Position numbers and translations under genes: made by a program. This document shows positions 1 through 64,000 of a DNA stretch of 64,000 bases, piece after piece (the first letter of the stretch is position 1; every line of letters begins with the position of its first letter). Below the pieces are notes generated by a model. The model had not been told where the DNA came from and did no database searches. It worked only from the letters and a program-made list of their open reading frames with translations. The stretch comes from a virus, in IMG/VR virus record IMGVR_UViG_3300047480_000545, positions 1 through 64,000 of that record. One strand, given 5' to 3'.

Positions 1-40
1 TAAACGTGTCCTCAATGCTCTGAAAAAGATGGGTGCCTAA
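1..40 (+). CDS. C-terminal end of an upstream gene (partial)
   Basis: An open frame enters from the left edge and stops at TAA 38-40, giving only the last 12 residues (KRVLNALKKMGA). The next start follows one base later, the tight spacing seen throughout this strand. Too little is visible to name it. Confidence 0.5.
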   Translation, partial: KRVLNALKKMGA

Positions 41-41
41 T

Positions 42-197
42 ATGGAAAAGTTTCTTATCAATGTAGCCTCTGGTCTGATCAACGTTGGTATCGCTATCGG
101 TGTTGTATATCTTTTGGGTTGGCTGCTAAACCAAGATGTGGATTCCATTGTTGGGTGGGTCGCCCTTGGCATGGCTGCTGGCAGTAATCGGTCGTAA
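42..197 (+). CDS. small single-pass membrane protein
   Basis: Encodes 51 residues. After MEKFLINVASG there is a hydrophobic run at about residues 11-29, then a polar loop and a second, weaker hydrophobic stretch ending in GSNRS. It starts one base after the upstream stop and ends three bases before the next ATG, so it sits inside an operon. No family recognised; a short inner-membrane peptide is the most that can be said. Confidence 0.5.
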   Translation: MEKFLINVASGLINVGIAIGVVYLLGWLLNQDVDSIVGWVALGMAAGSNRS

Positions 198-200
198 TCA

Positions 201-356
201 ATGAACGACAACCTATATAAGTTGGTCTTCTTTCTTCTATTTGCAGAAAAGCAAGACGACAAAATGATGTTTGGTGGACACTCTATCAACGAAGTAGTTG
301 ATGCTCTTGCAGAGATTATGAAAGTTCCACCTGACAAGCTAAGAGAGTTAGCATAA
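201..356 (+). CDS. hypothetical small protein
   Basis: Encodes 51 residues starting MNDNLYKLVFFLLFAEKQDD and ending KLRELA. It overlaps the next gene by one base (TAATG), an arrangement typical of translational coupling. Charged and probably cytosolic and helical. No family recognised. Confidence 0.5.
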   Translation: MNDNLYKLVFFLLFAEKQDDKMMFGGHSINEVVDALAEIMKVPPDKLRELA

Positions 357-868
357 TGAGTTATCGATATCTTGTGTTTTTGGACATTGACGGAGTTTTT
401 ACTTCGTCGCGTGTCCATTATGCACATAACTCAGAATATAAGATGTGGGCAAGATTCGACCCAGTTGCAGTCGACTTTATGAACAAGATTCACGATAGGT
501 ATCCTGTTGAGTTTGTTCTTATGTCAACTTGGAAGAATGGACTTCGTAATGACGATATAATGATTGAACATTGGGTTCGTTCTGCTTTTGCCAACTCTGG
601 ATTTCGTGGCATGATCGCAAATCCTTGGAAAACCGACCCTGATAACTTTGCGACCCATAAAAAATGGGACAGGGCAAACGAAGTCAAAGACTATCTTGAA
701 AATTTTGCAACCGATGTAGATGATTTCATCTTGTTTGATGATAATCGGTATCGGTTCAAAGAAATCCTTGGAAAAGGAAGATTGGTTCAGACCGATCCAG
801 AAAACGGTCTATTATATAAACACATGCTCAATGCACAAAGCATCATGGGCAATTGGATAGAAAGGTAA
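356..868 (+). CDS. HAD-superfamily phosphatase-like protein
   Basis: 170 residues. The N-terminus carries the HAD nucleophile motif (FLDIDGVF, residues 8-15), motif II is probably MSTWK near residue 57, and an acidic motif DDFILFDDN near residues 121-129 fits the metal-binding motif IV. The length and the Ser/Thr-Trp motif resemble the HAD domains seen in phage and bacterial nucleic-acid end-repair proteins. An RNA or DNA 3'-phosphatase is therefore plausible, and an RNA ligase is encoded at 24.5 kb, but the substrate is an inference. Start chosen at the ATG overlapping the previous stop. Confidence 0.7.
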   Translation: MSYRYLVFLDIDGVFTSSRVHYAHNSEYKMWARFDPVAVDFMNKIHDRYPVEFVLMSTWKNGLRNDDIMIEHWVRSAFANSGFRGMIANPWKTDPDNFATHKKWDRANEVKDYLENFATDVDDFILFDDNRYRFKEILGKGRLVQTDPENGLLYKHMLNAQSIMGNWIER

Positions 869-872
869 TCTA

Positions 873-1427
873 ATGGAAAGTTTTATTGGTGCATTTAGTG
901 GCGTTTGGGCGGCACTATTTTTGATTGTGTTCCTTGCATCTGGTATTTTGGCAAGCCGAACCGAAAGTATGATTATGGGTCTTGGAATGCTATTCCTTGG
1001 CGCAGTGGTCGCAGAATACGTAGTGGGAATTGCAGTGGTTTCATACGTCCTTGCAAACCCATTGTCTATTGCCCTTATTGCGTTGGTGTATGGTGCAATT
1101 GGTGCAGTATATACTGGTTTGTGGCGCTGGCCTCTGTTTATCACAAGCCATCACTATGACATTGAAGATAAGTTCAAGTCTTGGCATCGCAATCACGAAG
1201 GAACGTTTGACGACTTTTTGGACTCATATGAGTATTCAAAGTATACCGCCCGTAATAACAAGGACCGTCTTGCTTCCTACGTTCTAATGTGGCCATTTCA
1301 CTTTACTTGGGAAATTATTCACAAGCCATTCGTGTGGGTATACAACTTCGTCTACGTTTTCCTTGGAAGCACGTTTGACAAAATCGGCAAATACTATGCA
1401 AAGAAACTGCACAGTGAGCGTCATTGA
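873..1427 (+). CDS. multi-pass membrane protein, unknown
   Basis: 184 residues. Three hydrophobic segments fill about residues 5-27, 32-55 and 60-80. They are followed by a charged, aromatic-rich cytoplasmic part (about 85-135) and a final region rich in Trp, Phe and Tyr ending in KKLHSERH. It is translationally coupled to thymidine kinase through TGATG. No known family recognised; the segment order suggests an inner-membrane protein with a soluble tail. Confidence 0.65.
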   Translation: MESFIGAFSGVWAALFLIVFLASGILASRTESMIMGLGMLFLGAVVAEYVVGIAVVSYVLANPLSIALIALVYGAIGAVYTGLWRWPLFITSHHYDIEDKFKSWHRNHEGTFDDFLDSYEYSKYTARNNKDRLASYVLMWPFHFTWEIIHKPFVWVYNFVYVFLGSTFDKIGKYYAKKLHSERH

Positions 1428-1990
1428 TGTGTAAGCTGACGTTTGTGTATTCGTCAATGAACTCTGGTAAGAGCCTTTCGGTTCTTACCAGAAATCATAC
1501 ATTGACCCAAAAAGGTTTTCGAACTGTATTGATGAAGCCAGCCGTGGATGATCGCTCCACTGCTATTACTACGCGCCTTGGTATTGAGCATGATTGTTTG
1601 ATTGTTGGTCCAACTGATATGCCAAGCGCCAAGATTCTGAAGTCACACGCCACCAAGCCAGACTTCTTGATGGTTGATGAAGCACAATTTCTTACTAAAG
1701 AACAGGTGTGGGATTTGGCAAATCTGGTTGACAACTGGGACATAAACGTGTATTGTTATGGTCTGCGGCTAAACTGGCAGGGCGAGTTTTTCACTGGTTC
1801 TGAAGAACTGATGAAAATCGCAGATGAACTTATACCGATTGAAAACTTCTGCAAAGAAAACAAAGGTGCGTTGGCGTTCTTTCACATCAAAAAAGGCGGA
1901 AACGACAACCCAGTAGAAACTGGATACGAGGATTTGTATGATACTGTATCTCGCAAAGTGTGGAAACAGTGGTGGGAAAGTAAGCAATAA
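1427..1990 (+). CDS. tdk: thymidine kinase
   Basis: Phosphorylates thymidine with ATP to feed dTMP pools during phage replication. The type-II TK P-loop is at the N-terminus (SSMNSGKS, about residues 9-16) and the Walker-B-like DEAQF motif near residue 86. About 187 residues, the usual size of this family. The zinc-binding Cys pairs of cellular enzymes are reduced to one Cys near residue 148 (IENFCKENKG), so the lasso may not bind zinc. An in-frame TTG lies one codon upstream; ATG 1427 overlaps the previous stop and is preferred. DHFR at 12.5 kb belongs to the same pathway. Confidence 0.9.
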   Translation: MCKLTFVYSSMNSGKSLSVLTRNHTLTQKGFRTVLMKPAVDDRSTAITTRLGIEHDCLIVGPTDMPSAKILKSHATKPDFLMVDEAQFLTKEQVWDLANLVDNWDINVYCYGLRLNWQGEFFTGSEELMKIADELIPIENFCKENKGALAFFHIKKGGNDNPVETGYEDLYDTVSRKVWKQWWESKQ

Positions 1991-1992
1991 TC

Positions 1993-2400
1993 ATGTTTGA
2001 TGTATTTCGTATCAGGGCGAGACTCAGAAAAAGAAGAATCCGCAAGGTTCTTGAAGATTCTGGTTGTCGCTCTTGGTATGAATATCATATGATTCGAGAC
2101 CCGAACTTGAATGTAGATGCAAAGACAGTTCAAGAGTTTTATCGTGGTTACATTCTGTTTGAGGTTCCATTTGGAATTGTAATGCGACAACCATCGTATG
2201 ACCAAGGACTTTTTTCAGACGGAACGTTGGAATTTCGTATTTGGTGCAAACATAACTGCGAAGGAAAATATAGAGTTCATTGGCATAGAACTCGTTCCGA
2301 TGGCAAATTTGACTACTTTGATGGTCGCGGCGGTGAAGCAGTATATGTCGCATTTGAAAATGAAACTGATGCCGCAAGGTTTGCACTGACATGGTTATGA
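1993..2400 (+). CDS. hypothetical protein with phage small-protein C-terminal motif
   Basis: 135 residues: a basic N-terminus (RIRARLRKRRIRK), then a mostly beta-like body, ending in VAFENETDAARFALTWL. The ending Phe-x-Asn/Glu-x-x-Asp-Ala-x-x-Phe recurs in several small proteins of this window (7771, 8007, 29853, 32147, 42192), suggesting a phage paralogue family. Function unknown. Overlaps the next gene by ATGA. Confidence 0.6.
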   Translation: MFDVFRIRARLRKRRIRKVLEDSGCRSWYEYHMIRDPNLNVDAKTVQEFYRGYILFEVPFGIVMRQPSYDQGLFSDGTLEFRIWCKHNCEGKYRVHWHRTRSDGKFDYFDGRGGEAVYVAFENETDAARFALTWL

Positions 2401-2651
2401 AAACTTGGGCGATTGAAGTATACTACGGAAACACAAATCCGTTTTATGTCAAGAGGAACAAAGTTGACAGATGGCGAAATATCCTACGTGATACAGGATT
2501 TGTGACTAAAGAGGTGACGGTGACACAAGCTGAAGAAACTGTCAGATGGGTTGTCGCACATCCAACAAACGAGAATGCATTGGAAGAAATGATGCTTATG
2601 CAAGGCGACATACTTCCACCAGCAAAAATAATGGAGATTGAATATGCATAG
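2397..2651 (+). CDS. hypothetical protein
   Basis: 84 residues starting MKTWAIEVYYGNTNPFYVKR. Start placed at the ATG overlapping the upstream TGA; an in-frame ATG six bases earlier is possible. Mixed alpha/beta composition with an acidic C-terminal half (ENALEEMMLMQGD). No family recognised. Confidence 0.55.
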   Translation: MKTWAIEVYYGNTNPFYVKRNKVDRWRNILRDTGFVTKEVTVTQAEETVRWVVAHPTNENALEEMMLMQGDILPPAKIMEIEYA

Positions 2652-2886
2652 GACAGTTACAGTAGACGTTGAAGTAGAGGTAGACTTGGATGACTTCACC
2701 GATGATGACTTGGTGGAAGAACTCAAATTTCGCGGCTACATCGCAGAGCCAGAAGACAACTATGTTTCAGAGCAACATTTGGACAAGTTTGACCTTGAGT
2801 TTCTTATTGAAACGATTGACAAACAAGAACAAACTTGGTATACTCGCACGGTAAGAGACAAACTACATAAATTGAGGTTCAAATGA
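2644..2886 (+). CDS. acidic phage hypothetical protein
   Basis: 80 residues. The N-terminus alternates valine with acidic residues (VTVDVEVEVDLDDFTDDDL), as in small conserved phage proteins of the type D-x-D-L-x-D-F-x-D-D-D-L. The C-terminal half is helical and charged. Such proteins are often DNA mimics or adaptors, but nothing here proves that. The start lies inside the end of the preceding gene. Confidence 0.55.
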   Translation: MHRTVTVDVEVEVDLDDFTDDDLVEELKFRGYIAEPEDNYVSEQHLDKFDLEFLIETIDKQEQTWYTRTVRDKLHKLRFK

Positions 2887-3161
2887 ACATACTACAGCAA
2901 CTAATGGTCATCACAATGGAAGAATGTGCGGAACTTACCCAGCAATGCAGTAAGACAATCCGCAAATATGAAACCGTTGAAGAAGCAAACGCTGATAATC
3001 CAAAGGCAAAACTTAATCGTGACAAGCTGGTAGAAGAAGCTGGCGATGTATTGTGTATGCTTCAACTCATGGTTGCCCACAATATGGTGACGTGGGATGA
3101 ACTTGAACTTCGCGCTGAAGTCAAAAAAGAAAAACTGAAAAGATGGAGTGATTTGGTATGA
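2883..3161 (+). CDS. MazG-like NTP pyrophosphohydrolase
   Basis: Hydrolyses (d)NTPs or alarmone-like nucleotides to monophosphates; phage MazG proteins adjust host nucleotide metabolism. 92 residues, a single MazG unit. The metal site motif E-x-x-E (MEECAEL, residues 12-18) pairs with E-x-x-D (EEAGDVL, about 51-57), matching the family's EXXE(12-28)EXXD pattern with a longer linker. ATGA overlaps link it to both neighbours. Substrate not predictable from sequence. Confidence 0.8.
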   Translation: MNILQQLMVITMEECAELTQQCSKTIRKYETVEEANADNPKAKLNRDKLVEEAGDVLCMLQLMVAHNMVTWDELELRAEVKKEKLKRWSDLV

Positions 3162-3523
3162 AAAAGTTAGGATGTTTTTTTGGTTCACATAATTTTGAGT
3201 TAGTGGCGGTCAATCGCGACTATCACACAACTTACACCGATTCTGATAGAGTAATATATCACACAATGCGGTTCTATCAGTGTTCTTGCGGGGAAAGAAA
3301 GTTCAAAACTGATTATGCTAACAAGTATAGCACACATAATGGAATCAATCTCGCAAAAGATAATTGGTTAGATGTTGGTGTAGTCCCATCTGGCAGCTAT
3401 GATCCAAGAACTGTTGGAGAAAATTACGTCCCTACTCCGCCCACTCCGACAAAAAAACCAATCATCAACAAATCAGCAAAAATTCTTGATTTCAAAGTAA
3501 TCAAAGGCGGAAACAATGAGTGA
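3158..3523 (+). CDS. hypothetical Cys/His protein
   Basis: 121 residues. Cys6 and His11 together with a Cys-Ser-Cys-Gly cluster near residues 42-45 could bind a metal. The C-terminal third is a Pro/Thr/Lys linker (PTPPTPTKKP) ending in a short basic strand. Probably a small zinc-binding phage protein of unknown role. Confidence 0.55.
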   Translation: MKKLGCFFGSHNFELVAVNRDYHTTYTDSDRVIYHTMRFYQCSCGERKFKTDYANKYSTHNGINLAKDNWLDVGVVPSGSYDPRTVGENYVPTPPTPTKKPIINKSAKILDFKVIKGGNNE

Positions 3524-3818
3524 TACCTACACCCTGTTAGATGCGATGCGCGAGGAAATTGACACCCTCAAAGAACTTGAAACTATATATGAAAAGGAAG
3601 AAAAGTTTTTGTTGGTGTCTGATTACAGAGTTCAGCGCCGAAGTCTGGAACGCATCGTAAATCGTTTTGAAAAAGGGTATGAGTATTATATGGGCATCAA
3701 CAGCGAAGGCAATGCTCAACTGAAATACCGCCAAACTGACAAACATCTATTGCGTGAATATCCTGCACTTCGTGAAGCAAAAGAAAACTATGATATCGTG
3801 AAAGAGATTGTAAAATGA
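3516..3818 (+). CDS. hypothetical helical protein
   Basis: 100 residues, strongly helical and charged (heptad-like stretches at about 5-35 and 40-60). Overlaps both neighbours by 4-8 bases. No family recognised. Confidence 0.55.
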   Translation: MSDTYTLLDAMREEIDTLKELETIYEKEEKFLLVSDYRVQRRSLERIVNRFEKGYEYYMGINSEGNAQLKYRQTDKHLLREYPALREAKENYDIVKEIVK

Positions 3819-4177
3819 GCGAAGATTACAATCATTACGCAGCAATTGACTACTCTGCGACTGGAGAGGGCAGGACACTCTATCTATTGATTACTCGTGC
3901 CAATCCCAGTCCAGACGATTGGGAAGACCCACCGTCATTGAAAAATGGGTGGAGTGGCACTCTTGCAGTTTCTTCAGAAACAATAGTCAAGCGTCAAATG
4001 GCAGAACTCGTGGACTCCTACTACATGGCAGGGATTCAATATTATACTCGTGAAGAATTTTTGAGTTCGTATCAGTTTTATCTTCCACAAGTTGTTGTTG
4101 ATATGAGCAATCCAGATAACGACCACCAACCATTCAATCTCCATTATTTTCAAGAATTTCATTTCAATTTCTCATGA
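3815..4177 (+). CDS. hypothetical protein
   Basis: 120 residues starting MSEDYNHYAAIDYSATGEGR. Aromatic-rich, no membrane segment, mixed alpha/beta. Coupled by ATGA to both neighbours. No family recognised. Confidence 0.55.
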   Translation: MSEDYNHYAAIDYSATGEGRTLYLLITRANPSPDDWEDPPSLKNGWSGTLAVSSETIVKRQMAELVDSYYMAGIQYYTREEFLSSYQFYLPQVVVDMSNPDNDHQPFNLHYFQEFHFNFS

Positions 4178-4545
4178 CATACGCAAAAGATATAAATGTT
4201 GGTGATTTAGTTTACACCGTTGAATCCGTATATCACTGGATAAACGGACACCGACAGAGGTTGACTATGATTGATGATGAAGGCAACGAATGGCATCGTT
4301 ACGACAAACCAGGTATTGAATATCATGTTGATACATGGGCAGTGAAAGGAAAAGTCGTCACTACGTTTGAAGGTGAATTGCCAGATGACGAAAAAATAAG
4401 TGATTACACAGATTCTATCTTTCTTGAAAATGTAAAAACAAAAGAAAGAAACACACTGGTTGGGGTATGTGGCAATCCTCTTGAAAATGTGTATCTCTGT
4501 AGTGGCGATGCTCAGTCAGCAAAAGACACAGCGACGAAACGATAA
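4174..4545 (+). CDS. hypothetical protein
   Basis: 123 residues. The first half has a small beta-barrel-like look (NVGDLVYTVESVYHWINGH, then a DDEGNEWHRY turn), reminiscent of SH3/KOW-type domains, but no family can be assigned. Last gene of the left-hand operon; a late promoter overlaps its stop. Confidence 0.55.
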   Translation: MTYAKDINVGDLVYTVESVYHWINGHRQRLTMIDDEGNEWHRYDKPGIEYHVDTWAVKGKVVTTFEGELPDDEKISDYTDSIFLENVKTKERNTLVGVCGNPLENVYLCSGDAQSAKDTATKR

Positions 4546-4548
4546 ATA
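4541..4548 (+). promoter_or_regulatory. T4-type late promoter (GATAAATA)
   Basis: One mismatch from the T4 late consensus TATAAATA. It lies 26 bp before the ATG of the large repeat protein, with a GGAG ribosome-binding site between them. Late control of a virion-type gene is consistent. Confidence 0.55.
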
Positions 4549-4573
4549 GTGATAATGTTATAGGAGAAACAAC

Positions 4574-7036
4574 ATGAAAACAACAAGGATAACCAACGCA
4601 ACATTCGCAAAAAGTGTATCGTTACTAAAATCTTCTACCGCACTACCAGAAATGTCGTATGTGTTTGAATTAAAATTTACATTGAATAATCCAAACACAT
4701 ACGATGGTGGTTCATATGCAGCAAACGACAAATTTGCAACTGCGATATCGACATCTGGAAACTACACAATCGTTGGTTCACAAGACGAGGGTGACGCTAT
4801 CGGAACCATGTCTGGAGTTGCATATATATATTCAAACTCAACTGGTCAATTATTATACACTCTTAGAAATCCAAATCCATTTGGAACAAGCACAAATGAT
4901 TTTTTTGGACAGGCAGTCGCAATTTCTAACAATTATGCCATAGTTGGTGCATCAGAAAGCGATGCAAATGGAACGGCGTCAGGCAAAGCATATATATATT
5001 CTACATCCACAGGCCAATTGATATATACACTAGACAATCCAAATCCAGTTGACACTAGTCAGAGTGATCGTTTTGGACAGGCAGTCGCAATTTCTGACAG
5101 TTATGTTATAGTTGGTGCAAACGGCGAGGACGATGCTGGGTTGAATTCGGGCAAGGCGTATGTCTTTTCTCTGGCAACTGGGCAATTAGTTTATCAACTT
5201 GATAACGTAAATGCCACCGGAACAACTGCTTCTGACTTGTTTGGAATATCCGTTGGTATAACTGATACATACGCAATTGTTGGCGCACATCAAGAAGATG
5301 TTGGTGGTTCAAGTTCAGGTTCTGCTTACATTTTCTCCATGTCTGATGGCTCCCTGCAATATACACTAAACAACCCAAATGCATATGGAACAAGTGCAAG
5401 TGATTTCTTCGGTAGATCAGTTGCAATTTCTAACAATTATGCCATAGTTGGTGCATACGGCGAGGACGATGCAAATGGAACGACATCAGGCAAAGCGTAT
5501 ATATACTCATTGAGTAATGGGTCTTTACTATATACATTGAACAATCCAAATCCAGTTGGAACAAGTGCAAATGACAATTTTGGATATTACATTGATGTAT
5601 CTGACACACATGCTGTTATAAGCGCACATACAGAAGGAACCAGTGTTGGTGGTGGAGCAATTGCTACTACCGCTGGAAAAGCATATGTATATAACTTATC
5701 ATCTGGAAGTCTGGTGTATACCATTGACGACCCAAATGCTTTTTCAACGGCCACGGCAGATAATTTTTCACAATTTGCAGTTTCAATATCAAATGACTAC
5801 GTGAGTGTTGGTGCATGGAACGAAGATTCTTCCAATGCAGCAGGGACTACAATCAACGCAACAGGGAGAGCTTATATATTCTCTGCAAGCAATGGCACAC
5901 TTCTTCACACATTAACAAATCCAAACGCTTTCGGGTCTGGATCGTTTGACGAGTTTTCTCGTTACAACGGGGTGTCAGTTTCAAGTATGTATACCGTGAT
6001 CGGTGCGGCGAATGAAGACTCTGATGGCGTAATGGACGCGGGAAAAGCATATATATATTCAAACTCAACTGGACAATTACTATATACGCTGAACAATCCG
6101 ATTACTGTAAGTCCTGGATATATAGCGTTTGGCACCTCAGTCGCAAACACAAATGATTATGTCGCAGTTGGGTCTCCATATGGGTATGTTCATGTATTTA
6201 ATACTCAAGGCCAGTTTTTGCATACAATTACAAATCCAATAGCTTCACTTACATCCTTTGGCGACGACATTGATATTGAAGGAACTAATCTCATAGTGGG
6301 GTCATACGGCGCGACTGATGGCGGTCGGGCATATATCTATAATGTTGAAACTGGATCGCTATTATATACGCTTATAAATCCAAATGCTTTTGATACAGCG
6401 GCAAATGACAATTTCGGATATTCAGTTGGTATTTCTAACAATTATGCAATCGTCGGCGCATCATTAGAGGATGATGCAAATGGAACGACATCAGGTAAAG
6501 CATATGTATATTCCACAACTACGGGTCAGTTGCTATATACACTAGACAATCCAAATCCAGTTGGAACAAGCACGAATGACGGATTTGGAACTTCAGTCGC
6601 AATTTCTAACAACTATGCAATCGTCGGTGCATATGGAGAAAGCGATGCTGGTGGAACCAGTTCAGGAAAAGCATACATCTATTCCACAACTACGGGCCAA
6701 TTGCTATATACACTAGACAATCCAACCCCATATGGAACAAGTGCAAGTGATTACTTTGGGCGCTCAGTATCTATATCAAATAATTATGCTATAGTTGGGG
6801 CAGTTTTTGAAGATGATGCAAATGGTTTGTCGTCAGGTAAAGCATATGTATATTCCACAACTACTGGTCAGTTGCTATATACACTAGACAATCCGAATCC
6901 AGTTGGGACTAGTCAGAACGACAATTTTGGACAGTCAGTTGAAATTTCTGGTAACTATGCCATTTTTAGTGCGTATGGTGAAGATGAATCTAATGGATTA
7001 AATTCAGGTAAAGCATATCTATACACATTACCATAA
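4574..7036 (+). CDS. FG-GAP repeat protein, probable virion fibre or adhesin
   Basis: 820 residues made almost wholly of about 14 repeats of roughly 50 residues. The repeat core reads as NDxFGxSVAISNNYAIVGA, then G-x-x-S-G-K-A-Y-I-Y-S and T-G-Q-L-L-Y-T-L, as in FG-GAP (integrin-type) beta-propeller repeats. Two seven-bladed propellers or one long solenoid are possible. No signal peptide. A late promoter precedes it and a strong terminator follows, so it forms a single-gene late unit. A receptor-binding or decorating role is inferred. Near-identical repeats at the DNA level (for example around 6480-6960) imply recent internal duplication. Confidence 0.75.
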   Translation: MKTTRITNATFAKSVSLLKSSTALPEMSYVFELKFTLNNPNTYDGGSYAANDKFATAISTSGNYTIVGSQDEGDAIGTMSGVAYIYSNSTGQLLYTLRNPNPFGTSTNDFFGQAVAISNNYAIVGASESDANGTASGKAYIYSTSTGQLIYTLDNPNPVDTSQSDRFGQAVAISDSYVIVGANGEDDAGLNSGKAYVFSLATGQLVYQLDNVNATGTTASDLFGISVGITDTYAIVGAHQEDVGGSSSGSAYIFSMSDGSLQYTLNNPNAYGTSASDFFGRSVAISNNYAIVGAYGEDDANGTTSGKAYIYSLSNGSLLYTLNNPNPVGTSANDNFGYYIDVSDTHAVISAHTEGTSVGGGAIATTAGKAYVYNLSSGSLVYTIDDPNAFSTATADNFSQFAVSISNDYVSVGAWNEDSSNAAGTTINATGRAYIFSASNGTLLHTLTNPNAFGSGSFDEFSRYNGVSVSSMYTVIGAANEDSDGVMDAGKAYIYSNSTGQLLYTLNNPITVSPGYIAFGTSVANTNDYVAVGSPYGYVHVFNTQGQFLHTITNPIASLTSFGDDIDIEGTNLIVGSYGATDGGRAYIYNVETGSLLYTLINPNAFDTAANDNFGYSVGISNNYAIVGASLEDDANGTTSGKAYVYSTTTGQLLYTLDNPNPVGTSTNDGFGTSVAISNNYAIVGAYGESDAGGTSSGKAYIYSTTTGQLLYTLDNPTPYGTSASDYFGRSVSISNNYAIVGAVFEDDANGLSSGKAYVYSTTTGQLLYTLDNPNPVGTSQNDNFGQSVEISGNYAIFSAYGEDESNGLNSGKAYLYTLP

Positions 7037-7047
7037 TATGAATGAGG

Positions 7048-7074
7048 AAAGAGGGGCATATGCCCCTCTTTTCC
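7048..7074 (+). terminator. rho-independent terminator
   Basis: AAAGAGGGGCA / TGCCCCTCTTT form an 11-bp stem with a two-base TA loop region, followed by TTTCCTTTT, 11 bases after the repeat protein stop. Confidence 0.85.
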
Positions 7075-7159
7075 TTTTGATCGATGACATTATGCGTTAC
7101 GGGGATTATCAAATGATTTCAAACTCATACATTACTTTCCCGAAGATAAAAGAAAACTA

Positions 7160-7188
7160 TTGACATCATTGGTTTGATGTTGTATAAC
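7160..7188 (+). promoter_or_regulatory. sigma70-like promoter
   Basis: TTGACA (7160-7165), 17-bp spacer, TATAAC (7183-7188). No GANTC site in the spacer. Drives the 7218-9035 operon. Confidence 0.65.
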
Positions 7189-7217
7189 ACAAGTGAAGAA
7201 AAAACTTGGAGATACAA

Positions 7218-7439
7218 ATGTCGAATCAACGTCCTGCTAAAATGCACCGTGCTGCTGCTCCGAATGAAGGTAGCATGTCGCTTCAAGACCTCAAAGCATT
7301 TGCACTTCTTGCTCAAAAAGAACTTGAAGCCGCTGGTGAAGATGGTGCTGCATATTACTTCGGGCAACTTGCAGAGTTTATTGCGGATAGTCCCGAAAAA
7401 CTTACCAGCACTTCTGTGTCTCGTGTGCTTGGTCTATGA
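7218..7439 (+). CDS. hypothetical protein
   Basis: 73 residues starting MSNQRPAKMHRAAAPNEGSM. Helical, Ala/Leu rich, with an amphipathic helix at about 20-60. First gene after the 7160 promoter. The ATG at 7218 is preferred over an upstream TTG that lacks spacing from a ribosome site. Confidence 0.6.
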   Translation: MSNQRPAKMHRAAAPNEGSMSLQDLKAFALLAQKELEAAGEDGAAYYFGQLAEFIADSPEKLTSTSVSRVLGL

Positions 7440-7777
7440 AACCTTTCGTAGTAAAGAAATCTGCGCCCGTTCAGAAGGTTCAATCTGAACGGGTAAAAGG
7501 CGAACTCAAACCTCTTGACAAATACGAAGAAGATATTCGAAACGGCGAAAATACTCGCTTCGTTGTCAACTTCTTCAAGACTGGTGGCAGTGTTCGTTCA
7601 GAACTTGAGTTTGCTTCTGGTAGCGAAGCACAAGAATTTGCTAAACTGACATTGACAGAGGGCATGTATCGTGCTGCATTGATTTATGCAATTGATGAAT
7701 ATGCTCATGCTGTGCTACATTCTACTTTGCGCAAAGGTGACACAAAGTTTGTCTATCCAGAGGTTCAGCGATGGTAA
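7436..7777 (+). CDS. hypothetical protein
   Basis: 113 residues. Basic N-terminus with KKSAPVQKVQSERVKGE, then an alpha/beta body containing SGSEAQEFAKLTL, which resembles the 'acidic residues then Ala-x-x-Phe' motif of neighbouring small proteins. Function unknown. ATGA coupling to the previous gene. Confidence 0.6.
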   Translation: MKPFVVKKSAPVQKVQSERVKGELKPLDKYEEDIRNGENTRFVVNFFKTGGSVRSELEFASGSEAQEFAKLTLTEGMYRAALIYAIDEYAHAVLHSTLRKGDTKFVYPEVQRW

Positions 7778-8010
7778 AAGTTTCAGTCTACGAACAATTT
7801 ATTGGGATGGATTTGGCGGTAAACAAAACCGCCAAAATTGTTCTGAATGAGTTTTACCAAACTGACGCTGGACAGTGGATGGCATCAAAACCTGAATGTG
7901 TGATGCAATATGACATTCACAACGACCACGAAAATATGGGGTTGCGTTTAGAGTTTTTTTCGTATATGAATGAAGATGCCGCAACTGAGTTTATTATGAG
8001 GTTCAAATGA
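7771..8010 (+). CDS. small phage protein with NEDAA-F motif
   Basis: 79 residues ending FFSYMNEDAATEFIMRFK. The last 20 residues match the recurring small-protein signature of this window (beta strand, acidic turn, Asp-Ala, then Phe helix). Adjacent 8007 and 8249 genes look like diverged tandem copies. Function unknown. Confidence 0.6.
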   Translation: MVKVSVYEQFIGMDLAVNKTAKIVLNEFYQTDAGQWMASKPECVMQYDIHNDHENMGLRLEFFSYMNEDAATEFIMRFK

Positions 8011-8252
8011 TCGATACTGAAACTGGCGCAGTTTGGGTTGAATGGAACCTAGCAGAAGGCGACAAGTATTCTGACTTGGTTGATGATTTCGCATCCAGAA
8101 TGCCTTGGCTGAAATATCTTGAAACTCACAAACTTGACAGAACCGATATGATTTCTGACGCGACTGATTACATTTCATGTTGGCAAATCTGTTACATCAT
8201 GTCGTTTGAGGATGCTGCGATGTATGCGTTGCTATACGGACAACAATCATGA
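8007..8252 (+). CDS. small phage protein with EDAA motif
   Basis: 81 residues ending CYIMSFEDAAMYALLYGQQS. Shares size, position of the FEDAA turn and a Tyr/Gly ending with its neighbours, consistent with tandem paralogues. Contains three Trp. Function unknown. Confidence 0.6.
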   Translation: MIDTETGAVWVEWNLAEGDKYSDLVDDFASRMPWLKYLETHKLDRTDMISDATDYISCWQICYIMSFEDAAMYALLYGQQS

Positions 8253-8494
8253 AATCTGATACTCTACAAATAACGATGGAGATTTCTGATCCATGGACAA
8301 AGGAATCTGCTCTAAAACGATTATGCGAAGACCACGAGAAGATAAACTTTCTATGTCATAATAGCAACAAGTATGAATTTTCTAATCATGTCTTTGATAT
8401 GGACCTTGACGCAGAAATGTGCGATGTGGTATTCTATCTTGATGATATAAGCAAGGCACATTATGTGCTAATATACGGAGAATACGATGTCTGA
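8249..8494 (+). CDS. small phage protein, diverged tandem paralogue
   Basis: 81 residues ending VVFYLDDISKAHYVLIYGEYDV, the same architecture as the two genes before it (beta strand, acidic turn, helix, Tyr-Gly end). Function unknown; overlaps the next gene by eight bases. Confidence 0.6.
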   Translation: MKSDTLQITMEISDPWTKESALKRLCEDHEKINFLCHNSNKYEFSNHVFDMDLDAEMCDVVFYLDDISKAHYVLIYGEYDV

Positions 8495-9035
8495 TATTTG
8501 GGTTACGAGTGATACTCACTTTTTCCACAAAAACATTCTGTCATTTACCGACAGCAATACTGGTTTGAAGATTCGGCCAGAGTTTTCTACAGTTGAAGAA
8601 ATGAATGAATGTATGGTTGACCGCTGGAATAGTGTGGTCAAACCAGGCGATAAAGTCTATCACCTTGGTGATGTCGTCATGGGAAACCTTGACGATTTCA
8701 AAAAGCTATGGCCGAAACTAACTGGAAGTAAACGCCTGATTGTTGGAAACCACGATGATATCAAGTTTCTATCAAGTGGTGGCTTCTTTCAGAAAGTTCA
8801 AATGTGGAGAATGTTTCCAGAGTTTGGTTTGATGTTCAGTCATGTTCCGCTTCATGAAAGTTCTCTGTTTCGTGGTGCGCCAGACAAGAGTTTCGCAGAA
8901 CATCCGCCAAACCAACTTCTCAACGTGCATGGACATATTCACCAAAATCCTTCACCAGAAGGACCATATAAGTGCGTCTGTGTTGAACAAACCAACTACA
9001 CCCCTGTAAACATCGAAGAACTTCGCATCAAATAA
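8487..9035 (+). CDS. calcineurin-like metallophosphoesterase
   Basis: 182 residues with the complete dimetal phosphoesterase motif series: D-T-H near residue 9, G-D near 62 (YHLGDVV), G-N-H-D at about 91-94 and G-H-I-H at about 158-161. Likely cleaves a phosphodiester or phosphomonoester; the substrate (cyclic nucleotide, RNA end, Ap4A) cannot be told. A second enzyme of this superfamily is encoded at 20853. Last gene of the 7.2-9.0 kb operon. Confidence 0.85.
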   Translation: MSDIWVTSDTHFFHKNILSFTDSNTGLKIRPEFSTVEEMNECMVDRWNSVVKPGDKVYHLGDVVMGNLDDFKKLWPKLTGSKRLIVGNHDDIKFLSSGGFFQKVQMWRMFPEFGLMFSHVPLHESSLFRGAPDKSFAEHPPNQLLNVHGHIHQNPSPEGPYKCVCVEQTNYTPVNIEELRIK

Positions 9036-9069
9036 TTGGTGCGAAGTATTTACACATAGGAGAGTTCCA

Positions 9070-11736
9070 ATGAAAAAACTTCTACTTGCCCTTTTTATTT
9101 CATTGTCTGTAATCGTGTCCCCCGTGCTTGCTGGCACAGTATATGACACAATTGCGAGTATCAAAAACAAAACAACACAGACCACACTTGCAACGAAATA
9201 CATGAACCAATATTTGGGGTATATTCAAACATATTCTGCATACTTGGATGCCAACAAACATATGGATGGAAATGCAAGTTATGAATCATTGGAAGCAAAG
9301 GTTGCAATGTATAAAGAAGATGTTGCAAAGTTTGCAATTCTTCTTGGTGTTCCGAACCCACTTCAGCCTACTGTTGTAAACACAACTTCAACTAAATCAC
9401 AAAACACCGCAACAATCGTTTCTGACCCTGTGTTGGTGAATACGGTAGTTACAAATGATATTGTATACACTGATACCACTACCGACACTTATGAGGTCAC
9501 CGTAAAGTATTATCAGACTACTACAACTGTTACTCTTACCGAAACGGTTCTTACCACTACCTATTACAGTGACGGAACAAACAAAACAAATACCACTACA
9601 AATGTCATTTCAACGTCTTCGTCGGTATCAGAAACACAAACTACTGACCGAGTTTTGATTAGTTCTGTTCAAAACACAGAAACCAGCCAGTCGGAGTTTT
9701 TGACTGCCGAAGAATATGCTGCTCGTAATGACGTAAGTCTAGCTGGAACACAAACGTTTATTGATGCAGTAAAAGTGACAAACCCATACTATACCAATAG
9801 CACTATTCTAAGCCCAAGTGGTCTTGGACTTTATGCAAACTGGCTTCCTGCTACTGGCGCTCATGTTGCATGGAGTCGTGGATACACTGGTGCTGGTTCA
9901 ACCATTGCAATCCTAGATACTGGCATTGATTTGGACCATCCAGAATTTGATGGACGTATCGTTGGGACCAAATGCTTTACTGTAATGTGCAAAAGTGGGT
10001 ATGAAACCATTCAAGATAATAACTCAGTTTCGCATGGCACACATGTTGCTGGTATTGCGGGTGCAGCATTAGATGGCGTTGGCATGACTGGTGTTGCGCC
10101 TGACGCTGACCTGTTGATTGGCAAAATTGGTCATGATAGCGGATATATTGAACTTGACCAACTTGGTAATGGTATCGCATGGGCAGTATCAAATGGCGCA
10201 GATGTAGTAAACGTAAGTGCCGAAATGAGTATGGATTCTACATACCGTAATAGTGTAGTGTCTATTGGCGATGGTTTTTACTATAGCACCTACAGCCCAT
10301 ACCAATCTCTTGGTTACAACCAAGTGCTAGATAGCAACAACTTCACTGCTCCTGTTATCAGTGCGATGAGTGGAAATGACACTGTTCTTGTTGTGGCTGC
10401 TGGTAACCAAGGGTTGGCATTTCCAGCGTTTCCTGCTCACTATGCCACTATCACTGATGAAAATGGCAACCTTGCACTTGACGGTCGGGTAATCATTGCT
10501 GGTTCGTTTGACCTTGGAACAAATAATATTGCTTCTTACTCAAACCGTGCTGGAACAATGTGCTATGATTACAATTCCGTAACTAATCAGTGTAACAATA
10601 CCTATCGTGTTAGCGACTATTATTTGATGGCTCCTGGTTCTTGGGTCACTTCAACCGATAATGGTGGGGACTATCGTGCTCTGAGTGGAACATCTATGGC
10701 TGCTCCCGCTATTTCTGGTGGCGTAGCACTAGTTCATCAAATGTGGCCATACATGACAGGCGATAATATTGTAAAACTACTCATGGAAACTGCGGACAAA
10801 TCGTTTGCTGGCTATAATGTAAATATTCACGGTCAAGGCGTCATGGACCTTGATAACGCAACGTCTCCACAGGGTGCAATTGGTATTCCTACGACTGGTC
10901 GGATTGATGGGGCAACCGCTTCGCTTGATGGGCAACTTTCTGTTGCAGGGATGAATATGGCTTCGTTGTCCAGTATGATGGTCGTTGATGACTATGATCG
11001 AAACTTTTATGTTGATGGCAACAAACTGAACGTTGCTACTGATACTCGCATGGTGAACCCAGTTCTGGCAGCATCGTATAACTCAAATGCAGACAATTAC
11101 ATGGGTTATACAAAAGGACTAAATATCAATATCGGCAATGTTGCTGTATCTACAAACACTGATGGAACAAACTATGGTCTATCATATAACGCAGGATTTA
11201 TGACATTCGGGATGATGAAAGAAGATGGTTCATTCCTTGGAAACACGGCGAACAGTCCAATCATGAATGTAACTGGTGCGACTACAACTTATGTAAGTTT
11301 CAATCCAGAAATTCAAACTGGAAACGGCTCACTGTTTGGGAGTATTGGATTTGGTGCGACTGACCTGAATGTTGGAGATAACTCTATGATGAAAAGTGCT
11401 GGAACTATAATCAGCAACACAGCAAGCATTGGTGCAAAATTCAACACGAAAAACGGACACTTTGGAGTTGTGGCGGCACTTCCAGTTTCCATTCAATCTG
11501 GGGAAGTGTCAATGGAATATGCATCTTCCGTAAGTGCTGAAGGTGTGGTATCATCTGCTTCTGCAACTGAATCTCTTGCGAATAATAGTCGTGAAGTAAA
11601 TCTTGGTGTGTTTTACAATGTAGACGTAGCACCAATGACTAACGTTTCTATGTTTGCAGAAGTTCGCGAAAATTACATGGGTATTGCTGGCGAAACCGCG
11701 CCACAGATTGGCTTTACCCTTACACAAAGGTTCTAA
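9070..11736 (+). CDS. exported subtilisin-family serine protease with possible outer-membrane C-terminus
   Basis: 888 residues. A clear signal peptide (MKKLLLALFISLSVIVSPVLA) is followed by a Thr-rich stretch at about 100-230. The S8 catalytic triad lies in AILDTGIDLDHP (Asp, about 282), SHGTHVAGIAGA (His, about 323) and SGTSMAAPA (Ser, about 545). The C-terminal 250 residues are Gly/Asn-rich with alternating hydrophobic strands and end in QIGFTLTQRF, a terminal Phe as in beta-barrel autotransporters. A phage-made surface or periplasmic protease is unusual. It could process envelope or virion proteins; a virion-bound role cannot be excluded. Confidence 0.85.
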   Translation: MKKLLLALFISLSVIVSPVLAGTVYDTIASIKNKTTQTTLATKYMNQYLGYIQTYSAYLDANKHMDGNASYESLEAKVAMYKEDVAKFAILLGVPNPLQPTVVNTTSTKSQNTATIVSDPVLVNTVVTNDIVYTDTTTDTYEVTVKYYQTTTTVTLTETVLTTTYYSDGTNKTNTTTNVISTSSSVSETQTTDRVLISSVQNTETSQSEFLTAEEYAARNDVSLAGTQTFIDAVKVTNPYYTNSTILSPSGLGLYANWLPATGAHVAWSRGYTGAGSTIAILDTGIDLDHPEFDGRIVGTKCFTVMCKSGYETIQDNNSVSHGTHVAGIAGAALDGVGMTGVAPDADLLIGKIGHDSGYIELDQLGNGIAWAVSNGADVVNVSAEMSMDSTYRNSVVSIGDGFYYSTYSPYQSLGYNQVLDSNNFTAPVISAMSGNDTVLVVAAGNQGLAFPAFPAHYATITDENGNLALDGRVIIAGSFDLGTNNIASYSNRAGTMCYDYNSVTNQCNNTYRVSDYYLMAPGSWVTSTDNGGDYRALSGTSMAAPAISGGVALVHQMWPYMTGDNIVKLLMETADKSFAGYNVNIHGQGVMDLDNATSPQGAIGIPTTGRIDGATASLDGQLSVAGMNMASLSSMMVVDDYDRNFYVDGNKLNVATDTRMVNPVLAASYNSNADNYMGYTKGLNINIGNVAVSTNTDGTNYGLSYNAGFMTFGMMKEDGSFLGNTANSPIMNVTGATTTYVSFNPEIQTGNGSLFGSIGFGATDLNVGDNSMMKSAGTIISNTASIGAKFNTKNGHFGVVAALPVSIQSGEVSMEYASSVSAEGVVSSASATESLANNSREVNLGVFYNVDVAPMTNVSMFAEVRENYMGIAGETAPQIGFTLTQRF

Positions 11737-11737
11737 T

Positions 11738-12493
11738 ATGAGAATACAATTACTTACACATCCGCGATCCGGCAGCACATATTATGCCGGGTTGCTTGAA
11801 CGATACATCAGAGAATATCCAGACTTTGAGATACAGTATGAACCATTCAATATTGACTGGATTACCGCGAGAGAGAAGATTTCCCGTGATGAATTTCCAA
11901 AATATGCGGAAGAGCGTGTAGAGGCGTTTACCAAATCAAACCATTGTCTTGTCAAAAATCACATGTTCAACATGTTTCATCTTCACAGTATGGGAAATAA
12001 TCTTTGGGATAGGTATATGTCTCTTGATTGGCACACTGTTGTGCTTGTTCGTAAAAATGTGTTTGACACCGTTATGAGTCTGGCGTTAGCCCGAACAAAA
12101 GATGTTTGGTTCTATGATAAAGACGCCACAGTTGACAAAAAATCCGTTCCTATTGATATATTTCACCGAACACTACTTGACTGTCTAAACAACTATCGAA
12201 AGTTTAGAAGTAATGAACTTGGTATCGTATACAATAAAGTGATTTATTATGAAGATTTGACATCTGACCCAATAGCAGATGTGAAGAAATCTGGCTTCAT
12301 TCCAACTTACATAGAAAGTATGGAAAGCAGGGTTCATCGGGGACCATCAAAAGAATCATCAATTGACAACATTGAACAACTCAGAAGATATTTCAATAGC
12401 TTTATGGTTTCAAACAAGATAAAGTTAGTAAAACCAGATGGGTTTCTTGATGAAGAGTTTGCCAACTACGAGAGATTTATACCAAAATCATGA
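11738..12493 (+). CDS. sulfotransferase-like protein
   Basis: 251 residues. The N-terminal strand-loop-helix LTHPRSGSTYYAGLL matches the PAPS 5'-phosphosulfate loop of sulfotransferases. VVLVRKNVFDTVMSLALA near residues 107-124 matches the 3'-phosphate motif (R-x-x-x-D-x-x-x-S). A related protein is encoded at 60916. Likely transfers sulfate from PAPS to an unknown acceptor, perhaps a surface polysaccharide. Start set at the ATG after AAAGG, one base past the protease stop. Confidence 0.7.
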   Translation: MRIQLLTHPRSGSTYYAGLLERYIREYPDFEIQYEPFNIDWITAREKISRDEFPKYAEERVEAFTKSNHCLVKNHMFNMFHLHSMGNNLWDRYMSLDWHTVVLVRKNVFDTVMSLALARTKDVWFYDKDATVDKKSVPIDIFHRTLLDCLNNYRKFRSNELGIVYNKVIYYEDLTSDPIADVKKSGFIPTYIESMESRVHRGPSKESSIDNIEQLRRYFNSFMVSNKIKLVKPDGFLDEEFANYERFIPKS

Positions 12494-12987
12494 TAAACGC
12501 AATATTTGCAATGGACGACAATTGGGGCATAGGAAAGAACGGCGACTTGCCATGGCCCCGTAACTCTGCCGACTTGAAATGGTTCAAAGATTGCACCAAT
12601 GGTCATTCGGTGGTAATGGGAAGAAAGACATGGGATAGCCTTCCATATAAACCACTATCCAACCGTCTGAACTTTGTAATATCGTCTTCCATGAATCCAA
12701 ATGAATGGAAGAACGCACCCCATGGAGTATATAGTGGCAATCCTTCTAGAATCATCAAGGAAATCATAGAAACTAGATACTCGGAATACATTACATGGGT
12801 CATCGGCGGCGCTTCGCTTATTGAAGACTGCCTTGATATTATAGATGAATTGTGGATAAGTAATATTAGTGGAATATATGATTGTGACGTGTTTTTACCA
12901 AAAGAAAAAATAACAAGCCAATTCTATATTCACAATAACGAAATAATAGATAGCGGACTATCTATCACAAAATGGAGAAAAAAATGA
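12490..12987 (+). CDS. folA: dihydrofolate reductase
   Basis: Reduces dihydrofolate to tetrahydrofolate with NADPH, supporting thymidylate synthesis. 165 residues, normal length. N-terminal WGIGKNGDLPW, cofactor motif VVMGRKTWDSLP (about 40-51) and VIGGASLIE (about 103-111) are diagnostic; the catalytic acid is Asp in NSADLKWF. No thymidylate synthase gene is in the window. Coupled by ATGA to the Fe-S carrier. Confidence 0.93.
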   Translation: MINAIFAMDDNWGIGKNGDLPWPRNSADLKWFKDCTNGHSVVMGRKTWDSLPYKPLSNRLNFVISSSMNPNEWKNAPHGVYSGNPSRIIKEIIETRYSEYITWVIGGASLIEDCLDIIDELWISNISGIYDCDVFLPKEKITSQFYIHNNEIIDSGLSITKWRKK

Positions 12988-13310
12988 GTGTTGTGACACT
13001 AACCGACAAAGCAATCAATCACTTTACTAATATCGCATCTGGAAAACTGGTGAAGTTTGGCATCATCGGTGGTGGATGCGCGGGTTTCCAATACCATTGG
13101 GAAATATTCGATGAAGTCAAGGACCATATGTTTGGCGATGAGGTTCAAGAATACGATAACTTCACTCTGTATGTTGACAGTCACAGCCTAATGTATCTTA
13201 TCGGAACGACTGTTGATTATGTCAGCGATATCACTGGAAGTAAAATTGAACTTTTCAATCCAAATGCACAATCTGGCTGCGGATGTGGAGTTTCGGTGAA
13301 CTTTGCGTAA
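12984..13310 (+). CDS. A-type iron-sulfur carrier (IscA/ErpA-like)
   Basis: 108 residues from the ATGA start. The three conserved cysteines are present: GGGCAGF near residue 36 and SGCGCG at about 99-102, the HesB/IscA signature. Delivers or holds Fe-S clusters. A-type carriers occur in other large phages. An in-frame ATG 12 bases upstream is less likely. Confidence 0.88.
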   Translation: MSVVTLTDKAINHFTNIASGKLVKFGIIGGGCAGFQYHWEIFDEVKDHMFGDEVQEYDNFTLYVDSHSLMYLIGTTVDYVSDITGSKIELFNPNAQSGCGCGVSVNFA

Positions 13311-13503
13311 TGATGAGCGTATAATAGACTGCAAAGAAGTAAGATGCATCAATCCATTTGGTTGGTGCATTTTCACTAAAAGGTGGATGTTTTTGAGAAT
13401 ATGCACTAAAGTTATGATTATGGGCGGAAGGATGGAATACACCTATACTTATAGAAAGTATGCAACAACAGAAAATCTTGCTTTTCACTTACTATCCTCT
13501 TGA
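13303..13503 (+). CDS. possible small protein, TTG start
   Basis: A 66-residue frame opens with TTG inside the end of the Fe-S carrier gene: Cys-rich (CKEVRCINPFGWC) with a hydrophobic middle and MEYTYTYRKYATTENLAF at the end. It stops inside the next promoter. A shorter start at 13432 is possible. No family; may not be translated. Confidence 0.3.
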   Translation: MRNDERIIDCKEVRCINPFGWCIFTKRWMFLRICTKVMIMGGRMEYTYTYRKYATTENLAFHLLSS

Positions 13504-13528
13504 CATTGACACGAATCTATACTATATA
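13500..13528 (+). promoter_or_regulatory. GANTC-type sigma70 promoter
   Basis: TTGACA, 17-bp spacer with GAATC at spacer positions 8-12, TATATA. Precedes the small membrane protein and the SPFH gene. Confidence 0.75.
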
Positions 13529-13578
13529 TAACACATAAGAGTGAGCAATAGTGCAAACTCAATACGAAGGAAAACGAC

Positions 13579-13725
13579 ATGGTAGATGTAGTTGTATACT
13601 ATGTAATCCCAAACGTGCTTATGTTTGGTGGACTGTGGTTTGTTAGCAAAGCTATTGAACGCATGGTATGGCACGTTATTGAAAACCACGAAACGCTTAT
13701 GAACTACGGTTCAGAACAAAACTAA
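13579..13725 (+). CDS. small membrane protein
   Basis: 48 residues with one hydrophobic segment (about 3-24: VVVYYVIPNVLMFGGLWFV) and a charged tail. Good GAAGG ribosome site. It lies 30 bp before the SPFH gene in the same transcript, so a partner or regulator role is possible but unproven. Confidence 0.6.
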   Translation: MVDVVVYYVIPNVLMFGGLWFVSKAIERMVWHVIENHETLMNYGSEQN

Positions 13726-13755
13726 CTCACACACAATCTAACAAAGGATAAAATA

Positions 13756-15153
13756 ATGACTGGACTTATTCTAGGCATCGTCTTTATTATTGCGGCAATC
13801 GCAATCAAAGCTGTGCCTCTGGTGCCTGAACTACGAAAAGTAAAAACAATCGTTTCATCTGCGGTCGCCGTTTTTGGTGTTGCAATTATCGGTCTTGGGG
13901 CCGTAAGTTACAATGACGCTGGATACTGCCAACACACTCGGAGTATTTTTGGAACAGAAACCGCAGTTTGCGAAACAGGTTGGTTTTTTGTCGGTTGGGG
14001 AACTTCTACCGCATGGCCTCACTTCATTACAGTCGCAAACACGATTGATATTGAAGCGGATGGCAGTTCTGTCACGGGTCCATATCGTGTTCGCCTAGCA
14101 GACAACTGGACAGGTGATGTTACTCAGACCACTCGTTTTGCAATCCCACAAGATCAAGAACAATTCTTGACGATGGCACGAACCTTCCGTAGTCCTGAGC
14201 GTCTGATTAGCACTACTCTGAAACCTGCCGTTACTGCATCGCTTGACTCGGTTTCCAACATGTTTACCATGGAAGAATACTACTCTGGTGGTAAGCGGGA
14301 CCAATTCAAGAGCGAGTTCAAAGATACTGTTGAAAAGGGTCGTGCGCAAGTTCGTCAAGTGTCTTTCAACCAAGCGGGTGGCGTAATTCCTAGTCGTGCC
14401 GCTCCATCAAGTAGCGATGTTGCTGCCGACACTTCAGAAGTTGGCGACACAGAAGTTCGTCGTGTTATGATGGAAAAAGTGACAGACGCAAGCGGCAATG
14501 ACATCCGAACCCCACATGACTTTGCGGAAATCGGTGTTGTTGTATCATCTGCAATTCTTGAAAACATTGACCCAGATGATGAATATGAGCGTCAAATTGG
14601 TGAACGTAAGAAAGCTGCGTCTCGTCGTGTAGTTGCTCGTGAACAACGCCTTGAGCAAGAAGAACAGCGTCTGCTGGCTATTCAACAAGGTGAAACTGAC
14701 ATTGCCAAGCGTCAAGCAGAAGCAAAAGTGGAACAGATTGAAAAGACTACAAACGCCGAAACCACGAAAAAACTTGCTCTAATTGAAGCTGAACGTATCC
14801 GCGAGGAAGCCCGAATTGCACAAGAAACCTCGGAAATCAATCTGGAACGTGCAAAGGTTGACGCACAATCTGTAACTGTTGCTGCCGATGCAGAAGCCTA
14901 CGCCAAACAAGCTATCCTTGAAGCTGACGGTGCGCTACAACAGAAACTTGATGCTTGGGTTGAAGCACAACGTGTATGGGCAGACGCCGCATCTAAAATC
15001 AATGTTCCTTCCACTGTGATTGCTGGTGGTGGTAGCGATGGGACTGCGGGAAATGCACTTGGAACCGTAGACCAGTTTATGCAACTGATGATGCTAAACT
15101 CTGCAAAGCAACTGAGTGTTGATCCTACTATCGGAAACCCTGTAAAGCAGTAA
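13756..15153 (+). CDS. SPFH/band-7 membrane scaffold protein
   Basis: 465 residues. Two N-terminal hydrophobic segments (about 3-20 and 33-52), then an SPFH domain (about 60-290, with FHRS-type strands and TLKPAVTASL), then a long charged helix rich in Glu-Ala-Arg repeats (about 275-400), ending in a Gly-rich linker. Prohibitin/stomatin-like proteins oligomerise into membrane cages and often regulate membrane proteases. ClpP-fold proteases are encoded 0.8 kb and 3.5 kb downstream. Single-gene unit between the 13500 promoter and a strong terminator. Confidence 0.82.
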   Translation: MTGLILGIVFIIAAIAIKAVPLVPELRKVKTIVSSAVAVFGVAIIGLGAVSYNDAGYCQHTRSIFGTETAVCETGWFFVGWGTSTAWPHFITVANTIDIEADGSSVTGPYRVRLADNWTGDVTQTTRFAIPQDQEQFLTMARTFRSPERLISTTLKPAVTASLDSVSNMFTMEEYYSGGKRDQFKSEFKDTVEKGRAQVRQVSFNQAGGVIPSRAAPSSSDVAADTSEVGDTEVRRVMMEKVTDASGNDIRTPHDFAEIGVVVSSAILENIDPDDEYERQIGERKKAASRRVVAREQRLEQEEQRLLAIQQGETDIAKRQAEAKVEQIEKTTNAETTKKLALIEAERIREEARIAQETSEINLERAKVDAQSVTVAADAEAYAKQAILEADGALQQKLDAWVEAQRVWADAASKINVPSTVIAGGGSDGTAGNALGTVDQFMQLMMLNSAKQLSVDPTIGNPVKQ

Positions 15154-15167
15154 CCACACAAGAATCA

Positions 15168-15194
15168 AAAAAGGCGACTTCGGTCGCCTTTTTT
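15168..15194 (+). terminator. rho-independent terminator
   Basis: AAGGCGAC-TTCG-GTCGCCTT hairpin with a UUCG tetraloop and a T run, directly after the SPFH gene. The terminator at 45.73 kb is nearly identical. Confidence 0.9.
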
Positions 15195-15195
15195 G

Positions 15196-15224
15196 TTGAC
15201 ATCGTGGCATTTGTAGAGTATATT
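15196..15224 (+). promoter_or_regulatory. sigma70-like promoter
   Basis: TTGACA, 17-bp spacer, TATATT, then GAAGGAG ribosome site of the 15244 gene. No GANTC in the spacer. Confidence 0.65.
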
Positions 15225-15243
15225 ATTCCGAAGGAGAATCTAC

Positions 15244-15405
15244 ATGAGCGATATACCAAAAGATTGCAAAGATTGTGCAGAATATGGTTCGCCCTTCTGC
15301 GAAGACTGCTTGGACGAACAAAACGAAAAACTATCCAAAAAAGACAAGATAAAACTTAGTAAAACACTTCGTGCTATCGCAAACGATAAAGGGAATAAAA
15401 AGTGA
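15244..15405 (+). CDS. small double-CxxC protein
   Basis: 53 residues: KDCKDCAEYGSPFCEDC gives two C-x-x-C pairs spaced for a zinc knuckle, followed by a lysine-rich helix. Possibly a nucleic-acid or protein adaptor. The stop overlaps the GTG start of the next gene. Confidence 0.6.
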   Translation: MSDIPKDCKDCAEYGSPFCEDCLDEQNEKLSKKDKIKLSKTLRAIANDKGNKK

Positions 15406-15626
15406 TCCTACAAGGAATGTCAGAAAGTCAGTGCCGCCTATTAGACAAGATGTGGAGTTTGGAAACAGTAGACGAGTTAGAGCGATGGATTCGCTCACTC
15501 CCAGAAGAAACCGTAAAAGAAGTAATTGTGCTTCGTGAATTGCTAATACTTTCTATGATAGACGAAGAATTGGAAGAAAGAAATGATACTGCAATGGCAC
15601 GTCAGATGATTGAGAAATGTAGATGA
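15402..15626 (+). CDS. hypothetical helical protein, GTG start
   Basis: 74 residues, acidic and helical. GTG 15402 overlaps the upstream stop (GTGA) and has AAGGGA eight bases upstream. The ATG at 15417 has a ribosome site that is too close. No family recognised. Confidence 0.55.
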   Translation: MILQGMSESQCRLLDKMWSLETVDELERWIRSLPEETVKEVIVLRELLILSMIDEELEERNDTAMARQMIEKCR

Positions 15627-15889
15627 TTGAAAATTATGACATTGTATGGGAAGGCGAAATCATTCCGACTGCTGAACAAGTCGCAAAGGTTCGCAATGAA
15701 CTTGACTATTTATGCGAAAGCCTAGAAACCACGGGCGACCTTTGGTTTCATCACGTGTTCATGTCAAAAGACATAGATGGCCCAAGTATTTTTGTATACG
15801 GAAAAGAAGGAGTGGAAGGCACCTTTTTCGCTGAATGTCACATTGAAACAGAATGGACCGAACTAAATACTGATGATGAAGACGACTAA
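15623..15889 (+). CDS. hypothetical acidic protein
   Basis: 88 residues, acidic (ends TELNTDDEDD), with an alpha/beta look (FHHVFMSKDIDGPSIFVYG). It is coupled to the previous gene and lies 17 bp before the ClpP-like gene. No family recognised. Confidence 0.55.
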   Translation: MIENYDIVWEGEIIPTAEQVAKVRNELDYLCESLETTGDLWFHHVFMSKDIDGPSIFVYGKEGVEGTFFAECHIETEWTELNTDDEDD

Positions 15890-15906
15890 TAAGAAAGAAA
15901 CATAAA

Positions 15907-16542
15907 ATGAAAAACAAAGTCATCCCCGTTCCAAAAGAAACACCAGCGCCACAAACCCCTCCACCACCACCGCCAGCGCCACCAAGTCCACCAAAACAGC
16001 TAGGTGAATACTTGCGCGACAATGGTGTGTTGTTTATGGACAAAGAGTTCAATCAAGAAAATTGTATGCCACTAGTAAAAATGATTATGGAATACAACTT
16101 GATGCCAGCCGATAGAGCACCAGAAGTGATTCATCTATATATCAACAGCCCTGGTGGTTACGTTGACAGTTGTATGCATCTGATTGACATTATCAAACAA
16201 AGTCGTATTCCAGTATATACCTATGGAATGGGAAGCATTGCAAGTTGTGGTGTGATGCTCATGATGTCAGGAGAAAAGGGACACCGTTACCTGACACAAA
16301 ACACCGCTGTTATGAGCCATGAATTTAGTGGTGGCACTCGTGGCCAATACCATGATATGGTTGAAAGCCGCAAACACATGGATTGGACAAACGACAAGTT
16401 GCTTGAACACTACATCAAATGCACTGGCAAAACGGAAAAGTATATTCGTAAGCACTTGCTTGCGCCAAAAACAGACCACTGGCTAACACCAGAAGAAGCA
16501 GTCCAACATGGTATTGCTGACGTGGTTGTAGAAACATACTAA
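15907..16542 (+). CDS. ClpP-like serine protease
   Basis: 211 residues. A proline-rich N-terminal arm (TPPPPPPAPPSPP at about 17-29) precedes a ClpP/crotonase-fold domain. It has INSPGGYVDS (oxyanion strand, about 79-88), catalytic Ser in GMGSIASCG (about 106), His in VMSHEFSG (about 131) and Asp in KTDHWLTP near 188. ClpP normally works with an AAA+ unfoldase; none is encoded here, so it may use a host ClpA/X or act as a prohead-type protease. The Pro-rich arm is atypical. No signal peptide, so cytosolic. Confidence 0.85.
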   Translation: MKNKVIPVPKETPAPQTPPPPPPAPPSPPKQLGEYLRDNGVLFMDKEFNQENCMPLVKMIMEYNLMPADRAPEVIHLYINSPGGYVDSCMHLIDIIKQSRIPVYTYGMGSIASCGVMLMMSGEKGHRYLTQNTAVMSHEFSGGTRGQYHDMVESRKHMDWTNDKLLEHYIKCTGKTEKYIRKHLLAPKTDHWLTPEEAVQHGIADVVVETY

Positions 16543-16563
16543 CAGTAAAAATAAATCAAAATA

Positions 16564-16597
16564 AAAGAACAGTGATTACTCACTGTTCTTTTTTTAT
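16564..16597 (+). terminator. rho-independent terminator
   Basis: AAAGAACAGTGA / TCACTGTTCTTT 12-bp stem, TTAC loop, followed by T7, after the ClpP-like gene. It separates this unit from the stator module. Confidence 0.88.
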
Positions 16598-16703
16598 TGT
16601 GGCAGTAATACCACAAAAGTGGATTTTGATTATTCGTTATATACAGACAAAATAGATAAATAAATAAATGAATTAGTTTGTGTGAATGTGTGGAGAAGTA
16701 TTA

Positions 16704-17159
16704 ATGTCTAAAGTTCTAAAATGGTGGCTAGTTTTTTGTTTATCATTAGTTATGGGATACATTGCATACATCTTTGGATGGACTTGGGAAATTTACACCA
16801 AGGATACAACTAAAATAAGCGTCTTGATTATAGCGTTGTATATAATTGCAAGTTTGTTTGTTGGAAAATTGTCTTACGAAAATTCCAAAAACAAAATAGT
16901 AGAAGAAAGAACCGAAATTGCATGGTTCATAAGTGAAACTATGTTGACACTTGGTATGATTGGAACCGTTGCTGGTTTTATTATGATGCTAGGCGGTTCG
17001 TTTGCTGAAATAGATGCTTCTAATCCAGAAACACTAAAATCTGCACTTGTCGCAATGGCGCTTGGTATGAGCACTGCACTATATACTACTCTTGTCGGGT
17101 TGGTATGTAGTCAAGTATTAAAGATACAACTTGTCAATTTAGAGTCAGGCAACCAATGA
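16704..17159 (+). CDS. MotA/TolQ/ExbB-like proton-channel protein
   Basis: 151 residues from the ATG that has GGAG eight bases upstream. Hydrophobic segments at about 6-24, 38-57, 73-95 and 110-133. LGMIGTVAGFIMML and LVAMALGMSTALYTTLVGL reproduce the paired TM3/TM4 signature of the ExbB/TolQ/MotA family, whose pentamers conduct ions around a single-pass partner. The cytoplasmic loop is short. The next gene encodes a suitable partner, so a complete, ion-driven stator is inferred. An AT-rich GATAAATAAATA stretch upstream may serve as a late promoter. Confidence 0.75.
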   Translation: MSKVLKWWLVFCLSLVMGYIAYIFGWTWEIYTKDTTKISVLIIALYIIASLFVGKLSYENSKNKIVEERTEIAWFISETMLTLGMIGTVAGFIMMLGGSFAEIDASNPETLKSALVAMALGMSTALYTTLVGLVCSQVLKIQLVNLESGNQ

Positions 17160-17160
17160 T

Positions 17161-17874
17161 ATGAAAAGATCACACTACGGAAGTGGCATAGCATTTAATG
17201 ATTTGTTATTCAACTTGTTGGTGGGATTTGTATTTTTGTTCACGGTTGCATTTATTTTAATCAATCCGCAAGCGAAAAAAAATGATATACCATCAAAAGC
17301 TGAATACCTATTCGCCATCGAATGGGACTCAGAATCGTATGACGATATTGATATTTGGGTAAGAGACCCAAATGGAATAACCGTAAGTTTCTTGAGTAAA
17401 GATGGCGGTTTACTCAATCTTGAAAGAGACGATCTTGGTAAAAGTAACGATACGTATGAATCCCCAGATGGGACAGAGACTATTGTAAAAACCAATCGGG
17501 AAGTTACTACAATGCGTGGAATTATCCCAGGAACTTATACAGTTATGGCCCACGTTTTCAATAAGTATGAAAATAAAAATAATCCAGACCCATATTCTCC
17601 ATTGTCTTTTAAAATGATACGTGTGAATCCGTATCAAGAAGTATATACTTCAGAACACAGATATAAAGATAAAGGCCAAATCGTTCCAATCCTACAATTC
17701 GATTTAGATGAAAATGGAAAGGCAAGCAATTTTAGATTTCCTACTGAAAATATAGTAATAAAATCCAATTCCAGAATTAGTGGTTCACTTATATCTGACA
17801 CGTTTGTCAGTGGTGGATTGCAAAAATCTAATAAAAAATATACCGCAGGGTCAAGTTTCATAAATGTAGAGTAA
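17161..17874 (+). CDS. MotB/ExbD-like stator partner with large periplasmic domain
   Basis: 237 residues. A short cytoplasmic tail leads to one TM segment (about 15-37). An Asp sits at its start (FNDLLFNLLVGF, Asp14), where ExbD, TolR and MotB carry the ion-binding Asp. The remaining 200 residues are predicted periplasmic and beta-rich: EWDSESYDDIDIWVRDPNG resembles DUF2135/YfaP-type beta domains rather than an OmpA peptidoglycan-binding domain. It begins one base after the ExbB-like gene. The unusual effector domain suggests that ion flow drives movement or opening of an unknown periplasmic element. Confidence 0.65.
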   Translation: MKRSHYGSGIAFNDLLFNLLVGFVFLFTVAFILINPQAKKNDIPSKAEYLFAIEWDSESYDDIDIWVRDPNGITVSFLSKDGGLLNLERDDLGKSNDTYESPDGTETIVKTNREVTTMRGIIPGTYTVMAHVFNKYENKNNPDPYSPLSFKMIRVNPYQEVYTSEHRYKDKGQIVPILQFDLDENGKASNFRFPTENIVIKSNSRISGSLISDTFVSGGLQKSNKKYTAGSSFINVE

Positions 17875-17880
17875 AATAAA

Positions 17881-18366
17881 ATGATATATAGCAGCGAATT
17901 GTTACCTATTTTAATATCCCTTATGTTCCTATCAATTGTTGTATTGTGGGTAGCGATAAGAAACTATAAAAATTTCCTGATTACTTTTATAATCATACCA
18001 GTAACATTCGTTAGTGTCATTACAAGTTATCTCACATTACAGAACCTTTTAGGATTTCCCGTTGTTACTCCAATTCCAAATGACAGTTTTTATATAAATC
18101 ACATTGTTGATGGTGATGTGATTTATGTTTGGGCATGGCCGACTGAAACTGAAAAGCCTAGACTGTATAGTATTCCAAATACTGAGCAAAACAAAAAGGC
18201 GATGGATGAAGCAGCAAAAGCACAAGAAGAAGGCAAAGGCCAAAAAATTGGTCAAGAAGGTGCAGACCAAGATGGAACTGGAGTAGGCAAAGGGCAAACG
18301 CAGGGTGGAGAATATAACACCTATGACTTTGTTGTTACTGATCCAGACAATTTAAAAGGAAATTGA
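17881..18366 (+). CDS. two-TM membrane protein of the stator operon
   Basis: 161 residues. Hydrophobic segments at about 8-25 and 31-55, then a periplasmic domain with VIYVWAWPTETEKPRLYSIP. A Lys/Gly/Gln-rich low-complexity stretch follows (about 108-140: EEGKGQKIGQEGADQDG), ending in YDFVVTDPDN. Six bases after the previous gene. No family recognised; likely part of the same envelope complex. Confidence 0.6.
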   Translation: MIYSSELLPILISLMFLSIVVLWVAIRNYKNFLITFIIIPVTFVSVITSYLTLQNLLGFPVVTPIPNDSFYINHIVDGDVIYVWAWPTETEKPRLYSIPNTEQNKKAMDEAAKAQEEGKGQKIGQEGADQDGTGVGKGQTQGGEYNTYDFVVTDPDNLKGN

Positions 18367-18367
18367 T

Positions 18368-18628
18368 ATGGAATACAATGCAGTCCTAGTAGTGGTTTAC
18401 TTTATAGTATCGGTGTTCAATGTGCAACTCGGAGCACCGATTATTCAACACATACCGTATACGTCTTTGGAAGATTGCAAAGCACATGCCCAAATGCTAG
18501 AAAATCAAAAGACGCAAATTGACATAGAATGGACTGTCTATTCAAGGTCACAATGTATGACACGTCAAGAATATGATGCCGCAGTTGCGGAACAATCAAA
18601 ACAACAACCAGACACACCCGCACAGTAA
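18368..18628 (+). CDS. small exported or membrane-anchored protein
   Basis: 86 residues. An N-terminal hydrophobic segment (about 4-22) is followed by a small domain with two Cys (SLEDCKAH near 36 and SRSQCMTR near 61) that could form a periplasmic disulfide, and a Gln/Pro-rich end. The layout resembles small phage and bacterial proteins with a C-x(20-25)-C pair. Same operon as the stator pair. Confidence 0.55.
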   Translation: MEYNAVLVVVYFIVSVFNVQLGAPIIQHIPYTSLEDCKAHAQMLENQKTQIDIEWTVYSRSQCMTRQEYDAAVAEQSKQQPDTPAQ

Positions 18629-18661
18629 CTAAAATAACAATACAATATAGGGGAAACCAAT

Positions 18662-19525
18662 ATGAATATATGGAAGAAGGTTAGACTCTTTATATTTGAA
18701 TCAATAGAGGGATTGTGGATATATAGAGCGATACGTAGGCTGATTTCACAGCCATTAATGCTCTCGCTAATAATCATCATAATGTTGTTAGCTGGAAATC
18801 AAATAAGAATGTCATATAACGCATACAACGAGTTATACACTGAACTAAACAATCCCTCAAAAGAAGTTACTGCGGTAGAAGAAGTTGGGTTAGAGTTCAA
18901 ACAGATTGATGACAACTTGTATACATTAACTGGTGGCATAAAAGAAGGCGATTGTCAAAAAATCGTCCCGTTGTTACCAGACCATTTCACTGTTATTTTA
19001 GAAAGCCCTGGCGGAAGTCTTGCAGATGGTTCATGTCTGGCTGCACATTTCAAAATACGGGACGTAGTAACGGTTGTCCGTGCAACCCCAGTTTATAATG
19101 ACATGGGGAAAAATATATACCAACCAGGATTGATAGCACCAAAAGACTCTGGTATGGAGGGAAACTCAATATGCGCCAGTGCTTGTGGTCTGCTATTCTT
19201 GGCTGGTGATGTTCGCTATCTGATTGGCGATGTATGGTTTGGTATACATTCTCCTGCAACCCCAGAAGGCGCTGGTGGAGGAATGAACCAGTCGCAAGTC
19301 GAATCATCAACGTTGAGAGTTGCCAGTAGCTTGTTATCGTTACTTGAAGATTTGGGCGTCACAGATGCAGACGTAAGACAACTATTCATTCAAATACCAA
19401 ATTCGAATATGTATTGGCTAAAGCCAGATGACTTTAAAGTTAAGCCAGGATTACTTAACATCGCAACAAATTATAGAAACTTTTGGGGTTTTACTGCTGC
19501 TAACCCAATAAGTGGATTAGAGTAG
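18662..19525 (+). CDS. membrane-anchored periplasmic ClpP-fold serine protease
   Basis: 287 residues. One TM anchor at about 36-56, then a ClpP/crotonase-like domain outside: VILESPGGSLADGS (about 117-130), catalytic Ser in SICASACGLLFLAG (about 172), His in FGIHSPATPEGAG (about 196). This matches predicted periplasmic ClpP-class proteins (COG3904 type). Together with the cytosolic ClpP-like protein at 15907, the phage carries two proteases of this fold. Own GGGG-type ribosome site; same direction as the stator and transporter genes. Confidence 0.72.
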   Translation: MNIWKKVRLFIFESIEGLWIYRAIRRLISQPLMLSLIIIIMLLAGNQIRMSYNAYNELYTELNNPSKEVTAVEEVGLEFKQIDDNLYTLTGGIKEGDCQKIVPLLPDHFTVILESPGGSLADGSCLAAHFKIRDVVTVVRATPVYNDMGKNIYQPGLIAPKDSGMEGNSICASACGLLFLAGDVRYLIGDVWFGIHSPATPEGAGGGMNQSQVESSTLRVASSLLSLLEDLGVTDADVRQLFIQIPNSNMYWLKPDDFKVKPGLLNIATNYRNFWGFTAANPISGLE

Positions 19526-19536
19526 GGAGATAAAAA

Positions 19537-20601
19537 ATGCTAAAAAGTTTCTTTTGGAACAGAGAAACCGCGTTATATTCTTGGCTAATGTTAGCATGGT
19601 TGCTATTCGTTGGTTGGTATAGCGTTGAAATTCTCGTATATTATAATGCGTGGAACAGAGAGTTCTATGATGCCATACAAACGCTACAAGAGGAAACCTT
19701 TTGGGAATTGTTATGGGGTTGGGATACAGGAAGATTTTTTGACTTTCTAATGCTAAGAATCGACTCCGAAATGATTGTTCCCAGTTTCTTGGAAATCATT
19801 GTGCTATACACTCCAATCGCAGTTTATTCAACGTGGCAAACACAGCGTTACACGTTTGCATGGAGAGAAGCAAACACGATGTATTATCTAAAGCGTTGGG
19901 AAAAATCAACGGCAAAGATTGAAGGTGGCTCACAGCGTATACAAGAAGACTTGATGGTCTTTGGAAAAACACTACAAGGTCTATTTGCTGGATTTGTGAA
20001 TAAGATTTTTGTTCTTGCAGCTTTCTTGCCAGTTTTGTGGAATCTGAGCGAAGGACTGCCAGTGTGGGGCGACCAAATAATTCCTGGGTTCTTGGTGTGG
20101 GTTGCTCTTACCATGTCCTTGGGCGGAACATTGCTGTCATTCTTGTTGGGTATAAAACTTCCTGGGTTAGAATATAACAACCAAGTGGTAGAAGCACAGT
20201 TTAGAAAGAAGTTAGTTCATTCCGAAGATGATTTCAACCATCGTTTGACCGCAGACCTATTCCCTATGTTTGCTTCAATCAAACGTAACTATTATCGTTT
20301 GTTCAACTGGTATATGGGATTTGGTGTATGGCAAACCGCATTTGGTATGATAGCAGGAAACGTGGCTCTTGTTGTGCTGGCACCAAGCTATTTCGCACAG
20401 TTGGTTACATTTGGTGTTCTCATACAAGTTCTAAATGCGTTTGGACGAGTTGAAAGTGCGCTTACATACTTCATTGACCGTTGGACAACGATTGTTGATT
20501 TCCAGTCTGTTATAAAGCGTTTACGAGAATTCAACAGAGTGTTGGACGAAGCTGACGCCAACTCGGCTAATGCGACACCACCAAGTAACCCCACACCATA
20601 A
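19537..20601 (+). CDS. SbmA/BacA-like inner-membrane peptide transporter
   Basis: 354 residues with about six or seven TM segments. Several stretches are diagnostic of SbmA/BacA: GGSQRIQEDLM (about 129), LGIKLPGLEYNNQVVEA (about 205-221), RRNYYRL-type IKRNYYRLFNWY (about 249-260), and FGRVESALTYFIDRWTTIV (about 305-323). SbmA is a proton-driven dimer that imports microcins, bleomycin and antimicrobial peptides, and BacA/BclA protect alphaproteobacteria from plant peptides. The cellular protein is about 400 residues, so this copy lacks part of the C-terminus. A phage-encoded copy could import a peptide signal or toxin or change host peptide sensitivity. Last gene of the module. Confidence 0.85.
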   Translation: MLKSFFWNRETALYSWLMLAWLLFVGWYSVEILVYYNAWNREFYDAIQTLQEETFWELLWGWDTGRFFDFLMLRIDSEMIVPSFLEIIVLYTPIAVYSTWQTQRYTFAWREANTMYYLKRWEKSTAKIEGGSQRIQEDLMVFGKTLQGLFAGFVNKIFVLAAFLPVLWNLSEGLPVWGDQIIPGFLVWVALTMSLGGTLLSFLLGIKLPGLEYNNQVVEAQFRKKLVHSEDDFNHRLTADLFPMFASIKRNYYRLFNWYMGFGVWQTAFGMIAGNVALVVLAPSYFAQLVTFGVLIQVLNAFGRVESALTYFIDRWTTIVDFQSVIKRLREFNRVLDEADANSANATPPSNPTP

Positions 20602-20619
20602 AAATAAAAATACTTTTAC

Positions 20620-20676
20620 TTGACAAGACTCCAGTTAGATGCTATTATGTAGCCGTAACCTAACTGGAGTTTTCTT
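20620..20676 (+). promoter_or_regulatory. promoter with overlapping terminator-like hairpin
   Basis: TTGACA (20620), 17-bp spacer carrying GACTC (a GANTC site) and TATTAT (20643). An 11-bp inverted repeat ACTCCAGTTAG / CTAACTGGAGT (20628-20638 with 20660-20670) followed by TTTTCTT spans the promoter. Read-through transcripts from the SbmA gene would terminate here, whereas RNA started at this promoter contains only the 3' arm. So it insulates and re-initiates. Confidence 0.65.
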
Positions 20677-20856
20677 ATGGAAGAAGATCGCGCCGTTGTG
20701 CTTCTGAAAGCAGCACTGGAACTACTCAACAAATGCGACAAAAGCCCTTATGTGCTTGACGTGCTCAGTGCCACTGCATTTTATGATGGCACTGACTGCG
20801 ATGGATATTGCCTAAAAGAAGACATTGAAAGTTTCTTGGAGGAAGTATCACAATGA
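20677..20856 (+). CDS. hypothetical small acidic protein
   Basis: 59 residues, MEEDRAVVLLKAALELLNKC at the start, acidic, three Cys. First gene after the 20620 promoter, coupled by ATGA to the phosphoesterase. No family recognised. Confidence 0.55.
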   Translation: MEEDRAVVLLKAALELLNKCDKSPYVLDVLSATAFYDGTDCDGYCLKEDIESFLEEVSQ

Positions 20857-21548
20857 CATTGACAAGACTTATTGGCGACATTCACGGAATGGTGAATGAT
20901 TACAAGGCATATTCCATTGGAGACTTTGATGGTCCCACTATTCAAGTTGGCGACTTTGGTATTGGATTTGGCCAAAGCGACTACTGGGTTGAAAGTGTGA
21001 ATGACTTTCACAAAGATGGGAAACACCGATTTATTCGTGGAAACCACGACAAGCCTTCTATGTGTAGGTCTGAAATGGTTGGATGGATTCCTGATGGAAC
21101 TGTTGAAAACGATGTGATGTTTGTTGGCGGGGCGTGGAGTATTGATGGACCAGATGGTGCGCCCGGTTGGTATCATCGCACAGAGGATGTGGATTGGTGG
21201 GCAGATGAACAATGTTCCGATGAGCAGTTCCAACGATTTATTGAACTGTATTCGTTTGTAAAACCAAGCATCATGATTACACATGATTGCCCGCAAAAAA
21301 TCTCACGCGAAATGTTTTTCAATACTGGAATTATCAAGGGCGTAGAATATAAAACGAGAACCGCCCAAGCATTTGATGCGATGCTTGATATTCATCGGCC
21401 TGATTTTTGGTTTTTCGGACATTGGCATCATACAATGCGTCACCAGTATGGAAATACAGTTTTTATGTGCCTTGGAGAACTTGACTACGTTGATGTGGAT
21501 TTGAACAATTTGGAAATCACCGACGAGAATATCTATGGAAAGGGCTAA
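20853..21548 (+). CDS. calcineurin-like metallophosphoesterase
   Basis: 231 residues with the full metal-site series: IGDIHG near residue 7, VGDFG near 32, RGNHDKP near 61 and FGHWHHT near 193. It differs in length and order of detail from the 8487 enzyme, so it is a separate family member. Substrate unknown. Confidence 0.85.
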   Translation: MTLTRLIGDIHGMVNDYKAYSIGDFDGPTIQVGDFGIGFGQSDYWVESVNDFHKDGKHRFIRGNHDKPSMCRSEMVGWIPDGTVENDVMFVGGAWSIDGPDGAPGWYHRTEDVDWWADEQCSDEQFQRFIELYSFVKPSIMITHDCPQKISREMFFNTGIIKGVEYKTRTAQAFDAMLDIHRPDFWFFGHWHHTMRHQYGNTVFMCLGELDYVDVDLNNLEITDENIYGKG

Positions 21549-21810
21549 GAATACATCCATCACAATTGACAACTACACTTGCAGTAGGGTTATTACCGTA
21601 ACCGAAGGTGAAACCAAGAGGGTTGATGTAACGCTTGGAACAATGTATCTAAAAAATGGAAAACTCCATAACACGAATGGTCCTGCTATTATTCGGGATG
21701 GCGTTTTCTTTTTCTATGTAGAGGGATGTGATATGTCCTTCAAAGAATGGTTGACATACTGCACATTGTCTGATATAGATAAGGCAATGATGTTGTTCAC
21801 AATGGAGTAA
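21535..21810 (+). CDS. small protein with phage GKLHNxNGPA repeat
   Basis: 91 residues. Contains NGKLHNTNGPAIIRDG followed by FYVEGCDMSFKEWL. The Gly-x-Leu-His-x-x-x-Gly-Pro-Ala unit is a MORN-like repeat common in T4-type phages, and the downstream gene at 42866 carries two such units. Role unknown. Overlaps the phosphoesterase by 14 bases. Confidence 0.6.
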   Translation: MERAKNTSITIDNYTCSRVITVTEGETKRVDVTLGTMYLKNGKLHNTNGPAIIRDGVFFFYVEGCDMSFKEWLTYCTLSDIDKAMMLFTME

Positions 21811-21812
21811 AA

Positions 21813-22214
21813 ATGGAACCGAAACTGTATATTATCATGCGCAAAGACATTCAGGACATGAATCCTGGCAAGGCTATGGCGCAAGCTGCACACGCGCAAT
21901 CTGACTTTGACGAATTTGTGGAATCGTCGAAACTTGCGCCCTTGGATTTCAAAACTGCTGCACTATTCAATGCGGTTGCACAATGGAAAGAAGATCGGTC
22001 TTTTGGCGTCACACTGGTTCTGCATGAACCTCTGGATGTCATCAATCAAATCACCAGTGTCATTCCAAACAGTGGGATGACGGTTGATCCTACCTACCCT
22101 TGGCGTAACTTTTATGGTGATGTTTTTGTAAGCTGTGAAGTTACTTGTGCTTGGGTGTTTGTTTACACCGAAGAAGAAGCCGAATATATGAAACAGTTCT
22201 CTCTGCATCGGTAG
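21813..22214 (+). CDS. peptidyl-tRNA hydrolase, PTH2 family
   Basis: 133 residues. PTH2 enzymes release peptidyl groups from stalled tRNAs. KLYIIMRKDIQDMNPGKAMA and QAAHAQSD (about residues 5-30) match the PTH2 start, in which Lys-x-x-x-Q-x-x-H forms the active site. PTH2 is archaeal/eukaryotic in cells and sporadic in phages, so this complements the host Pth1. Fits with the large tRNA set. Confidence 0.8.
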   Translation: MEPKLYIIMRKDIQDMNPGKAMAQAAHAQSDFDEFVESSKLAPLDFKTAALFNAVAQWKEDRSFGVTLVLHEPLDVINQITSVIPNSGMTVDPTYPWRNFYGDVFVSCEVTCAWVFVYTEEEAEYMKQFSLHR

Positions 22215-22224
22215 GTGAAAATAA

Positions 22225-22623
22225 ATGAACCAAAGCACAAAAAATAAGTTGAGTAGAATACTTTTTTACTCAACTGTCATTCTTCGTCCTGCATTTTGGG
22301 CCTTGTCTGCTCCCTACAATCGCAACATTGACAATTTCATTCAAGACATCTTGGATAGAAATGTAGAAGGAGAATATACAGGAACGTATACGGTCAGGTA
22401 TGGGGATGTGGCGGTATGGATTGGAACATACCCATACTCTTACACCAATCTGCGAGACACCCCAATTGTGGGAAGAGCATCACGTTATAATATCTATCGG
22501 TTCAAAAAATATATAGATGGACTTGAGAAGAGACGCTACAACTCATATATGAACGGCATGACAGAAAAAGAATACCTTTCATTGGAACGAATTGCAAAAG
22601 ATATGTTTATAAGGGATAACTAA
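22225..22623 (+). CDS. hypothetical protein
   Basis: 132 residues. A mildly hydrophobic N-terminal segment (about 12-30) could be a re-entrant or signal-anchor helix. The remainder is basic and Tyr-rich (SRYNIYRFKKYIDG). No family recognised. Confidence 0.5.
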   Translation: MNQSTKNKLSRILFYSTVILRPAFWALSAPYNRNIDNFIQDILDRNVEGEYTGTYTVRYGDVAVWIGTYPYSYTNLRDTPIVGRASRYNIYRFKKYIDGLEKRRYNSYMNGMTEKEYLSLERIAKDMFIRDN

Positions 22624-22624
22624 T

Positions 22625-23098
22625 ATGACACACGAACACACAAGTCTGGTTCAACGTCTACTTGGCCAGTATCGTATTCCTATCACAGACGGTCTTGGTC
22701 CCGCCGGTGGAGAAGAACCAGACAACCCCAGTGAGTTTGTTCGCACGTTTGAAACTCCACCTATTCAAAAAGAAGCTGCGATAGCGATTACATCGTTAGT
22801 GTATGAACGGGATGAAGCCATAGCCAAGTATCATGAAAACGATGGAATGGAAGGTGCGGTGTGTTCAACCATTCGGGATATGCTCAACTCACAAAATGTT
22901 CCTCTTGCTGCGTTTATTGATGACCATGTTGCAAACGCAATTATTCAACGGAACATCTTGCAGCGCAAGGTTGATGCTCTTACGAAAATTATCGAAGCTG
23001 CGCCAATCTATGCTGATTCACCAGATGGACTCATAAAGTTTCTAAACGATTATGAAACTTGGCTACCAGAATTGAAACAAACCGCAAAGGATGAATAA
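22625..23098 (+). CDS. hypothetical protein
   Basis: 157 residues; acidic, helical from about residue 45 on with a heptad-like pattern. No membrane segment and no family recognised. Overlaps the next start by one base. Confidence 0.55.
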   Translation: MTHEHTSLVQRLLGQYRIPITDGLGPAGGEEPDNPSEFVRTFETPPIQKEAAIAITSLVYERDEAIAKYHENDGMEGAVCSTIRDMLNSQNVPLAAFIDDHVANAIIQRNILQRKVDALTKIIEAAPIYADSPDGLIKFLNDYETWLPELKQTAKDE

Positions 23099-23283
23099 TG
23101 AAGTGGTATGATTACTTTGTTTGTTTGTGGATTGCAGATGGAATGTCTGCTAGTCTTATGATGACACTCGCTGCTGCCACAACCGTAGACTTTTTGTGGT
23201 ATTCTGCCATGATTGTTCTTGGATACTTGAGTTTCATTTTTTATGCCGATTGGCGTAAAGAAATGATTGACCAACAAAAATAA
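23098..23283 (+). CDS. small two-TM membrane protein
   Basis: 61 residues with two hydrophobic segments (about 8-28 and 32-50) and a charged end (DWRKEMIDQQK). Small holin-like layout, but there is no supporting lysis context nearby. Function unknown. Confidence 0.5.
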   Translation: MKWYDYFVCLWIADGMSASLMMTLAAATTVDFLWYSAMIVLGYLSFIFYADWRKEMIDQQK

Positions 23284-23286
23284 GTC

Positions 23287-23315
23287 TTTACATTCTACAC
23301 GAATCGTCGTATATT
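23287..23315 (+). promoter_or_regulatory. GANTC-type sigma70 promoter
   Basis: TTTACA, 17-bp spacer with GAATC at spacer positions 9-13, TATATT; 25 bp before the GTG of the Toprim gene. Confidence 0.7.
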
Positions 23316-23340
23316 GCTTTTGATAAGAAGGAGTAATAAT

Positions 23341-23865
23341 GTGACCGTTCTTGAAAACTTGAAGTCCAGACACTTTGACTTGAACGTTCACACTGCTTGG
23401 GTGGATGAAGAAGAAGGCGTTGCCACTTTTCCATTGTGGAACCTTTCTGGTCAAATGGTTGGCTATCAGCAATATCGCCCTGCTGGTGACAAAAAAGCAT
23501 TCAACCATCCCAAAGATGGTCGATATTTCACTTGGCGAAAAGATAAAGTGGTCGGGGTTTGGGGTCTTGAATCTTGGTCATTCTCAAACGTATTGTTTGT
23601 AACAGAAGGTGTTTTTGATGCTGCTCGACTTACTTCTTATGGCTATTCTGCTATTGCCACCCTTTCTAATGATCTGGACAGTTCTGTGGCTCGTTGGTTA
23701 TGGGTGGCGAGAAAGAATCGTCCCGTCATTTGTGTATGTGATAATGATGCTGCTGGCCGCAAACTTGCTAAATTTGGCAATCAGCATCATGTGATGGACG
23801 AAGGCAAAGATATGGGCGATGCTTCCGATGAATATGTTCGCAACTTTTTGAAATCATACTCTTGA
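23341..23865 (+). CDS. Toprim-domain (DnaG/Gp4-like) protein
   Basis: 174 residues from GTG 23341, chosen because AAGGAG lies seven bases upstream. LFVTEGVFDAARL (about 86-98) supplies the Toprim Glu and CVCDNDAAGRKLA (about 135-147) the Asp-x-Asp. The N-terminal part is beta-rich (PLWNLSGQMVGYQQYRP), as in the linker domain of phage primases. No zinc finger or helicase, so it is a stand-alone Toprim, perhaps a primase or an RNase-M5-like nuclease. The stop overlaps the next promoter. Confidence 0.75.
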   Translation: MTVLENLKSRHFDLNVHTAWVDEEEGVATFPLWNLSGQMVGYQQYRPAGDKKAFNHPKDGRYFTWRKDKVVGVWGLESWSFSNVLFVTEGVFDAARLTSYGYSAIATLSNDLDSSVARWLWVARKNRPVICVCDNDAAGRKLAKFGNQHHVMDEGKDMGDASDEYVRNFLKSYS

Positions 23866-23890
23866 CATTCCTGACGAATCACTGTATACA
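23862..23890 (+). promoter_or_regulatory. GANTC-type sigma70 promoter
   Basis: TTGACA, 17-bp spacer with GAATC at positions 9-13, TATACA. Drives 23918 onward, including the RNA ligase. Confidence 0.78.
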
Positions 23891-23917
23891 TAATATGTAA
23901 CCAAGAGAGGTGATGAT

Positions 23918-24145
23918 ATGGACTATCGTCGTTTTGAGTCGTTCTGCAATAGCTTCACTTCGGGGTTTCTGAAACCTTGGAAGTCGTTTTCCATTTGGAA
24001 TATGCTTGAAAATCAGATGCCGCAAATCAAAGCGGACGAAGAACGACTGTTGAAATATCTTCGCAACTGTCTTGCGATGGAAGGCTTTCGTGAACATGAC
24101 ATCAAAACCATTGCGGTCTATGTCGGTCTGAACGGCGAAATCTGA
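23918..24145 (+). CDS. hypothetical protein
   Basis: 75 residues, helical and charged, starting MDYRRFESFCNSF. First gene after the 23862 promoter. No family recognised. Confidence 0.55.
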   Translation: MDYRRFESFCNSFTSGFLKPWKSFSIWNMLENQMPQIKADEERLLKYLRNCLAMEGFREHDIKTIAVYVGLNGEI

Positions 24146-24156
24146 AGGAATACAAA

Positions 24157-24516
24157 ATGAGCACTGGAAAATATTCACCTCTCTGCCCTCACGCCAATGA
24201 AAGCGGATGGGAAATGTTCAAATACAACTGCTATGGCGAAGTCCCCGCAGAATGGAATCAAGAAGTCTATGAAGATGGAATCGAATATGATGAAAAAACC
24301 ATGTTTGGCGACTACGACAGTGAAGGTTTTGACAGTTACGGATACTCTGCCTTTGATGCTGACGGTGAATACGTTGGGATTGGCAATGGCATTGATCGGT
24401 ATGGCTATACTGAAATGGACTATCTGACAGACTCCATCAACGGTGGAAATCTTCATTCGGACTTACAATGTGGATACGGAACTCCACTCACTGCCTTTAT
24501 TCGGGAGAAAAAATAA
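24157..24516 (+). CDS. hypothetical acidic Tyr/Gly-rich protein
   Basis: 119 residues, very acidic, with tandem Asp-Gly/Tyr-Gly turns (GDYDSEGFDSYGYSAFDADG). No lysine-rich segment. It may fold around metal ions. Coupled to the RNA ligase start. Function unknown. Confidence 0.55.
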   Translation: MSTGKYSPLCPHANESGWEMFKYNCYGEVPAEWNQEVYEDGIEYDEKTMFGDYDSEGFDSYGYSAFDADGEYVGIGNGIDRYGYTEMDYLTDSINGGNLHSDLQCGYGTPLTAFIREKK

Positions 24517-25526
24517 TGCGTAAACTAGCCTCTATTCGTCGGATTGCCGACATTCAGCCCATTGAAGGTGCTGATGCTATTGTTGTGGCCACAGTTGATG
24601 GCTGGAAAGTTGTGGTCAAGAAAGACGAGTTTCAAGTTGGTGACCTTGCCGTTTACCTTGAAATCGACTCTTGGGTGCCAACTGAACTTGCTGCGTTCCT
24701 GTCAAAAGGACAAGAACCTCGTGAATACAATGGGGTGAAAGGTGAACGGCTTCGCACTGTCAAACTGCGTGGGCAAGTTTCACAAGGTCTTCTTTTGAAA
24801 CTTGATGCGGAAGGTGTGAAAGGAAAACTGTTCTTTACTCTTCCAGAAGAAGGAGTTGATGTAACCGAAATCCTTGGTATTCAAAAGTGGGAACCAGAAA
24901 TCCCTGCTCAACTTGCTGGTCAAGTTCGCGGTCTGTTTCCTACCAGCCTGATTCCTAAAACTGACCAAGAACGTATCCAAAACTGTTTCCAAGAGATTCA
25001 GGATAAGGGTGATGTTACTTACGAAGTAACTATGAAACTGGACGGAACCAGTTGCACTATCTTCCGTTGGGAAGGCGAAGTTCGCGTTTGCAGTAGGAAC
25101 CTTGAACTCAAGATCAATGACGAGAACCGAGACAACACCCTTGTTGCAATGGCTCTCAAGATCGGTGATCGCATTCCGAACGGTTACGCTGTTCAAGGTG
25201 AAGTCATGGGCCCAGGTATTCAAGGAAACCGCGAAGGGTTCACTGAACACAAGTTCTTCGTGTTCGACGTCTTCGACATTCAGAAGCATGAATACCTAGA
25301 ACCAAAGACTCGGCGCATGGTCTGCAATGCAAAATACTTTGACCATGCTCCTGTTCTTGGTAATGACTGGAAATCCCCTGCTTCGGTTGAACAAGGTCTT
25401 GCTATTGCCGAAGGTCCAAGTATCGCCCATAAGGTTCGTGAAGGTCTTGTGTGGAAGTGCAACGAAGACCCAAGTTTCAGCTTCAAGACAATCAGCAATC
25501 AGTTCCTTCTGAAAGGTGGGGACTGA
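24516..25526 (+). CDS. RNA ligase, DRB0094/Rnl5-like family
   Basis: Seals nicked RNA through an AMP-enzyme intermediate. 336 residues: an N-terminal OB-like domain (about 1-100: IQPIEGADAIVVATVDGWKV) then a nucleotidyltransferase core. The lysine motif is VTMKLDGTSCTIFRW (catalytic Lys about 177). Downstream motifs include RVCSRNLELK, AVQGEVMGPGIQGN, FFVFDVFD and EGLVWKCNED with SFKTIS. The N-terminal OB arrangement fits the Deinococcus DRB0094 family. With the HAD protein and CCA-adding enzyme it could repair cleaved tRNAs. The start overlaps the previous stop. Confidence 0.88.
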   Translation: MRKLASIRRIADIQPIEGADAIVVATVDGWKVVVKKDEFQVGDLAVYLEIDSWVPTELAAFLSKGQEPREYNGVKGERLRTVKLRGQVSQGLLLKLDAEGVKGKLFFTLPEEGVDVTEILGIQKWEPEIPAQLAGQVRGLFPTSLIPKTDQERIQNCFQEIQDKGDVTYEVTMKLDGTSCTIFRWEGEVRVCSRNLELKINDENRDNTLVAMALKIGDRIPNGYAVQGEVMGPGIQGNREGFTEHKFFVFDVFDIQKHEYLEPKTRRMVCNAKYFDHAPVLGNDWKSPASVEQGLAIAEGPSIAHKVREGLVWKCNEDPSFSFKTISNQFLLKGGD

Positions 25527-25527
25527 T

Positions 25528-25863
25528 ATGGAAAAAGTAAAACAATACCCGTGGAAGTTCAAACTTTGTTGGAAGGGAGAACTCGGCGTTGAGTGGTATC
25601 AAACCGAAAAGACTCTTGGGTCCGATTGGTATGGGTGCTATTTCAAGGTTGGACTGGTTGACAAAGAAATGCGTCAAGCAATGCGAGAGTTCAAAGACGA
25701 CTCTTGGATGCGTAAGATTTGGGGTTTTGAAAACTTTGGACTTCACAAGTTTTGGTATGACTGCCCACACGCGCAACTGAACCTGTATTTCATTGTGTTC
25801 TACTGGTCAACGCAATGGACAAATATGCCAAAAGATTATTGGGATAAGAAAAAAGGTTCTTGA
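25528..25863 (+). CDS. hypothetical Trp-rich protein
   Basis: 111 residues with about ten Trp (PWKFKLCWKGELGVEWYQ, LYFIVFYWSTQW). Basic; possibly membrane-associated or nucleic-acid binding through aromatic stacking. The stop overlaps the next promoter. No family recognised. Confidence 0.55.
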   Translation: MEKVKQYPWKFKLCWKGELGVEWYQTEKTLGSDWYGCYFKVGLVDKEMRQAMREFKDDSWMRKIWGFENFGLHKFWYDCPHAQLNLYFIVFYWSTQWTNMPKDYWDKKKGS

Positions 25864-25890
25864 CAGTTATGCCATTCTGTGGCATAACTG
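25860..25890 (+). promoter_or_regulatory. promoter with internal operator-like palindrome
   Basis: TTGACA (25860-25865), 17-bp spacer, CATAAC (25883-25888). A perfect 10-bp inverted repeat CAGTTATGCC / GGCATAACTG (25864-25873 with 25881-25890) spans from inside the -35 to past the -10. It could be a repressor site or, in RNA, a hairpin. Confidence 0.6.
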
Positions 25891-25916
25891 TTGTGATGAA
25901 ACAATAGGAAACTAAA

Positions 25917-26627
25917 ATGCCCGCGATTCAAGCATACAAAGCAAATGGAAAGATGATTCCAGTGAGCGAAGCAAAAATCTCAAAAGTATATCAATGCCCT
26001 TGGACAAGCGAGTTGTTTGCGACCAAGAAGGCATACCTCAAACATTTGAAAGACCTTCGCGAAAACCGTATGCATAAGCGGGCGCGTCAAAACATTCATC
26101 AGCGTAAATTTGCTACTTTCTACAATCAGCCGACATTCAAAGACATTATTGATTGGATTGAAACCAGTCCAGAGTTTTTCTTTGACAATCTAATTCAACA
26201 TGGTCATACTGGTTGGGCAACTCGTCGTGCTCACATTCGCTCAGAATATTGGATCAAAATCCATTATTTGGATTTGACTTACAGCCAACAAGTTTCCAAT
26301 TCACATTCTGCGCCACGTGGGAAGAAAACCAACTGGTGCGGGAACGGAGACAAAGAGGGGGTTCCTCGCTATTACCCCGGTTGGAAAGGGCGTATCTCAT
26401 TCCAAACCAGCCATGATCTTGGGTTTGGTTCTGATACGTTCCGTGGAACTGGTATTCACACTGGCACTGGTGGTGGTGGCACCAATAATACCTATAGCTA
26501 TGAGTGCAACATGTTTGCAGATGATTGGCCTGGCCTTGCTGCTGCATTGTCTCATGAGTTGCTTGTTGATGATGTGAGCATCACTGGTTCGATCAAAAAG
26601 TTCACTTATGGAAAGCGAGACTACTAA
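25917..26627 (+). CDS. hypothetical protein with N-terminal zinc-finger-like motif
   Basis: 236 residues. YQCPWTSELFATKKAYLKH (about 23-41) has the spacing of a degenerate C2H2-like finger with one Cys missing. A Gly/Thr-rich segment GIHTGTGGGGTNNTYSYEC lies at about 180-198. No enzyme motif recognised. First gene behind the palindromic promoter. Confidence 0.6.
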   Translation: MPAIQAYKANGKMIPVSEAKISKVYQCPWTSELFATKKAYLKHLKDLRENRMHKRARQNIHQRKFATFYNQPTFKDIIDWIETSPEFFFDNLIQHGHTGWATRRAHIRSEYWIKIHYLDLTYSQQVSNSHSAPRGKKTNWCGNGDKEGVPRYYPGWKGRISFQTSHDLGFGSDTFRGTGIHTGTGGGGTNNTYSYECNMFADDWPGLAAALSHELLVDDVSITGSIKKFTYGKRDY

Positions 26628-26896
26628 TGAAGTATAAGTTGTATTTGGAACAAGAATACAAAGATTTTGATGGTGACTTGGAGCCTAGTCACATCATCGA
26701 TACTTCCGATTTGATGATTGATTGGGATATTACTAACTTTTGTAAGTATCTGTATAGTCACCGCGATGGTTGGGAGTGGATGAAAGATTCGGATGAACGC
26801 ATTATAGCTATTGACGAATCAGGAAATAAACGATACTTTGTATTTGAACTTGACTATGAACCCACCTTCTTTGTAATGGAAAGCGAAGCAAAATGA
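26627..26896 (+). CDS. hypothetical acidic protein
   Basis: 89 residues, acidic, alpha/beta, with YFVFELDYEPTFFVMESE at the C-terminus. ATGA-linked to the next gene. No family recognised. Confidence 0.55.
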   Translation: MKYKLYLEQEYKDFDGDLEPSHIIDTSDLMIDWDITNFCKYLYSHRDGWEWMKDSDERIIAIDESGNKRYFVFELDYEPTFFVMESEAK

Positions 26897-27654
26897 CTGT
26901 ATACGTTCTTATCTATGATGTTGACCATGGAAGCCGTGAAGATTGCAATATCTTCTATTCACCGATTGAGGTCTTTTCAACGGCTGCTGCACGTCAAGCC
27001 CGTATTCAAAAACTGACTGACCTGAATGAAGATATCGGCTGGCGGGAAGAAGACTTGGAACTTCATGACAATGCTGATTTTGAGATTTCCGAACACTACC
27101 ATCCGTATGAAGACGAAGAAGATGATGACGTGGCAGATGATGACGATGAAGATGAAGATGAAGATAATGACGAGTTCGCAGAAGGTTCCGAAGCACTGAC
27201 CCTTCTTGAAGAACTTGCAGAAGAAGTTTCAGAAAAAGAACAAGATACTGGTGTTGATTTCTCTGACGACTTTATGAACCTGTCTCTTGACGATTTTCTT
27301 GATGCACTTGCTACCAAAATTGAAAGTGACGAAAAGGAAAAAGAAAGCCTTATTGTCAAAGAAAAAGAACTGACCCCACAAGATTGCTACTACTACGCGG
27401 AAAAAATTGAAAATCCTTGGGGTGGCGAAGAAGAAGCTGTAGCGGTCTGGGTCATTCCACAAGACAAGTTTGACGGTATTGCCGCAGAGTTCGTAGAACT
27501 GCCGTATGGCATGGTTCCTGTTGTTATGACGGAACAATCGGTTGCTGGTGGATACTACCATCGCGGCACTGTTGAAGAAGCACGACAAATCATGAACCGT
27601 TATGGCTTCTTTGAAGTCCCACAACTTGGTAAGTTTTGCCCTAAATCGGAGTAA
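26893..27654 (+). CDS. acidic protein with Asp/Glu tract
   Basis: 253 residues. A globular N-terminus (about 1-75) is followed by an almost pure Asp/Glu run at about 74-98, a helical middle (about 100-160), and a C-terminal domain with VWVIPQDKFDGIAAEF and GYYHRGTVEEARQIMNRYGF. The acidic tract could mimic DNA/RNA or bind basic proteins. No family assigned. Confidence 0.6.
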   Translation: MTVYVLIYDVDHGSREDCNIFYSPIEVFSTAAARQARIQKLTDLNEDIGWREEDLELHDNADFEISEHYHPYEDEEDDDVADDDDEDEDEDNDEFAEGSEALTLLEELAEEVSEKEQDTGVDFSDDFMNLSLDDFLDALATKIESDEKEKESLIVKEKELTPQDCYYYAEKIENPWGGEEEAVAVWVIPQDKFDGIAAEFVELPYGMVPVVMTEQSVAGGYYHRGTVEEARQIMNRYGFFEVPQLGKFCPKSE

Positions 27655-27659
27655 CTAAA

Positions 27660-28472
27660 ATGGAACACATTCGCCCGAATGGCCTTTCTCATGGATATTT
27701 CTGCTTGACTTGTGGTCAAGTATCATCTATGATGGGACACAACAAGGGGGAATGTGTTCCAAATCCTTACCTTGTGAACGTTTTGATTGAACTCAACAAA
27801 CCAAACCCAAGGAAACAAACGATGTTCAAAGTTGGTATGAATGTGGAAGTAATCAGCGATATGGCAGAAGGATGGGGTCCGTCCGCTGGCACTATTTGCC
27901 AAGTGGTGAAAGTTCACCCAGACCAACATGTGTTTTGGATTACTCCGCTGAAAGCAAATGGAACACTTGGTAGTGGAATCTTCTGGACTACGCCAGAAGA
28001 TGTGAAACTTTTGGAGACTGCAACTGCTATGACGACACAAACTCTTGGCCAAAAACTGGCTGCTACCCTTGATGAACTTGAAAAAGCAAAAATTGAAGGG
28101 CTTGAAAAACAAGCAAGCGCGGATCGTGAAAAGATTCGCAAAGAACGGCTTTCGCTAACCCGTCTCAAAGATGATACGATTTCCACTCTGACTGCTTCTA
28201 TTATTGATGGCAGAGTTCCATTGATCAAAATCAAGGATTATGACCGCAGGAAATGGGTGCAGGAAGCTGTAAAAGGCAAGGCTGCACATCAAGACATCTG
28301 GAATGAACTCACTGCTTGGGCAAGGTCTAATGCTCTGCATATCAAAATTGAAGATGCACACGATGGCGTTGGTATTGAAAGCTGGATCAATCTCACAGTA
28401 GTGCCTGTAAGGCCGGGTTATCGTTCATTGAAAGAAATGGAAGGACTGGGAGTAGGAGACTATCGCGGATGA
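27660..28472 (+). CDS. hypothetical protein with Cys pair and KOW-like segment
   Basis: 270 residues. CLTCGQ near residue 16 and a later Cys suggest a small zinc site. About 55-110 resembles a small beta barrel (MNVEVISDMAEGWGPSAGTI, CQVVKVH) as in KOW/SH3-like domains. About 130-180 is a Lys/Glu coiled coil. No known family; the layout suggests a nucleic-acid or protein scaffold. Confidence 0.6.
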   Translation: MEHIRPNGLSHGYFCLTCGQVSSMMGHNKGECVPNPYLVNVLIELNKPNPRKQTMFKVGMNVEVISDMAEGWGPSAGTICQVVKVHPDQHVFWITPLKANGTLGSGIFWTTPEDVKLLETATAMTTQTLGQKLAATLDELEKAKIEGLEKQASADREKIRKERLSLTRLKDDTISTLTASIIDGRVPLIKIKDYDRRKWVQEAVKGKAAHQDIWNELTAWARSNALHIKIEDAHDGVGIESWINLTVVPVRPGYRSLKEMEGLGVGDYRG

Positions 28473-28708
28473 CCGAAGTAAATAGCTTGTCCGCACTCTT
28501 TGAACCTTGTAAATGTGAAGGCAAATACACGATTGAAAGGCATGGCAAAGGCTATGCCCTTTATCTTGGAAGGTGCAATCATCGTCATGGTTGGAATCTG
28601 ATCAATATGGTTGAACCCGCTATGCAGTTTGATCCAAAGTTTATTGAAATGTTGATCAACTTGGGTCATGCCGAATACCAAAAGCAGCAAGGGTGGAAGC
28701 AAGAATGA
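28469..28708 (+). CDS. hypothetical protein
   Basis: 79 residues with three Cys in the first half (FEPCKCEGKY, LGRCNHRHG), possibly one metal site. ATGA-linked on both sides. No family recognised. Confidence 0.55.
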   Translation: MTEVNSLSALFEPCKCEGKYTIERHGKGYALYLGRCNHRHGWNLINMVEPAMQFDPKFIEMLINLGHAEYQKQQGWKQE

Positions 28709-28869
28709 AAGCATATACCGCATATAAAACTTGGTGGATGCAACATCAAGCACCAAACCTTGTTCCCTCTTTATATTGGGGACAAACGGCAGAAGAAGCA
28801 TTTCAACAGCATATTGCTGATATGGGGCTATATAAACTTATGGAAACCTTAGTGGATTGGGACGAATGA
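28705..28869 (+). CDS. hypothetical small protein
   Basis: 54 residues, five Trp, starts MKAYTAYKTWWMQHQAP. It fills the gap exactly between two ATGA overlaps, which supports translation. Function unknown. Confidence 0.6.
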   Translation: MKAYTAYKTWWMQHQAPNLVPSLYWGQTAEEAFQQHIADMGLYKLMETLVDWDE

Positions 28870-29240
28870 AACTATATATCGCTGTTCTGGATGAGTTTCC
28901 AGACTATATGACGCCAACTCTTGTCGCTCATTCTATGCTTGGTGCTCATCTTTACTTCACTAAGTGTCATACTGACCTTGACCGTATTGTAGATGACGGG
29001 CCATACAAGTATCCGCAATATATTGACTGGCTTGAAAACTCATTCAAGAAATGTGTAGTGAGAGTAAGCCAAAAAGAGTTTGACAAGATTGCCGCACTTC
29101 CAGATGTTTATCTTGGTCATGAAAAGAAAACTCTTGACGGACGCGATAGTTGCGTGGTAGTATGTCCTTATCGTGATGATGAACCTTTGCCGAATGTGTT
29201 GAAGTTCGCCAAGTTATGGAAACCAAAAAGTGTCGAATGA
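28866..29240 (+). CDS. conserved phage protein, possibly PTH2-fold
   Basis: 124 residues. KLYIAVLDEFPDYMTPTLVAHS and MLGAHLYF at the start have the strand-turn-helix and central His positions seen in PTH2 (compare the 21813 product), but the catalytic Lys is not obvious. May be an inactive or divergent peptidyl-tRNA hydrolase relative. ATGA start. Confidence 0.55.
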   Translation: MKLYIAVLDEFPDYMTPTLVAHSMLGAHLYFTKCHTDLDRIVDDGPYKYPQYIDWLENSFKKCVVRVSQKEFDKIAALPDVYLGHEKKTLDGRDSCVVVCPYRDDEPLPNVLKFAKLWKPKSVE

Positions 29241-29388
29241 CCTACGCCGAATAAACACACAAATCAAAGATGCTATGAGACGTTTCATCACAACAGACGA
29301 TGAAGCGTCTTTGCATAGTATCGTAGAGTTGGTAAAAGAACGGAGAAAGGTTATCATTCATCAAGGAAATTCAAATGAAAACAAGTGA
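29230..29388 (+). CDS. hypothetical small protein, GTG start
   Basis: 52 residues (start MSNDLRRINTQIKDAMRRF, ending GNSNENK), basic and helical. It fills the gap between neighbours and overlaps both by 11-14 bases. GTG start with a weak GGAAA upstream; an internal ATG at 29275 is an alternative. Moderate support only. Confidence 0.4.
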   Translation: MSNDLRRINTQIKDAMRRFITTDDEASLHSIVELVKERRKVIIHQGNSNENK

Positions 29389-29611
29389 TGTATTGATAAA
29401 TCTTGAATATTGGGCTTCTTGTTTAGAAAACCCAACATATAACTCACTTGAAGTTGGCTTTAGGCATTCTCCACTGACCAAGGATGAAATCATTCAACGG
29501 TATAAAGATGAATGTCACATGACCCGTCATGCGATTATGCGTGTGATAGAAATCATTCAAGAAGAAGGAATAGAAGATGACAGCGAAAGAACGACAACAG
29601 TTGATTTATGA
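29375..29611 (+). CDS. hypothetical helical protein
   Basis: 78 residues, helical, one Cys pair far apart. Ends in EDDSERTTTVDL. Overlaps the next start by 35 bases. No family recognised. Confidence 0.55.
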   Translation: MKTSDVLINLEYWASCLENPTYNSLEVGFRHSPLTKDEIIQRYKDECHMTRHAIMRVIEIIQEEGIEDDSERTTTVDL

Positions 29612-29726
29612 CCTTGAAGGTGAGATTATGCTTGGTGCGTTTCATGGTTACAGAATGCCAGCATTGGAAGAAAGGCTTCTTGAACTTCTGAAAGAGAAAG
29701 AAAATGACAGTCAAAGAACTGATTGA
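29577..29726 (+). CDS. hypothetical small helical protein
   Basis: 49 residues beginning MTAKERQQLIYDLEGEIMLG. Strongly helical, leucine-rich end (LEERLLELLKEKE). Nested in overlapping small genes. Function unknown. Confidence 0.5.
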   Translation: MTAKERQQLIYDLEGEIMLGAFHGYRMPALEERLLELLKEKENDSQRTD

Positions 29727-29856
29727 AGAACTAAAAAAGTTTCCGCCAGAAACCGAAGTTTTCTATGAGGGCGGCGACTATGCAGACGATTGGCGTAAAG
29801 TTCATCGTCTGTCTGATCTGAACAACTGGGGGACACGGGGAGTTCTTATAGAATGA
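29704..29856 (+). CDS. hypothetical small protein
   Basis: 50 residues beginning MTVKELIEELKKFPPETEVF. The start resembles the short MTVKELIEELKKxPxDxxV domain found in many phages and mobile elements (often fused to other modules). ATGA-linked to the next gene. Function unknown. Confidence 0.6.
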   Translation: MTVKELIEELKKFPPETEVFYEGGDYADDWRKVHRLSDLNNWGTRGVLIE

Positions 29857-30077
29857 TACATCAAGTTATATTTCACTACAAAGACCATCGTAACCTTGTT
29901 GAGCCAAGTTCTCAGCAAGGAGAATGGAATTTGACACAAGATGTAAAAAGTTGGTTGGCTACCAACAACATCAAAGTGTTTATGAAATACACAAACGGGG
30001 ATTCTCCTACTATTACCATGGACTTTCCTTCTCAGGATGACGCCAACTATTTTATTGATACGTGGGGAAAGAAATGA
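29853..30077 (+). CDS. small phage protein with QDDANYF motif
   Basis: 74 residues, ends TITMDFPSQDDANYFIDTWGKK. The strand-acidic turn-DANYF-helix-TWG ending matches the recurring family (1993, 7771, 42192). Function unknown. Confidence 0.6.
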   Translation: MIHQVIFHYKDHRNLVEPSSQQGEWNLTQDVKSWLATNNIKVFMKYTNGDSPTITMDFPSQDDANYFIDTWGKK

Positions 30078-30157
30078 AACTGATTTGTCCAAACAACTTT
30101 GAACATCGTGGAAGTAGCTGCGGCCCCAAATGCACTTGCTTTCAGAAGAAAAAATGA
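30074..30157 (+). CDS. tiny Cys-rich protein
   Basis: 27 residues with four Cys (ICPNNFEHRGSSCGPKCTC), linked by ATGA to both neighbours. Spacing fits one zinc or a disulfide knot. Its exact fit in the overlap chain supports translation. Confidence 0.45.
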   Translation: MKLICPNNFEHRGSSCGPKCTCFQKKK

Positions 30158-30342
30158 CTTATTCCAACCAGCACAATCTTGTGCGTTGCAAGTGTTGCGA
30201 TGCACTTTATGATAAAACTGTTCGTTGGGCAAGAGGCTCTTATGTAGGAACGTCAAATGCCTTTCTTACTTCATTCAATGTAAGAGAAAACCATTGCCCT
30301 GTTTGTGGAGAAGAAAATGAGCCAAGCACATCCAAGCCATGA
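30154..30342 (+). CDS. zinc-ribbon protein
   Basis: 62 residues. CKCCDALYD (about 12-20) and CPVCGEENE (about 49-57) form a C-x-x-C...C-x-x-C zinc ribbon. Likely a nucleic-acid or protein contact module. Starts at the ATGA overlap. Confidence 0.6.
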   Translation: MTYSNQHNLVRCKCCDALYDKTVRWARGSYVGTSNAFLTSFNVRENHCPVCGEENEPSTSKP

Positions 30343-30616
30343 TTTAGAATGGCGTGATAGTTCACACTACGATTATGTATGTAAAAAGTGTGATACCGCC
30401 GATACACCAAGTGGATGGGGCAAACTTGCCGATCCTTGTCCTGCGGTTTATCATGCACTTGAAACTCCAATCGGAACCAATCCGTTGCCAATAGATGCAC
30501 AAGAAAAACTGGCAGAGTTTCTTGACTGGCTGGATGTGCATTATGAGACTGAAAACGGTTCAACTGCGTTGTTCTGGGCAGTTTCATACTTGATTGGAGG
30601 GAGTATCAAGAAATGA
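30317..30616 (+). CDS. hypothetical Cys-containing protein
   Basis: 99 residues from the ATG preceded by GGAG. Contains VCKKCDTADTPSGWGKLADPCP (a C-x-x-C plus a later Cys), then a helical C-terminus. Overlaps the zinc-ribbon gene by 26 bases. No family recognised. Confidence 0.55.
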   Translation: MSQAHPSHDLEWRDSSHYDYVCKKCDTADTPSGWGKLADPCPAVYHALETPIGTNPLPIDAQEKLAEFLDWLDVHYETENGSTALFWAVSYLIGGSIKK

Positions 30617-30894
30617 TGACAGAAGATAAAAAGCGCCGACTTATCGAGCTTGGATATGTAAAGGGTCGCATCCTTCGTAATGGCAAAGCGGTTATTGATA
30701 AGCCAAAAGGAATCCAGCATTGGTATTCTACTCGCGAACTAAAAAACAAAGTTGAAGAAAGACTTGAAATCTTTCCTGATGGTATGCGAATCAACGGGGA
30801 ACATCTTCTTCAAATCAGGGGAAAGCATATGCGCCGCCTGAAAAAGAAAATGAAGATCAAACAAGTAGGCAGATATATTGTGAGGACTAAATGA
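30613..30894 (+). CDS. basic hypothetical protein
   Basis: 93 residues, strongly basic (MRRLKKKMKIKQVGRYIVRTK at the end), so probably nucleic-acid binding. Two adjacent ATG codons at the start. No family recognised. Confidence 0.55.
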   Translation: MMTEDKKRRLIELGYVKGRILRNGKAVIDKPKGIQHWYSTRELKNKVEERLEIFPDGMRINGEHLLQIRGKHMRRLKKKMKIKQVGRYIVRTK

Positions 30895-31331
30895 TGTATG
30901 TAGAAAATCCTATCCGTGAGTTACACGATGCGTTGGCACATGCTCAATATGAAGGGTTCAGTGACATTGAGTATGAACAGCGTGACATTGAAGCTATTCG
31001 CAAGGCTAAAACTTCGGAAGAACGTGCTGCTGCAATGCATGCAACCACTCCTGCGGTAAGACGCCCAACTACTCGTGACTTTTGGGTTTACGCAATGTTT
31101 CCTCAAACTTGGGGTAGCACCGCCCTTGGTCATGGTGGAATGGGTGGTGCGGCTATGACAACTGCTTATACTATTGTGTTGGAGTGCTACGCATTACAAG
31201 AGTATCTTGTTTACTTTGGTGGAACATTGTGCTATAAAGTAAGTCGCACAAGCGAAAACATTGAAGCGTTCTTTGAGGATTGTAAAAACCATAGACTGGT
31301 AAGTAAGCGAGAAAGCACAAAATACGAATGA
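30891..31331 (+). CDS. hypothetical protein
   Basis: 146 residues with a central Gly-rich stretch (TALGHGGMGGAAMTTAYT, about 76-93) and a C-terminal helix. A nearly identical length and Gly stretch is common in T4-like phage unknowns. ATGA start. Confidence 0.55.
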   Translation: MMYVENPIRELHDALAHAQYEGFSDIEYEQRDIEAIRKAKTSEERAAAMHATTPAVRRPTTRDFWVYAMFPQTWGSTALGHGGMGGAAMTTAYTIVLECYALQEYLVYFGGTLCYKVSRTSENIEAFFEDCKNHRLVSKRESTKYE

Positions 31332-31903
31332 AAATAAACTGGCATCAAAATCCACTGTGGACAACGGTTGACGTTGATGAACGGGATCGTCAACGTATTT
31401 GTATGTATCTTCAAAATGAGGATTATGTTGAAATTCTATGCGATCTTCAGCTAACGTTGGAAGAAACTATCAACCAAAAGTCACCTTCACTGTCTAACGC
31501 TGATATTCTAAAACGTGCCTCAAAGTGGCAACGAATATGTGATATGGATGAAAACGATTCTCGAGTCAATGCGCTGGTGAGTGAACTTCAATATTCTCAT
31601 ATGGGCGATTGCACTTGTGTTGCTGCGTCATGTATGAAGTGTTGGGCGGAAACTGCCCTTGGTATTTCAACCCTTGAAGGTCTTGGCAAGCATGAAGCTG
31701 CCAATATTGCAGGAGTGTTTGGTTCAAATGGCAATGTAACTATTGATGAAGCCATTCAAAAACTTTCAGCGCCATACTCATATGTGAAGCCAATGACTTG
31801 GCCAGACTCAGTTGGGTATGAAGAACATATTCCTCGTTGGGATAGAGAACGAGTAAGAGCAGTAAACTGGCTTACAGAATACAAAAAGGAACATGGATTT
31901 TGA
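31328..31903 (+). CDS. hypothetical protein
   Basis: 191 residues, helical, with a CTCVAASCMKCWA Cys cluster near residues 96-108 that could bind zinc. ATGA start; the stop overlaps a TTG start. Confidence 0.55.
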   Translation: MKINWHQNPLWTTVDVDERDRQRICMYLQNEDYVEILCDLQLTLEETINQKSPSLSNADILKRASKWQRICDMDENDSRVNALVSELQYSHMGDCTCVAASCMKCWAETALGISTLEGLGKHEAANIAGVFGSNGNVTIDEAIQKLSAPYSYVKPMTWPDSVGYEEHIPRWDRERVRAVNWLTEYKKEHGF

Positions 31904-32154
31904 CATATAAGCCAGTAGTAAATGGCAGAGCAAGTATATGCACTTGGGAACTTGAGTTTCATTTTCGTGATGTGTCACAAGTTCGCAAATTTATCAAGTT
32001 GCTAATGGATGACGAGATAGATTTCAACTTTGAATATGAGAAAGTGCTTGAAGAAACTTGCGAATTGCACTATATTACAATCTCTGGCTCATGGGCAAAC
32101 AACTTGGCCAGAATTTCCGAAATGCTAAAAGAAGTGGATTATCAGTATGAGTGA
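31900..32154 (+). CDS. hypothetical protein, TTG start
   Basis: 84 residues. TTG 31900 overlaps the previous TGA and has AAGGA nine bases upstream; no internal ATG is available early. Contains HFRDVSQVRKFIKLLMDDE, similar in placement to the small-protein strand/helix motif. Function unknown. Confidence 0.5.
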   Translation: MTYKPVVNGRASICTWELEFHFRDVSQVRKFIKLLMDDEIDFNFEYEKVLEETCELHYITISGSWANNLARISEMLKEVDYQYE

Positions 32155-32539
32155 GTTAGACCCTAACACTGCCAAGGTATTATTACCTATCATCAGACGA
32201 GTTATGCCAAATATCATCGCCAATGATATTATTGGCGTTCAACCAATGTCGTCAGAAGATTATATTGGTTCAATGATTTATGAAAAGGGGTCTGTTATTA
32301 TGCAGAAAGTTCATTATCAGCATTTTGTTCGGTTGCCAAACCGTCAGAAGTTTCACAAGTTTTCTGAAATTGTTGACAAATACAAGTATACCAAAGTCAA
32401 GGTAACGTCATTACAAGCAAAAGCAGCAATGCAGTGGTGTGAACAAAATCTAAAACCAGGCGCATACATTCGTCTTCAAAATCATTTTGTATTTGCATAT
32501 GAAGCCGATGCCGTATGGTTTGGTATGGTAAACGGATAA
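32147..32539 (+). CDS. small phage protein with DAVWF motif
   Basis: 130 residues ending HFVFAYEADAVWFGMVNG, another member of the strand-acidic-DA-x-x-F family. Function unknown. Confidence 0.6.
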   Translation: MSELDPNTAKVLLPIIRRVMPNIIANDIIGVQPMSSEDYIGSMIYEKGSVIMQKVHYQHFVRLPNRQKFHKFSEIVDKYKYTKVKVTSLQAKAAMQWCEQNLKPGAYIRLQNHFVFAYEADAVWFGMVNG

Positions 32540-32540
32540 G

Positions 32541-32834
32541 ATGAAAAGTTTAGCAGATGCATTTCGTGACCGTGCAGAGTATTTGAAAAAACATGATGAT
32601 AGAGAAAGTCGTTGGGGTGACAATGCGAGTGTTGTTTCAGCCCTATATGAAATGGCAGATGTGATAGACAGTTGGTCTGGCGAATATCTCAGTAAAGAAG
32701 AAACATACGAAGAAAATCAAAGAAGGCGATGGGGAAGTCCACATTGGAGTGTAGACCCACAACCGCCGATGACGATGGAAGATAGAATAAAAGCTGTAAA
32801 AAAACCTAATAAAGTCCTTGACTTAGGCGAATGA
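32541..32834 (+). CDS. hypothetical helical protein
   Basis: 97 residues, charged, helical (ADAFRDRAEYLKKHDDRES); similar fragments occur in phage unknowns of this size. A promoter overlaps its stop. Confidence 0.55.
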   Translation: MKSLADAFRDRAEYLKKHDDRESRWGDNASVVSALYEMADVIDSWSGEYLSKEETYEENQRRRWGSPHWSVDPQPPMTMEDRIKAVKKPNKVLDLGE

Positions 32835-32846
32835 TTATAGTAGTAT
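32818..32846 (+). promoter_or_regulatory. sigma70-like promoter
   Basis: TTGACT, exact 17-bp spacer, TAGTAT; no GANTC in the spacer. 23 bp before the 32869 start. Confidence 0.5.
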
Positions 32847-32868
32847 ATTTGAACTAAGGAAAAGAGAC

Positions 32869-33510
32869 ATGAGTGATTACACAGACGATTACATTGACCA
32901 TATGGTTGATGGTTGGTTTGATCAACCATATAACAAAAACACGAAGCAGAAGAAAAAAGGAAACAGTATGAAACTTGTAGTAGGCGACAGAGTTCGCCTT
33001 GGGTTTGGAACACGACCACTTATAGTTGAAAGTGTGTATGGTAACGATAAGGTTTCTGCCCGCTATGAGCATAGTGGTGGGATGATTTCTTATCGTCATA
33101 TGAGTGAGTTTGTGAAGATTGACGGAAACAATGAGCAGAAAGGCAACACAATGAAGGGTAAACTATTTCAAACAAAAGAACAGGCTCCACGGTTTGGCGT
33201 TGGTCTTGCGATCAACAGCACTGGGAAGTATGTTCTTGAAATGAAGGGTTCTGGCGACCTTGAAGCGTTTGACAAGCGGGATATTGAAGTGGTTATGCCA
33301 TTCACCTTCTCTGTCAAATTCAATGGCCAAGGAACCGAATATGCGTATCTTGGCAAAGAGGGTTCAGTTGCAGTTGGCGATTTGCTGCTAAAAACTGATG
33401 AAACCAAAGGCATCACAATTGCAAAAGTCACGGCAGTTGATACCAAGAGCGAAAAAGCTACGAAGTATTTTGAAGGCGTAAAACTAGCAACTACGCCACT
33501 TGACCAGTAA
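32869..33510 (+). CDS. hypothetical protein, two-part
   Basis: 213 residues. The first 30 are acidic and helical; about 35-85 is beta-like (MKLVVGDRVRLGFGTRPLIV), followed by a second beta domain (FSVKFNGQGTEYAYLGKEG). In-frame ATGs at 32968 and 33151, each with a ribosome-like site, may give shorter products. Family not recognised. Confidence 0.55.
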   Translation: MSDYTDDYIDHMVDGWFDQPYNKNTKQKKKGNSMKLVVGDRVRLGFGTRPLIVESVYGNDKVSARYEHSGGMISYRHMSEFVKIDGNNEQKGNTMKGKLFQTKEQAPRFGVGLAINSTGKYVLEMKGSGDLEAFDKRDIEVVMPFTFSVKFNGQGTEYAYLGKEGSVAVGDLLLKTDETKGITIAKVTAVDTKSEKATKYFEGVKLATTPLDQ

Positions 33511-33530
33511 GGTTGGCCAAACGGCCAACC
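33511..33530 (+). terminator. hairpin, possible weak terminator
   Basis: GGTTGGCC-AAAC-GGCCAACC perfect 8-bp stem starting right after the 33510 stop, but with no T run. It may pause transcription or protect the mRNA 3' end. Confidence 0.5.
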
Positions 33531-33577
33531 TAATCCACGTAACTCTAACAAAAAACTTTGGTGCAATGGAGAAAACA

Positions 33578-33718
33578 ATGCCAAATTCTGACAGCCTAAA
33601 AAAGATGCTAGAACAAGATATTGATTGGATGTGGGACGAAGGGTTTTATACCCTTGCGAATCGTCTGGATCGTGTGCTACAATACATCGAAATCTTAGAG
33701 AAAAAGGCGAAAGAATGA
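33578..33718 (+). CDS. hypothetical small helical protein
   Basis: 46 residues from the ATG with GGAG seven bases upstream. Helical and acidic then basic (YIEILEKKAKE). ATGA link to the next gene. Confidence 0.55.
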   Translation: MPNSDSLKKMLEQDIDWMWDEGFYTLANRLDRVLQYIEILEKKAKE

Positions 33719-34056
33719 ACGACATTCGTGGAGTGTTTGATATCCCAAACGATATTTTCAACAACTACATGGTAGAAGCGTTGGAACTATATCTGTTTCA
33801 TGGTATCGAACCGGGTGGATATACTACCGCATTGCTGGCTGGAAATCTGTATCTTGCTTCTGCACGAGCAGACCACTTCAATGCACCCATGATGTCTCGT
33901 CAGGCAAAGTGGATTTATCTTGAATTTCCAAATGGTAGTTTTGGCAATGAGGATAACTTCAAGAATTGGTGCAAAGACACCAATGGCATCCGCTCATCTT
34001 GGGTGGAAAAACAGAAGACCGCTCACATGTGGAAAATTCTACAGGGCGTTGCATAA
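33715..34056 (+). CDS. hypothetical protein
   Basis: 113 residues starting MNDIRGVFDIPNDIFNNYM, helical with an Ala/Leu-rich middle; conserved-looking but unassigned. ATGA start. Confidence 0.55.
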   Translation: MNDIRGVFDIPNDIFNNYMVEALELYLFHGIEPGGYTTALLAGNLYLASARADHFNAPMMSRQAKWIYLEFPNGSFGNEDNFKNWCKDTNGIRSSWVEKQKTAHMWKILQGVA

Positions 34057-34076
34057 CCTATTATTTGGAGATAAAA

Positions 34077-34382
34077 ATGAAATACCTACTGTTGACTGCG
34101 ATGCTGCTTGTGGCTCCATTAGCCGCTTCTGCACAACAACTATCAGACGAACAACGTGATGCTCTGTGTATGAATATGGGAAAGCTGACGGGCGCAACGG
34201 CATCAATGCGCGACCAAGGACAAACTGCATCTGCTGTATATGCCGCAATGATAGCAAATGGGTTAGATCAGCAAATTGCACATATGATTGTAAAGATGGT
34301 ATACGATGACATGCCAACTGCATCACCAGAAACAGTTGCTGGCGTGTCCTATCTTGGATGCATGGAAGCAACAAAACAATGA
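34077..34382 (+). CDS. small secreted protein
   Basis: 101 residues. Clear signal peptide (MKYLLLTAMLLVAPLAASA, cleavage near Ala20). The mature part is helical with two Cys (LCMNMGK and LGCMEAT) that may form a disulfide. Own GGAG ribosome site. A periplasmic factor of unknown role. Confidence 0.65.
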   Translation: MKYLLLTAMLLVAPLAASAQQLSDEQRDALCMNMGKLTGATASMRDQGQTASAVYAAMIANGLDQQIAHMIVKMVYDDMPTASPETVAGVSYLGCMEATKQ

Positions 34383-34591
34383 TGGCAAAATTTATTATCT
34401 CACCTTGTGGCAATGTTGCAAGGTGGGATTCTGAATCAGATATTGGGTATCGTTGCACTACTTGTTTTGCTATGGTTGGCAGTATTGGCCAACCAAAACA
34501 ATGCCAAGAAAAAGCAGAAATGTATAAAATGATGGAAATCCTTGGTGGACAAGGATGGGATTACGAAAACGGAAAGGTCAAAGAAGCATGA
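34379..34591 (+). CDS. hypothetical small Cys protein
   Basis: 70 residues; Cys11 and YRCTTCF (about 25-31) may form a zinc ribbon with QCQEK. Coupled on both sides by ATGA. Function unknown. Confidence 0.55.
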   Translation: MMAKFIISPCGNVARWDSESDIGYRCTTCFAMVGSIGQPKQCQEKAEMYKMMEILGGQGWDYENGKVKEA

Positions 34592-34944
34592 CACCAGAGA
34601 CACCAGCATCGGGTATTCTAAAACAAGGGGACTTTGGAGATTCTAAGTTCTACTATGTTCAATGTGATTGCAGTAATGAAGATTGCGCTCATACGATTGA
34701 AGTAGAAGCGGATGATATGTTCGTTCAAGTTCACCTATATCATAAGCAGCATACCAAATGGTGGAAGTCTAATCGGTGGAAGCAAATCTGGCAAATCCTT
34801 ACAAAAGGATATGCAGACATGGAGACTACTATTGTCCTAACTGAACAAACCGCACTGAACTACTCTGCGGTATTGAAATCTGCGATAGATGATGTAAAAG
34901 AGTTTCGTAATCAAAGGATGAAAAAAGATGGCGTTTCGAAATAA
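34588..34944 (+). CDS. hypothetical Cys-rich protein
   Basis: 118 residues. VQCDCSNEDCAHTIEV gives a four-ligand Cys/His cluster (about 24-37). The C-terminal half is helical and basic. Function unknown. Confidence 0.55.
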   Translation: MTPETPASGILKQGDFGDSKFYYVQCDCSNEDCAHTIEVEADDMFVQVHLYHKQHTKWWKSNRWKQIWQILTKGYADMETTIVLTEQTALNYSAVLKSAIDDVKEFRNQRMKKDGVSK

Positions 34945-35749
34945 CTATTGGTCTTGTAGTAAGTTTGCTGATTGGCTACGCGGAACTGAAAAACCATATG
35001 CTGCATCTGGCTCTGGCTGGAAGCAGTGGAAGAATGAAGCCAAGCAGAAACATTCTTTCCGTTATTGGCTGGCAGAAGAAGGTCTTGACAAAATTCAAAA
35101 CTTTGTCAACTGGCCTGTTGACCGACTGTATGATATGAAATATTATGTTGTCAACCGCTGGATTGACCAAAGCAATGCCTTGGTTGCACATCCAAAACAT
35201 ATCAAGCCTGGTCAGTATCAAGACTTTGACAGTCGTATTCTTATTTGTCTTTTTGATGAACTTGTTGACTTTGTAGAGATTGAAACGGCATACTGCAACT
35301 ATCGTTGGTGTGAAGAAAAACAAAAAGGTATGAAGTGGTGGCAAGTTGGCCGTTGGCGCACTCGCACTTGGCGAAGTGCCGAAGCTGGTATTGGTCATCT
35401 AAAATGGGAAATGGACCTCACCGACGAAGAATGGCTTGATGAAGATAAAAAAGATCAAGCACAACCAACCGCACAGTCTATTGCTGCAAAAGAAATCTAC
35501 GACCTTTATATGTGGTGGACAGAGGTTTATCCTAACCGTCCAGACCCATACGATGTGAGCGGTTGGAGCGAATACTGCGAAAACAAACGTGGACGCGGTG
35601 TTGATTTTCTTGAAGATGACCCAGACGAAGAAAAGTGGAACACTCGTGCAATGCATGACAAAATCCGCGAAATGGAAAAAGCATACGAAGAAGAAGATAC
35701 CGAAATGCTTATTCGCCTAATCAAAGTTAGAGCAAGTCTGTGGACGTAA
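34928..35749 (+). CDS. hypothetical phage protein, Trp-rich
   Basis: 273 residues with numerous Trp (about 20). Segments such as NNYWSCSKFADWLRGTEKP and SFRYWLAEEGLDKIQNFV recur as a conserved unknown in large phages. The C-terminal third is acidic and helical. No enzyme motif seen. Function unknown. Confidence 0.6.
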   Translation: MAFRNNYWSCSKFADWLRGTEKPYAASGSGWKQWKNEAKQKHSFRYWLAEEGLDKIQNFVNWPVDRLYDMKYYVVNRWIDQSNALVAHPKHIKPGQYQDFDSRILICLFDELVDFVEIETAYCNYRWCEEKQKGMKWWQVGRWRTRTWRSAEAGIGHLKWEMDLTDEEWLDEDKKDQAQPTAQSIAAKEIYDLYMWWTEVYPNRPDPYDVSGWSEYCENKRGRGVDFLEDDPDEEKWNTRAMHDKIREMEKAYEEEDTEMLIRLIKVRASLWT

Positions 35750-35883
35750 AAGCAAAACCAACTGACGACCAAATCAAAGAGTTCATTGAAATGTTTGGGA
35801 GTAAAATCCCAAACCCTCAACAATACCCAAAGTGTTTTGAGCACTATTGGAAAATGTATCTACTTTCAAAAAGAGAGGAATGA
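35740..35883 (+). CDS. hypothetical small protein, GTG start
   Basis: 47 residues starting MDVKAKPTDDQIKEFIEMFG, ending YLLSKREE. Fills a gap between two genes. The GTG start lies inside the previous gene. Ribosome site weak; moderate support. Confidence 0.45.
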   Translation: MDVKAKPTDDQIKEFIEMFGSKIPNPQQYPKCFEHYWKMYLLSKREE

Positions 35884-35884
35884 A

Positions 35885-36088
35885 ATGCAAAAAGTTCTAA
35901 TGGTCGATCCGCCAGAAGGTTGGAAGTATGGATTTCCAAAACAGATGCATGACGAATATTTTCTGTTGGGAGAAGATTTTGATTTTGAGCGTTGGTTGGT
36001 TTCAGAAGGCTATCCGCAATCAATCATAGATAGTTTTCCGAACAAAGAAATTTTTTGTCGTTGTTGGTGGGCTGAGATAGAAGAATGA
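35885..36088 (+). CDS. hypothetical protein
   Basis: 67 residues, acidic and aromatic (EDFDFERWLVSEGYP), GAGG ribosome site. ATGA link to the dehydrogenase. No family recognised. Confidence 0.55.
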   Translation: MQKVLMVDPPEGWKYGFPKQMHDEYFLLGEDFDFERWLVSEGYPQSIIDSFPNKEIFCRCWWAEIEE

Positions 36089-36804
36089 TACTAGTTATCG
36101 GATGTGGATTTGTTGGCGAAACTGTTGCGACAAGCCTAGAAAGAAATGGTTATGTTGTAGGTCGGGTTGACCCAAAACTGGAAACTGACCTTTCCAGTTT
36201 TTCCAACTATCAATCAGCAATTATATGTTTGCCAACTCCAACTGTAGATGGAAAATGTGATGATTCACTAATACGGTTCATCATTGGGAAACTCGGTGAT
36301 ATTCCCATACTGTTGAAAAGCACAGTTCCGCCTGACCTCATTGCACTATATCCAGATAATGTAAGTTATTATCCAGAATTTTTACGGGCGGCTCATGCGT
36401 ATGAAGATTTCAAGAACCAAAAAGTTATGGTTATTGGCGGCGACCATGCGCAATTGTTTTATTGGAAACACGTGTTTTCATACATTGAAGCCAATGTCAT
36501 GGAAACCGACAGACATACTGCAAGCATGGTAAAGTATATGCACAACGTGTGGCTTGCAACAAAGGTTGCGTTCTTTCACGAGATATACTCTCTCGTTCCA
36601 GAAGCTAATTTTTACTCTATGGTGAATATTCTTGCACAATTTCCAAATATGGGTCCAAGTCACATGATGGCACCAAATGATGAGGGCGGGCTAGGGTTCG
36701 GTGGATATTGCTTTCCAAAAGATACAGAGGCGTTTTTGAAGTTCAGCAACAGTGAAATTCTTCGTAAGGTCATTGAAGTGAACGATAAACTAAGAAAGTT
36801 ATAA
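36085..36804 (+). CDS. UDP-sugar dehydrogenase-like protein lacking the C-terminal domain
   Basis: 239 residues. N-terminal Rossmann motif MILVIGCGFVGETVA; STVPPDL, YPEFLRA and the catalytic-Cys signature GFGGYCFPKDTEAF (about 205-218) mark the UDP-glucose/GDP-mannose 6-dehydrogenase family. Cellular enzymes are about 390-450 residues, with a C-terminal UDP-sugar binding domain that is absent here. It may therefore be a compact variant, bind a smaller substrate, or act as a dominant partner for the host enzyme. It may alter host surface polysaccharide. Confidence 0.75.
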   Translation: MILVIGCGFVGETVATSLERNGYVVGRVDPKLETDLSSFSNYQSAIICLPTPTVDGKCDDSLIRFIIGKLGDIPILLKSTVPPDLIALYPDNVSYYPEFLRAAHAYEDFKNQKVMVIGGDHAQLFYWKHVFSYIEANVMETDRHTASMVKYMHNVWLATKVAFFHEIYSLVPEANFYSMVNILAQFPNMGPSHMMAPNDEGGLGFGGYCFPKDTEAFLKFSNSEILRKVIEVNDKLRKL

Positions 36805-37211
36805 TGTTACTTGGGACAAATCTTACATACTGCATCAGTGATATTCTACTGAAAAAAGTTGATTTGAACGATGTTTACTGTATCATTGCACATGACGTAA
36901 ACATAAGAAGCATGGATTCATTCACTCATTGGTATGATACCCAAGTAGACCCTATGGTAATAAACCTATCAAACGGTAAAAACGTTTTTCATCTATTTGA
37001 TTTTGAAGAAGTTTACCATTTGTGCTTGACATTGTATCAGGATGGTGCTATAGTAATTCGCGATACTGGTAATCCAGTCAACTTACTCGTGAGAGCAAAA
37101 CAAGCTGCACGGAGTCATTGGTATCAAATAAATTTACGAGAACAAGACATGGAGCCAGCAGTCAAGTTGGCTTGGGACCACTACCAAATGTTAGCAGGGT
37201 TATGCAAATGA
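36804..37211 (+). CDS. hypothetical protein, tandem paralogue A
   Basis: 135 residues. Starts LLGTNLTYCISDILLKK and ends AVKLAWDHYQMLAGLCK. The next gene has the same start (GLSFSRCLRDIFEGK) and end (AVKEAWEHYQMLAGLCS), so the pair arose by tandem duplication. The body is alpha/beta. Function unknown. Confidence 0.6.
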   Translation: MLLGTNLTYCISDILLKKVDLNDVYCIIAHDVNIRSMDSFTHWYDTQVDPMVINLSNGKNVFHLFDFEEVYHLCLTLYQDGAIVIRDTGNPVNLLVRAKQAARSHWYQINLREQDMEPAVKLAWDHYQMLAGLCK

Positions 37212-37597
37212 AAGTTGGATTGAGTTTTAGTCGTTGCCTTCGCGACATTTTTGAAGGAAAAGTTGACTATCATGATGTGTTGGTGATTGTCGCCAGAACA
37301 GATGTTGATCCAAACATTGACTCAGAATGGAATCAGATTTGGGAAGGCTATACCCGTGGTGGATGGTCAAATCCAGAATGGTCCGCACATATTGACAATT
37401 ATGATGAGTTTAGAAAGCTGGCAGTCAAGCTATACAGTGGTGGAAAAATACATCAACCACGTAAATTTGGAACACATCCACTTCGGTTGAATTATTACTG
37501 GCTTGATTGTGCTGTTCCTGTTGATGAACTTGAAAACGTTCCCGCAGTAAAAGAAGCATGGGAACATTACCAAATGCTTGCTGGACTATGTAGCTAA
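37208..37597 (+). CDS. hypothetical protein, tandem paralogue B
   Basis: 129 residues, clearly related to the preceding gene (shared DVxxIIAR/H block near residue 25 and HYQMLAGLC end). ATGA start. Function unknown. Confidence 0.6.
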   Translation: MKVGLSFSRCLRDIFEGKVDYHDVLVIVARTDVDPNIDSEWNQIWEGYTRGGWSNPEWSAHIDNYDEFRKLAVKLYSGGKIHQPRKFGTHPLRLNYYWLDCAVPVDELENVPAVKEAWEHYQMLAGLCS

Positions 37598-37608
37598 GGA
37601 AAAGAAAA

Positions 37609-38036
37609 TGAGTGTTATTGAAAAACTAAAAGCTGAATCCATCGCACTGCGTAAAACTCGCAGTCCCATTGCGCCATCCATTCTTTTTGCACTTAGCGAA
37701 ATTGAAAAGGTTGGCAAGAATAACGGCAACCGCGAAACCACAGAAGACGAAGCCATCAAGGTTATTCAGAAACTTATCGTCACTATTGACGAAAACTTGA
37801 AGCTGAATATTGATGATGGTCGGCGTGTTGCTCTAAACTTTGAAAAGAATATTCTTTCTGGTGTTCTGCCACAAATGGCCTCAGAAGAAGAAATTCGTTC
37901 AAAGCTGGTATTCGCCTTCGGTGGCAAACAGGTCCAAAATAAGGGCGAGATTATGAAGTGGGCAAAGTCTCACTGGGGTGTTCTTGCCGACATGAAACAA
38001 GTTGGCGCAATTGCGTCTGAACTGTTTGGCGTATAA
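37609..38036 (+). CDS. YqeY/GatB-domain-like protein
   Basis: 142 residues, helical. IEKLKAESIALRKTRSPIAP at the start, EEEIRSKL and GEIMKWAKSHWG in the second half fit YqeY, the tail domain of the GatB amidotransferase subunit that contacts tRNA. Stand-alone YqeY occurs in phages. A tRNA-contact role is inferred. Has its own AAGGA ribosome site. Confidence 0.65.
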
Positions 38037-38050
38037 AGAATAGGAAAATA

Positions 38051-38590
38051 ATGACAATACATGCAATGATTGATTTGGAGACGCTTGATGTGTCTCCAAC
38101 AGCACAAGTTTTATCCATCGGTGGGGTAAAATTTAATCCAAACAGTAAAGAAAATCCATTTGATGAGTTTTTCTATCGGGTGGATATTGACTATCAGGAA
38201 AGCACTGGTAGAACGGTAAGCACAGAAACGTTGGATTGGTGGTCCACACAAGACAAAGACGCAATTGAAATGGCGTTCTCACCAGAAGGGCGTGTTTCCC
38301 CACATGAAATGCTTCGCCATTTGAAAAAATGGTATGTTGGCTGTGATGCCATCTGGTCACAACGTATTTTGATGGACGTTGGAATTATACAAAACATGTG
38401 CAAGCAATACGATTCTCCCGTTCCTTGGCCATACTGGGCAATCAAAGACAGTGCCACACTGTTTAGTATTTTGCCAGACGACCCAAGGAAAGCATACACG
38501 TTTTTGAAGCATGACCCACTACAGGATGCGAAATTTCAAGCAAAATCCGTCCAAGATGCTATCGCCACATTGGGTTTGAATATCCGATGA
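38051..38590 (+). CDS. DEDD-family 3'-5' exoribonuclease
   Basis: 179 residues. MIDLETLDVSPTAQVLSIGG carries the Exo I Asp-x-Glu motif. Later acidic residues (ILMDVGIIQ; HDPLQDAKFQAKSVQ near the end) match Exo II and the HD-x(4)-D Exo III of Rv2179c-like enzymes. Short phage members act as RNA exonucleases, so tRNA or mRNA trimming is plausible. Overlaps the next gene by ATGA. Confidence 0.82.
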   Translation: MTIHAMIDLETLDVSPTAQVLSIGGVKFNPNSKENPFDEFFYRVDIDYQESTGRTVSTETLDWWSTQDKDAIEMAFSPEGRVSPHEMLRHLKKWYVGCDAIWSQRILMDVGIIQNMCKQYDSPVPWPYWAIKDSATLFSILPDDPRKAYTFLKHDPLQDAKFQAKSVQDAIATLGLNIR

Positions 38591-38859
38591 CTAACATAGT
38601 AAGTTTGGATGAATATCGGTCCAAAAAAGAAGACTCTACCTATCGTCCGCAAGACGAAGTAGAGTCTCTTGAACTCATGAAATCCATTATCACCATACTT
38701 TTGAAATACAAATACAATGCGTATGACGTGCAAACAGCAGAGAATATGATTTTACTGAGCATGTTATTTCAAGCACACATCAATCATTTGAATGATATTG
38801 ACGATGACTTATTTGAAGTTTTCTCTCTCATTAGTGAAAGGCTGACAAACAATGAATAA
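38587..38859 (+). CDS. hypothetical protein
   Basis: 90 residues, helical, starting MTNIVSLDEYRSKKED, a beginning (NIVxLDEYR) common to small phage proteins. Overlaps the GreA-like gene. Function unknown. Confidence 0.55.
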   Translation: MTNIVSLDEYRSKKEDSTYRPQDEVESLELMKSIITILLKYKYNAYDVQTAENMILLSMLFQAHINHLNDIDDDLFEVFSLISERLTNNE

Positions 38860-39400
38860 TGCACTATCATTTGTTGTTTACGATAAATACAACCACAACA
38901 ATAATAATAACAAGGAATACAAAGAATTGAGTGGGGACATTATTACCGAACAGGGACGAAAACAAATTTTGGAAAAAATTCAAATTCTTTCCAAAAAGAA
39001 ACCACTAATTTCTGAGCAAATTAAAGATGCCAGAGAAAACGGGGGCGTAGAAGAAAATGAAGAATTTTCTATGGCACTCGAAGAAATGATGAGATTGGAT
39101 ATGGAGATTGCAAAACTCCAATTCATAGCAGAAACATATACTATCATACCAACAAAAGCAAAGGGGGAATATAGTAAGGTCGAAGTTGGGCTGAGTGTGA
39201 CTGTGAAAAACTTATCGACTGACAAAATTATAACATACACAATCCTTGGAGAGACGGACAGCAATCCGTCTGAGGGCGTTATAAGTCATAGATCGCCAGT
39301 TGGAAAAGAACTATTAGGATGTTCAATTGGTGATATTGCTTATATTGAACGAAACAAAGATTATATAGAACTCGAAATTTTGAAAATTTTCGCAAAATAA
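38852..39400 (+). CDS. GreA/GreB-like transcript cleavage factor
   Basis: 182 residues. An unusual Asn-rich N-terminal extension (about 1-30) precedes a coiled coil with ARENGGVEENEEFSMALEE, equivalent to the GreA tip ARExGDLKENAEY. The first acidic tip residue is Gly here, but Glu-Glu-Asn-Glu follows. The C-terminal domain has EGVISHRSPVGKELLGCSIGD, diagnostic of Gre factors. Gre enters the RNA polymerase secondary channel and stimulates RNA cleavage; a phage copy with an altered tip might block or retune host polymerase. Confidence 0.8.
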   Translation: MNNALSFVVYDKYNHNNNNNKEYKELSGDIITEQGRKQILEKIQILSKKKPLISEQIKDARENGGVEENEEFSMALEEMMRLDMEIAKLQFIAETYTIIPTKAKGEYSKVEVGLSVTVKNLSTDKIITYTILGETDSNPSEGVISHRSPVGKELLGCSIGDIAYIERNKDYIELEILKIFAK

Positions 39401-39403
39401 TCA

Positions 39404-39432
39404 TTGACACGACCGACGAATCAGAATATAAG
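39404..39432 (+). promoter_or_regulatory. GANTC-type sigma70 promoter
   Basis: TTGACA, 17-bp spacer with GAATC at positions 9-13, TATAAG. Drives the SleB-like hydrolase. Confidence 0.78.
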
Positions 39433-39464
39433 TAAGATGCAAAAGAAACAAACATGGAGCGACA

Positions 39465-40004
39465 ATGAAAAGGTTACACCTTGCAGCGTTTCTCATGAAT
39501 GCTACTGTAGCAATAGGACTTGCGGGTCTCGGAGTTCATGAGGTTAAAGCAGAGTCAGAAAGACGTATAGCGATGGCTACGTCTATTGACAATCAAGTTC
39601 AAAAAGTGAACATTGAAAAACAAACAGATTGCCTTGCAAAAAATATCTATTTTGAGGCACGAAACCAATCGTTTCTTGGGCAACGGGCAGTTGCTTGGGT
39701 TACACTCAATCGGGTAAAAGACGAACAATATCCGAAAAGCGTATGTGAAGTTGTATGGCAAGATGGCCAATTCTCTTGGACAGAGGATGGCAAATCGGAT
39801 AAACCAAACGACGAAACATCTTGGATGCTTGCACAATTCGTTGCCGAAATTGCAATGTATTCATACGGCCAAATTCCAGACCCAACGAATGGCGCGACTA
39901 TGTATCATGCCGACTACGTTGACCCTTACTGGAGTTCAAAATTTGTAGAAACCGTTGAGATTGAGGATCACATTTTCTACAAAGACGAGAAAAAAGGTTC
40001 TTGA
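39465..40004 (+). CDS. exported SleB-like cell wall hydrolase
   Basis: 179 residues. An N-terminal signal or anchor (about 1-28, AAFLMNATVAIGLAGLG) precedes a Hydrolase_2 domain: CLAKNIYFEARNQSFLGQ (catalytic Glu), AVAWVTLNRVKDEQYP, WQDGQFSW and GATMYHADYVDPYW. Such enzymes are lytic transglycosylases cutting the glycan strand. A lysis or envelope-remodelling role is likely. Single-gene unit between two GANTC promoters. Confidence 0.85.
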   Translation: MKRLHLAAFLMNATVAIGLAGLGVHEVKAESERRIAMATSIDNQVQKVNIEKQTDCLAKNIYFEARNQSFLGQRAVAWVTLNRVKDEQYPKSVCEVVWQDGQFSWTEDGKSDKPNDETSWMLAQFVAEIAMYSYGQIPDPTNGATMYHADYVDPYWSSKFVETVEIEDHIFYKDEKKGS

Positions 40005-40029
40005 CAACGATATACGAATCTGCTATAAA
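40001..40029 (+). promoter_or_regulatory. GANTC-type sigma70 promoter fused to a late-type TATAAATA
   Basis: TTGACA, 17-bp spacer with GAATC at positions 10-14, TATAAA; the -10 is also part of TATAAATA (40024-40031), the T4 late consensus. It may serve early and late. It drives the non-coding RNA at 40074. Confidence 0.75.
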
Positions 40030-40073
40030 TAATGTATCAGAAACAAGAACTTAACCGTGGAGAATAAAATGCG

Positions 40074-40226
40074 ACGATGACGGTTACATCTTAATGTTAT
40101 GACTGACTTATAGATATATGAGACTAATTTAGTATGATGAGCGCCGAATAATGGGAATGCTGCTCGTAAAACAAAAAACTAACCTTCAACCTCCACTTGG
40201 AGTAAGTGTCATGTAACCGTCATCGT
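40074..40226 (+). ncRNA. structured non-coding RNA with 16-bp terminal stem
   Basis: ACGATGACGGTTACAT (40074-40089) is the perfect reverse complement of 40211-40226, enclosing 121 nt without an open frame. Inside are CTCCA-CT-TGGAG and other short hairpins; a GGTGA/TCACC hairpin follows at about 40244-40275. It has its own promoter. No Rfam family recognised by eye. The 40005-40319 gap holds no gene. Confidence 0.7.
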
Positions 40227-40319
40227 TATTTTAATATTATTAATCGGTGAAGCCGCAACGAGAAATGCTCACCCAAATCAAAAACTTTCTCTTCTTAAAT
40301 TTGTCAATATGAGGAAAAT

Positions 40320-40592
40320 ATGGCAAACCCAAATACCCAGAAGAATCGTCGCCCACAATCAAATCAATCAAACCAGCGGCGTTCTCGGACACCTTCGCTA
40401 GATGAAGCAATCAAACTTGTGAAACAACATCGTGGCAAGGAAAATCTTTACGGTATGCTATCCACGAATGACCGTGGTGATGTCACCGAAGTCGGTGTTT
40501 ATAACGGAAACACAAAACGATACGCGCTATACCGAAGCGACCTTGTTGATGCCGACACCCTGACAGAGTTCAAAACAATTCTCGGTAAGTAA
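40320..40592 (+). CDS. basic hypothetical protein
   Basis: 90 residues. The first 25 are Asn/Gln/Arg/Ser-rich and disordered (NRRPQSNQSNQRRSRTP). The rest forms a small alpha/beta domain (NDRGDVTEVGVYNGNTKRYA). Probably RNA- or DNA-binding. Follows the structured RNA and could be co-transcribed with it. Terminator directly after. Confidence 0.6.
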   Translation: MANPNTQKNRRPQSNQSNQRRSRTPSLDEAIKLVKQHRGKENLYGMLSTNDRGDVTEVGVYNGNTKRYALYRSDLVDADTLTEFKTILGK

Positions 40593-40622
40593 AAAAAAGG
40601 GTGGGCAACGTCCCACCCTTTA
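40593..40622 (+). terminator. rho-independent terminator
   Basis: AAAGGGTGGG-CAACGT-CCCACCCTTT 10-bp stem directly after the 40592 stop. The T run is short (TTT), but A-tract symmetry would let it act in either direction. Confidence 0.8.
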
Positions 40623-40633
40623 TCATATGGAAA

Positions 40634-40819
40634 ATGCAGATGCGTTTTAAAAACAAAAAAGAAATGACCGATTGGGCTTACGAACAATTTGACAAGTTTG
40701 GGGTTCGTAAACCAGAATCGTATACTGAACAGGAATTGATTAATTTAAATCCAAGTGTTCCTGTTGATTTCATAAAACAACATGTAAAAAATAGGAATAA
40801 GAATGCGCATAGAAAATGA
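40634..40819 (+). CDS. hypothetical basic protein
   Basis: 61 residues (start [19 protein letters not shown]; a start two codons later is also possible), ending in a Lys/Asn/Arg tail ([10 protein letters not shown]). Overlaps the GMP reductase start by 17 bases. No family recognised. Confidence 0.5.
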
Positions 40820-41975
40820 AGTATTGCTGGATTACAGCGATGTTCTAATTCGCCCAAAACGAAGCACACTCAAAAGCCGTTCAGATGTAAGTCTGGAACG
40901 GTCATATACATTTAGAAACTATGTTTCTGGTCCAAACGAAACCATGAATGAAGTGTTTGATCGTAACTACTCTCAATACAAGGGGGTTCCCATCATGGCT
41001 GCAAACATGGATGGTGTTGGAACATTTGAAATGGCAGACGTTCTATCCAGCCAAAGCATTTTTACTTGCTTGGTAAAAACATATTCGATGGATGAACTCG
41101 TTGAGTTCTTTTCACAAAACGTTGAACGTAGAACTCAACATGTAGCTATGAGTATTGGCACCAGTAATGCAGACTATGACAAGTTTGTTCAGGTTTATGC
41201 CAGAGTTGGTGATAATCTAAAATATCTTTGTATTGATGTTGCAAATGGATACAGTCAGCATTTTGTTGAACATGTAAAAAACATTCGCAAAATATATCCA
41301 AACATCGTTATCATCGCAGGAAACGTTGTTACCGCAGACCAAACACAGGAATTGATTCTAAATGGAGCAGACATTGTTAAAGTTGGGATTGGTCCTGGTA
41401 GCGTCTGCACCACTCGGATACAAACTGGTGTCGGTTATCCCCAACTCTCGGCTATCATTGAGTGCGCGGATGCGGCTCATGGTCTTGGTGGACATATTAT
41501 TGCTGACGGGGGCTGTTCTTGTTCTGGGGACGTTGCCAAGGCTTTTGCAGGGGGTGCTGACTTTGTAATGCTAGGTGGCATGTTGGCTGGCCATGACGAA
41601 GGTGGTGGCGAGGTGATAAGTAAATGGTATAACACAGGTGAATACAAACACACTGGCACACCAGAAACTTTTGAAAGTTTTCAACCCATCATCGCAGAAA
41701 AGAAATTTGTTCAGTTCTATGGTATGAGTAGCGATGCTGCTAACACTAAACACTTTGGTGGCCTCAAAGATTATCGGGCAAGTGAAGGCAGAGAAGTATT
41801 GGTTCCGTATCGTGGAAATGTATCCAATACCATTCAAACTATTCTTGGCGGAATACGTTCAACTTGCACTTATGTTGGCGCACCTACCTTGAAACAACTC
41901 AGTAAATGCACCACATTTATTAGGGTAAATAATCAGTATAATCGGACATATGAGTCCACAACAACAAAAATGTAA
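40803..41975 (+). CDS. guaC: GMP reductase (IMPDH/GuaC family)
   Basis: 390 residues. [14 protein letters not shown] at the start, [34 protein letters not shown] (catalytic Cys), [20 protein letters not shown] and the flap [16 protein letters not shown] are diagnostic of GuaC, which converts GMP to IMP with NADPH. GuaC is usually about 345 residues; here the extra length is in the C-terminal part. Phage-directed purine interconversion complements the other nucleotide genes. Confidence 0.88.
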
Positions 41976-41984
41976 GGAAACAAA

Positions 41985-42185
41985 ATGGAAATTCTATTCT
42001 TTCTACTAATATTCTCGTTTGGCGTAGGATATTGGGCAAACTCTTGGGGTCGAAATGGTTGGGGTTGGGGCATAGTAGCCTTCATTCTTTCTCCCCTGCT
42101 TGTAGGTATAGCACTGCTTATTGCTGGTAAAACTGTAGAAAAGAAAGCAGAGGAAGCAAAACGTATCAAGGATATTGTTGGCTGA
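41985..42185 (+). CDS. small membrane protein
   Basis: 66 residues with two hydrophobic helices (about 1-17 and 25-48) linked by WANSWGRNGWGWG, ending in a Lys/Glu helix. Resembles small bacterial inner-membrane proteins of the GRNGW type. Function unknown. Confidence 0.6.
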   Translation: MEILFFLLIFSFGVGYWANSWGRNGWGWGIVAFILSPLLVGIALLIAGKTVEKKAEEAKRIKDIVG

Positions 42186-42191
42186 TAATGA

Positions 42192-42464
42192 ATGTATGAT
42201 AAGAACTCCAACCTCGATTATAAAGTAAACATCGTTAACTCGCGATACATACACGGGGCTGGACTTCCATACACTGTTGTTGTTAGTTTCGATTTAGGAA
42301 ATTACGACAACCATCATATAAAAAAATGCATCAAAGATTTTCGTAACCTTCTTTCTGAAAACTGTGGAAAAGACATAGGAATATATTTTGACAAATATAG
42401 TATGATGGCAACTCTCAGTTTTCGCAACGAAGATGATGCAGCAATATTTACAATGTTGATATAG
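42192..42464 (+). CDS. small phage protein with NEDDAAIF motif
   Basis: 90 residues ending MATLSFRNEDDAAIFTMLI, one of the clearest members of the strand-NEDDA-x-x-F family in this window. Function unknown. Confidence 0.6.
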   Translation: MYDKNSNLDYKVNIVNSRYIHGAGLPYTVVVSFDLGNYDNHHIKKCIKDFRNLLSENCGKDIGIYFDKYSMMATLSFRNEDDAAIFTMLI

Positions 42465-42465
42465 A

Positions 42466-42894
42466 ATGAAAGTAGGATTTACAGCTTCGTCATTTGATTT
42501 ACTACACTCAGGTCACACACTGATGCTTGAAGAAGCTAAAACAGTGTGTGACTATCTTATTGTAGGACTTCAAACTGACCCGACAATAGACCGCCCACAG
42601 AAGAACAAACCAGTTCAAACTGTGGTTGAGAGATACTTGCAACTAAGAGCATGTAAGTATGTTGATGAAATTATCCCATACGCTACCGAACAAGACTTGG
42701 AAGATATTCTTTCTGGTATGCATATTGATATTCGTATTCTTGGTGTTGAATACAGAGACATGGATTTCACAGGCAGAGACATCTGCAAAAAACGTGGAAT
42801 TGAAATTTACTTCAACCAAAGAGATCACAGATTTAGTTCAAGTGACCTAAGAAAAAGAGTAACGAATGAAGAACTACAAAAGACCCAAAAGTAA
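42466..42894 (+). CDS. cytidylyltransferase-like nucleotidyltransferase
   Basis: 142 residues. SFDLLHSGHTLMLEEA contains the H-x-G-H nucleotide-binding motif, and HRFSSSDLRKRV replaces the R-T-x-G-I-S-T-T motif. The size fits glycerol-3-phosphate cytidylyltransferase/RfaE2-type enzymes making CDP- or ADP-activated precursors. Substrate unknown; a role in surface sugar or phospholipid synthesis is possible. Confidence 0.78.
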   Translation: MKVGFTASSFDLLHSGHTLMLEEAKTVCDYLIVGLQTDPTIDRPQKNKPVQTVVERYLQLRACKYVDEIIPYATEQDLEDILSGMHIDIRILGVEYRDMDFTGRDICKKRGIEIYFNQRDHRFSSSDLRKRVTNEELQKTQK

Positions 42895-43180
42895 AGGCGA
42901 CCATAAATATACCATATATCAAGATGGAAACATTACAATGTATTATAGATACGGGTGTCTTCATAGAGAGAAAGGTGCTGCATATATTGACCACACTGTA
43001 AATAGAAAGATATATTATCGTTATGGCAAGATACATCGCAATGATGGTCCAGCCGATATTATTGAAAATGAGTTTTCAGACTTCTATTTGAATGGTGAAC
43101 GATATAATTTTGACGAATGGGTCAACAAAACGAATGCGTCTGATGAAGTAAAGGCGCATCTTATTTTATTATATGGATGA
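42866..43180 (+). CDS. protein with two GKIHRxxGPA repeats
   Basis: 104 residues. YRYGCLHREKGAAYIDH and YRYGKIHRNDGPADII are two MORN-like phage repeats, followed by FYLNGERYNFDEWVNK. Related to the single-repeat protein at 21535. Role unknown. Overlaps the previous gene by 29 bases. Confidence 0.6.
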   Translation: MKNYKRPKSKGDHKYTIYQDGNITMYYRYGCLHREKGAAYIDHTVNRKIYYRYGKIHRNDGPADIIENEFSDFYLNGERYNFDEWVNKTNASDEVKAHLILLYG

Positions 43181-43184
43181 AAAA

Positions 43185-43433
43185 ATGAAAGCAAAAATAT
43201 ATACCAAGAATGGATGCAGTTATTGCATTCAGGCAAAAACTCTATTGCAAATTCGTGGTGTTCAGTATGAAGAACTGAATGTTGAGTTTGTGGATGGAGC
43301 GAAAGAAAACATGCTTGCAGAATGTGCGGCAGTAAATTACACTCCAAGAACATATCCTCAAATATGGGTAGATGGAAATCACATTGGTGGATTCACTGAA
43401 CTAAAAGCATACTTTGACAAAGTAGTATGTTGA
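43185..43433 (+). CDS. glutaredoxin
   Basis: 82 residues from ATG 43185 (an ATG at 43173 is the alternative). Active site NGCSYCIQAK, cis-Pro in PRTYPQIWVDG and the GG of HIGGFTELKAY are the classic glutaredoxin series. Reduces disulfides with glutathione, for example host or phage ribonucleotide reductase. Confidence 0.9.
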   Translation: MKAKIYTKNGCSYCIQAKTLLQIRGVQYEELNVEFVDGAKENMLAECAAVNYTPRTYPQIWVDGNHIGGFTELKAYFDKVVC

Positions 43434-43442
43434 CCGAATCAT

Positions 43443-43984
43443 AGAGTCTATGATACTCTTATAAAGTCAGGTGTATACCTGTCATATAAAGGTAGTAAAA
43501 CTTATAACACAGACAATGAGGATGTATCCTCTGTTACGTTTTCGGTAGTAATAAACCACTATGCGAATAGATATAGTGACAATGTGTGCTCTGGCATTTT
43601 ACCGATGCCAGAGTTCGTTTATGTAATCAAGATGACCACTTGAAAAATGAGCGGGCAATCCATGACACTTAGGGAACCCGCAAGACTGCTAATGTAATTC
43701 ATACTGCTATAGCAAGTCTGCGTCATAATAAGTTAGAACGTAAAATGGCACCGCGTGACCACCATAACCTGACGTAACAAGGTTGTTCTGTATGAAGTAT
43801 CAGTGTGACGGAAAAGATTTCCCCATAGATACACGCTTGCCAGCCTGAAGGCAAAGTGTATCTTGGCTCTGGAAATGATATAAGAAAATAATATCATAAC
43901 TAAAAAATTATGATGGATATGAATGACGAAGCGATAGCAAGGAATGAGTGTCCATCATAATTTGATACTTACAGAGTAAGTATC
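43443..43984 (+). ncRNA. large structured non-coding RNA (about 540 nt)
   Basis: No credible open frame between the glutaredoxin stop and the 43998 promoter, but a dense series of hairpins: CAGGT/ACCTG (43468-43481), GAGGA/TCCTC (43518-43531), CTCTGGCAT/ATGCCAGAG (43589-43613), CGCAAGACTGCT with AGCAAGTCTGCG (43679-43722, two bulges), GATACAC/GTGTATC enclosing TTGCC/GGCAA (43828-43862), ATGATAT/ATATCAT (43875-43897), AATTATGATGGA / TCCATCATAATT (43906-43917 with 43951-43962) and GATACTTA/TAAGTATC (43964-43984). Size, ornate structure and phage context recall GOLLD/ROOL-type giant RNAs, but I cannot match a consensus. Confidence 0.7.
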
Positions 43985-43997
43985 TGTATGAATCCAC

Positions 43998-44026
43998 TTG
44001 ACAAATGAATCTGCATAGTATATGTA
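43998..44026 (+). promoter_or_regulatory. GANTC-type sigma70 promoter
   Basis: TTGACA, 17-bp spacer with GAATC at spacer positions 4-8, TATGTA. Further GANTC sites flank it (GAATC near 43990, GATTC near 44029). Drives the TPM-LemA-like pair. Confidence 0.7.
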
Positions 44027-44055
44027 TGGATTCGAAATAACCGATAGGAAATCAC

Positions 44056-45165
44056 ATGACCGCATACTATGCCTTTCTATTCCTTATCCCTGTTGTGATA
44101 TGGATTGGAATCACAAAGACCTTCCTACACATGAACATCACTTGGGGTGAAGTTGCTATTCAATTTGTAGCAACAAGTCTTATCATTTTTCTGGTATTTC
44201 TTGCTGGCATTGGGTCACAGACAAGTGATGTAAAATTCGTAAATGGCGTAGTAACTGAACTCGTCAAAGAAAGAAAGTCTTGCAATCAATATTGGAGCGA
44301 TTGGCCAGATAGCTTCTGCACCAATCAACAAACAAGAACGGTAAGGAATGGGCAAACTTGCACAACCGTCAATAATAAACGCACTTGCACTCCAAAATAC
44401 AAAACTCAATATCGTTCAAAATATTCTTGGGAACAAAAGTATTTTATTGAAACAACGATTGACACGTATCAAATTTCTCGTGTTGATGCCCAAGGCGTAA
44501 ACATTCCGCCTCGCGTTGCAGAAGCGAATGTTGGTGACCCTGTATCTGGTCAAGTATCGTATACAAACTATATTCGTGGTGCGTCTACAAGTCTCTTCAA
44601 CAAACATCTGAAACCAGAAGAACTGCCTTCTATCTCCTATCCTGCCATCTATGACTTCTATCGTTCTGACCGTGTGATTACTGTTGATTATTCTATGCCA
44701 GAAACAATGAAAGCAGAATGGAACAAGAAACTTTCTATTCTAAACTCTGATATTGTGAAAACTGGCGCAAACGTAATCATTGTAGTAACCAGTAAGAATC
44801 AAGACTTTGCTGAACAACTGGCACAATCTTGGGATGCCCATAATATCAATGACGTAATCGTTGTGATTGGTATGGCAGACAACAATATTTCTTGGGTGGA
44901 TGTGCGTAGTTGGAGTGAAGATAGCATTGTAAACGTGAAAATCCGTGATGCAATTTATGATGCGAAAGTTCTTGACATTGATACGATCAATACCTATATT
45001 GGGAATGTGATTCGAAGCGACTACAAACTTCAATCAATGGACGACTTTGAATACCTGTCCAACGACATTGTTCCGCCTACTTGGGCATTTGTCTTGGCAC
45101 TCATCGTGCTTCTAATTGTAACCCCTGCAATCACCTATGTGATGAACAAATATAAAATCGTCTAA
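44056..45165 (+). CDS. membrane protein with TPM-like domain
   Basis: 369 residues. Two N-terminal TM segments (about 4-22 and 34-54), a Cys-rich extracytoplasmic part (CNQYWSDWPDSFCTNQQ, TCTTVNNKRTCTP), then GANVIIVVTSKNQDFAEQLA and DVIVVIGMADNNISWVDV, resembling the TPM (YgcG/Psb32) fold, and a final TM at about 340-360. TPM proteins often pair with LemA-like proteins in bacterial operons, and the next gene is LemA-like, which supports the call. Confidence 0.6.
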   Translation: MTAYYAFLFLIPVVIWIGITKTFLHMNITWGEVAIQFVATSLIIFLVFLAGIGSQTSDVKFVNGVVTELVKERKSCNQYWSDWPDSFCTNQQTRTVRNGQTCTTVNNKRTCTPKYKTQYRSKYSWEQKYFIETTIDTYQISRVDAQGVNIPPRVAEANVGDPVSGQVSYTNYIRGASTSLFNKHLKPEELPSISYPAIYDFYRSDRVITVDYSMPETMKAEWNKKLSILNSDIVKTGANVIIVVTSKNQDFAEQLAQSWDAHNINDVIVVIGMADNNISWVDVRSWSEDSIVNVKIRDAIYDAKVLDIDTINTYIGNVIRSDYKLQSMDDFEYLSNDIVPPTWAFVLALIVLLIVTPAITYVMNKYKIV

Positions 45166-45175
45166 GGAGAAAAAG

Positions 45176-45721
45176 ATGAAATACCTAATCGCTGCCCTTG
45201 TCTTTGTTGTCGGTCTGGTTGGCCTTGTGTTCATGAGTTATGTGTCCGCGTATAACACTGGTAACCGACTTGAAAATCAGATTGTCGCAACATTTGAAGA
45301 CAACAAAAACATTCTTGCTCAATACAGTAATCGTATTGCGGAAGCCGCTCAAATCCCCGCAATGCAACGAGACGATTTGACTGCGGTTGTAACCGCTGCC
45401 CTTGATGCTCGTTATGGAGAAGAAGGTTCAAAAGCTATGTTCCAGTTCATTCAGGAACAAAACCCAACCATTGACAGCACTGTATACACTCAACTACAAC
45501 GCATGATTGAAGCGGGTCGTATTGACTTTGCAACTGCCCAAACTCGGTTGATTGATCAGAAACGTGTATATGAAACTGCCCTTGGTTCATTCTGGCAAGG
45601 CACTTGGATGCGAGTCGCTGGATATCCAAAAATTAATCTTGACGACTACAAGATTGTGACCAATGCCCGAACTGAAGAAGCGTTCAAGACTGGTGTCGAA
45701 GAACCACTCAAACTACGATAA
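45176..45721 (+). CDS. LemA-like membrane protein
   Basis: 181 residues. One N-terminal TM segment (about 3-24) followed by a helical exterior domain: YNTGNRLENQIVATFEDNKN parallels the LemA start YNxLVxxxxxVxxxWSxVxxQ. The length (about 180) fits LemA. LemA proteins are anchored helical bundles of unclear function. Transcribed with the TPM-like gene and ended by a strong terminator. Confidence 0.62.
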   Translation: MKYLIAALVFVVGLVGLVFMSYVSAYNTGNRLENQIVATFEDNKNILAQYSNRIAEAAQIPAMQRDDLTAVVTAALDARYGEEGSKAMFQFIQEQNPTIDSTVYTQLQRMIEAGRIDFATAQTRLIDQKRVYETALGSFWQGTWMRVAGYPKINLDDYKIVTNARTEEAFKTGVEEPLKLR

Positions 45722-45728
45722 TCTCAAC

Positions 45729-45754
45729 AAAAGGCGGCTTCGGTCGCCTTTTTT
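45729..45754 (+). terminator. rho-independent terminator
   Basis: AAAGGCGGC-TTCG-GTCGCCTTTTTT hairpin, near copy of the terminator at 15168. Confidence 0.9.
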
Positions 45755-45756
45755 AT

Positions 45757-45785
45757 TTGACAATCTTGGGTTATCAACTTATCAT
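45757..45785 (+). promoter_or_regulatory. sigma70-like promoter
   Basis: TTGACA, 17-bp spacer, TATCAT; no GANTC. Drives the 66-residue gene at 45815. Confidence 0.6.
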
Positions 45786-45814
45786 AGAAGTATAGAAACA
45801 GAAAGGAACCGAAG

Positions 45815-46015
45815 ATGAAAGTAAAATACGAAGTCTGCACTATTGAATCAGAACGTGGTTGGGGACAAAAACGAGAATATGCTTTGTTTGATACGATAGA
45901 AGAAGCCATCAAGTATCGTGACCATATCAACTCATTCAATGAGCCACCAGAAGCAATCGCACCTGATTGGTATATGATTGCCGAACAAGAAATACGAGTT
46001 GTGGAACAAAAATAA
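45815..46015 (+). CDS. hypothetical small protein
   Basis: 66 residues: MKVKYEVCTIESERGWGQKR then FDTIEEAIKYRDHIN, a single alpha/beta unit like small phage SPOR/RRM-like folds. A stand-alone unit between a promoter and a terminator. Function unknown. Confidence 0.6.
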   Translation: MKVKYEVCTIESERGWGQKREYALFDTIEEAIKYRDHINSFNEPPEAIAPDWYMIAEQEIRVVEQK

Positions 46016-46037
46016 AGAGGGGAAACCCTCTTTTTTA
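46014..46037 (+). terminator. rho-independent terminator
   Basis: AAAGAGGG-GAAA-CCCTCTTTTTT hairpin with a GNRA loop, overlapping the 46015 stop. Confidence 0.88.
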
Positions 46038-46038
46038 T

Positions 46039-46067
46039 TTGACAAGGTAAGAATCATACTGTATGGT
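46039..46067 (+). promoter_or_regulatory. GANTC-type sigma70 promoter
   Basis: TTGACA, 17-bp spacer with GAATC at positions 7-11, TATGGT. Drives the CCA-adding enzyme. Confidence 0.72.
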
Positions 46068-46094
46068 GTAACAGTAATGAGAAAGGAATCACCA

Positions 46095-47345
46095 ATGCAA
46101 ACATTTCTGGTCGGCGGTGCTGTTCGCGATATGCTGATGGGCATGGAGCCGAAAGATAAAGATTTTGTCGTGGTCGGTTCCACGGTCGAAGAAATGCTGG
46201 CTGCTGGCTTTGAAAAAGTTGGCGCTGATTTTCCTGTGTTTCTGCACCCCGAAACTGGTGAAGAATTTGCTCTGGCTCGTCGTGAAAAAAAGACTGGCAC
46301 TGGGTATCTGGGTTTCACTTCTGAGTTCGGCACTGATGTGACGCTGGAAGAAGACCTGGGTCGACGTGACCTGACCATCAACAGCATGTCTCTGCAACGC
46401 ATGGAAGACACTGAGTTCTTTGTTGAAGGCGATGAAGGTAGTTTTGCTCTGTTTGACCCCTTTGGTGGTCAAGATGATCTGAATGCCAAAGTTCTGCGTC
46501 ATACTTCTAATGCTTTCGTTGAAGACCCTGTTCGGGTTCTGCGTCTGGCTCGGTTCCGTGCTCGTTTTGGTGCGGAATGGACTGTTGCCAAGGAAACTCG
46601 TGAACTGGTTCATACGATGGCCAAGAAGGGCGTTCTGAACGAACTGACTGCTGAACGGGTGTGGAAAGAACTGAGCCGTGCTCTGATGGAACCCCATCCT
46701 CGCCTGTTCTTTGATACGCTGCTGGAATGTGATGCTCTGCATGTTCTGTTTCCCGAAGTGTATGCACTGTGTTCTGCGATGGAAAGTCGCCGTTGGCACC
46801 CCGAAGGTAATGCCTTTGAGCATACCATGCTGGTTCTGACTCAAGCTGCCAAGTTTGGGTTTGATCTGGAAACTCGGTTTGCTGCACTGGTTCATGACTT
46901 TGGTAAAGGTCTGACTCGGAAAGAAGACTTTCCTAAGCACTTCGGGCATGATGTGAAGGGTGTTCCCGTTGTGGAAGCCTTTGCTGACCGTCTGACTGTT
47001 CCTGCTAAGATGCGTGACCGTGCGATGAAAGCTACTCGGTTTCACATGAATATGCACAAACTGGATGATCTGAACCCGAAAACTTTTGTCAAGATGTTTG
47101 ATGAAATGGGTTCGCTGAATGATCCTGAAACTGTGAATGTTCTGCATCGGGTTGGTATGTGCGATGAGCGTGGTCGTCTGGGTAGTGAAAACAACTCTGT
47201 TGACCAACTGGACGTTCTGCTGACCAAGTGGGAAGCGTTCAAGAGTGTGAAGTTCAACGATGTTTTCCCGAATGGTGAAAAGAAAGTTGAAAAAATCAAA
47301 GAAGGCATGAAACGTGCTCGGACTCAAGCGGTTGCCGCCGCTTGA
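46095..47345 (+). CDS. cca: CCA-adding tRNA nucleotidyltransferase with HD domain
   Basis: Adds or repairs the 3' CCA end of tRNA. 416 residues, the length of the proteobacterial class-II enzyme. FLVGGAVRDMLMGMEPKDKD (metal Asp-x-Asp), RRDLTINSM, the B motif VEDPVRVLRLARFRARFG, and an HD domain (HTMLVLTQ...FAALVHDFGKG). Codon use differs sharply from neighbours: Leu is almost only CTG, Pro mostly CCC/CCT, whereas adjacent genes use CTT/CTA and CCA. This indicates recent acquisition from a higher-GC genome. A start upstream is not needed; ATG 46095 has AAAGGAA. Confidence 0.92.
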   Translation: MQTFLVGGAVRDMLMGMEPKDKDFVVVGSTVEEMLAAGFEKVGADFPVFLHPETGEEFALARREKKTGTGYLGFTSEFGTDVTLEEDLGRRDLTINSMSLQRMEDTEFFVEGDEGSFALFDPFGGQDDLNAKVLRHTSNAFVEDPVRVLRLARFRARFGAEWTVAKETRELVHTMAKKGVLNELTAERVWKELSRALMEPHPRLFFDTLLECDALHVLFPEVYALCSAMESRRWHPEGNAFEHTMLVLTQAAKFGFDLETRFAALVHDFGKGLTRKEDFPKHFGHDVKGVPVVEAFADRLTVPAKMRDRAMKATRFHMNMHKLDDLNPKTFVKMFDEMGSLNDPETVNVLHRVGMCDERGRLGSENNSVDQLDVLLTKWEAFKSVKFNDVFPNGEKKVEKIKEGMKRARTQAVAAA

Positions 47346-47355
47346 GTTTTTTCTA

Positions 47356-47384
47356 TTGACAATCCATACGAATCACTATATAAG
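47356..47384 (+). promoter_or_regulatory. GANTC-type sigma70 promoter
   Basis: TTGACA, 17-bp spacer with GAATC at positions 9-13, TATAAG, then TAATCTGTAACCAAGAGAG leader shared with several others. Confidence 0.82.
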
Positions 47385-47413
47385 TAATCTGTAACCAAGA
47401 GAGAGGAAACCAG

Positions 47414-47626
47414 ATGAACCTTTTCCGTGCCAAGCGTGAGTTTGAAATCCATGCCAAAGAAAATCTTGAGGTTGAGGAAATTGGCGGAACGATGTATGTA
47501 TTTGGTTCCGAACTCGCTTGCCTTCGTTTGATGAACACCTACCGTCATTGCGGTGACCGTGTTCTTGCGAAGTTTTCCGAAAACAAAAAGTCGTGGTTCT
47601 TCCGTCTTGAGCCGAATGTGGATTGA
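47414..47626 (+). CDS. hypothetical protein
   Basis: 70 residues starting MNLFRAKREFEIHAKENLEV, basic, alpha/beta. Own promoter; the next promoter overlaps its stop. Function unknown. Confidence 0.6.
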   Translation: MNLFRAKREFEIHAKENLEVEEIGGTMYVFGSELACLRLMNTYRHCGDRVLAKFSENKKSWFFRLEPNVD

Positions 47627-47651
47627 CAAGAACAACGAATCACTATATACA
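47623..47651 (+). promoter_or_regulatory. GANTC-type sigma70 promoter
   Basis: TTGACA, 17-bp spacer with GAATC at positions 9-13, TATACA. -35 overlaps the 47626 stop. Confidence 0.82.
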
Positions 47652-47678
47652 TATCTTGTAGCAAACAAGGAGACAATC

Positions 47679-47945
47679 ATGAAAACTCTCGCTTCGCACT
47701 TTGGTTCCAAACTTCTGATTAAACCCGCAGAAGGTGACACGTCAACTACCATCGCTCATCTTGCACAGTTTGTCAAGTTTGATCCTCGTGATGCCAAACT
47801 GTTTCATACGTCTGTTCCCGTGATTGCCTACGATGCCCTTGAAGAAGAATATGGTAAGTTTGAAAAAGACCATGGTGATGCCGACTACTATGATGGCTTC
47901 TATATGAAGTTCAAAGACGGTTCTACCATTTCGGTTCGCACCTAA
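47679..47945 (+). CDS. hypothetical protein
   Basis: 88 residues starting MKTLASHFGSKLLIKPAEGD; acidic middle (EEEYGKFEKDHGDADYYDG), ends in a strand. AAGGAG ribosome site. Function unknown. Confidence 0.6.
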   Translation: MKTLASHFGSKLLIKPAEGDTSTTIAHLAQFVKFDPRDAKLFHTSVPVIAYDALEEEYGKFEKDHGDADYYDGFYMKFKDGSTISVRT

Positions 47946-47960
47946 TCAGAAAAGGAAAAT

Positions 47961-48131
47961 ATGATGGCTTGGTTTCGCACTGTGATGGTAATGATTGGCC
48001 TTCTTATGGTGATTGCCGCTGGTTGCATCGATGAAGGGGTTTCTCTTTGGATTGCTGCTGCTCTTGCTATTCCAGGGCTTGCCTTGATGTTTGTCTTTGG
48101 CGTGATGTTTGAAACTGAGCGGGATTACTGA
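47961..48131 (+). CDS. small two-TM membrane protein
   Basis: 56 residues with two hydrophobic segments (about 5-22 and 28-50) and the tail FETERDY. AAAGGAAA ribosome site. One-base overlap with the next gene. Function unknown. Confidence 0.6.
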   Translation: MMAWFRTVMVMIGLLMVIAAGCIDEGVSLWIAAALAIPGLALMFVFGVMFETERDY

Positions 48132-48379
48132 TGAAAAACTTCAGAACAAAAACAATTCGGTGTGAATGGCAAGTCGTCATTCAACAAGTTGACCAATATG
48201 GTTGTAACTATCCCACCAGCGCGGTAGTTCTTGATCGTTGGCCAACAGCCGAAGAGGCTTACGCTGACTTACCAAACCATGGGTTCGAACATGAGTATGT
48301 GAAAGGTCGTTGGCTCCCAAATGCAGGACCATCCAACGGATGGCTTGAAGTTCAATATCGAGAAGTGGAAGTAAAATGA
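48131..48379 (+). CDS. hypothetical protein
   Basis: 82 residues: CEWQVVIQQVDQYGCNYPTS, then WPTAEEAYADLPNHGFE; a small alpha/beta fold. ATGA link to the next gene. Function unknown. Confidence 0.55.
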   Translation: MKNFRTKTIRCEWQVVIQQVDQYGCNYPTSAVVLDRWPTAEEAYADLPNHGFEHEYVKGRWLPNAGPSNGWLEVQYREVEVK

Positions 48380-48777
48380 GCACGACTGACCAACTTATCG
48401 CCAAGGCTATGAGCACCACTTCTGAAGACGAAGCAATTGCTTGTTTGCGAATGGCACGAAAGAAAGGTGGAAAAGTAACTCAATCTTTTGGTCAAAAGTC
48501 AGAAGAAGTTACTTATAATGGCCATACTGCAAAGTATTGGTATGAGAAGGCTCTGGCATATTACAATTATCACAAGCAAAATAATAACTCTGCTGATTAC
48601 CGAACCCTGAAATACCTATATGACAATCTGTCAATTGAACATCGCAACCTGATGAACAAAGAATATGCCCTAAAGCGTAAAGCACGGGAATTGCAATCAT
48701 CTGTCAATACGATGAAAATTGTTATCGGTGGTATGATTGTTATGTTTATTTCTGTTCTGCCGATGGTTTTTCGTTGA
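48376..48777 (+). CDS. DUF2786-like protein with C-terminal TM anchor
   Basis: 133 residues. TSEDEAIACLRMARKKGG (about 14-31) matches the short DUF2786 helix seen in phage and bacterial proteins. A charged middle follows and the end is hydrophobic (about 113-130: IVIGGMIVMFISVLPMVF), so it is probably tail-anchored. The stop overlaps the next promoter. Confidence 0.62.
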   Translation: MSTTDQLIAKAMSTTSEDEAIACLRMARKKGGKVTQSFGQKSEEVTYNGHTAKYWYEKALAYYNYHKQNNNSADYRTLKYLYDNLSIEHRNLMNKEYALKRKARELQSSVNTMKIVIGGMIVMFISVLPMVFR

Positions 48778-48802
48778 CATTCCAAAAGAATCACGATATA
48801 CA
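48774..48802 (+). promoter_or_regulatory. GANTC-type sigma70 promoter
   Basis: TTGACA, 17-bp spacer with GAATC at positions 9-13, TATACA. Confidence 0.82.
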
Positions 48803-48827
48803 TACACTGTAGCCAATGAGGGAGACG

Positions 48828-49022
48828 ATGATGGAAACCAAGTTTATTGAAAACCCCATCTACGTTGTGTATGAAACAAAAGGCGTTACTTATGATCCCT
48901 ACATGGGGTTGACTGGCGCGGTTCCTGTTGCAAAGTATAAGTCGTATATCGACATGGTTGATGCTTGGCTTTATCAACTTTGCAGCCAAAGCCACAACTT
49001 CTATGTTGAAGAAGCTGCTTGA
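48828..49022 (+). CDS. hypothetical small protein
   Basis: 64 residues (two ATG codons, GAGGGAG ribosome site), METKFIENPIYVVYETKG at the start, helical aromatic end. Own promoter; the next promoter overlaps its stop. Function unknown. Confidence 0.58.
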   Translation: MMETKFIENPIYVVYETKGVTYDPYMGLTGAVPVAKYKSYIDMVDAWLYQLCSQSHNFYVEEAA

Positions 49023-49047
49023 CAATCTGAACGAATCACGATATACA
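49019..49047 (+). promoter_or_regulatory. GANTC-type sigma70 promoter
   Basis: TTGACA, 17-bp spacer with GAATC at positions 9-13, TATACA. Confidence 0.82.
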
Positions 49048-49077
49048 TATCCTGTAAGCAAAAGAGAGGAAATCAAA

Positions 49078-49380
49078 ATGAAACTCACCGCCACTGAAAT
49101 GGACACTGTTCTGACTCTGATCGGCAAAGCTGACTTTGACCAAATCGTTCGCATTGCTGAACGCATCAAACTTCAACGCACTTTCATCACTAATCAAAAT
49201 GTTCGCTCTGTTGTGGTCGGTGAAGAAGTTGAGTTTGTCGCTCGTGGTGTGGTAATTCGTGGCGTTGTTACAAAAGTTAACCGCAAGAACCTGATTGTTT
49301 CTCAAAAAGGTCTGAACAATGTTACCACGAACTGGAAAGTTCCTGCGATGATGGTGAGCAAGGTTCAGGCAGTCGCCTGA
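49078..49380 (+). CDS. hypothetical protein
   Basis: 100 residues. N-terminal helices (TATEMDTVLTLIGKADFDQI), then a beta-barrel-like C-terminus (GEEVEFVARGVVIRGVVTKV, NRKNLIVSQKG) that looks like a small KOW/SH3 RNA-binding fold. Strong AGAGAGGA ribosome site. Function unknown. Confidence 0.62.
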   Translation: MKLTATEMDTVLTLIGKADFDQIVRIAERIKLQRTFITNQNVRSVVVGEEVEFVARGVVIRGVVTKVNRKNLIVSQKGLNNVTTNWKVPAMMVSKVQAVA

Positions 49381-49414
49381 ACCAACCTACTTCTGAAACA
49401 TAAGGAGATACAAA

Positions 49415-49750
49415 ATGCCTTGCAGTGATGGTGGTTGGAGTGACGAAGTTCGTGTGAGCCGCGATGAGGTTGCTGAACACAATATGCTTGAAGCTTCGAT
49501 GTGCGGTATCTTGACTGCACTTGAAAGCAAACTTGGCGTAGACGAGTTGAACAAGGTTCTTGACTTGGTTGATTGGGATGAAGCTGGTGTAAAACGCCGC
49601 ACTCTTGGTCTTTGGTGGAAAAAGCACAAAGAGAAAGATGAAAAGCGCCGTGCTCGTGAAGCCGCCGAAAAGCGTAAGGAAGAACTTCGAAAAGTTGCTT
49701 TGGGCAAACTGACCGCAGAAGAACTTGAAGTTCTTGGCATCAAACTCTGA
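49415..49750 (+). CDS. conserved phage protein (MPCSDGG type)
   Basis: 111 residues starting MPCSDGGWSDEVRVSRDEV; the Met-Pro-Cys start and the following helical region recur in small proteins of many large phages. The C-terminus is a Lys/Arg/Glu coiled coil (KHKEKDEKRRAREAAEKRKE) and a leucine-rich end. Function unknown. Confidence 0.62.
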   Translation: MPCSDGGWSDEVRVSRDEVAEHNMLEASMCGILTALESKLGVDELNKVLDLVDWDEAGVKRRTLGLWWKKHKEKDEKRRAREAAEKRKEELRKVALGKLTAEELEVLGIKL

Positions 49751-49760
49751 AAGTAAACAA

Positions 49761-50114
49761 ATGTCAGTAATCAAACTCGCATTCTATGACAAGGCGACAG
49801 GCGAATATTATGTTCGCGATATGTTTGGAAAACTAGAGTTTTCAACTAATATTGAGGATGCAAGACTTTACGTCACTCGTAAAGAAGTCATTGAATATCT
49901 TGACTATGTTCAATACAACAGCAAGCGAACCCTTTCGGTTGTTGAAGTGGAAGTGTCTCGTAGGTTTGTTGGTGAAAGTAATATTGTTTCGGAAGTAAAT
50001 GAAGCAAAACAAATCTTGTTCAATACTCTTGCTGCACAAGCAGAAAACGATGTTGACGCTATGTCAGAAGAAGACTTCAAGATGTATAAGAAACTGAAGC
50101 GGGAGTTTGGCTGA
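49761..50114 (+). CDS. hypothetical protein
   Basis: 117 residues from ATG 49761. Begins with a beta hairpin (VIKLAFYDKATGEYYVRDMF), then helical and acidic. One-base overlap with the next gene. Function unknown. Confidence 0.58.
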   Translation: MSVIKLAFYDKATGEYYVRDMFGKLEFSTNIEDARLYVTRKEVIEYLDYVQYNSKRTLSVVEVEVSRRFVGESNIVSEVNEAKQILFNTLAAQAENDVDAMSEEDFKMYKKLKREFG

Positions 50115-50329
50115 TGCCTCATACCCTTACTATATCTGGTCTTGATGATTTTGAGGCAACTCATATCAGTGAGATTCTACGAGACTACAAAACTAAAATG
50201 ATGTCTGATCATCTTCATGCTTTTGTTGAAGACCGTAAAGACGGTGGCAATCGGGTGGAATGGTATGAAAAACATCTTGCTTGGCACGACGAGATAATGA
50301 AAAAAGTAAAATGGGAAAAACAGTCTTGA
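50114..50329 (+). CDS. hypothetical protein
   Basis: 71 residues, starts MPHTLTISGLDDFEATHISE, helical. The next promoter overlaps the stop. Function unknown. Confidence 0.58.
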   Translation: MPHTLTISGLDDFEATHISEILRDYKTKMMSDHLHAFVEDRKDGGNRVEWYEKHLAWHDEIMKKVKWEKQS

Positions 50330-50354
50330 CAATCTAACACGAATCGGCTATAGT
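50326..50354 (+). promoter_or_regulatory. GANTC-type sigma70 promoter
   Basis: TTGACA, 17-bp spacer with GAATC at positions 10-14, TATAGT. First promoter of the tRNA region. Confidence 0.8.
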
Positions 50355-50384
50355 AAGAAAGTAATCAAGAGAGGGATGAACAAA

Positions 50385-50522
50385 ATGTTCAAAGTCGTTT
50401 GGAGCCGCTACGGTCGTCATGCTGGTGAAAAAGTGTTTGATACTCGTGCTGCTGCTTTGTCTTTCTTTCATGCTATTCGTGGACACAACGGCGTGTCTCG
50501 TGCTGAATTGAAAGCAATTTGA
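50385..50522 (+). CDS. small basic protein
   Basis: 45 residues starting MFKVVWSRYGRHAGEKVFDT, basic, helical second half. GAGAGGG ribosome site. Lies 17 bp before the first tRNA. A late-type GATAAATA overlaps its stop. Confidence 0.55.
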   Translation: MFKVVWSRYGRHAGEKVFDTRAAALSFFHAIRGHNGVSRAELKAI

Positions 50523-50538
50523 TAAATACCTACATAAT

Positions 50539-50615
50539 GGTTCCGTAGCTCAACTGGATAGAGCAACAGCCTTCTAAGCTGTGGGTTGCAGGTTCGAGTC
50601 CTGCCGGAATCGCCA
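50539..50615 (+). tRNA. tRNA-Arg(UCU)
   Basis: Acceptor GGTTCCG/CGGAATC, G73 and encoded CCA; anticodon stem ACAGC/GCTGT with loop CTTCTAA. Reads AGA, a codon likely rare in an alphaproteobacterial host but used by this AT-richer phage. Confidence 0.95.
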
Positions 50616-50735
50616 ATATTAGGAAAGATACTTAGTATACCGTTGAGAACCTTTTCCTTTCTGTTCTCTTTGGGATATGGAAGTAGTCACTGACACGGCG
50701 GGTTTGGGGGCTGGTGTCGGAACAAGTAATAAAAT

Positions 50736-50812
50736 GCCCTCGTAGCCCAAAGGCAGGAGGCAGGAGACTTAAAATCTCTACAGTGTGGGTTCGAATCCCA
50801 CCGGGGGCACCA
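50736..50812 (+). tRNA. tRNA-Leu(UAA) with short variable loop
   Basis: Acceptor GCCCTCG/CGGGGGC, A73, CCA. Anticodon stem GGAGA/TCTCT, loop CTTAAAA. The variable region is only about five bases (ACAGT), not the long arm of bacterial tRNA-Leu; this reduced form is known from other phages. Confidence 0.88.
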
Positions 50813-50926
50813 TTTAGAAGGTAATGCGATGGCGGTAGCGGGACAATGGTCCTACAGGGATGATGCTCTGCGTCTAGGTTACTGAAAGCAGTTTTTCGGA
50901 GTCTGCGACAAACCGAACAGAATTAC
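50813..50926 (+). ncRNA. structured spacer between tRNAs
   Basis: Ends pair (GTAAT 50821-50825 with ATTAC 50922-50926). Inside, GTAG-GGAC-AATG-GTCC-TAC makes one hairpin and ACTG-AAAG-CAGT-TTTTT makes a terminator-like one. No open frame. May be a tRNA-processing linker or small RNA. Confidence 0.35.
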
Positions 50927-51003
50927 GGTCCTCTATCATAATTGGTGAATGAGCGTTCCTCATAAGAACGGATATCTCGGTTCAAGTCCGAGGGGGACTA
51001 CCA
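50927..51003 (+). tRNA. tRNA with CAU anticodon, candidate tRNA-Ile2
   Basis: Acceptor GGTCCTC/GGGGACT (wobble closing pair), A73, CCA; anticodon stem CGTTC/GAACG, loop CTCATAA. The TilS gene starts 251 bp downstream, so lysidine modification to read AUA is plausible. Three other CAU tRNAs in the window cover initiator and elongator Met. Confidence 0.9.
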
Positions 51004-51021
51004 AAATAAAAAGGTCTGAAT

Positions 51022-51273
51022 ATGATTGATATGTCGTTTATAAAAGTCCTTCCATCTGATTACACTGATTATGGTGGAGAAGTCAAACGATGGGCCGACA
51101 ATCAAGATTACCCAGACTGTAGTTGTGGATGTAAATGGTTTTTGCCTCTTGACGGGGAACTTGGATTTGATTATGGTGTATGTGCGAATAAGAAGTCTCC
51201 ACGACTCGGCCTTCTAACATTTGAACACCAAACAGGAAAAGACTGTTTCGAATATGATCAAAATCCAAGGTAA
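51022..51273 (+). CDS. Cys-rich zinc-binding hypothetical protein
   Basis: 83 residues. CSCGCKWFLPL, YGVCANKKSPR and GKDCFEYD provide five Cys in a pattern (C-S-C-G-C-K-W-F ... V-C-x-N-x-x-S-P-R-x-G-L-L-T-F-E-H-Q) shared by small uncharacterised bacterial and phage proteins. Overlaps the TilS start by 20 bases. Confidence 0.62.
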   Translation: MIDMSFIKVLPSDYTDYGGEVKRWADNQDYPDCSCGCKWFLPLDGELGFDYGVCANKKSPRLGLLTFEHQTGKDCFEYDQNPR

Positions 51274-51847
51274 AATCCCACGTGAAGTGATTGTCGCTTG
51301 TAGTGGCGGCGTTGATAGTATGGCAGTTGTTGACTTCCTAAGTCGCAATCATACAGTCCGTCCCCTATTTGTAAATCACGGAACTGAAACAAGTAGAGAA
51401 GCAGAAAAGTTTCTTGATTCTGTATTTGGTGAACGTCTCATCAAGACATGTATTTCTGATGAAAACCCTCCCAAAAATACGTCTCAGGAAGAACATTGGA
51501 GAAACGAGCGATACAAAATCTTCTATAGTATGGATGTGCCAGTTGTAACTTGTCATCACTTGGATGATTGCACTGAAACTTGGATTTGGTCGTCATTGAA
51601 CGGTTTTGGTAAAGTTATTCCATATCGCAACATGAATGTTATTCGTCCATTTCGTATGAACCGTAAGTATGAGTTTGTTGATTGGTGTGAACGAAAAAGC
51701 ATTGAATGGATTGAAGATAAAAGTAACAGCGATACAAAGTATATGCGTAACTTTATTCGTCATGAGTTGATGCCAAAAGCGTTAGTTGTAAATCCTGGTT
51801 TGTATAAAGTAGTTGCAAAAGTTGTGAAAGAGGCGTCAGTAGCATAA
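51254..51847 (+). CDS. tilS: tRNA(Ile)-lysidine synthetase, minimal
   Basis: Converts C34 of tRNA-Ile(CAU) to lysidine so that it reads AUA as Ile. 197 residues, only the catalytic N-terminal domain of the usual 320-440. PP-loop SGGVDSMAVVDF (about 20-31), HHLDDCTETW (about 104-113) and the hallmark EDKSNSDTKYMRNFIRHEL (about 160-178). Next to a CAU tRNA and in a tRNA-rich region. The minimal size suggests a dedicated phage tRNA substrate. Confidence 0.88.
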   Translation: MIKIQGKIPREVIVACSGGVDSMAVVDFLSRNHTVRPLFVNHGTETSREAEKFLDSVFGERLIKTCISDENPPKNTSQEEHWRNERYKIFYSMDVPVVTCHHLDDCTETWIWSSLNGFGKVIPYRNMNVIRPFRMNRKYEFVDWCERKSIEWIEDKSNSDTKYMRNFIRHELMPKALVVNPGLYKVVAKVVKEASVA

Positions 51848-51850
51848 ATA
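51843..51850 (+). promoter_or_regulatory. T4-type late promoter (CATAAATA)
   Basis: One mismatch from TATAAATA; overlaps the TilS stop and lies 20 bp before the 51870 gene with GGGGAG between. Confidence 0.5.
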
Positions 51851-51869
51851 GTGTGAGGGGAGAACTTAC

Positions 51870-52085
51870 ATGAATATGTTACAGCTAAATCCACCGATAC
51901 CTCTTTATACGCCAAGAGGTCCAGCATTGGCGCATGTTTTGATAGATTATGGACCAGAACATAACTTGATGTGGGTTTGTTTTGGTGATGATGATGGACA
52001 GTGTTGGACTTGGCCAAACAACAAAGTAAGAGCACAAAAAAATATTTCTCTTGGTAGAGAGATAGATAATACAAAAGATTTATAA
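51870..52085 (+). CDS. hypothetical small protein
   Basis: 71 residues starting MNMLQLNPPIPLYTPRGPAL, with NLMWVCFGDDDGQCWTWPNN in the middle. Similar short proteins follow structural gene clusters in T4-like phages. Function unknown. Confidence 0.6.
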   Translation: MNMLQLNPPIPLYTPRGPALAHVLIDYGPEHNLMWVCFGDDDGQCWTWPNNKVRAQKNISLGREIDNTKDL

Positions 52086-52089
52086 ATTT

Positions 52090-52174
52090 GCCCGTATGGT
52101 GAAATTGGTAGACGCGCCTGACTCAAAATCAGGTTCCTAACGGAGTGGGGGTTCAAGTCCCTCTACGGGCACCA
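52090..52174 (+). tRNA. tRNA-Leu(CAA)
   Basis: Class II. Acceptor GCCCGTA/TACGGGC, A73, CCA; anticodon stem CCTGA/TCAGG, loop CTCAAAA; long variable arm. Confidence 0.95.
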
Positions 52175-52384
52175 TAGACGTTCTGTGTAGCAACAGATAG
52201 TATGGGCGGTAACCCATATGATGAGAAGCGATGTAGCAACCGCAAAAAAAGCCCGAAGCAGAGTAATGCCGTGTATCGTAGCACGTGAGTGTTGAAGACT
52301 GGACTAGGTTGAAGCTGTGTGGCCAGCTACGGCGCACCTACAGTGGACTGGGTAGAAGGGATAAAGATGCATACGATTTATTAT
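52175..52384 (+). ncRNA. structured spacer, no gene
   Basis: 210 nt without a credible frame. Hairpins: ATGGG/CCCAT around 52202-52217, CGTG/CACG around 52271-52286, AGCT/AGCT around 52311-52326. May be one or two small RNAs between tRNA-Leu and the tRNA-like RNA. Confidence 0.3.
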
Positions 52385-52481
52385 GTTGGACTGGCATGGT
52401 GTGCTGATGTTGTTTCATATATTCGGGCAGGCGGATGAAACAAATTGTTCAAAGCAGGGTTCAAATCCCTCTCCAACACCA
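52385..52481 (+). ncRNA. tRNA-like RNA with extended anticodon-position hairpin
   Basis: Ends pair as a tRNA acceptor (GTTGGA/TCCAAC), A73 and CCA are encoded, and the T loop TTCAAAT with GGG/CCC stem is intact. In place of the 5-bp anticodon stem and 7-nt loop there is a 9-bp stem TTGTTTCAT/ATGAAACAA (52410-52418 with 52435-52443) with a 16-nt loop. Either a tRNA with an insertion in the anticodon loop or a decoy. Confidence 0.6.
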
Positions 52482-52492
52482 GAGGTTAAAAA

Positions 52493-53113
52493 ATGAGTAG
52501 ATTAGTTGTTTTTGGTTGCAGTTACACATATGGACACTCGTTAGAGGATTGTCATACCAATGAATATCCATATATAACATCGTATCCAAGTAAGATGGGT
52601 TGGCCAAATACTCTCGCTGAAAAACTAGGAATACAAGAAGTAGTAAACAAAAGTATTCCTGGTGCTAGTAATAAAAAAATATGGAAAACTGTAGTTGACT
52701 TTGGTTATCATCAAGATGATATTGTTATAGTAAATTGGTCTTTTATTACAAGAACAACATATTTTAGAGAAAACTCGGATGATGTTTTTATACTACCAAG
52801 ATATTCAGAGTATGAATGGTATTATGAAAACTTATATTCTGAATATGATGGTTTAATAGATTTGAATTTAAGAGCGGACCATATACACCGATATTTATGG
52901 TCAAAAGATGTAAATAACTTTCACGCACTTTTATCTATTTCTAATATTACCTCAAAAAGTGTTGGAAATTGGATGAGTTTTGAATTTTTGAAATCTGATT
53001 TTGATAGTATTAGATTAAAATATCCTCCTGCATTGGATGGATCACATCCAAATAAAGATGCTCACGATGAATACGCTTTGTGTTTGTTTAACGAGTTGAA
53101 TGGTAAAATTTGA
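52493..53113 (+). CDS. SGNH-hydrolase-like protein
   Basis: 206 residues. LVVFGCSYTYGHSLEDC replaces the GDS block, NKSIPGASNKKIW matches block II (Gly), VIVNWSFITR block III, and LDGSHPNKDAHDEYA supplies the Asp-x-x-His block V. SGNH esterases deacetylate surface glycans or lipids; phage members of this short type are conserved but uncharacterised. Between tRNA-like RNAs. Confidence 0.72.
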   Translation: MSRLVVFGCSYTYGHSLEDCHTNEYPYITSYPSKMGWPNTLAEKLGIQEVVNKSIPGASNKKIWKTVVDFGYHQDDIVIVNWSFITRTTYFRENSDDVFILPRYSEYEWYYENLYSEYDGLIDLNLRADHIHRYLWSKDVNNFHALLSISNITSKSVGNWMSFEFLKSDFDSIRLKYPPALDGSHPNKDAHDEYALCLFNELNGKI

Positions 53114-53114
53114 A

Positions 53115-53280
53115 ATATAAAACCCTCTGGATTTGCCACGTAAGTTAACCCATGCGGCTGTGGATGGGACTTATCCTTAACAATCTTTAAAATCTGTTCC
53201 TCTCTGATACAGAGAATGATGCTGGTATACCGTAAAATGTCGTGTTCCCGCGCATAAGCATCTGGTTGGGGGTTTTATAT
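53115..53280 (+). ncRNA. structured RNA closed by a 13-bp terminal stem
   Basis: ATATAAAACCCTC (53115-53127) pairs with GGGGGTTTTATAT (53268-53280), one G-T pair. Internal hairpins: CCCAT/ATGGG, TCTCT-GATAC-AGAGA, GATGCT/AGCATC. No open frame. The 3' arm overlaps a late promoter. Confidence 0.6.
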
Positions 53281-53285
53281 AAATA
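53278..53285 (+). promoter_or_regulatory. T4-type late promoter (TATAAATA)
   Basis: Exact consensus, just six bases before the 53291 ATG, so the transcript would have almost no leader. It may serve the methyltransferase at 53517. Confidence 0.6.
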
Positions 53286-53290
53286 CATTT

Positions 53291-53542
53291 ATGAGAAATG
53301 TATTAACAAACTATATAAAAAGATGCGGCACCGCATTTAGTATTCTCTTCAATGTAGTGATTGGTGGAGAAAGCAATCAAACTTTTAGTGCAAGAAATTG
53401 GCATTGGAAACGAACTAACAAACCAAACATCGTATGGTTTATAAACTTGGTATTTAACGATAGCCACCATTGTATGGAGAGTTGGGTTTATTGGAAAGTA
53501 AGAAAAGAAATTCCGAATGACCGAAGTAAAAACATGGAATAA
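53291..53542 (+). CDS. hypothetical small phage protein
   Basis: 83 residues: FSILFNVVIGGESNQTFSAR then HHCMESWVYWKVRKE. The GG-x-x-x-Q-T-F-S-A-R and H-C-x-x-S stretches recur in a small conserved phage family of unknown role. Overlaps the methyltransferase by 26 bases. Confidence 0.62.
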   Translation: MRNVLTNYIKRCGTAFSILFNVVIGGESNQTFSARNWHWKRTNKPNIVWFINLVFNDSHHCMESWVYWKVRKEIPNDRSKNME

Positions 53543-54227
53543 AATATTTAACAATCCAAATCTTTCATGGGTTTTAGAAACAAACAAAATACTAGTATCA
53601 ACTGACAAATCGGTATTTGATTCATCTTTTGAATTGCACAAGGCCATTTTTGATTGCGACAAAAACACATTCAAATCGTATGTAGAATACATGATGGATT
53701 TTGTTGAAACAAATTCGTCAATAGCTGAGTTTGGATGCGGAAACGCTGCATTATTACATTACCTTCACCACACATATGGAAATGATGTATATGGAATTGA
53801 TATAAGCAAACAACTTATAGACCAATGCATGATACTGTTTCCTATGCAAGCACATCACTTTTTTGTTTCCGATAAAAAAATACCGATAACTGATAATAAA
53901 GTTGATTGGTTCATATCAAATTCAGTTTTTCAATATCTATCATATGATGATGCTGATTACGTCACTCAAGAAATGCTACGTTGCTCAAAATATGGCGTTG
54001 TGATATCCGATGTGAAAGATAAAGAAACAGAGAATCTTTTCAAGGAAAAGCAAGCAAACAGACAAAATCTAACACTTGAGCAATTGTCTGAGAAATACAA
54101 AACTACTCCACTTACATTCTATGACAAAAGTTTTTTTGATAAGTATAAGAATGTTGAAATTGTTCCCATGCTGACATCATACCCAGATGCGGAACTTGGT
54201 TCATATACGGTAGTGATACGAAAATAA
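53517..54227 (+). CDS. SAM-dependent methyltransferase, class I
   Basis: 236 residues. Motif I IAEFGCGNAALL (about 63-74), motif II DVYGIDISKQLID, and motif IV VDWFISNSVFQYLS (about 127-140). Target unknown; Met-10-type small-molecule methyltransferases share this layout. Precedes a tRNA-Ser by three bases. Confidence 0.78.
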   Translation: MTEVKTWNKIFNNPNLSWVLETNKILVSTDKSVFDSSFELHKAIFDCDKNTFKSYVEYMMDFVETNSSIAEFGCGNAALLHYLHHTYGNDVYGIDISKQLIDQCMILFPMQAHHFFVSDKKIPITDNKVDWFISNSVFQYLSYDDADYVTQEMLRCSKYGVVISDVKDKETENLFKEKQANRQNLTLEQLSEKYKTTPLTFYDKSFFDKYKNVEIVPMLTSYPDAELGSYTVVIRK

Positions 54228-54230
54228 AAA

Positions 54231-54320
54231 GGAAAGTTGGCCGAGCGGTCGATGGCACTCGTCTACTAAACGAGCAGGGGGTGAAACCTCTCGTGGGTTC
54301 GAATCCCACACTTTCCGCCA
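54231..54320 (+). tRNA. tRNA-Ser with ACU anticodon
   Basis: Class II. Acceptor GGAAAGT/ACTTTCC, G73, CCA; stem CTCGT/ACGAG, loop CTACTAA, so A34 where bacteria use G34 (GCU). A separate tRNA-Ser(GCU) lies at 59414. Confidence 0.85.
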
Positions 54321-54325
54321 TATCT

Positions 54326-54333
54326 TATAAATA
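54326..54333 (+). promoter_or_regulatory. T4-type late promoter (TATAAATA)
   Basis: Exact consensus, 33 bp before the ornithine-decarboxylase-like gene and right after a tRNA. Confidence 0.65.
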
Positions 54334-54365
54334 ACTGTGTTGTTTTACGAAAGGGTCACAACACT

Positions 54366-55493
54366 ATGGATAAACTAGAAGATTACATTCGCTCGAATGT
54401 TTTCGACTATCCAACCCTCGTTCTAGATGTGGAGAAGGTAGAAGAAAACTACAAAAAATTGAAATCTGGACTTGGAAATGCCCATATTCACTATGCCGTG
54501 AAAGCAAATCCACAAAAGGAAATCATAAACAAACTCGTCAAACTTGGATGCCGTTTTGACGCAGCAAGCGCAGAAGAAATACGCATATGTCTATATGCTG
54601 GCGCTAAACCAGAACACATTAGTTTTGGAAACACGGTAAAGCGTCCAGCAGACCTTGAATATGCGTATGCACAAGGTATCAAACTTTATGCAGCAGATGC
54701 AGAAGAAGAACTAGACAAGATAGCAAAATACGCACCGAACAGTGAAGTATTCATTCGCCTATTAGTTACAAACTCACAAGCGGAATGGCCATTGAGTCGT
54801 AAGTTTGGATGCGGACAATCAAAAGCTATTCCTCTCATGAAGTATGCTAAATCTGTTGGGCTGAAACCAATCGGTATTAGCTTCCATGTTGGGTCGCAAA
54901 CTCGTCATCCAGAAATGTGGGATGACACTCTGACATATGCCTCAGAGGTCTGGAAAGACGCTGTAAGCAATGGCTTTGATATGAAGCTACTCAACATAGG
55001 TGGTGGATTTCCTGCCTTCTATGGCGTTCCTATCACCGATTCAGAGGCATACTGCCAACTACTCACACAGATGATTTCGGATAAGTTTGGCGTTGTTGAG
55101 TATATCATGGCAGAACCTGGCCGTGGTATGGTTGGAAATGTTGGTATGATTTCTGCCAATGTTCTACTTGTGTCAACTAAAAATGAAGGTGACGAAGTTC
55201 GTTGGGTTTACTTGGATATTGGTAAGTTCAGTGGCCTTGCAGAAACCGCAGAAGAAGCAATCAAGTATCAGTTTGTGACACCAGATTGCCGTAGCAATGA
55301 TACAATGTCCTGTGTTCTTGCTGGTCCTACCTGTGATAGTGCTGATGTTTTGTATGAAACTAACAAAGTAAAGTTTCCAACTGACTTGAAGTCTGGTGAT
55401 AGAATCTTTATCAAGAACTGTGGAGCATACACAACTACATACTCAACGGTTGCGTTCAATGGGTTTCCGCCACTTGGCGTAATCGTAATATAA
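54366..55493 (+). CDS. ornithine decarboxylase-like PLP enzyme (fold III)
   Basis: 375 residues. PLP-lysine motif HYAVKANPQKEI (about 39-50), SFHVGSQ, NIGGGFPAFYGV (about 216-227), AEPGRGMVGN and LAGPTCDSADVL, GAYTTTYSTVAFNGF. Matches alpha/beta-barrel decarboxylases of the ornithine/diaminopimelate group; the length favours bacterial and eukaryote-like ornithine decarboxylase. It would make putrescine, a DNA-packaging counter-ion. Late promoter upstream fits a role at packaging. Confidence 0.85.
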   Translation: MDKLEDYIRSNVFDYPTLVLDVEKVEENYKKLKSGLGNAHIHYAVKANPQKEIINKLVKLGCRFDAASAEEIRICLYAGAKPEHISFGNTVKRPADLEYAYAQGIKLYAADAEEELDKIAKYAPNSEVFIRLLVTNSQAEWPLSRKFGCGQSKAIPLMKYAKSVGLKPIGISFHVGSQTRHPEMWDDTLTYASEVWKDAVSNGFDMKLLNIGGGFPAFYGVPITDSEAYCQLLTQMISDKFGVVEYIMAEPGRGMVGNVGMISANVLLVSTKNEGDEVRWVYLDIGKFSGLAETAEEAIKYQFVTPDCRSNDTMSCVLAGPTCDSADVLYETNKVKFPTDLKSGDRIFIKNCGAYTTTYSTVAFNGFPPLGVIVI

Positions 55494-55496
55494 ATA
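55489..55496 (+). promoter_or_regulatory. T4-type late promoter (TATAAATA)
   Basis: Exact consensus overlapping the previous stop; 74 bp before the LamG gene. Confidence 0.6.
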
Positions 55497-55520
55497 GATA
55501 AATAAAACAGCATATAATTC

Positions 55521-55549
55521 TTGACAAAAAACTTCAAATCAAGTATACA
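55521..55549 (+). promoter_or_regulatory. sigma70-like promoter
   Basis: TTGACA, 17-bp spacer, TATACA; spacer has AAATC rather than GAATC. With the late promoter just upstream, the LamG gene has a dual control region. Confidence 0.65.
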
Positions 55550-55569
55550 TGTTGATCACGAGGTATAAT

Positions 55570-56631
55570 ATGACTGCACCAAATATAGCAAATAGTCTAA
55601 ATATAGACGGAGAAAGTAGCGTTTCCTCCGTTCTACAACTAACACCAAAAGTCATTTTGTTCAATGAGGCTGGTTCTGGTAAGCTAATAAAAGTAAATCA
55701 AATAGTAGCGACTAACGTGGATAGACTATATCCTGCTCTTGTTACAGTTCAAATTTCAAGAAATGGCATTACATACTCTATTTTTAGCACTGTGTCTGTT
55801 CCTGCAAATTCCTCTGTTTCTTTGATGACTAAAGAAATTGGCATTTACCTTGAAGAATCTGATGCGATTGTTTCTTTTGCAAGTATTGCCAATGATATAC
55901 AAATAACAGCGTCATATGAAGTCATTTCTGAAACTACCGATATTGTGACTACACGTGGCCTACAGCTTTACTACGAACCTGGCGATGGCAACAGTTATCC
56001 TGGCACTGGAACTGTGTTGAACGACCTTTCACCAAATGCATACAACGGAACGCTCACTGATGTAACTTATTTGAGTTCAAATGGTGGAGTGTTAGATTTT
56101 GATGTTACTGCTACTGCTATTTGTGATACACAAGCTGACATTTTGGATGTTGGCGCAAACGACTTCACTTGGGAAGTATGGGTAAATATTGATGCACATA
56201 CTGTGAATAACCAAACCATTTTTGAAAAAGAAGGTGCGTCCTCAAACAGAAGTTATGGTTTATATATAGATGCGTTTGGCGCGGTAAATCGCCCAACATT
56301 CAGATATAGTTTTGATGGCACAAACTGGTTATATCATGGATTATGGTCTAACTCTGAACCAATGGTCACTGGAACTTGGTATCATGTTGCAGTAGTCAGA
56401 AGCGGGGCATCACTTACTGGTTACAGGAATGGAGTTGCGAAATTCACAAGAAGTGATTTGTCAACAACTGCCCTTTTTGATAGTCCAGAGTTTTTGCAGT
56501 TTGGTTCCACCAATAACAGTTTTGCTTGGTTAGATGGAAAGTTAGGCGGAATACGGTTCTATAACAGAGCACTGAGTGCAACAGAACTACTTCAAAACTT
56601 CAATGCTCATAAGACACGTTACGGTCTATAA
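55570..56631 (+). CDS. LamG/concanavalin-like virion protein
   Basis: 354 residues. An N-terminal beta domain (about 1-125) precedes a LamG-type lectin domain (about 130-350): LQLYYEPGDGNSYPGTGT, WEVWVNIDA, GTWYHVAVVRSGASLTGYRN, KLGGIRFYNRALSATELLQN. Such domains are common in tail, fibre and capsid-decorating proteins that bind glycans. No signal peptide; the late promoter supports a virion role. Confidence 0.75.
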   Translation: MTAPNIANSLNIDGESSVSSVLQLTPKVILFNEAGSGKLIKVNQIVATNVDRLYPALVTVQISRNGITYSIFSTVSVPANSSVSLMTKEIGIYLEESDAIVSFASIANDIQITASYEVISETTDIVTTRGLQLYYEPGDGNSYPGTGTVLNDLSPNAYNGTLTDVTYLSSNGGVLDFDVTATAICDTQADILDVGANDFTWEVWVNIDAHTVNNQTIFEKEGASSNRSYGLYIDAFGAVNRPTFRYSFDGTNWLYHGLWSNSEPMVTGTWYHVAVVRSGASLTGYRNGVAKFTRSDLSTTALFDSPEFLQFGSTNNSFAWLDGKLGGIRFYNRALSATELLQNFNAHKTRYGL

Positions 56632-56675
56632 TACAGAAAAAATGTAAAAAAGATAAATAAAATAGAAGATAATGC

Positions 56676-56706
56676 TTGACGAATCACTCTGATAGTGCTA
56701 TAAATA
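56676..56706 (+). promoter_or_regulatory. GANTC promoter fused to TATAAATA
   Basis: TTGACG, 17-bp spacer, TATAAA, with GAATC starting at the last base of the -35. The -10 is part of TATAAATA (56699-56706), as at 40001. Start of a roughly 200-nt transcript. Confidence 0.65.
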
Positions 56707-56740
56707 AAGAATAGAAACAAACAAAGGACTAAGACTTTCA

Positions 56741-56836
56741 ATGAAAACCGCTTCTACACATAAGATGATTATTCGCCGCACTTGGTGTGGTCGCTTTATG
56801 TATAGCGGCTGCGAGGGTCTTGGTATGGGAATGTAA
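56741..56836 (+). CDS. 31-residue leader-like peptide
   Basis: MKTASTHKMIIRRTWCGRFM then YSGCEGLGMGM, between a promoter and a terminator 35 bp after its stop. It could be an attenuation leader, a toxin-like peptide, or spurious within a small RNA. AAAGGA lies 13 bases upstream. Confidence 0.4.
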   Translation: MKTASTHKMIIRRTWCGRFMYSGCEGLGMGM

Positions 56837-56870
56837 CTTACATATCCATACAGTTCTAACGAACACAGGA

Positions 56871-56904
56871 ACCCTCCAAGATGAAAATCTTCGGAGGGTT
56901 TTTT
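56871..56904 (+). terminator. rho-independent terminator
   Basis: ACCCTCC-AGAT-GAAA-ATCT-GGAGGGT followed by TTTTTT; closes the small transcript begun at 56706. Confidence 0.88.
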
Positions 56905-56918
56905 ATTGAAAAAAGATG

Positions 56919-56947
56919 TTGACTTTATAAGCGAATCAGTATATAAA
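56919..56947 (+). promoter_or_regulatory. GANTC-type sigma70 promoter
   Basis: TTGACT, 17-bp spacer with GAATC at positions 9-13, TATAAA. Drives the main tRNA/non-coding RNA cluster. Confidence 0.82.
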
Positions 56948-56962
56948 GACAATGTAAGAAAA

Positions 56963-56990
56963 CGAAGCGATGCTTCACTGCTCTTTGACA
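56963..56990 (+). promoter_or_regulatory. rrn-type boxB/boxA antitermination signal
   Basis: GAAGC-GAT-GCTTC hairpin (56963-56975) directly followed by TGCTCTTTGACA (56979-56990), one mismatch from the bacterial rRNA boxA TGCTCTTTAACA. This boxB-boxA order is that of rRNA leaders, where NusB/S10 bind to prevent Rho termination of untranslated RNA. It is placed just before the long untranslated tRNA array. Confidence 0.65.
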
Positions 56991-57014
56991 ATTTAGAAAA
57001 AACAGAATGAAATA

Positions 57015-57149
57015 ATTTCTGTTTTCACATGTAACAATACGGTGCAAGGGTGTCATAAACCTTGGGCGAAAGTAGTATAACTACGAGTAGTTTCAGGACA
57101 AGGTGGGGTTGGTTCGAGTCCAACAGTTGTTACAGTTGAAAACAGAAAT
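57015..57149 (+). ncRNA. RNA closed by a near-perfect 23-bp stem
   Basis: 57015-57037 pairs with 57127-57149 over 23 bp with one two-base internal mismatch. Within, a tRNA-like T arm (GTTGG-TTCGAGT-CCAAC) abuts TGTAACAA/TTGTTACA. CAAGG/CCTTG and two mutually exclusive hairpins (GTAGT-ATA-ACTAC or AACTAC-GA-GTAGTT) are present. No CCA is encoded. A stem of this length invites RNase III or acts as a stable scaffold. Confidence 0.65.
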
Positions 57150-57194
57150 ATTGTTGATGAGTTAAAATGACTCATGGTAAACCTCATCAACAAT
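57150..57194 (+). ncRNA. 12-bp hairpin with competing inner hairpin
   Basis: ATTGTTGATGAG / CTCATCAACAAT (57150-57161 with 57183-57194). The inner ATGAGT can pair instead with ACTCAT in the loop, so two structures compete. It separates two tRNA-like RNAs. Confidence 0.5.
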
Positions 57195-57277
57195 CGCACA
57201 ACAGCCAGTTGTAGCTACCTGGTAGTTGGTCTATATAGACAGTTGTCAAGAAAACACGTTCGATTCGTGGTTGTGCG
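57195..57277 (+). ncRNA. tRNA-like RNA without CCA
   Basis: Perfect acceptor CGCACAA/TTGTGCG, D-stem GCCA/TGGT, T loop TTCGATT with CACG/CGTG, 83 nt. The anticodon-arm position holds GTCTATATAGAC, which cannot form a normal 7-nt loop. No encoded CCA. Confidence 0.5.
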
Positions 57278-57283
57278 GGCTAT

Positions 57284-57372
57284 GTAATGATCTCCTATTT
57301 TCCGGTCAGCAGATCGGTAGGTGTAGGGCTGATGCTGTCCGAGGGTTCGAATCCAGATAGAGCACTCATTAC
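57284..57372 (+). ncRNA. tRNA-like RNA without CCA
   Basis: Perfect end pairing GTAATGA/TCATTAC (89 nt) and an internal GGTTCGAATCC T-loop sequence, but no normal T or anticodon stem. Confidence 0.4.
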
Positions 57373-57390
57373 GAAAATATACACATACTA

Positions 57391-57470
57391 CACAGGTCGG
57401 GGGTTCAAATCCCTCCATTGCGGCTTCAAACTGCGATGTAGTTCAGCGGTTAGAACGGTTAGGGTCACTG
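57391..57470 (+). ncRNA. tRNA 3' half followed by 5' half (permuted-tRNA-like)
   Basis: A tRNA 3' half (variable AGGTC, T arm GGGGG-TTCAAAT-CCCTC, acceptor strand CATTGCG, 57416-57422) is followed nine bases later by a tRNA 5' half: acceptor strand TGCGATG (57432-57438), TA, D arm GTTC-AGCGGTTA-GAAC. The two acceptor strands pair over 7 bp with two G-T pairs. The halves lie in the order of a circularly permuted tRNA gene. A matching anticodon stem is not evident, so two decayed fragments are an alternative. Confidence 0.4.
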
Positions 57471-57477
57471 TGTTCTT

Positions 57478-57563
57478 GTGGGGGTGGGTGAGCGGTTGAA
57501 ACCACCTGACTGTAAATCAGGCGCTGAAAAGCAACGCTGGTTCGAATCCAGCCCCCCACACCA
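57478..57563 (+). tRNA. tRNA-Tyr(GUA)
   Basis: Class II. Acceptor GTGGGGG/CCCCCAC, A73, CCA; stem CCTGA/TCAGG, loop CTGTAAA. Confidence 0.95.
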
Positions 57564-57668
57564 TTATTTTGATGATAGTATTCTATCGCAGTAGCTTGGG
57601 TAATTAAGTTTGCTTTGAAGTGGGCTACACAAGGAATTTGCGACCCTTGATACTATCTTCCAAATAAT
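57563..57668 (+). ncRNA. structured RNA closed by a split terminal stem
   Basis: ATTATTT/AAATAAT and GATAGTA/TACTATC (57563-57580 with 57651-57668) close a 106-nt segment with TCGCA/TGCGA and GTAGC/GCTAC inside. It fills the tRNA-Tyr to tRNA-Ile gap exactly. Confidence 0.5.
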
Positions 57669-57670
57669 GA

Positions 57671-57745
57671 TGCCTCTTAGCTCAGTGGTAGAGCAATCCC
57701 CTGATAAGGGATAGGTCACTGGTTCAAATCCAGTAGGGGCAACCA
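57671..57745 (+). tRNA. tRNA-Ile(GAU)
   Basis: Acceptor TGCCTCT/AGGGGCA, A73, CCA; stem ATCCC/GGGAT, loop CTGATAA. Confidence 0.94.
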
Positions 57746-57752
57746 AATATTT

Positions 57753-57872
57753 GCGTATGTGGCGAAATGGTAGACGCACGTCGACGGACGTAAGGTGGTT
57801 CAAATCCATAAGTTCAACGGTGGTTGAATGAGTCATGGTGACATGCTGGTTCAAGTCCAGCCATACGCACCA
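57753..57872 (+). ncRNA. tRNA-Leu-like RNA lacking an anticodon arm, with duplicated T arm
   Basis: Perfect acceptor GCGTATG/CATACGC, A73, CCA and a canonical T arm (GCTGG-TTCAAGT-CCAGC). The Leu-type D arm runs directly into a Leu-type variable arm (CGTC-GAC-GGACG) and a first T arm (GTGG-TTCAAAT-CCAT); the 17-nt anticodon arm is missing. An extra 35 nt with TTCAA/TTGAA follows. 120 nt in total. Confidence 0.6.
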
Positions 57873-57883
57873 CACTAAAATGT

Positions 57884-57961
<78 letters not shown>

Positions 57962-57969
57962 AAAATAAT

Positions 57970-58048
57970 CCTGCGAAGTAGTGTTAACGGTTAGCACATC
58001 TGATTGTGGATCAGAGAGAGCAAGGTTCGAATCCTTCCCGCAGGACCA
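57970..58048 (+). tRNA. tRNA-His(GUG), alphaproteobacterial type
   Basis: Stem TCTGA/TCAGA, loop TTGTGGA. Acceptor CCTGCG/CGCAGG, position 73 is A and position -1 is T, not the G-1:C73 of most bacteria. A73 without G-1 is the known alphaproteobacterial form. Confidence 0.88.
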
Positions 58049-58064
58049 AAATACCATAAACAAT

Positions 58065-58154
58065 GGATGGTTGTTAGAGTGGTTTATTATCCGCCCCTGG
58101 AAAGGGCGGCTACATGAAAGTGTAGCGGGGGTTCGAATCCCTCACCATCCGCCA
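58065..58154 (+). tRNA. tRNA-Ser(GGA)
   Basis: Class II. Acceptor GGATGGT/ACCATCC, G73, CCA; stem CGCCC/GGGCG, loop CTGGAAA. Confidence 0.95.
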
Positions 58155-58163
58155 AAATAGTTG

Positions 58164-58192
58164 TTGACTCTTGATGCGAATCAGGTTATACA
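58164..58192 (+). promoter_or_regulatory. GANTC-type sigma70 promoter inside the tRNA array
   Basis: TTGACT, 17-bp spacer with GAATC at positions 9-13, TATACA; 20 bp before tRNA-Cys. Confidence 0.8.
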
Positions 58193-58211
58193 TAATGCAA
58201 GAGATAAAAAT

Positions 58212-58300
58212 GGACGTGTGGCCGAGCGGTTCAAGGCACCGGATTGCAAATCCGGCTAACGAAAGTTATACCGTGTGTTCGAATCACACCACGTCCTCCA
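58212..58300 (+). tRNA. tRNA-Cys(GCA), class II form
   Basis: Acceptor GGACGTG/CACGTCC, U73 (Cys identity), CCA; stem CCGGA/TCCGG, loop TTGCAAA. The body has a Ser/Leu-like D arm and a long variable arm (CTAACGAAAGTTATACC), unlike the about 74-nt host tRNA-Cys. Confidence 0.88.
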
Positions 58301-58307
58301 ATATTAC

Positions 58308-58354
58308 GACCGATGCTCCCTGATATGGTCAAGTCACCATATTACAGGTCGGTC
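58308..58354 (+). ncRNA. long composite hairpin
   Basis: GACCGA/TCGGTC, CCTG/CAGG and ATATGG/CCATAT are nested with loop TCAAGTCA: 16 base pairs in 47 nt between tRNA-Cys and a tRNA-like RNA. Confidence 0.55.
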
Positions 58355-58360
58355 ATCTAA

Positions 58361-58487
58361 GCTGGTTGTGGAAGCGGTTTATTCTAATCCACGTAAAGTC
58401 AAAACGTCAGCAGTTGATAAGCGATAGAGTCCCATGAGGGATTATCTTCCTCGCTCATAGTGTTGACGCCGAAAAAATCCAGCACCA
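58361..58487 (+). ncRNA. tRNA-like RNA with encoded CCA
   Basis: GCTGG/CCAGC ends, A73-CCA; inside, CGTCA/TGACG, GCGA/TCGC and TCCC-ATGA-GGGA. No T loop or anticodon. 127 nt filling the gap before tRNA-Tyr. Confidence 0.4.
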
Positions 58488-58495
58488 TAACATTT

Positions 58496-58579
58496 GGGTG
58501 TGCCGCCTCAAGGTGAGGCAGCGGACTGTAACTCCGTCAGGGAAACCTATGCTTGGTTCGATTCCAAGGACACCCACCA
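58496..58579 (+). tRNA. tRNA-Tyr(GUA), second copy
   Basis: Acceptor GGGTGT/ACACCC (position 7:66 mismatched), A73, CCA; stem CGGA/TCCG, loop CTGTAAC; unusually strong D stem GCCTC/GAGGC; class II variable arm. Confidence 0.82.
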
Positions 58580-58585
58580 AACTAT

Positions 58586-58689
58586 GAGTGTGAAGTGACA
58601 AGACATTATGTGGCCACATAATGTCCAAGGTCTGATGTGGCCGTACACCACTAGCGGAAGCGCCTCCTGCGATGGATAAACACTCACCA
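58586..58689 (+). ncRNA. tRNA-like RNA with perfect 12-bp palindrome
   Basis: Ends GAGTGT/ACACTC plus A73-CCA (and T-1 able to pair with A73). 58602-58613 pairs perfectly with 58614-58625 as a 24-nt palindrome. No T or anticodon arm. Confidence 0.5.
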
Positions 58690-58742
58690 AAAATACCTGT
58701 GTCTGATTCGGCAGCACGTTAAAAGAAACTCCGACTGTTTAT

Positions 58743-58819
58743 ACTTCCGTAGCTCAACTGGATAGAGCATTCGCCTACGAAGCGAAAGGTTACAGGTTCG
58801 AATCCTGTCGGAAGTGCCA
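58743..58819 (+). tRNA. tRNA-Arg(ACG)
   Basis: Acceptor ACTTCCG/CGGAAGT, G73, CCA; stem TTCGC/GCGAA, loop CTACGAA. Confidence 0.95.
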
Positions 58820-58924
58820 ATATAAGTGTTTGATCTAGATACTTCCATCCTGCAATTAGCGGGGAGTCGGAGTCGCAATACTAGACAGCATTCGGTTCAA
58901 GACGTGAGAACCAGTAAAGTTTAC
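58820..58924 (+). other. 105-nt tRNA spacer with weak tRNA-like text
   Basis: Holds TTCGGTTCAAGAC, reminiscent of a T loop, and short GAGTCGGAGTC repeats, but no convincing closed fold or CCA. No gene seen. Confidence 0.3.
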
Positions 58925-59000
58925 GGACGGGTAGCTCAGTTGGTAGAGCACGGAACTTTTAATTCTGTTGTCGTGGGTTCGATTCCCACTCCGTTCACCA
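58925..59000 (+). tRNA. tRNA-Lys(UUU)
   Basis: Acceptor GGACGGG/TCCGTTC (wobbles), A73, CCA; stem CGGAA/TTCTG, loop CTTTTAA. Confidence 0.94.
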
Positions 59001-59010
59001 AAAATATGTA

Positions 59011-59090
59011 ATCAATCTATCCATCATAGAAAAGCAGTAGCGATACTGTTGTCCAAAGATAGCATCATCGGGGTAAGGGGATTGATACCA
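59011..59090 (+). ncRNA. tRNA-like RNA with GNRA hairpin
   Basis: Perfect ATCAATC/GATTGAT ends with A73-CCA, 80 nt. Inside, CTATC/GATAG and CAGTA-GCGA-TACTG (a GNRA tetraloop). No T or anticodon loop. Confidence 0.55.
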
Positions 59091-59098
59091 CTATAAAT

Positions 59099-59173
59099 GG
59101 GAGTGTAGTTCAGTGGTAGAACACGAGTCTCCAAAACTCGGTGTCGTGGGTTCGATTCCTACCTCTCTCGCCA
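59099..59173 (+). tRNA. tRNA-Trp(CCA)
   Basis: Acceptor GGGAGTG/CTCTCTC (one mismatch), G73, CCA; stem CGAGT/ACTCG, loop CTCCAAA. Confidence 0.93.
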
Positions 59174-59216
59174 TATTCCATAGGCACTGTGCCTAGCAAC
59201 CCGTAAGGAGAAATAA

Positions 59217-59411
59217 ATGAGTTATCGTAAGATTGAAGTAAATGGTCAAACATTTGAATATTCTGTTGGACGTTCACATGTCAAAATTAGATATGTTGGA
59301 GCATTTGACAAACGCGAAATCGGATATGTAATTGACGATTGGGAAGTTCGTGTTAGGCCAAGCGATATTGCTAACTTCATAAAAGAGAAAAACTTACAAC
59401 TGAAAACATAA
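59217..59411 (+). CDS. hypothetical small protein in tRNA array
   Basis: 64 residues starting MSYRKIEVNGQTFEYSVGRS, beta-rich then a helix. AAGGAGA ribosome site after a TAGGCA/TGCCTA hairpin. Stops three bases before tRNA-Ser. Function unknown. Confidence 0.62.
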   Translation: MSYRKIEVNGQTFEYSVGRSHVKIRYVGAFDKREIGYVIDDWEVRVRPSDIANFIKEKNLQLKT

Positions 59412-59413
59412 TG

Positions 59414-59503
59414 GTGTATTGGGTGAGTGGCTGAAACCAGTGGTTTGCTAAACCATCGCAGTTGAAAGACTGCCACAGGTTCGAATCCTGTATACACCGC
59501 CAT
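59414..59503 (+). tRNA. tRNA-Ser(GCU)
   Basis: Class II. Acceptor GGTGTAT/ATACACC, G73, CCA; stem GTGGT/ACCAT, loop TTGCTAA. Confidence 0.94.
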
Positions 59504-59517
59504 ACAGTAAGATGTTG

Positions 59518-59632
59518 GTCCGTGTCATACCTCTCTGTTCTTCTCATTAGAGAAAATGATGTGAAATATTTGCTGCGAAAGCGGCAAGGTCGGATATATA
59601 GGTTCCACTCTATATCGGCTAACGGACCTCCA
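59518..59632 (+). ncRNA. tRNA-like RNA with encoded CCA and GNRA hairpin
   Basis: Perfect GGTCCGT/ACGGACC ends followed by T-CCA, 115 nt. Inside, GCTGC-GAAA-GCGGC (GNRA) and ATATAG/CTATAT. No anticodon loop or T arm. Confidence 0.6.
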
Positions 59633-59637
59633 ATTGA

Positions 59638-59714
59638 TGCGGGTTGGAGAAGTGGTCTATCTCGTCTGGCTCATAACCAGAAGATCGGGGGTTCAAATCC
59701 CTCACCCGCCACCA
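59638..59714 (+). tRNA. tRNA-Met(CAU) with 1:72 mismatch
   Basis: GCGGGT/ACCCGC with T1:C72 mismatch, A73, CCA; stem TCTGG/CCAGA, loop CTCATAA. The broken first pair is an initiator trait, the D arm is elongator-like; identity uncertain (fMet, Met or Ile2). Confidence 0.85.
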
Positions 59715-59789
59715 ACATAGAATAGGTAGCTGCGACTACCTTAGCTAGAAGACTATCTTCAATTATCGTCGTAGAGGTGTTGATAGGTA
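59715..59789 (+). other. short spacer with two hairpins
   Basis: GGTAG-CTGCGA-CTACC (59725-59740) and GAAGA-CTA-TCTTC (59748-59760). No gene. Confidence 0.35.
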
Positions 59790-59861
59790 GACTGTTTCGT
59801 CTATAGGAAAGGATACTCCTGCGGAGTCGGGGGAGAGGCGGGTTCGAATCCCGTAACAGTT
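59790..59861 (+). ncRNA. tRNA-Glu-like RNA with collapsed anticodon loop
   Basis: Acceptor GACTGTT/AACAGTT, Glu-type D region (TCGTCTATAGGAAAGGA), T arm GCGGG-TTCGAAT-CCCGT. The anticodon arm is ACTCC-TGC-GGAGT, a full stem but only a 3-nt loop (or a 7-nt loop lacking U33). CCA not encoded. Non-decoding relic or decoy. Confidence 0.55.
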
Positions 59862-59882
59862 TTGCTTCTGGCTAGAATTTTC

Positions 59883-59958
59883 GGTGCTGTAACTCAGTCG
59901 GTAGAGTGCCTGGCTCATAACTAGGTTGTCGTAGGTTCGATTCCTACCAGCACCACCA
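59883..59958 (+). tRNA. tRNA-Met(CAU), elongator type
   Basis: Acceptor GGTGCTG/CAGCACC, A73, CCA; stem CCTGG/CTAGG, loop CTCATAA; normal D and T arms. Confidence 0.92.
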
Positions 59959-59976
59959 AACTTATAAGGACACGAA

Positions 59977-60693
59977 ATGAAAATATGCATATTGACAGGG
60001 GCGGGAATTTCCGCAGAAAGCGGAATCAAAACATTTCGTGATACCGATGGACGTTGGAATGAATATGATGTAACTGATGTAGCAACCCCAGAAGGTTTCT
60101 ATAAAAATCCAAAACTTGTATTAGACTTCTATAACCATAGACGTAAAGAAGTTGCCGATGCAAGACCAAACAAAGCGCATTATGCTTTAGCAGCATTACA
60201 GCATAATCCAAATTTTGATGTTACTTTGATTACTCAAAACGTAGATGACTTACATGAAAAAGCAGGGTCAAAAAACGTATTGCATATGCATGGAAGTTTG
60301 CACGAATCTATTTGTAGAAAATGTGGAGACATTACAACTGCAAATGAAGTGATGCAAACACACGATATTTGTGATGATTGCTATCATCCTGCATTACGCC
60401 CAAACATCGTTTGGTTCGGTGAATTTCCATACTACATGGAAGTGATTGATGATGCACTTAGACGTTGTGACATCTTTGTTGCGATTGGAACATCTGGAAC
60501 AGTTTATCCTGCGGCTGGATTTGTGAAGACTGCAAAGAAAAAAGCAAGAGCACATACTGTTGAAATCAATCTACATCCTTCTGAAAACAAGTATATGTTT
60601 ACAGAAAGTATGGATGGGGTTGCAACAGAAATGGTTCCTGCGTTTGTTGAAAAGTTACTAAGCGGAGAATATGATTACTTGAAAGTTCAGTAG
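59977..60693 (+). CDS. sirtuin NAD-dependent deacylase (Sir2/CobB-like)
   Basis: 238 residues. ILTGAGISAESGIKTFRD (NAD site), TQNVDDLHEKAG, catalytic His in LHMHGSLHE, zinc Cys pairs CRKCGD and CDDCYH, and FVAIGTSGTVYPAAGF with EINLHP. It would remove acyl groups from lysine or, as antiphage sirtuins do, consume NAD; in a phage it may counter defence or reset host acylation. Its stop codon overlaps the rRNA-like element that follows. Confidence 0.9.
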   Translation: MKICILTGAGISAESGIKTFRDTDGRWNEYDVTDVATPEGFYKNPKLVLDFYNHRRKEVADARPNKAHYALAALQHNPNFDVTLITQNVDDLHEKAGSKNVLHMHGSLHESICRKCGDITTANEVMQTHDICDDCYHPALRPNIVWFGEFPYYMEVIDDALRRCDIFVAIGTSGTVYPAAGFVKTAKKKARAHTVEINLHPSENKYMFTESMDGVATEMVPAFVEKLLSGEYDYLKVQ

Positions 60694-60745
60694 GAGGTTG
60701 GCTTAGAGGCAGCACATCCTTTAAAGAGTGGAACGAAGCACCGTG
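60692..60745 (+). ncRNA. 23S rRNA GTPase-associated-centre-like RNA element
   Basis: 60692-60713 (AGGAGGTTGGCTTAGAGGCA plus GC) matches the bacterial 23S sequence around E. coli 1055-1076 with one change (A to G in TTAGAAGCA). After one inserted A, 60715-60730 CATCCTTTAAAGAGTG matches 1077-1092 of the consensus exactly. The next bases keep a GTG/CAC helix-44-like hairpin but diverge. This is the L11 and thiostrepton binding domain, where the L10-L12 stalk docks. It starts on the sirtuin stop codon, so it is co-transcribed with it. Confidence 0.8.
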
Positions 60746-60887
60746 AACGCAAAGAGACTATATCGGGCTGTGAAAACAAGTGGTATAGGGAGAGGCTGGG
60801 CGGGAAAATGCGGACAGTAACAGAAACATAATCGCTCGTTATGATATTTTTGGCTCTGTTTTCCTTTGGCGTAGCAGCACACTATTG
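60746..60887 (+). ncRNA. remainder of the rRNA-like transcript
   Basis: Non-coding tail between the rRNA-like element and the next gene. GGAAAA (about 60807) can pair with the later TTTTCC (about 60860) and ACAGA with TCTGT, which would extend one hairpin. No gene. Confidence 0.35.
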
Positions 60888-60895
60888 AATAAATA
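60888..60895 (+). promoter_or_regulatory. possible late promoter (AATAAATA)
   Basis: One mismatch from TATAAATA, 20 bp before the 60916 ATG with AAAGGA between. Confidence 0.45.
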
Positions 60896-60915
60896 TTATT
60901 CAAAGGAATAACACA

Positions 60916-61647
60916 ATGAATATTCAAATAATAAGTAATCCAAGAAATGGTTCGACATATATGCAACGAATGATTTGTCATCACATGACAAGTCTGAACA
61001 AAAATTATGTTTGTGTAAATGAACCATTTCTAATACCACCAGAAATAACATCTTCGTCTGAAATAGCAAATCTTTTTAATAGTCGGCTGAATTTCATTGA
61101 ACGACATGACCCCGTAGTAATGAAAACGCATATTACTCAAATTGTGGATTTGAAAGACTATGGGGTCATAGATCGATATTACCAAAAAAAATATTATACG
61201 ATTGTCATATTAAGAAAAGATGTCTTTCAAAGTGCATTGAGTCTTGCTATCGCAAATATAAAAAAAGAATTTGTTGAATATCATAACTTCGATAAAGTTG
61301 AAATAACAGATGATATGATTATATGGTATGTTGATAATCAGTTATGGGATTTGGGATATATATGCAGAAACGATTTTAATATTCAGTATAATGAAATCGT
61401 ATATATGGAAAATCTTACTTTTGATCCTGTTGTTGATTTTGCCAATATGGAACTGTGTAATACACCAATAGAAAATCTAACACCATTTGATATATCTAAA
61501 TTAAAAGCACCAAGTAAAAAGACAATAGTAGATAACTATGACCATCTTAAATTAGTCGCAGAAAAATACTTGTCAACAAAAAAGGTTGAGTTTGCTGATT
61601 TCAACGGAACCATGTTAGAAAATTTGAAAATAGATATGCGGCCTTAG
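60916..61647 (+). CDS. sulfotransferase-like protein, second paralogue
   Basis: 243 residues. ISNPRNGSTYMQRMI matches the PAPS loop and VILRKDVFQSALSLAIA the 3'-phosphate motif; order and spacing match the 11738 product although overall identity is low. Very AT-rich coding (many ATA, AAA, TTA). The last ten bases overlap tRNA-Val, so maturation of the tRNA would cut the mRNA end. Confidence 0.65.
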   Translation: MNIQIISNPRNGSTYMQRMICHHMTSLNKNYVCVNEPFLIPPEITSSSEIANLFNSRLNFIERHDPVVMKTHITQIVDLKDYGVIDRYYQKKYYTIVILRKDVFQSALSLAIANIKKEFVEYHNFDKVEITDDMIIWYVDNQLWDLGYICRNDFNIQYNEIVYMENLTFDPVVDFANMELCNTPIENLTPFDISKLKAPSKKTIVDNYDHLKLVAEKYLSTKKVEFADFNGTMLENLKIDMRP

Positions 61648-61712
61648 TTCAGGGGTAGAACGCTGTCCTGACTCGACAGAGGTCAATGGTTCAAATCCAT
61701 TAGACCGCACCA
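61638..61712 (+). tRNA. tRNA-Val(GAC), overlapping a gene end
   Basis: Acceptor GCGGCCT/AGACCGC (one mismatch), A73, CCA; stem CTGTC/GACAG, loop CTGACTC. Its first ten bases encode the end of the sulfotransferase-like protein. Confidence 0.92.
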
Positions 61713-61730
61713 TAGATTATTTTACTACAT

Positions 61731-61803
61731 ACACGTGGCCAAAACTAGGGATAAGGCGTTACTCCAAAAAAGTAAAGATGAAGGTTCAACTCCTTTCGTG
61801 TCA
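61731..61803 (+). ncRNA. degenerate tRNA-like RNA (Trp-like loop)
   Basis: ACACG/CGTGT acceptor remnant, T arm GAAGG-TTCAACT-CCTTT, anticodon-position hairpin TTACT-CCAAAAA-AGTAA lacking U33. No CCA. Possibly a decayed tRNA-Trp. Confidence 0.4.
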
Positions 61804-61958
61804 CTGATAGTAATATTTTGGAGCAGCGGGTTAGCATGTATTCCCAGTCGTTGTAAGCTAAACGATGTAAAGTTATGTCATAGGAACCTGATGTATAAGT
61901 GTTCCGACCACCGTTGTCGTTAAAGAGCGGTTGACCGCCATGTCTCAAAACTGGTTGT
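61804..61958 (+). other. structured spacer, no gene
   Basis: GGTTAGC/GCTAA, GGAAC/GTTCC and GCGGT-TG-ACCGC hairpins between two tRNA genes. No open frame or CCA. Confidence 0.35.
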
Positions 61959-62034
61959 CCCCAAGTAGCTCAGTTGGTAGAGCACTTGCCTGAAGAGCAT
62001 GGTGTCGGCGGTTCGATTCCGTCCTTGGGGACCA
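61959..62034 (+). tRNA. tRNA-Phe(GAA)
   Basis: Acceptor CCCCAAG/CTTGGGG, A73, CCA; stem CTTGC/GCATG (one mismatch), loop CTGAAGA. Confidence 0.93.
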
Positions 62035-62057
62035 TATTATTCTAAAGGAGAAAGGAA

Positions 62058-62249
62058 ATGCTTATTATAGGATGCAAACATAGAGCAAACTCATATTCTG
62101 CTATAAATGCCGTTAGAAAGCACACTGGAAAAAGTTTACTTGAAAGTAAAAGACTTATTGAAAGCGTGATGGAAGGAAAGACTGTTGAACTTCCTGATGA
62201 TTTTGTCCTACGAGAAGATTTGGAAGATGCCAACTTTTTAGTGGCTTGA
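62058..62249 (+). CDS. ribosomal L7/L12 C-terminal-domain-like small protein
   Basis: 63 residues. SAINAVRKHTGKSLLESKRL has the pattern of the L7/L12 C-terminal domain (K-x-x-x-I-K-x-V-R-x-x-T-G-L-x-L-K-E-A-K), which recruits EF-Tu, EF-G and other GTPases. It lacks the L12 N-terminal dimerisation part. Located 1.4 kb after the RNA that resembles the L11/L12-stalk base, it could bind host translation factors. Similar stand-alone domains exist in other large phages. Confidence 0.7.
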   Translation: MLIIGCKHRANSYSAINAVRKHTGKSLLESKRLIESVMEGKTVELPDDFVLREDLEDANFLVA

Positions 62250-62274
62250 CTTATTTGAGTTTTTTTGATATGAT
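62246..62274 (+). promoter_or_regulatory. sigma70-like promoter
   Basis: TTGACT, 17-bp T-rich spacer, TATGAT; no GANTC. Drives the methyltransferase gene. Confidence 0.65.
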
Positions 62275-62292
62275 GTATAAAATGAGGTAAAA

Positions 62293-63186
62293 ATGAAAGT
62301 ATTAGGACTATTCAGTGGAATCGGTGGCTTTGAACTTGGGCTTCAACGCGCAGGGTTTGATATAACTGCCATGTGTGAAATCGAAGAACCAGCCACACGG
62401 GTTCTAAAAAAGAATTTTCCTAACGCTGTTATTTTTGACAACGTAAAAACTCTCTCACTGAAAGGTGGAGAGTATGATGTTATGTGCGGGGGGTTCCCTT
62501 GCCAAGACATTTCTGTAGGTGGAAAAGGTGCTGGCATTACTGGTGAACGTTCTGGATTATGGAAAGAGTATCTACGACTTATAGATGAAGGGAAACCAAA
62601 ATATGCGATCATTGAAAACGTCTTTGCAATCCTTGGCAGAGGAATTGAAGTCGTCCTACACGACCTTGCCCAAATCGGGTACGATGCGACTTGGACAATC
62701 TACGACTCCAAGTTTTTTGGAGTTCCCCAACGAAGACGTAGAGTTTACATTGTGGCCGTCCGTGACGGAATCCCCCTTGGAACCGAAATCTTCAAGTTTA
62801 GAGAACGTGATACTGACGAACACAGAAGAAAAGTGGAATCTATCTCACAAGGCTTTGAGTGGAGTTTTGAGGCGAAGCCAGAAAGAGGGCAAGAAGCCTT
62901 TACCTACATCACTCGTCAAAGCAATGCAGAATTTACCGAATCAGGATTAGCATCAACTCTTTGTAAACGAGACTATAAACAGTTTACAGATTTGGTAATC
63001 ACTGAAAATAGAATACGCAGGGTTACTCCAACTGAACGACTACTTCTACAGTCGTTCCCAATTGATTGGTTTGATGGTTGCGACCTAACCGATACTCAAA
63101 AGTTCGTGTATAATGGAATGACGGTAAATGTCATTCAGCATGTTGGTGAGTTGATACGGGAATTTGATGATGCACAACAAGTTTGA
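62293..63186 (+). CDS. DNA cytosine-C5 methyltransferase
   Basis: 297 residues. LGLFSGIGGFELGLQRAGF (motif I), CGGFPCQDISVGG (motif IV, catalytic Cys), AIIENV (VI), FGVPQRRRRVYIVA (VIII), RRVTPTERLLLQSFP (IX) and NGMTVNVIQHVGELI (X). Complete Dcm-type enzyme; no restriction partner nearby, so it probably protects phage DNA. Recognition site unknown, but it is not an adenine (GANTC) enzyme. Overlaps the next gene. Confidence 0.9.
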   Translation: MKVLGLFSGIGGFELGLQRAGFDITAMCEIEEPATRVLKKNFPNAVIFDNVKTLSLKGGEYDVMCGGFPCQDISVGGKGAGITGERSGLWKEYLRLIDEGKPKYAIIENVFAILGRGIEVVLHDLAQIGYDATWTIYDSKFFGVPQRRRRVYIVAVRDGIPLGTEIFKFRERDTDEHRRKVESISQGFEWSFEAKPERGQEAFTYITRQSNAEFTESGLASTLCKRDYKQFTDLVITENRIRRVTPTERLLLQSFPIDWFDGCDLTDTQKFVYNGMTVNVIQHVGELIREFDDAQQV

Positions 63187-63805
63187 CTTTCAGAAGGTTG
63201 AAGATTTCGACAATCACATCAACCTTTCTATTCCAAACTACCAAGGACTATATGACGTTTTTAGAGCCATAGCCCTTGAATACATGCCACCAGAGGGTCA
63301 GTGCGTTGACATTGGATGTAGCACTGGTAAGTTTCTCAATGACCTCTCTGCCTCAACAGAGGGCTTCTACGTAGGTATTGACGTAGTTGAAATGGCGTCT
63401 GATAAAAATTTTGTGTTTCTCAACCAAGATGTAATCACTGCATTGGAAAACTTTACATCCGTTGACCTGATCGTATCTATGTTCACGTTACAGTTTCTTG
63501 GTAAATACAAACGCCGACAAGTTGTAAAAAAGTTGAAAGAGTTGATAGACAACGGTGCAACACTGCTACTTGCCGAAAAGGTATTCAGTGATACCGCCAA
63601 ACTAAACTCTATCATGACAAAAGAACACTACAACCAAAAACGAAAACACTTCACCGATACTGAGATTTTGGATAAAGATTACAGTTTGATTGGTAAGATG
63701 TTTTGTTTGACTAATGCCGAAATCACCGAAGAATTGAAATATCTTGGTCATGCAGACCAAGTTTGGCAAAGCTATAACTTTCGTGGTTGGGTAGTAAGAC
63801 GATAA
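63167..63805 (+). CDS. SAM-binding protein, CmoA-like
   Basis: About 212 residues. CVDIGCSTGKFLNDL (motif I), YVGIDVVEMA, VDLIVSMFTLQFL. TNAEITEELKYLGHADQVWQ then SYNFRGWVVRR at the end mirrors the CmoA ending (WFQCFNFGS). CmoA makes carboxy-SAM for cmo5U34 of tRNA; a plain methyltransferase is the alternative. It lies next to a tRNA-Thr gene. Confidence 0.65.
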   Translation: MMHNKFDFQKVEDFDNHINLSIPNYQGLYDVFRAIALEYMPPEGQCVDIGCSTGKFLNDLSASTEGFYVGIDVVEMASDKNFVFLNQDVITALENFTSVDLIVSMFTLQFLGKYKRRQVVKKLKELIDNGATLLLAEKVFSDTAKLNSIMTKEHYNQKRKHFTDTEILDKDYSLIGKMFCLTNAEITEELKYLGHADQVWQSYNFRGWVVRR

Positions 63806-63808
63806 ATA
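63801..63808 (+). promoter_or_regulatory. possible late promoter (GATAAATA)
   Basis: Overlaps the previous stop, eight bases before tRNA-Thr. Confidence 0.4.
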
Positions 63809-63815
63809 CTTTTAT

Positions 63816-63890
63816 GCTGCGGTAGCTCAGTGGTAGAGCACTTCATTGGTAATGAAGAGGTCAAGAGTTCAATCCTCTTTCGCAGCACCA
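63816..63890 (+). tRNA. tRNA-Thr(GGU)
   Basis: Acceptor GCTGCGG/TCGCAGC, A73, CCA; stem CTTCA/TGAAG, loop TTGGTAA. Confidence 0.95.
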
Positions 63891-63906
63891 TTTTCCAACA
63901 ATGTAG

Positions 63907-63935
63907 TTGACTTCTTTCACGAATCAGTATATAAA
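63907..63935 (+). promoter_or_regulatory. GANTC-type sigma70 promoter
   Basis: TTGACT, 17-bp spacer with GAATC at positions 9-13, TATAAA, followed by AAGGAG of the last gene. Confidence 0.82.
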
Positions 63936-63960
63936 CATACTGTGAGAAGGAGATACGAAA

Positions 63961-64000
63961 TGACGAAGTTTGTAAAAGCTAAGTTCGAAACTTCTGGTGA
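63961..64000 (+). CDS. start of a gene running out of the window
   Basis: ATG 63961 behind AGAAGGAG; visible residues MTKFVKAKFETSG. Cut by the window end, so product unknown. Confidence 0.55.

Follow-up and report, generated by a model that had tools for sequence, protein, structure and literature searches.

We found that a phage gene for a short SbmA/BacA-like transporter (SBMA) is the last gene of a tight operon, which also encodes an ExbB/ExbD-like pair of proteins and a membrane-anchored protease, and that these genes stay close to the transporter gene in most of the related phages. This linkage to the motor-like pair and the protease, overlooked by the first-pass annotation of the same DNA, is a better clue to the function of SBMA. 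We propose that the cassette is a phage-borne envelope import module in which SBMA would serve as the inner-membrane importer of the infected cell; in our judgment the chances that this reading is right are about even.

A short form of the SbmA/BacA family

The window, i.e., the whole 64,000-nucleotide stretch of DNA that was analysed, is a part of a 202,706-bp IMG/VR virus record. The presence of phage families in this record (such as RNA ligase, virion structural protein and tRNA nucleotidyltransferase) supports the earlier placement of the gene on a phage; no match in the record was obtained for the packaging families Terminase_6N and T4 portal, with the portal search run without a working control.

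The open reading frame of SBMA, from its ATG through the stop codon, occupied exactly the interval and strand given in the first-pass annotation (Table 1). The strong SbmA/BacA match reported there was reproduced as well. The Pfam SbmA_BacA profile (PF05992) was matched with E=7e-78 and 262.7 bits (cut-off 24) over positions 3-314 of 315, and a comparison with solved structures identified E. coli SbmA (7p34, 1.9e-57), with residues 14-338 of the query aligned with residues 86-395. The best NCBIfam model was PRK12369, 'putative transporter' (NF009036), with 8.7e-86, while the score of 288 bits was under the 385-bit equivalog cut-off of this model. Simple hydropathy indicated six hydrophobic segments, in agreement with the six core TM helices of the family. 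The Pfam profiles produced no match to an ABC ATPase or nucleotide-binding domain in the 354-residue protein.

Since the alignment with SbmA begins at residue 86, the N-terminal helices TM0a and TM0b are absent from SBMA. The same region is absent from cellular short relatives in PF05992 (323-338 aa), and the cellular PRK12369 model is only 326 aa long. We therefore consider SBMA a short form rather than a fragment, as six segments remain beyond the missing region. An earlier remark that the protein is about 50 residues short is correct with respect to E. coli SbmA; it does not hold as a statement of truncation, as only the TM0 region is missing. We regard the assignment of SBMA to the SbmA/BacA-like family, made from sequence comparison, as secure. 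In comparison with the nearest locus (L001), pN was low (0.096) while synonymous sites were saturated (pS 0.78). Conservation far beyond chance confirms that SBMA is a real gene. We also observed a match (5e-12) between the C-terminal two thirds of SBMA and PHROG 11436, which is described as of 'unknown function' and may be the same family.

Table 1. Positions of the cassette genes, of other elements of the window and of related loci in other records
Feature	Location	Strand	Length	Basis or remark
FG-GAP-like repeat protein	4574..7036	+	820 aa	many repeats
Subtilase	9070..11736	+	888 aa	PF00082, 5e-36
IscA-type iron-sulphur-carrier-like protein	12972..13310	+		homologue in L027 matches PF01521
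SPFH/Band 7 protein	13756..15153	+		phrog_11908, 4e-101
CLPP, ClpP-like protease without TM segment	15907..16542	+	211 aa	PF00574, 5.2e-33
Intrinsic-terminator-like hairpin, parts CLPP from the MOTA-to-SBMA operon	16563..16592	+		stem of 13 pairs and T-rich tail, by consensus match only
MOTA, MotA/TolQ/ExbB-family four-TM protein	16704..17159	+		PF01618, alignment
TOLR, single TM segment and TerD-like beta-sandwich	17161..17874	+	237 aa	ExbD/TolR/MotB-like by position and topology
P161, two-TM protein, third gene of the trio	17881..18366	+	161 aa	alignment
P86, small protein; N-terminal segment hydrophobic, two Cys invariant	18368..18628	+	86 aa	alignment
PROT, membrane-anchored ClpP-fold serine-protease-like protein	18662..19525	+	287 aa	alignment, AlphaFold2, Foldseek
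Shine-Dalgarno-like AGGGAG, 5' of SBMA	19524..19529	+		sequence
SBMA, SbmA/BacA-like inner-membrane transporter, short form without TM0 region	19537..20601	+	354 aa	PF05992
tRNA genes	50539..63890			22 genes
MOTA-TOLR-P161 trio in cultured Rhizobium phages	L413 4461-5968; L414 4459-5932; L415 4426-5930
BtuB-like receptors of second-lineage phages	L419 6340-8687; L420 6868-9214			PF00593/PF07715; TIGR01779 below cut-off; records of 243 and 328 kb

Distribution among viruses and phylogeny

A scan of IMG/VR revealed 53 loci that encode homologues of SBMA with 65-87% identity. The single match in GTDB, obtained with a narrow query, was a contig of a metagenome-assembled genome, laid out like the viral contig L031; apart from this contig, a search of 398 bacterial genomes from the same phylum with the PROT profile gave no close match. 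Judging from the kinds of genes present, we consider the phages carrying SBMA to be probably mostly marine.

The tblastn searches of a collection of 50,697 phage records, with four matches per search, produced no convincing cultured phage with an SbmA gene, in line with the earlier opinion that an SbmA/BacA gene on a phage is unexpected. Of the matches, the Acinetobacter 'phage' L060 (CAKLQH020000002.1) looks like a bacterial chromosome (mreB, gatCAB, sbmA), and the others were short, unannotated records; none of the matches was accepted as a phage gene. In the literature searched, with incomplete coverage, we found no earlier report of such a phage SbmA or of the cassette.

A tree of 59 rows, with phage and cellular SbmA-type proteins, placed the phage proteins of the window type (the first lineage) in one clade with support 99/98, outside the cellular sequences, including the clade of long SbmA/BacA proteins. 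BacA and SbmA themselves are nested deep within that long cellular clade. The first-pass annotation had suggested a link of the gene to traits that depend on BacA in alphaproteobacteria associated with plants or animals, and had named a phylogeny as the way to see whether it branches within alphaproteobacterial BacA. It does not: a clade of the phage proteins with Sinorhizobium BacA was rejected by the AU test (p=7e-5), and the suggested link to those traits is not supported.

Conservation of the glutamate ladder

The glutamate ladder of SbmA consists of E193, E203, E269, E276, E287 and E378; mutations of ladder glutamates impaired E. coli SbmA, and E203 is the first proton acceptor in the published model (PMC13316013). 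In SBMA, four of the six positions are kept (E193, E269, E276, E287), along with the gate tyrosine equivalent to Y368, while E203 is replaced by Gln and E378 by Asp.

The pattern is typical for the lineage. Among 21 sampled first-lineage phage proteins, the four retained glutamates are present in all, position 203 is Gln in 17, and position 378 is Asp or Lys in 18. The sampled cellular SbmA-type rows have Glu at both of the latter positions in all but two cases, and E203 is retained in near-basal phage branches (e.g., L131); the protein of L048 also has Glu at this position. To go by these residues, Gln at position 203 could mimic the protonated state, and proton coupling of the phage proteins may differ from that of SbmA. 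Because of the incomplete ladder, we do not file SBMA as a proven proton-coupled SLiPT. Thus, of the earlier description of the protein as a proton-driven peptide importer, the SbmA/BacA family membership stands, while 'proton-driven' becomes uncertain with two of the six ladder positions changed.

Composition and conservation of the cassette

The gene order in the window is CLPP, the terminator-like hairpin, MOTA, TOLR, P161, P86, PROT and SBMA, with gaps of 1, 6, 1, 33 and 11 bp from MOTA to SBMA. For counting associations, we dereplicated the first-lineage loci at 90% identity to 23 representatives. PROT adjoins SBMA in 22 of them, the MOTA-TOLR-P161 trio is located within six genes of SBMA in 18, and CLPP is within the same distance in 12. 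The first two counts speak for an import module; they are not independent trials, since the representatives share ancestry.

Two gene orders were seen in related phages, MOTA-TOLR-P161-P86-PROT-SBMA and PROT-SBMA-MOTA-TOLR-P161-CLPP, and the flanks of the cassette were mostly unlike those in the window. In one large group, P86-PROT-SbmA is situated beside other genes, one of which appears RNase H/exonuclease-like. Of nine cases of the group without an adjacent trio, four had the trio elsewhere in the record; in G002 the distance is about 32 kb. No other cassette protein is as well conserved as the SbmA-like one, with a mean identity over loci of 76% compared to 31-54% for the others. Just before MOTA in L027 (6078-6905), and also in related phages, there is a 275-aa outer-membrane-porin-like protein with no Pfam match.

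The trio is distributed more broadly than the SbmA cassette, with 301-333 viral relatives, and is present in many phages with no SbmA detected nearby, an observation that counts against the import module. All three trio genes are adjacent in cultured Rhizobium phages, where they are annotated as hypothetical proteins; P10VF is one Rhizobium phage with the trio. Strong TOLR matches were found in about 14 of the 398 bacterial genomes, with MOTA or P161 adjoining TOLR in the loci that we read. Bacterial chromosomal operons of the MOTA-TOLR-P161 type (L430-L434) are located near two-component systems.

Properties of the partner proteins

In PROT, Ser173 and His196 are invariant in 28 aligned sequences; the third catalytic residue was not identified. 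The AlphaFold2 model (pLDDT 86) had ClpP structures as the top Foldseek matches (E 1e-7), and there is one N-terminal TM segment. We conclude that PROT is probably a serine peptidase of the ClpP fold with catalytic Ser and His, its activity being predicted. The relative of PROT in L137 has a signal-peptide-like stretch at its start in place of the TM anchor, which suggests that the protease domain would be periplasmic. In CLPP, Ser113, His138 and Asp190 are all invariant.

The open reading frame of MOTA opens at 16686; homologues begin at the Met at 16704, which we took as the start. MOTA matches PF01618 (4.9e-7, 30 bits against a cut-off of 22.9) and, with about 150 aa, is a minimal four-TM form. 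TOLR has an invariant Asp14 within its TM segment. Its AlphaFold2 model (pLDDT 80) had no Foldseek match at E 0.001, and a sequence comparison of TOLR with the PDB returned chance-level matches only; the soluble part aligned by VIA-align with TerD structures (Z 8.2-10.2, about 4 A). Comparison with ExbD revealed no significant sequence similarity, which weighs against the import module; the proposed relation to ExbD follows from the topology, the Asp residue and the place behind MOTA.

In most viral and some cellular loci, P161 occupies the third place in the trio. We considered P161 as a candidate TonB and rejected this assignment, as no similarity was found. Homologues of P86 are present in 36 loci.

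A second lineage of phage SbmA proteins

Starting from trio loci, we recovered a second lineage of phage SbmA proteins (321-327 aa), with at least 161 loci in IMG/VR. These sequences keep Glu at both the E203 and the E378 positions and score above the PRK12369 equivalog cut-off (412 vs 385 bits). The trio is within six genes of the transporter gene in five of eight representatives, some of which have ClpS and ClpP nearby. In some, ClpS is encoded between the trio and the transporter. ClpS is directly before, and NfuA and FeS_assembly_P directly after, the SbmA gene in L246 (4385-6027, with the transporter gene at 4721-5692) and L235 (9238-11135). Of 12 larger second-lineage records without an adjacent trio, 11 lack TOLR, so the partnership with the trio is not obligatory in this lineage.

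The tree sets the second lineage apart from the first, while a common clade of both phage lineages was not rejected by the AU test (p=0.126); two independent acquisitions are therefore favoured and no more. In two phages of the second lineage, a TonB-dependent receptor resembling BtuB is encoded beside a DUF6580 gene, and in one of them (L419) a T4-type terminase is situated about 3.4 kb upstream of the receptor.

Parallels in cellular genomes and known systems

Two Vibrio plasmids have the gene order M16 protease, short SbmA-type transporter, ExbB, ExbD, TonB, and a longer stretch of a Vibrio plasmid contains a TonB-dependent receptor near that operon. An SbmA-type transporter together with a TonB-dependent receptor is present in a Photobacterium plasmid as well. 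These plasmid arrangements are similar to protease-associated import systems (PMC6793856). A TonB-dependent relative of PqqU and of siderophore receptors is encoded near the cellular trio in L431, while other cellular trios have no such neighbour; a quinoprotein-relay metallohydrolase is also encoded near the L431 trio. Searches of 12 phage records, which may be incomplete, revealed neither a TonB_C domain nor a TonB homologue.

With the SLiPT proteins SbmA and BacA, SBMA shares a full-length PF05992 match, six core TM segments and the lack of a nucleotide-binding domain; it differs from them in the absence of TM0, the altered ladder, the clade of its own, and the linkage to a protease and an ExbB/ExbD-like trio. 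In length class and lack of TM0, SBMA resembles the short PRK12369 transporters of Vibrio and relatives, and the Vibrio transporters also adjoin a protease and ExbB/ExbD; on the other hand, SBMA scores under the equivalog cut-off of that model.

In the Fus and YddA-PqqL-YddB import systems, as in the cassette, a protease is paired with an inner-membrane transporter of the SbmA/YddA type (PMC6793856). Still, the cassette protease is membrane-anchored and has the ClpP fold, not that of M16, and neither TonB nor a TonB-dependent receptor was found in the window phage (no Plug-domain match in its 202-kb record, which may be incomplete). We therefore rejected assignment of the cassette to the Fus systems, for which a FusA-type TonB-dependent receptor and an M16 protease would be expected in the cluster. 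The MOTA-TOLR pair resembles ExbB/ExbD, TolQ/TolR, MotA/MotB and ZorA/ZorB in the PF01618 match of MOTA and in the one TM segment of TOLR, which has an invariant Asp close to its N-terminus. It is unlike the ExbB/ExbD-type pairs in the minimal MOTA, the TerD-like beta-sandwich of TOLR and the lack of a significant ExbD match. Membership in Zorya was rejected too, given only weak partial ZorA matches and no match to any other Zorya model.

Other features of the window

Several other genes of the window are listed in Table 1. The subtilase is a phage-encoded secreted protease near the cassette; its C-terminal part, ending with FTLTQRF, resembles an autotransporter barrel. The SPFH/Band 7 protein had no homologue in the other cassette loci.

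Proposed function and alternative explanations

We consider that the proposed import module could work as follows. MOTA and TOLR, assisted by P161, would make up a small motor of the ExbB/ExbD/MotAB type, driven by protons and acting on the envelope. PROT, anchored in the inner membrane, would cut imported or envelope proteins to peptides, and the SbmA-like transporter would take these products into the cytoplasm. There, their further breakdown may be aided by the cytoplasmic ClpP, joined in the second lineage by ClpS, with release of amino acids or of a bound cofactor for phage production. We infer the periplasmic side of PROT, the proton motor activity, the direction of transport, the substrate and the benefit to the phage. 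Besides the family membership of SBMA and the two counts in the first lineage, the import module is favoured by the trio near second-lineage transporters, by the plasmid arrangements of Vibrio and Photobacterium, by the receptors of L431 and of the two second-lineage phages, by the PF01618 match of MOTA and by the anchored ClpP fold of PROT; the changed ladder, the negative searches for TonB and, in the window phage, for a receptor, and the second-lineage records lacking TOLR speak against it. A more specific picture, offered tentatively and with more doubt than belief, is that of a trans-envelope uptake machine in marine phages, built of a TerD-headed motor, a ClpP-fold protease and an SbmA with a rewired ladder, and assembled perhaps twice.

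The alternative that holds up best, though we think it unlikely, is that cobalamin, an iron compound or another non-peptide micronutrient is taken up by the transporter, and not peptides for bulk amino acids. Transport of cobalamin is known for the SbmA-related ABC transporter Rv1819c (PMC13316013), and an iron-sulphur cluster released by the Fus protease has been hypothesised to enter via the inner-membrane protein FusD (PMC6793856). The BtuB-like receptors and DUF6580 genes of the two second-lineage phages agree with this idea, as do the iron-sulphur genes near some phage SbmA genes (NfuA, FeS_assembly_P, IscA-like) and fhuF in the Vibrio operon. However, marine phages often carry iron-sulphur genes, the search of the window phage and of seven other first-lineage records revealed no TonB-dependent receptor, and a protease next to the transporter suggests that the substrate comes from proteins.

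It is distinctly improbable, in our view, that the cassette is a device for envelope defence or takeover (superinfection exclusion, a block of injection, or a Zorya-like sensor) with the SbmA-like protein as a structural or signalling partner. The best NCBIfam match of MOTA was indeed ZorA_4 (1.8e-7), ZorA models are in the PADLOC list, and the changed ladder residues could mean that proton-coupled transport was lost. Nevertheless, MOTA, with about 150 aa, is without the long ZorA tail, and no other cassette protein matches any PADLOC model at E 0.01. The SbmA-like protein is conserved above all its partners, as expected for a working transporter, and proteins of the second lineage retain Glu at both altered ladder positions and score above the PRK12369 cut-off.

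We see little chance that the cargo of the transporter is a specific signalling or precursor peptide, such as one cut by PROT from secreted P86 as a phage-to-phage signal. P86 is small, begins with a hydrophobic segment, is more variable than most of its neighbors, and is encoded beside the genes for a protease and a peptide importer; yet P86 was not detected in the loci where SbmA precedes MOTA, and its conserved cysteines suggest a folded domain. Finally, phages do acquire host genes, but that SBMA is a chance passenger with no role in the phage is hardly credible and largely refuted by conservation: non-synonymous divergence is low at saturated synonymous sites, and the gene is kept across dozens of phages with different flanks, in a tight operon.

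Implications

The SbmA gene is nearly always beside the protease and the ExbB/ExbD-like trio, which suggests that the phages bring a ready-made uptake machine. A part of the import idea can be tested now, since the trio is present in cultured Rhizobium phages. If the idea is correct, some ocean phages would add envelope uptake capacity, so that infected cells would not run on stored nutrients alone, and the substrate of the import would reveal what limits phage production. The SbmA family is known mainly as an entry route for antimicrobial peptides; with a protease and a proton motor as natural partners, the family would gain a context that bears on its native role.

Follow-up and report, generated by a model that had tools for sequence, protein, structure and literature searches.

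Many large bacterial viruses carry an RNA gene that copies the GTPase-associated centre of 23S rRNA and might act as a ribosome decoy

Phages are well known to use tRNAs, tmRNAs and a few ribosomal proteins to gain control of translation, but, to our knowledge, no free-standing viral RNA has been described in which a functional centre of the large subunit of the ribosome is reproduced. The closest described systems are the following: (i) the GTPase-associated centre (GAC) of 23S rRNA itself (E. coli 1051-1108; Rfam RF02541); (ii) GOLLD and ROOL, structured phage RNAs often found near tRNA islands, with a variable and a conserved domain and of unknown function (PMC12286853); (iii) ribosomal-protein leader RNAs, such as the L10 leader, which imitate the rRNA site bound by a ribosomal protein; and (iv) the pseudo-ToxI of phage PhiTE, a phage non-coding RNA that works by molecular mimicry (PMC3475682). 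Leader RNAs are cis elements in the mRNAs of ribosomal-protein operons. In the ribosome, the GTPase site has two rRNA elements, the GAC and the sarcin-ricin loop (SRL); U1060 of the GAC is contacted by L11, and A1067 and A1095 are thiopeptide contacts (PMC9769715). Here, many large bacterial viruses are reported to carry a previously undescribed RNA gene that copies the GAC; its role as a ribosome decoy is inferred, and falls a little short of being probable.

The window, that is, the whole stretch of DNA analysed, comprises positions 1 to 64,000 (64,000 nucleotides) of a 202,706-bp IMG/VR virus record (IMGVR_UViG_3300047480_000545) in which one copy of the RNA is present. A sequence-only reading had claimed near-identity to 23S rRNA around E. 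coli 1055-1092, beginning at the stop codon of a sirtuin gene, and both the letters and the RF02541 alignment bear this out. The Sir2-family sirtuin gene (59977..60693, plus strand) ends with a stop codon at 60691-60693, and by direct reading the 23S-like sequence starts at the last base of that codon: 60693-60713 corresponds to E. coli 1055-1075 with a single change (A1070G), an extra A at 60714 interrupts the match, and 60715-60729 (CAUCCUUUAAAGAGU) is again exact, so that 60693-60729 represents the 5' half of the GAC (E. coli 1055-1090). RF02541 aligns 60693-60741 to model positions 1096-1145 (49 nt aligned) with 16.3 bits and an E-value of 0.0048 in 361 nt. Since this score is far under the rRNA gathering cut-off of 50 bits, the element fails as a bacterial LSU rRNA belonging to a 23S gene, in agreement with the earlier claim that it is not part of an rRNA gene.

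The whole RNA is considerably longer, as it occupies 60685..60890 on the plus strand (about 206 nt) and includes a closing stem (P1) at both ends, the two halves of the GAC and an insert. Its order is P1 at the position of helix 42 (H42), H43, the 1081-1090 junction, a P2-closed insert, the H44 tip and P1 again, and the proposed fold puts P1 at the base. The 5' strand of P1 (60685..60693, plus strand), the equivalent of H42, overlaps the final sirtuin codons and the stop codon, and pairs with the 3' strand (60882..60890, plus strand); this pairing covaries across the family. The H43 equivalent (E. coli 1056-1081; 60694..60720, plus strand) has G at 1070 and the added A mentioned above, and is followed by the junction UUUAAAGAGU (1081-1090; 60720..60729, plus strand) with A1084, A1085, G1087 and A1088. 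The insert domain (60730..60864, plus strand; 135 nt) is closed by P2 (GGAA at 60730-60733 with UUCC at 60861-60864), which also covaries across the family, and its type is partly common to three other loci (L068, L094 and L114). The 3' half UUUGGCGUAGCAGCACAC (G1091-C1104, H44 tip; 60865..60882, plus strand) was recognised by side-by-side comparison of phage gaps and by scans. A covariance model (R1) of the RNA matches the window at 60685-60748 and 60815-60890.

Thus, the sequence-only reading of a phage-encoded mimic of the 23S GAC was right in essence and incomplete: its extent of 54 nt (60692-60745) fails, given that 60730-60745 belongs to the insert and not to the mimic, and it missed the 3' half, the closing stem and the structured insert. 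The two checks it had proposed, a match limited to helices 42-44 and conservation in related phages, both came out positive: the match is confined to H42-H44, and the element is conserved, with covariation, in other phages. Rfam searches at the gathering threshold, and at relaxed thresholds on the window, XacN1 and one further locus (L021), returned no family other than LSU at the RNA site, and tRNA and tmRNA models gave no match at 60685-60890. Folded in silico, the window RNA does not exceed shuffled sequences in stability (z -0.82), and the SRL (H95; AGUACGAGAGGA on a stem) is absent from the window copy.

Regarding its surroundings, the RNA sits in a tRNA-rich region and on the same strand as the nearest upstream tRNA, of Met type (CAT; 59883..59958, plus strand). 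A gene resembling ornithine/arginine/diaminopimelate decarboxylases adjoins the tRNA cluster (54366-55493, plus strand), and a C-5 cytosine DNA methylase gene lies in the same region as the RNA (62293-63186, plus strand). A 63-aa ORF (62058-62249, plus strand) resembles a small part of the C-terminal domain of bL12 (Pfam E 0.038, below the cut-off) and has no tblastn relatives among named phages, and was dropped as evidence on both counts. Pfam L12 matches are found in 6 of 54 carrier records, one of them being a full-length bL12.

When the window region was compared with named phages by BLASTN, matches appeared in unannotated intergenic gaps of genuine phages. Once these gaps were placed side by side, a second conserved block (CYUUUGGCGUARYAGCACAC) was seen 60-340 nt downstream. 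This block corresponds to the remaining half of that rRNA domain (E. coli 1091-1104, GCGUAAUAGCUCAC), and the strand after it is complementary to the sequence immediately before the first block. A scan of IMG/VR with the 3' block found at least 119 stretches. IMG/VR contigs and named phages together yielded 102 distinct RNAs, 79 of which remained after removal of near-duplicates. A second, independent scan, for which the 5' block alone served as the seed, gave 21 new loci: 20 have the 3' block and the P1 stem, and in the remaining one (L139), cut at a contig edge, both halves are matched by the covariance model. The second G of UUUGGCG appeared invariant in the first set partly because of the search pattern, since 4 of those 20 loci read UUUAGCG. 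The claim that the resemblance is far beyond chance also held, because over 100 phage contigs and some 20 named phages have the element together with its unlooked-for 3' half.

The named carriers, Otagovirus being among the sources, include the Pseudomonas phage pf16, UNO-G1W1, Milchi, Astolliot, Aeromonas 4_4572, XacN1, XaC1, XbC2, Vibrio 2.275.O, Serratia BF, several Erwinia phages, Cronobacter GAP32, Pectobacterium CBB and Acinetobacter ME3. There is one copy per genome, sometimes two (Milchi, Astolliot and L071); in these three (the first two being L005 and L006) the copies are in tandem, and the upstream copy of Milchi and Astolliot has diverged (UUUGGUGUCAUAACACGCC). Two carrier contigs also encode a tmRNA (L074, 1861-2208, minus strand) or a permuted tmRNA (L080, 858-1082, minus strand). 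In GTDB bacterial genomes, only 7 of 21 pattern matches have the full RNA, the others being due to chance. The Rheinheimera matches from the BLASTN comparison with named phages vanish once the query is limited to the GAC. A 128-kb plasmid of Methylobacterium indicum (pVL1_2, NZ_AP024147.1; L187) bears a GAC RNA with an SRL, and may be a phage-plasmid. The phage-annotated record of Paenibacillus phage Pd_22F (MZ092003.1; L007) contains a genuine host 23S rRNA, likely due to contamination or mis-assembly. The family is absent from Rfam 15, and no earlier description was found in the open-access literature searched, the XacN1 paper included, most subscription journals and preprints being outside that search; it is likely that the family is new.

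This RNA family conserves the GAC in its sequence, in its secondary structure and in the nucleotides of its tertiary contacts. In 60 distinct sequences, the proposed structure, tertiary pairs included, is formed in 94.4% of cells versus 73.2% in shuffled data. The covariation score is 0.538 versus 0.132 (0/500 shuffles), and reaches at most 0.18 in controls with the partner slid by 1-3 columns. Strand-shuffling (0/2000 in every case) lowers pairing from 85% to 43% for P1, from 88% to 51% for P2, from 100% to 48% for 1058/1080, and from 94% to 48% for 1082/1086, the latter with exchanges among U-A, A-U and C-G that reproduce a tertiary contact of the GAC. The H43 pairs (1057-1059/1079-1081 and 1062-1064/1074-1076) are paired in 98.9% of cells, with compensatory changes at 1057/1081 and 1058/1080, which meets the test for a GAC fold, and G1059, U1060, A1084, A1085, G1087 and A1088 are each present in 79/79, which meets that for the U1060-A1088 contact. 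An uninterrupted H44 is not found, as the P2 domain stands between 1090 and 1091 in every member. As a reciprocal test of fold identity, a covariance model derived from phage copies alone, after the insert had been trimmed, finds 23S rRNA in 88 of 249 Pseudomonadota genomes (E about 1e-8), all listed matches being 66 nt long with 23S spacing, as expected without an insert; it also recovers the known 23S loci of E. coli (L130) and of the Pd_22F record. The identity of the RNA as a GAC mimic is close to certain.

Not everything in the GAC is kept. P1 is a plain helix and the L10-binding kink-turn region of H42 is not copied, which leaves unsupported the earlier suggestion that the mimic covers the seat of the L10-L12 stalk. 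In the 23S rRNA of 71 bacterial genomes, searched with the tips left open in the pattern, U1061, A1067, G1068, A1069, A1070 and A1096 occur without exception, whereas the phage RNAs deviate at 1061 (22/79), 1067 (8/79 non-A), 1068 (12/79), 1069 (6/79), 1070 (21/79) and 1096 (25/79). This pattern of kept and relaxed positions is more consistent with selection for a compact fold and uL11 binding than for exact factor-contact tips, an inference made without binding data. An extra hairpin in the H43 internal loop at 1077/1078, near the L11 site, is observed in about 11 of the 79 members. The loci in which it was noted are L025, L045, L046, L058, L062, L064, L080, L089, L101, L102, L124, L125 and L129.

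The copies are intergenic (ORFs of at least 100 aa cover 17% of the RNAs versus 69% of control positions) and often lie inside tRNA clusters. A tRNA is found within 500 nt of 38 of 49 RNAs, versus 46% for random positions, and the 40 RNAs that have a tRNA no farther than 1 kb away all share its strand.

The stem-closed P2 domain is highly variable (25-360 nt across the family), and the large version is not essential everywhere because the insert of one member (L110) measures just 25 nt. Some motifs recur among members; no consensus fold beyond P2 was found in 12 inserts of the window type, and 12-mers shared between inserts and E. coli 23S or 16S rRNA are near chance and no more numerous than in shuffles, the SRL excepted. 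A subset of the family carries an SRL at a matching position of the insert. The hairpin, AGUACG(A/G)GAGGA (E. coli 2654), was seen in the inserts of the Methylobacterium plasmid copy and of two phage copies (L039 and L100); a search of the 3.07-Mb collection of loci (both strands; true 23S loci excluded) found seven, all inside GAC-mimic RNAs, and spacing-constrained scans raised the number of SRL-bearing members to nine. All nine have the 5' half of the GAC, which the search pattern did not require, both halves being present, and their SRL is placed 242-276 nt away from the 5' half and 68-117 nt ahead of the 3' half. The loop is kept over differing stems (CCCUC/GAGGG, UUACAU/AUGUAA and UUGCAU/AUGCGA, among others). 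Most members, the window copy included, are without it. In five loci with inserts of the jumbo-phage type (L009, L120, L121, L124 and L186), a conserved GGCGAAGCC hairpin is observed roughly at the SRL position of other members, along with a CCCUUAGAG strand ahead of the 3' half.

In terms of function, the best reading is that of a stand-alone rRNA mimic which associates with host uL11 and serves as a decoy of the factor-binding centre; as a whole, this reading is as likely to be wrong as right, and there are no binding, expression or phenotype data. A stand-alone non-coding RNA, co-oriented with the phage tRNA genes, would fold into the GAC (H42 stem, H43 and H44 tip) with a variable domain plugged into H44, this GAC-like folding being inferred. 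It would then recruit uL11, a step for which the inference is modestly favourable; the partner would be that of the host because no uL11 gene was found in any of 54 carrier phage records (the control was detected in all 14 test genomes). The complex would finally act as a decoy that absorbs uL11 and/or a factor that recognises the site (RelA, translational GTPases), and may thus dampen a response of the infected host, for instance RelA-dependent alarm signalling; this outcome, also inferred, is the weakest part and is held with some doubt. Interference with RelA is a plausible benefit because RelA binding to the ribosome is mediated by L11 (PMC9998046). Against the best reading stand the lack of an SRL in most members, the variability of the insert, the hairpin near the L11 site in about 11/79 and the unremarkable stability of the window fold, and the relaxed tips (A1067 being non-A in 8/79) argue, by inference, against a decoy that GTPases recognise exactly as they do the ribosome. 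Of the roles raised by the sequence-only reading, titration of L11 or of a factor remains the leading idea. The relaxation, compared with 23S, of A1067 and the tip positions around it speaks against thiopeptide baiting, and the insert speaks against incorporation into host ribosomes. A bolder reading, which is only a possibility, holds that these RNAs rebuild the whole factor-binding centre (GAC and SRL) off the ribosome with host uL11 bound, and would capture or misdirect host translation and stress factors, members without an SRL using another hairpin for the same role.

Other explanations can be proposed. The most tenable is that the GAC fold with uL11 is merely a stable platform for protein binding, with the actual function residing in the variable P2 domain, much as in the ornate phage RNAs GOLLD and ROOL; SRL-type hairpins would then be structural modules. 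This scaffold is possible: the P2 domain is large, variable and stem-closed, insert motifs recur, GOLLD and ROOL are likewise located close to tRNA islands of phages, and ribosomes are pulled down by GOLLD (PMC12286853). Motifs of the GNRA and bulged-G type are, besides, common building blocks. But the 25-nt insert indicates that a large P2 is not needed everywhere, and the SRL tip is conserved letter for letter over unrelated stems. It is unlikely, in turn, that the RNA is a counter-defence decoy, that is, a substitute substrate for host toxins or nucleases that attack the factor-binding centre of 23S rRNA. Phage tRNAs are thought to play such a role for anticodon nucleases; the position of the RNAs in tRNA clusters, the SRL copies of the subset, the cleavage of the SRL by VapC toxins (PMC5408214) and the precedent of a phage RNA that mimics an antitoxin RNA (PMC3475682) speak in its favour. 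Nevertheless, no toxin is known to act on the GAC itself and the SRL is missing from most members.

A free-standing factor trap, in which the RNA would bind translational GTPases (EF-G, EF-Tu, IF2, RF3) directly and without uL11, could draw on the joint presence of both elements of the ribosomal GTPase site in nine members; it is very unlikely, given that the factor-facing tips are relaxed, that the phage itself needs these GTPases and that most members have no SRL. Finally, some matches in phage collections are true 23S rRNA (the Pd_22F record and records of 3-5 kb), so that a captured or contaminating, functionless piece of host 23S rRNA had to be considered. It is all but excluded: phages of distant hosts have in common the phage-specific P2 insert, UUUGG, A1101 and a short P1, there are compensatory changes, and the RNA is present in single copy per genome in intergenic gaps. 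For the family this explanation is refuted by the covariation data, and it is true only of the aforementioned records.

If uL11 binding by the preferred uL11-bound mimic proves true, these RNAs would be a natural GAC decoy and a new viral route to ribosomes or to the stringent response. The family also constitutes an independent evolutionary record of which GAC nucleotides serve the fold and uL11 binding (kept) and which serve factor contact (relaxed). The RNA is present in cultured phages (Pseudomonas pf16, Cronobacter GAP32, Pectobacterium CBB, Serratia BF and Acinetobacter ME3) and is, therefore, testable.

Compared with the known systems, the phage RNA shares with GOLLD and ROOL the features given at the outset, but those RNAs are larger, no rRNA-like domain has been reported in them, and their Rfam models have no match, at the gathering threshold, in the window or in 20 related loci. 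It resembles ribosomal-protein leaders in imitating an rRNA site, but sits in phages without uL11 genes; and while PhiTE pseudo-ToxI is likewise a phage mimic, it imitates an antitoxin and not rRNA. From the 23S GAC it differs in being a separate phage gene with a 25-360 nt domain between 1090 and 1091, U1101A, relaxed tips, no kink-turn part of H42 and, in the window, a score of 16.3 bits versus the cut-off of 50, whereas the sequence of H43, the 1081-1090 junction, the H44 tip, the A1088-U1060 and 1082/1086 contacts and the position of the closing stem are the same in both.
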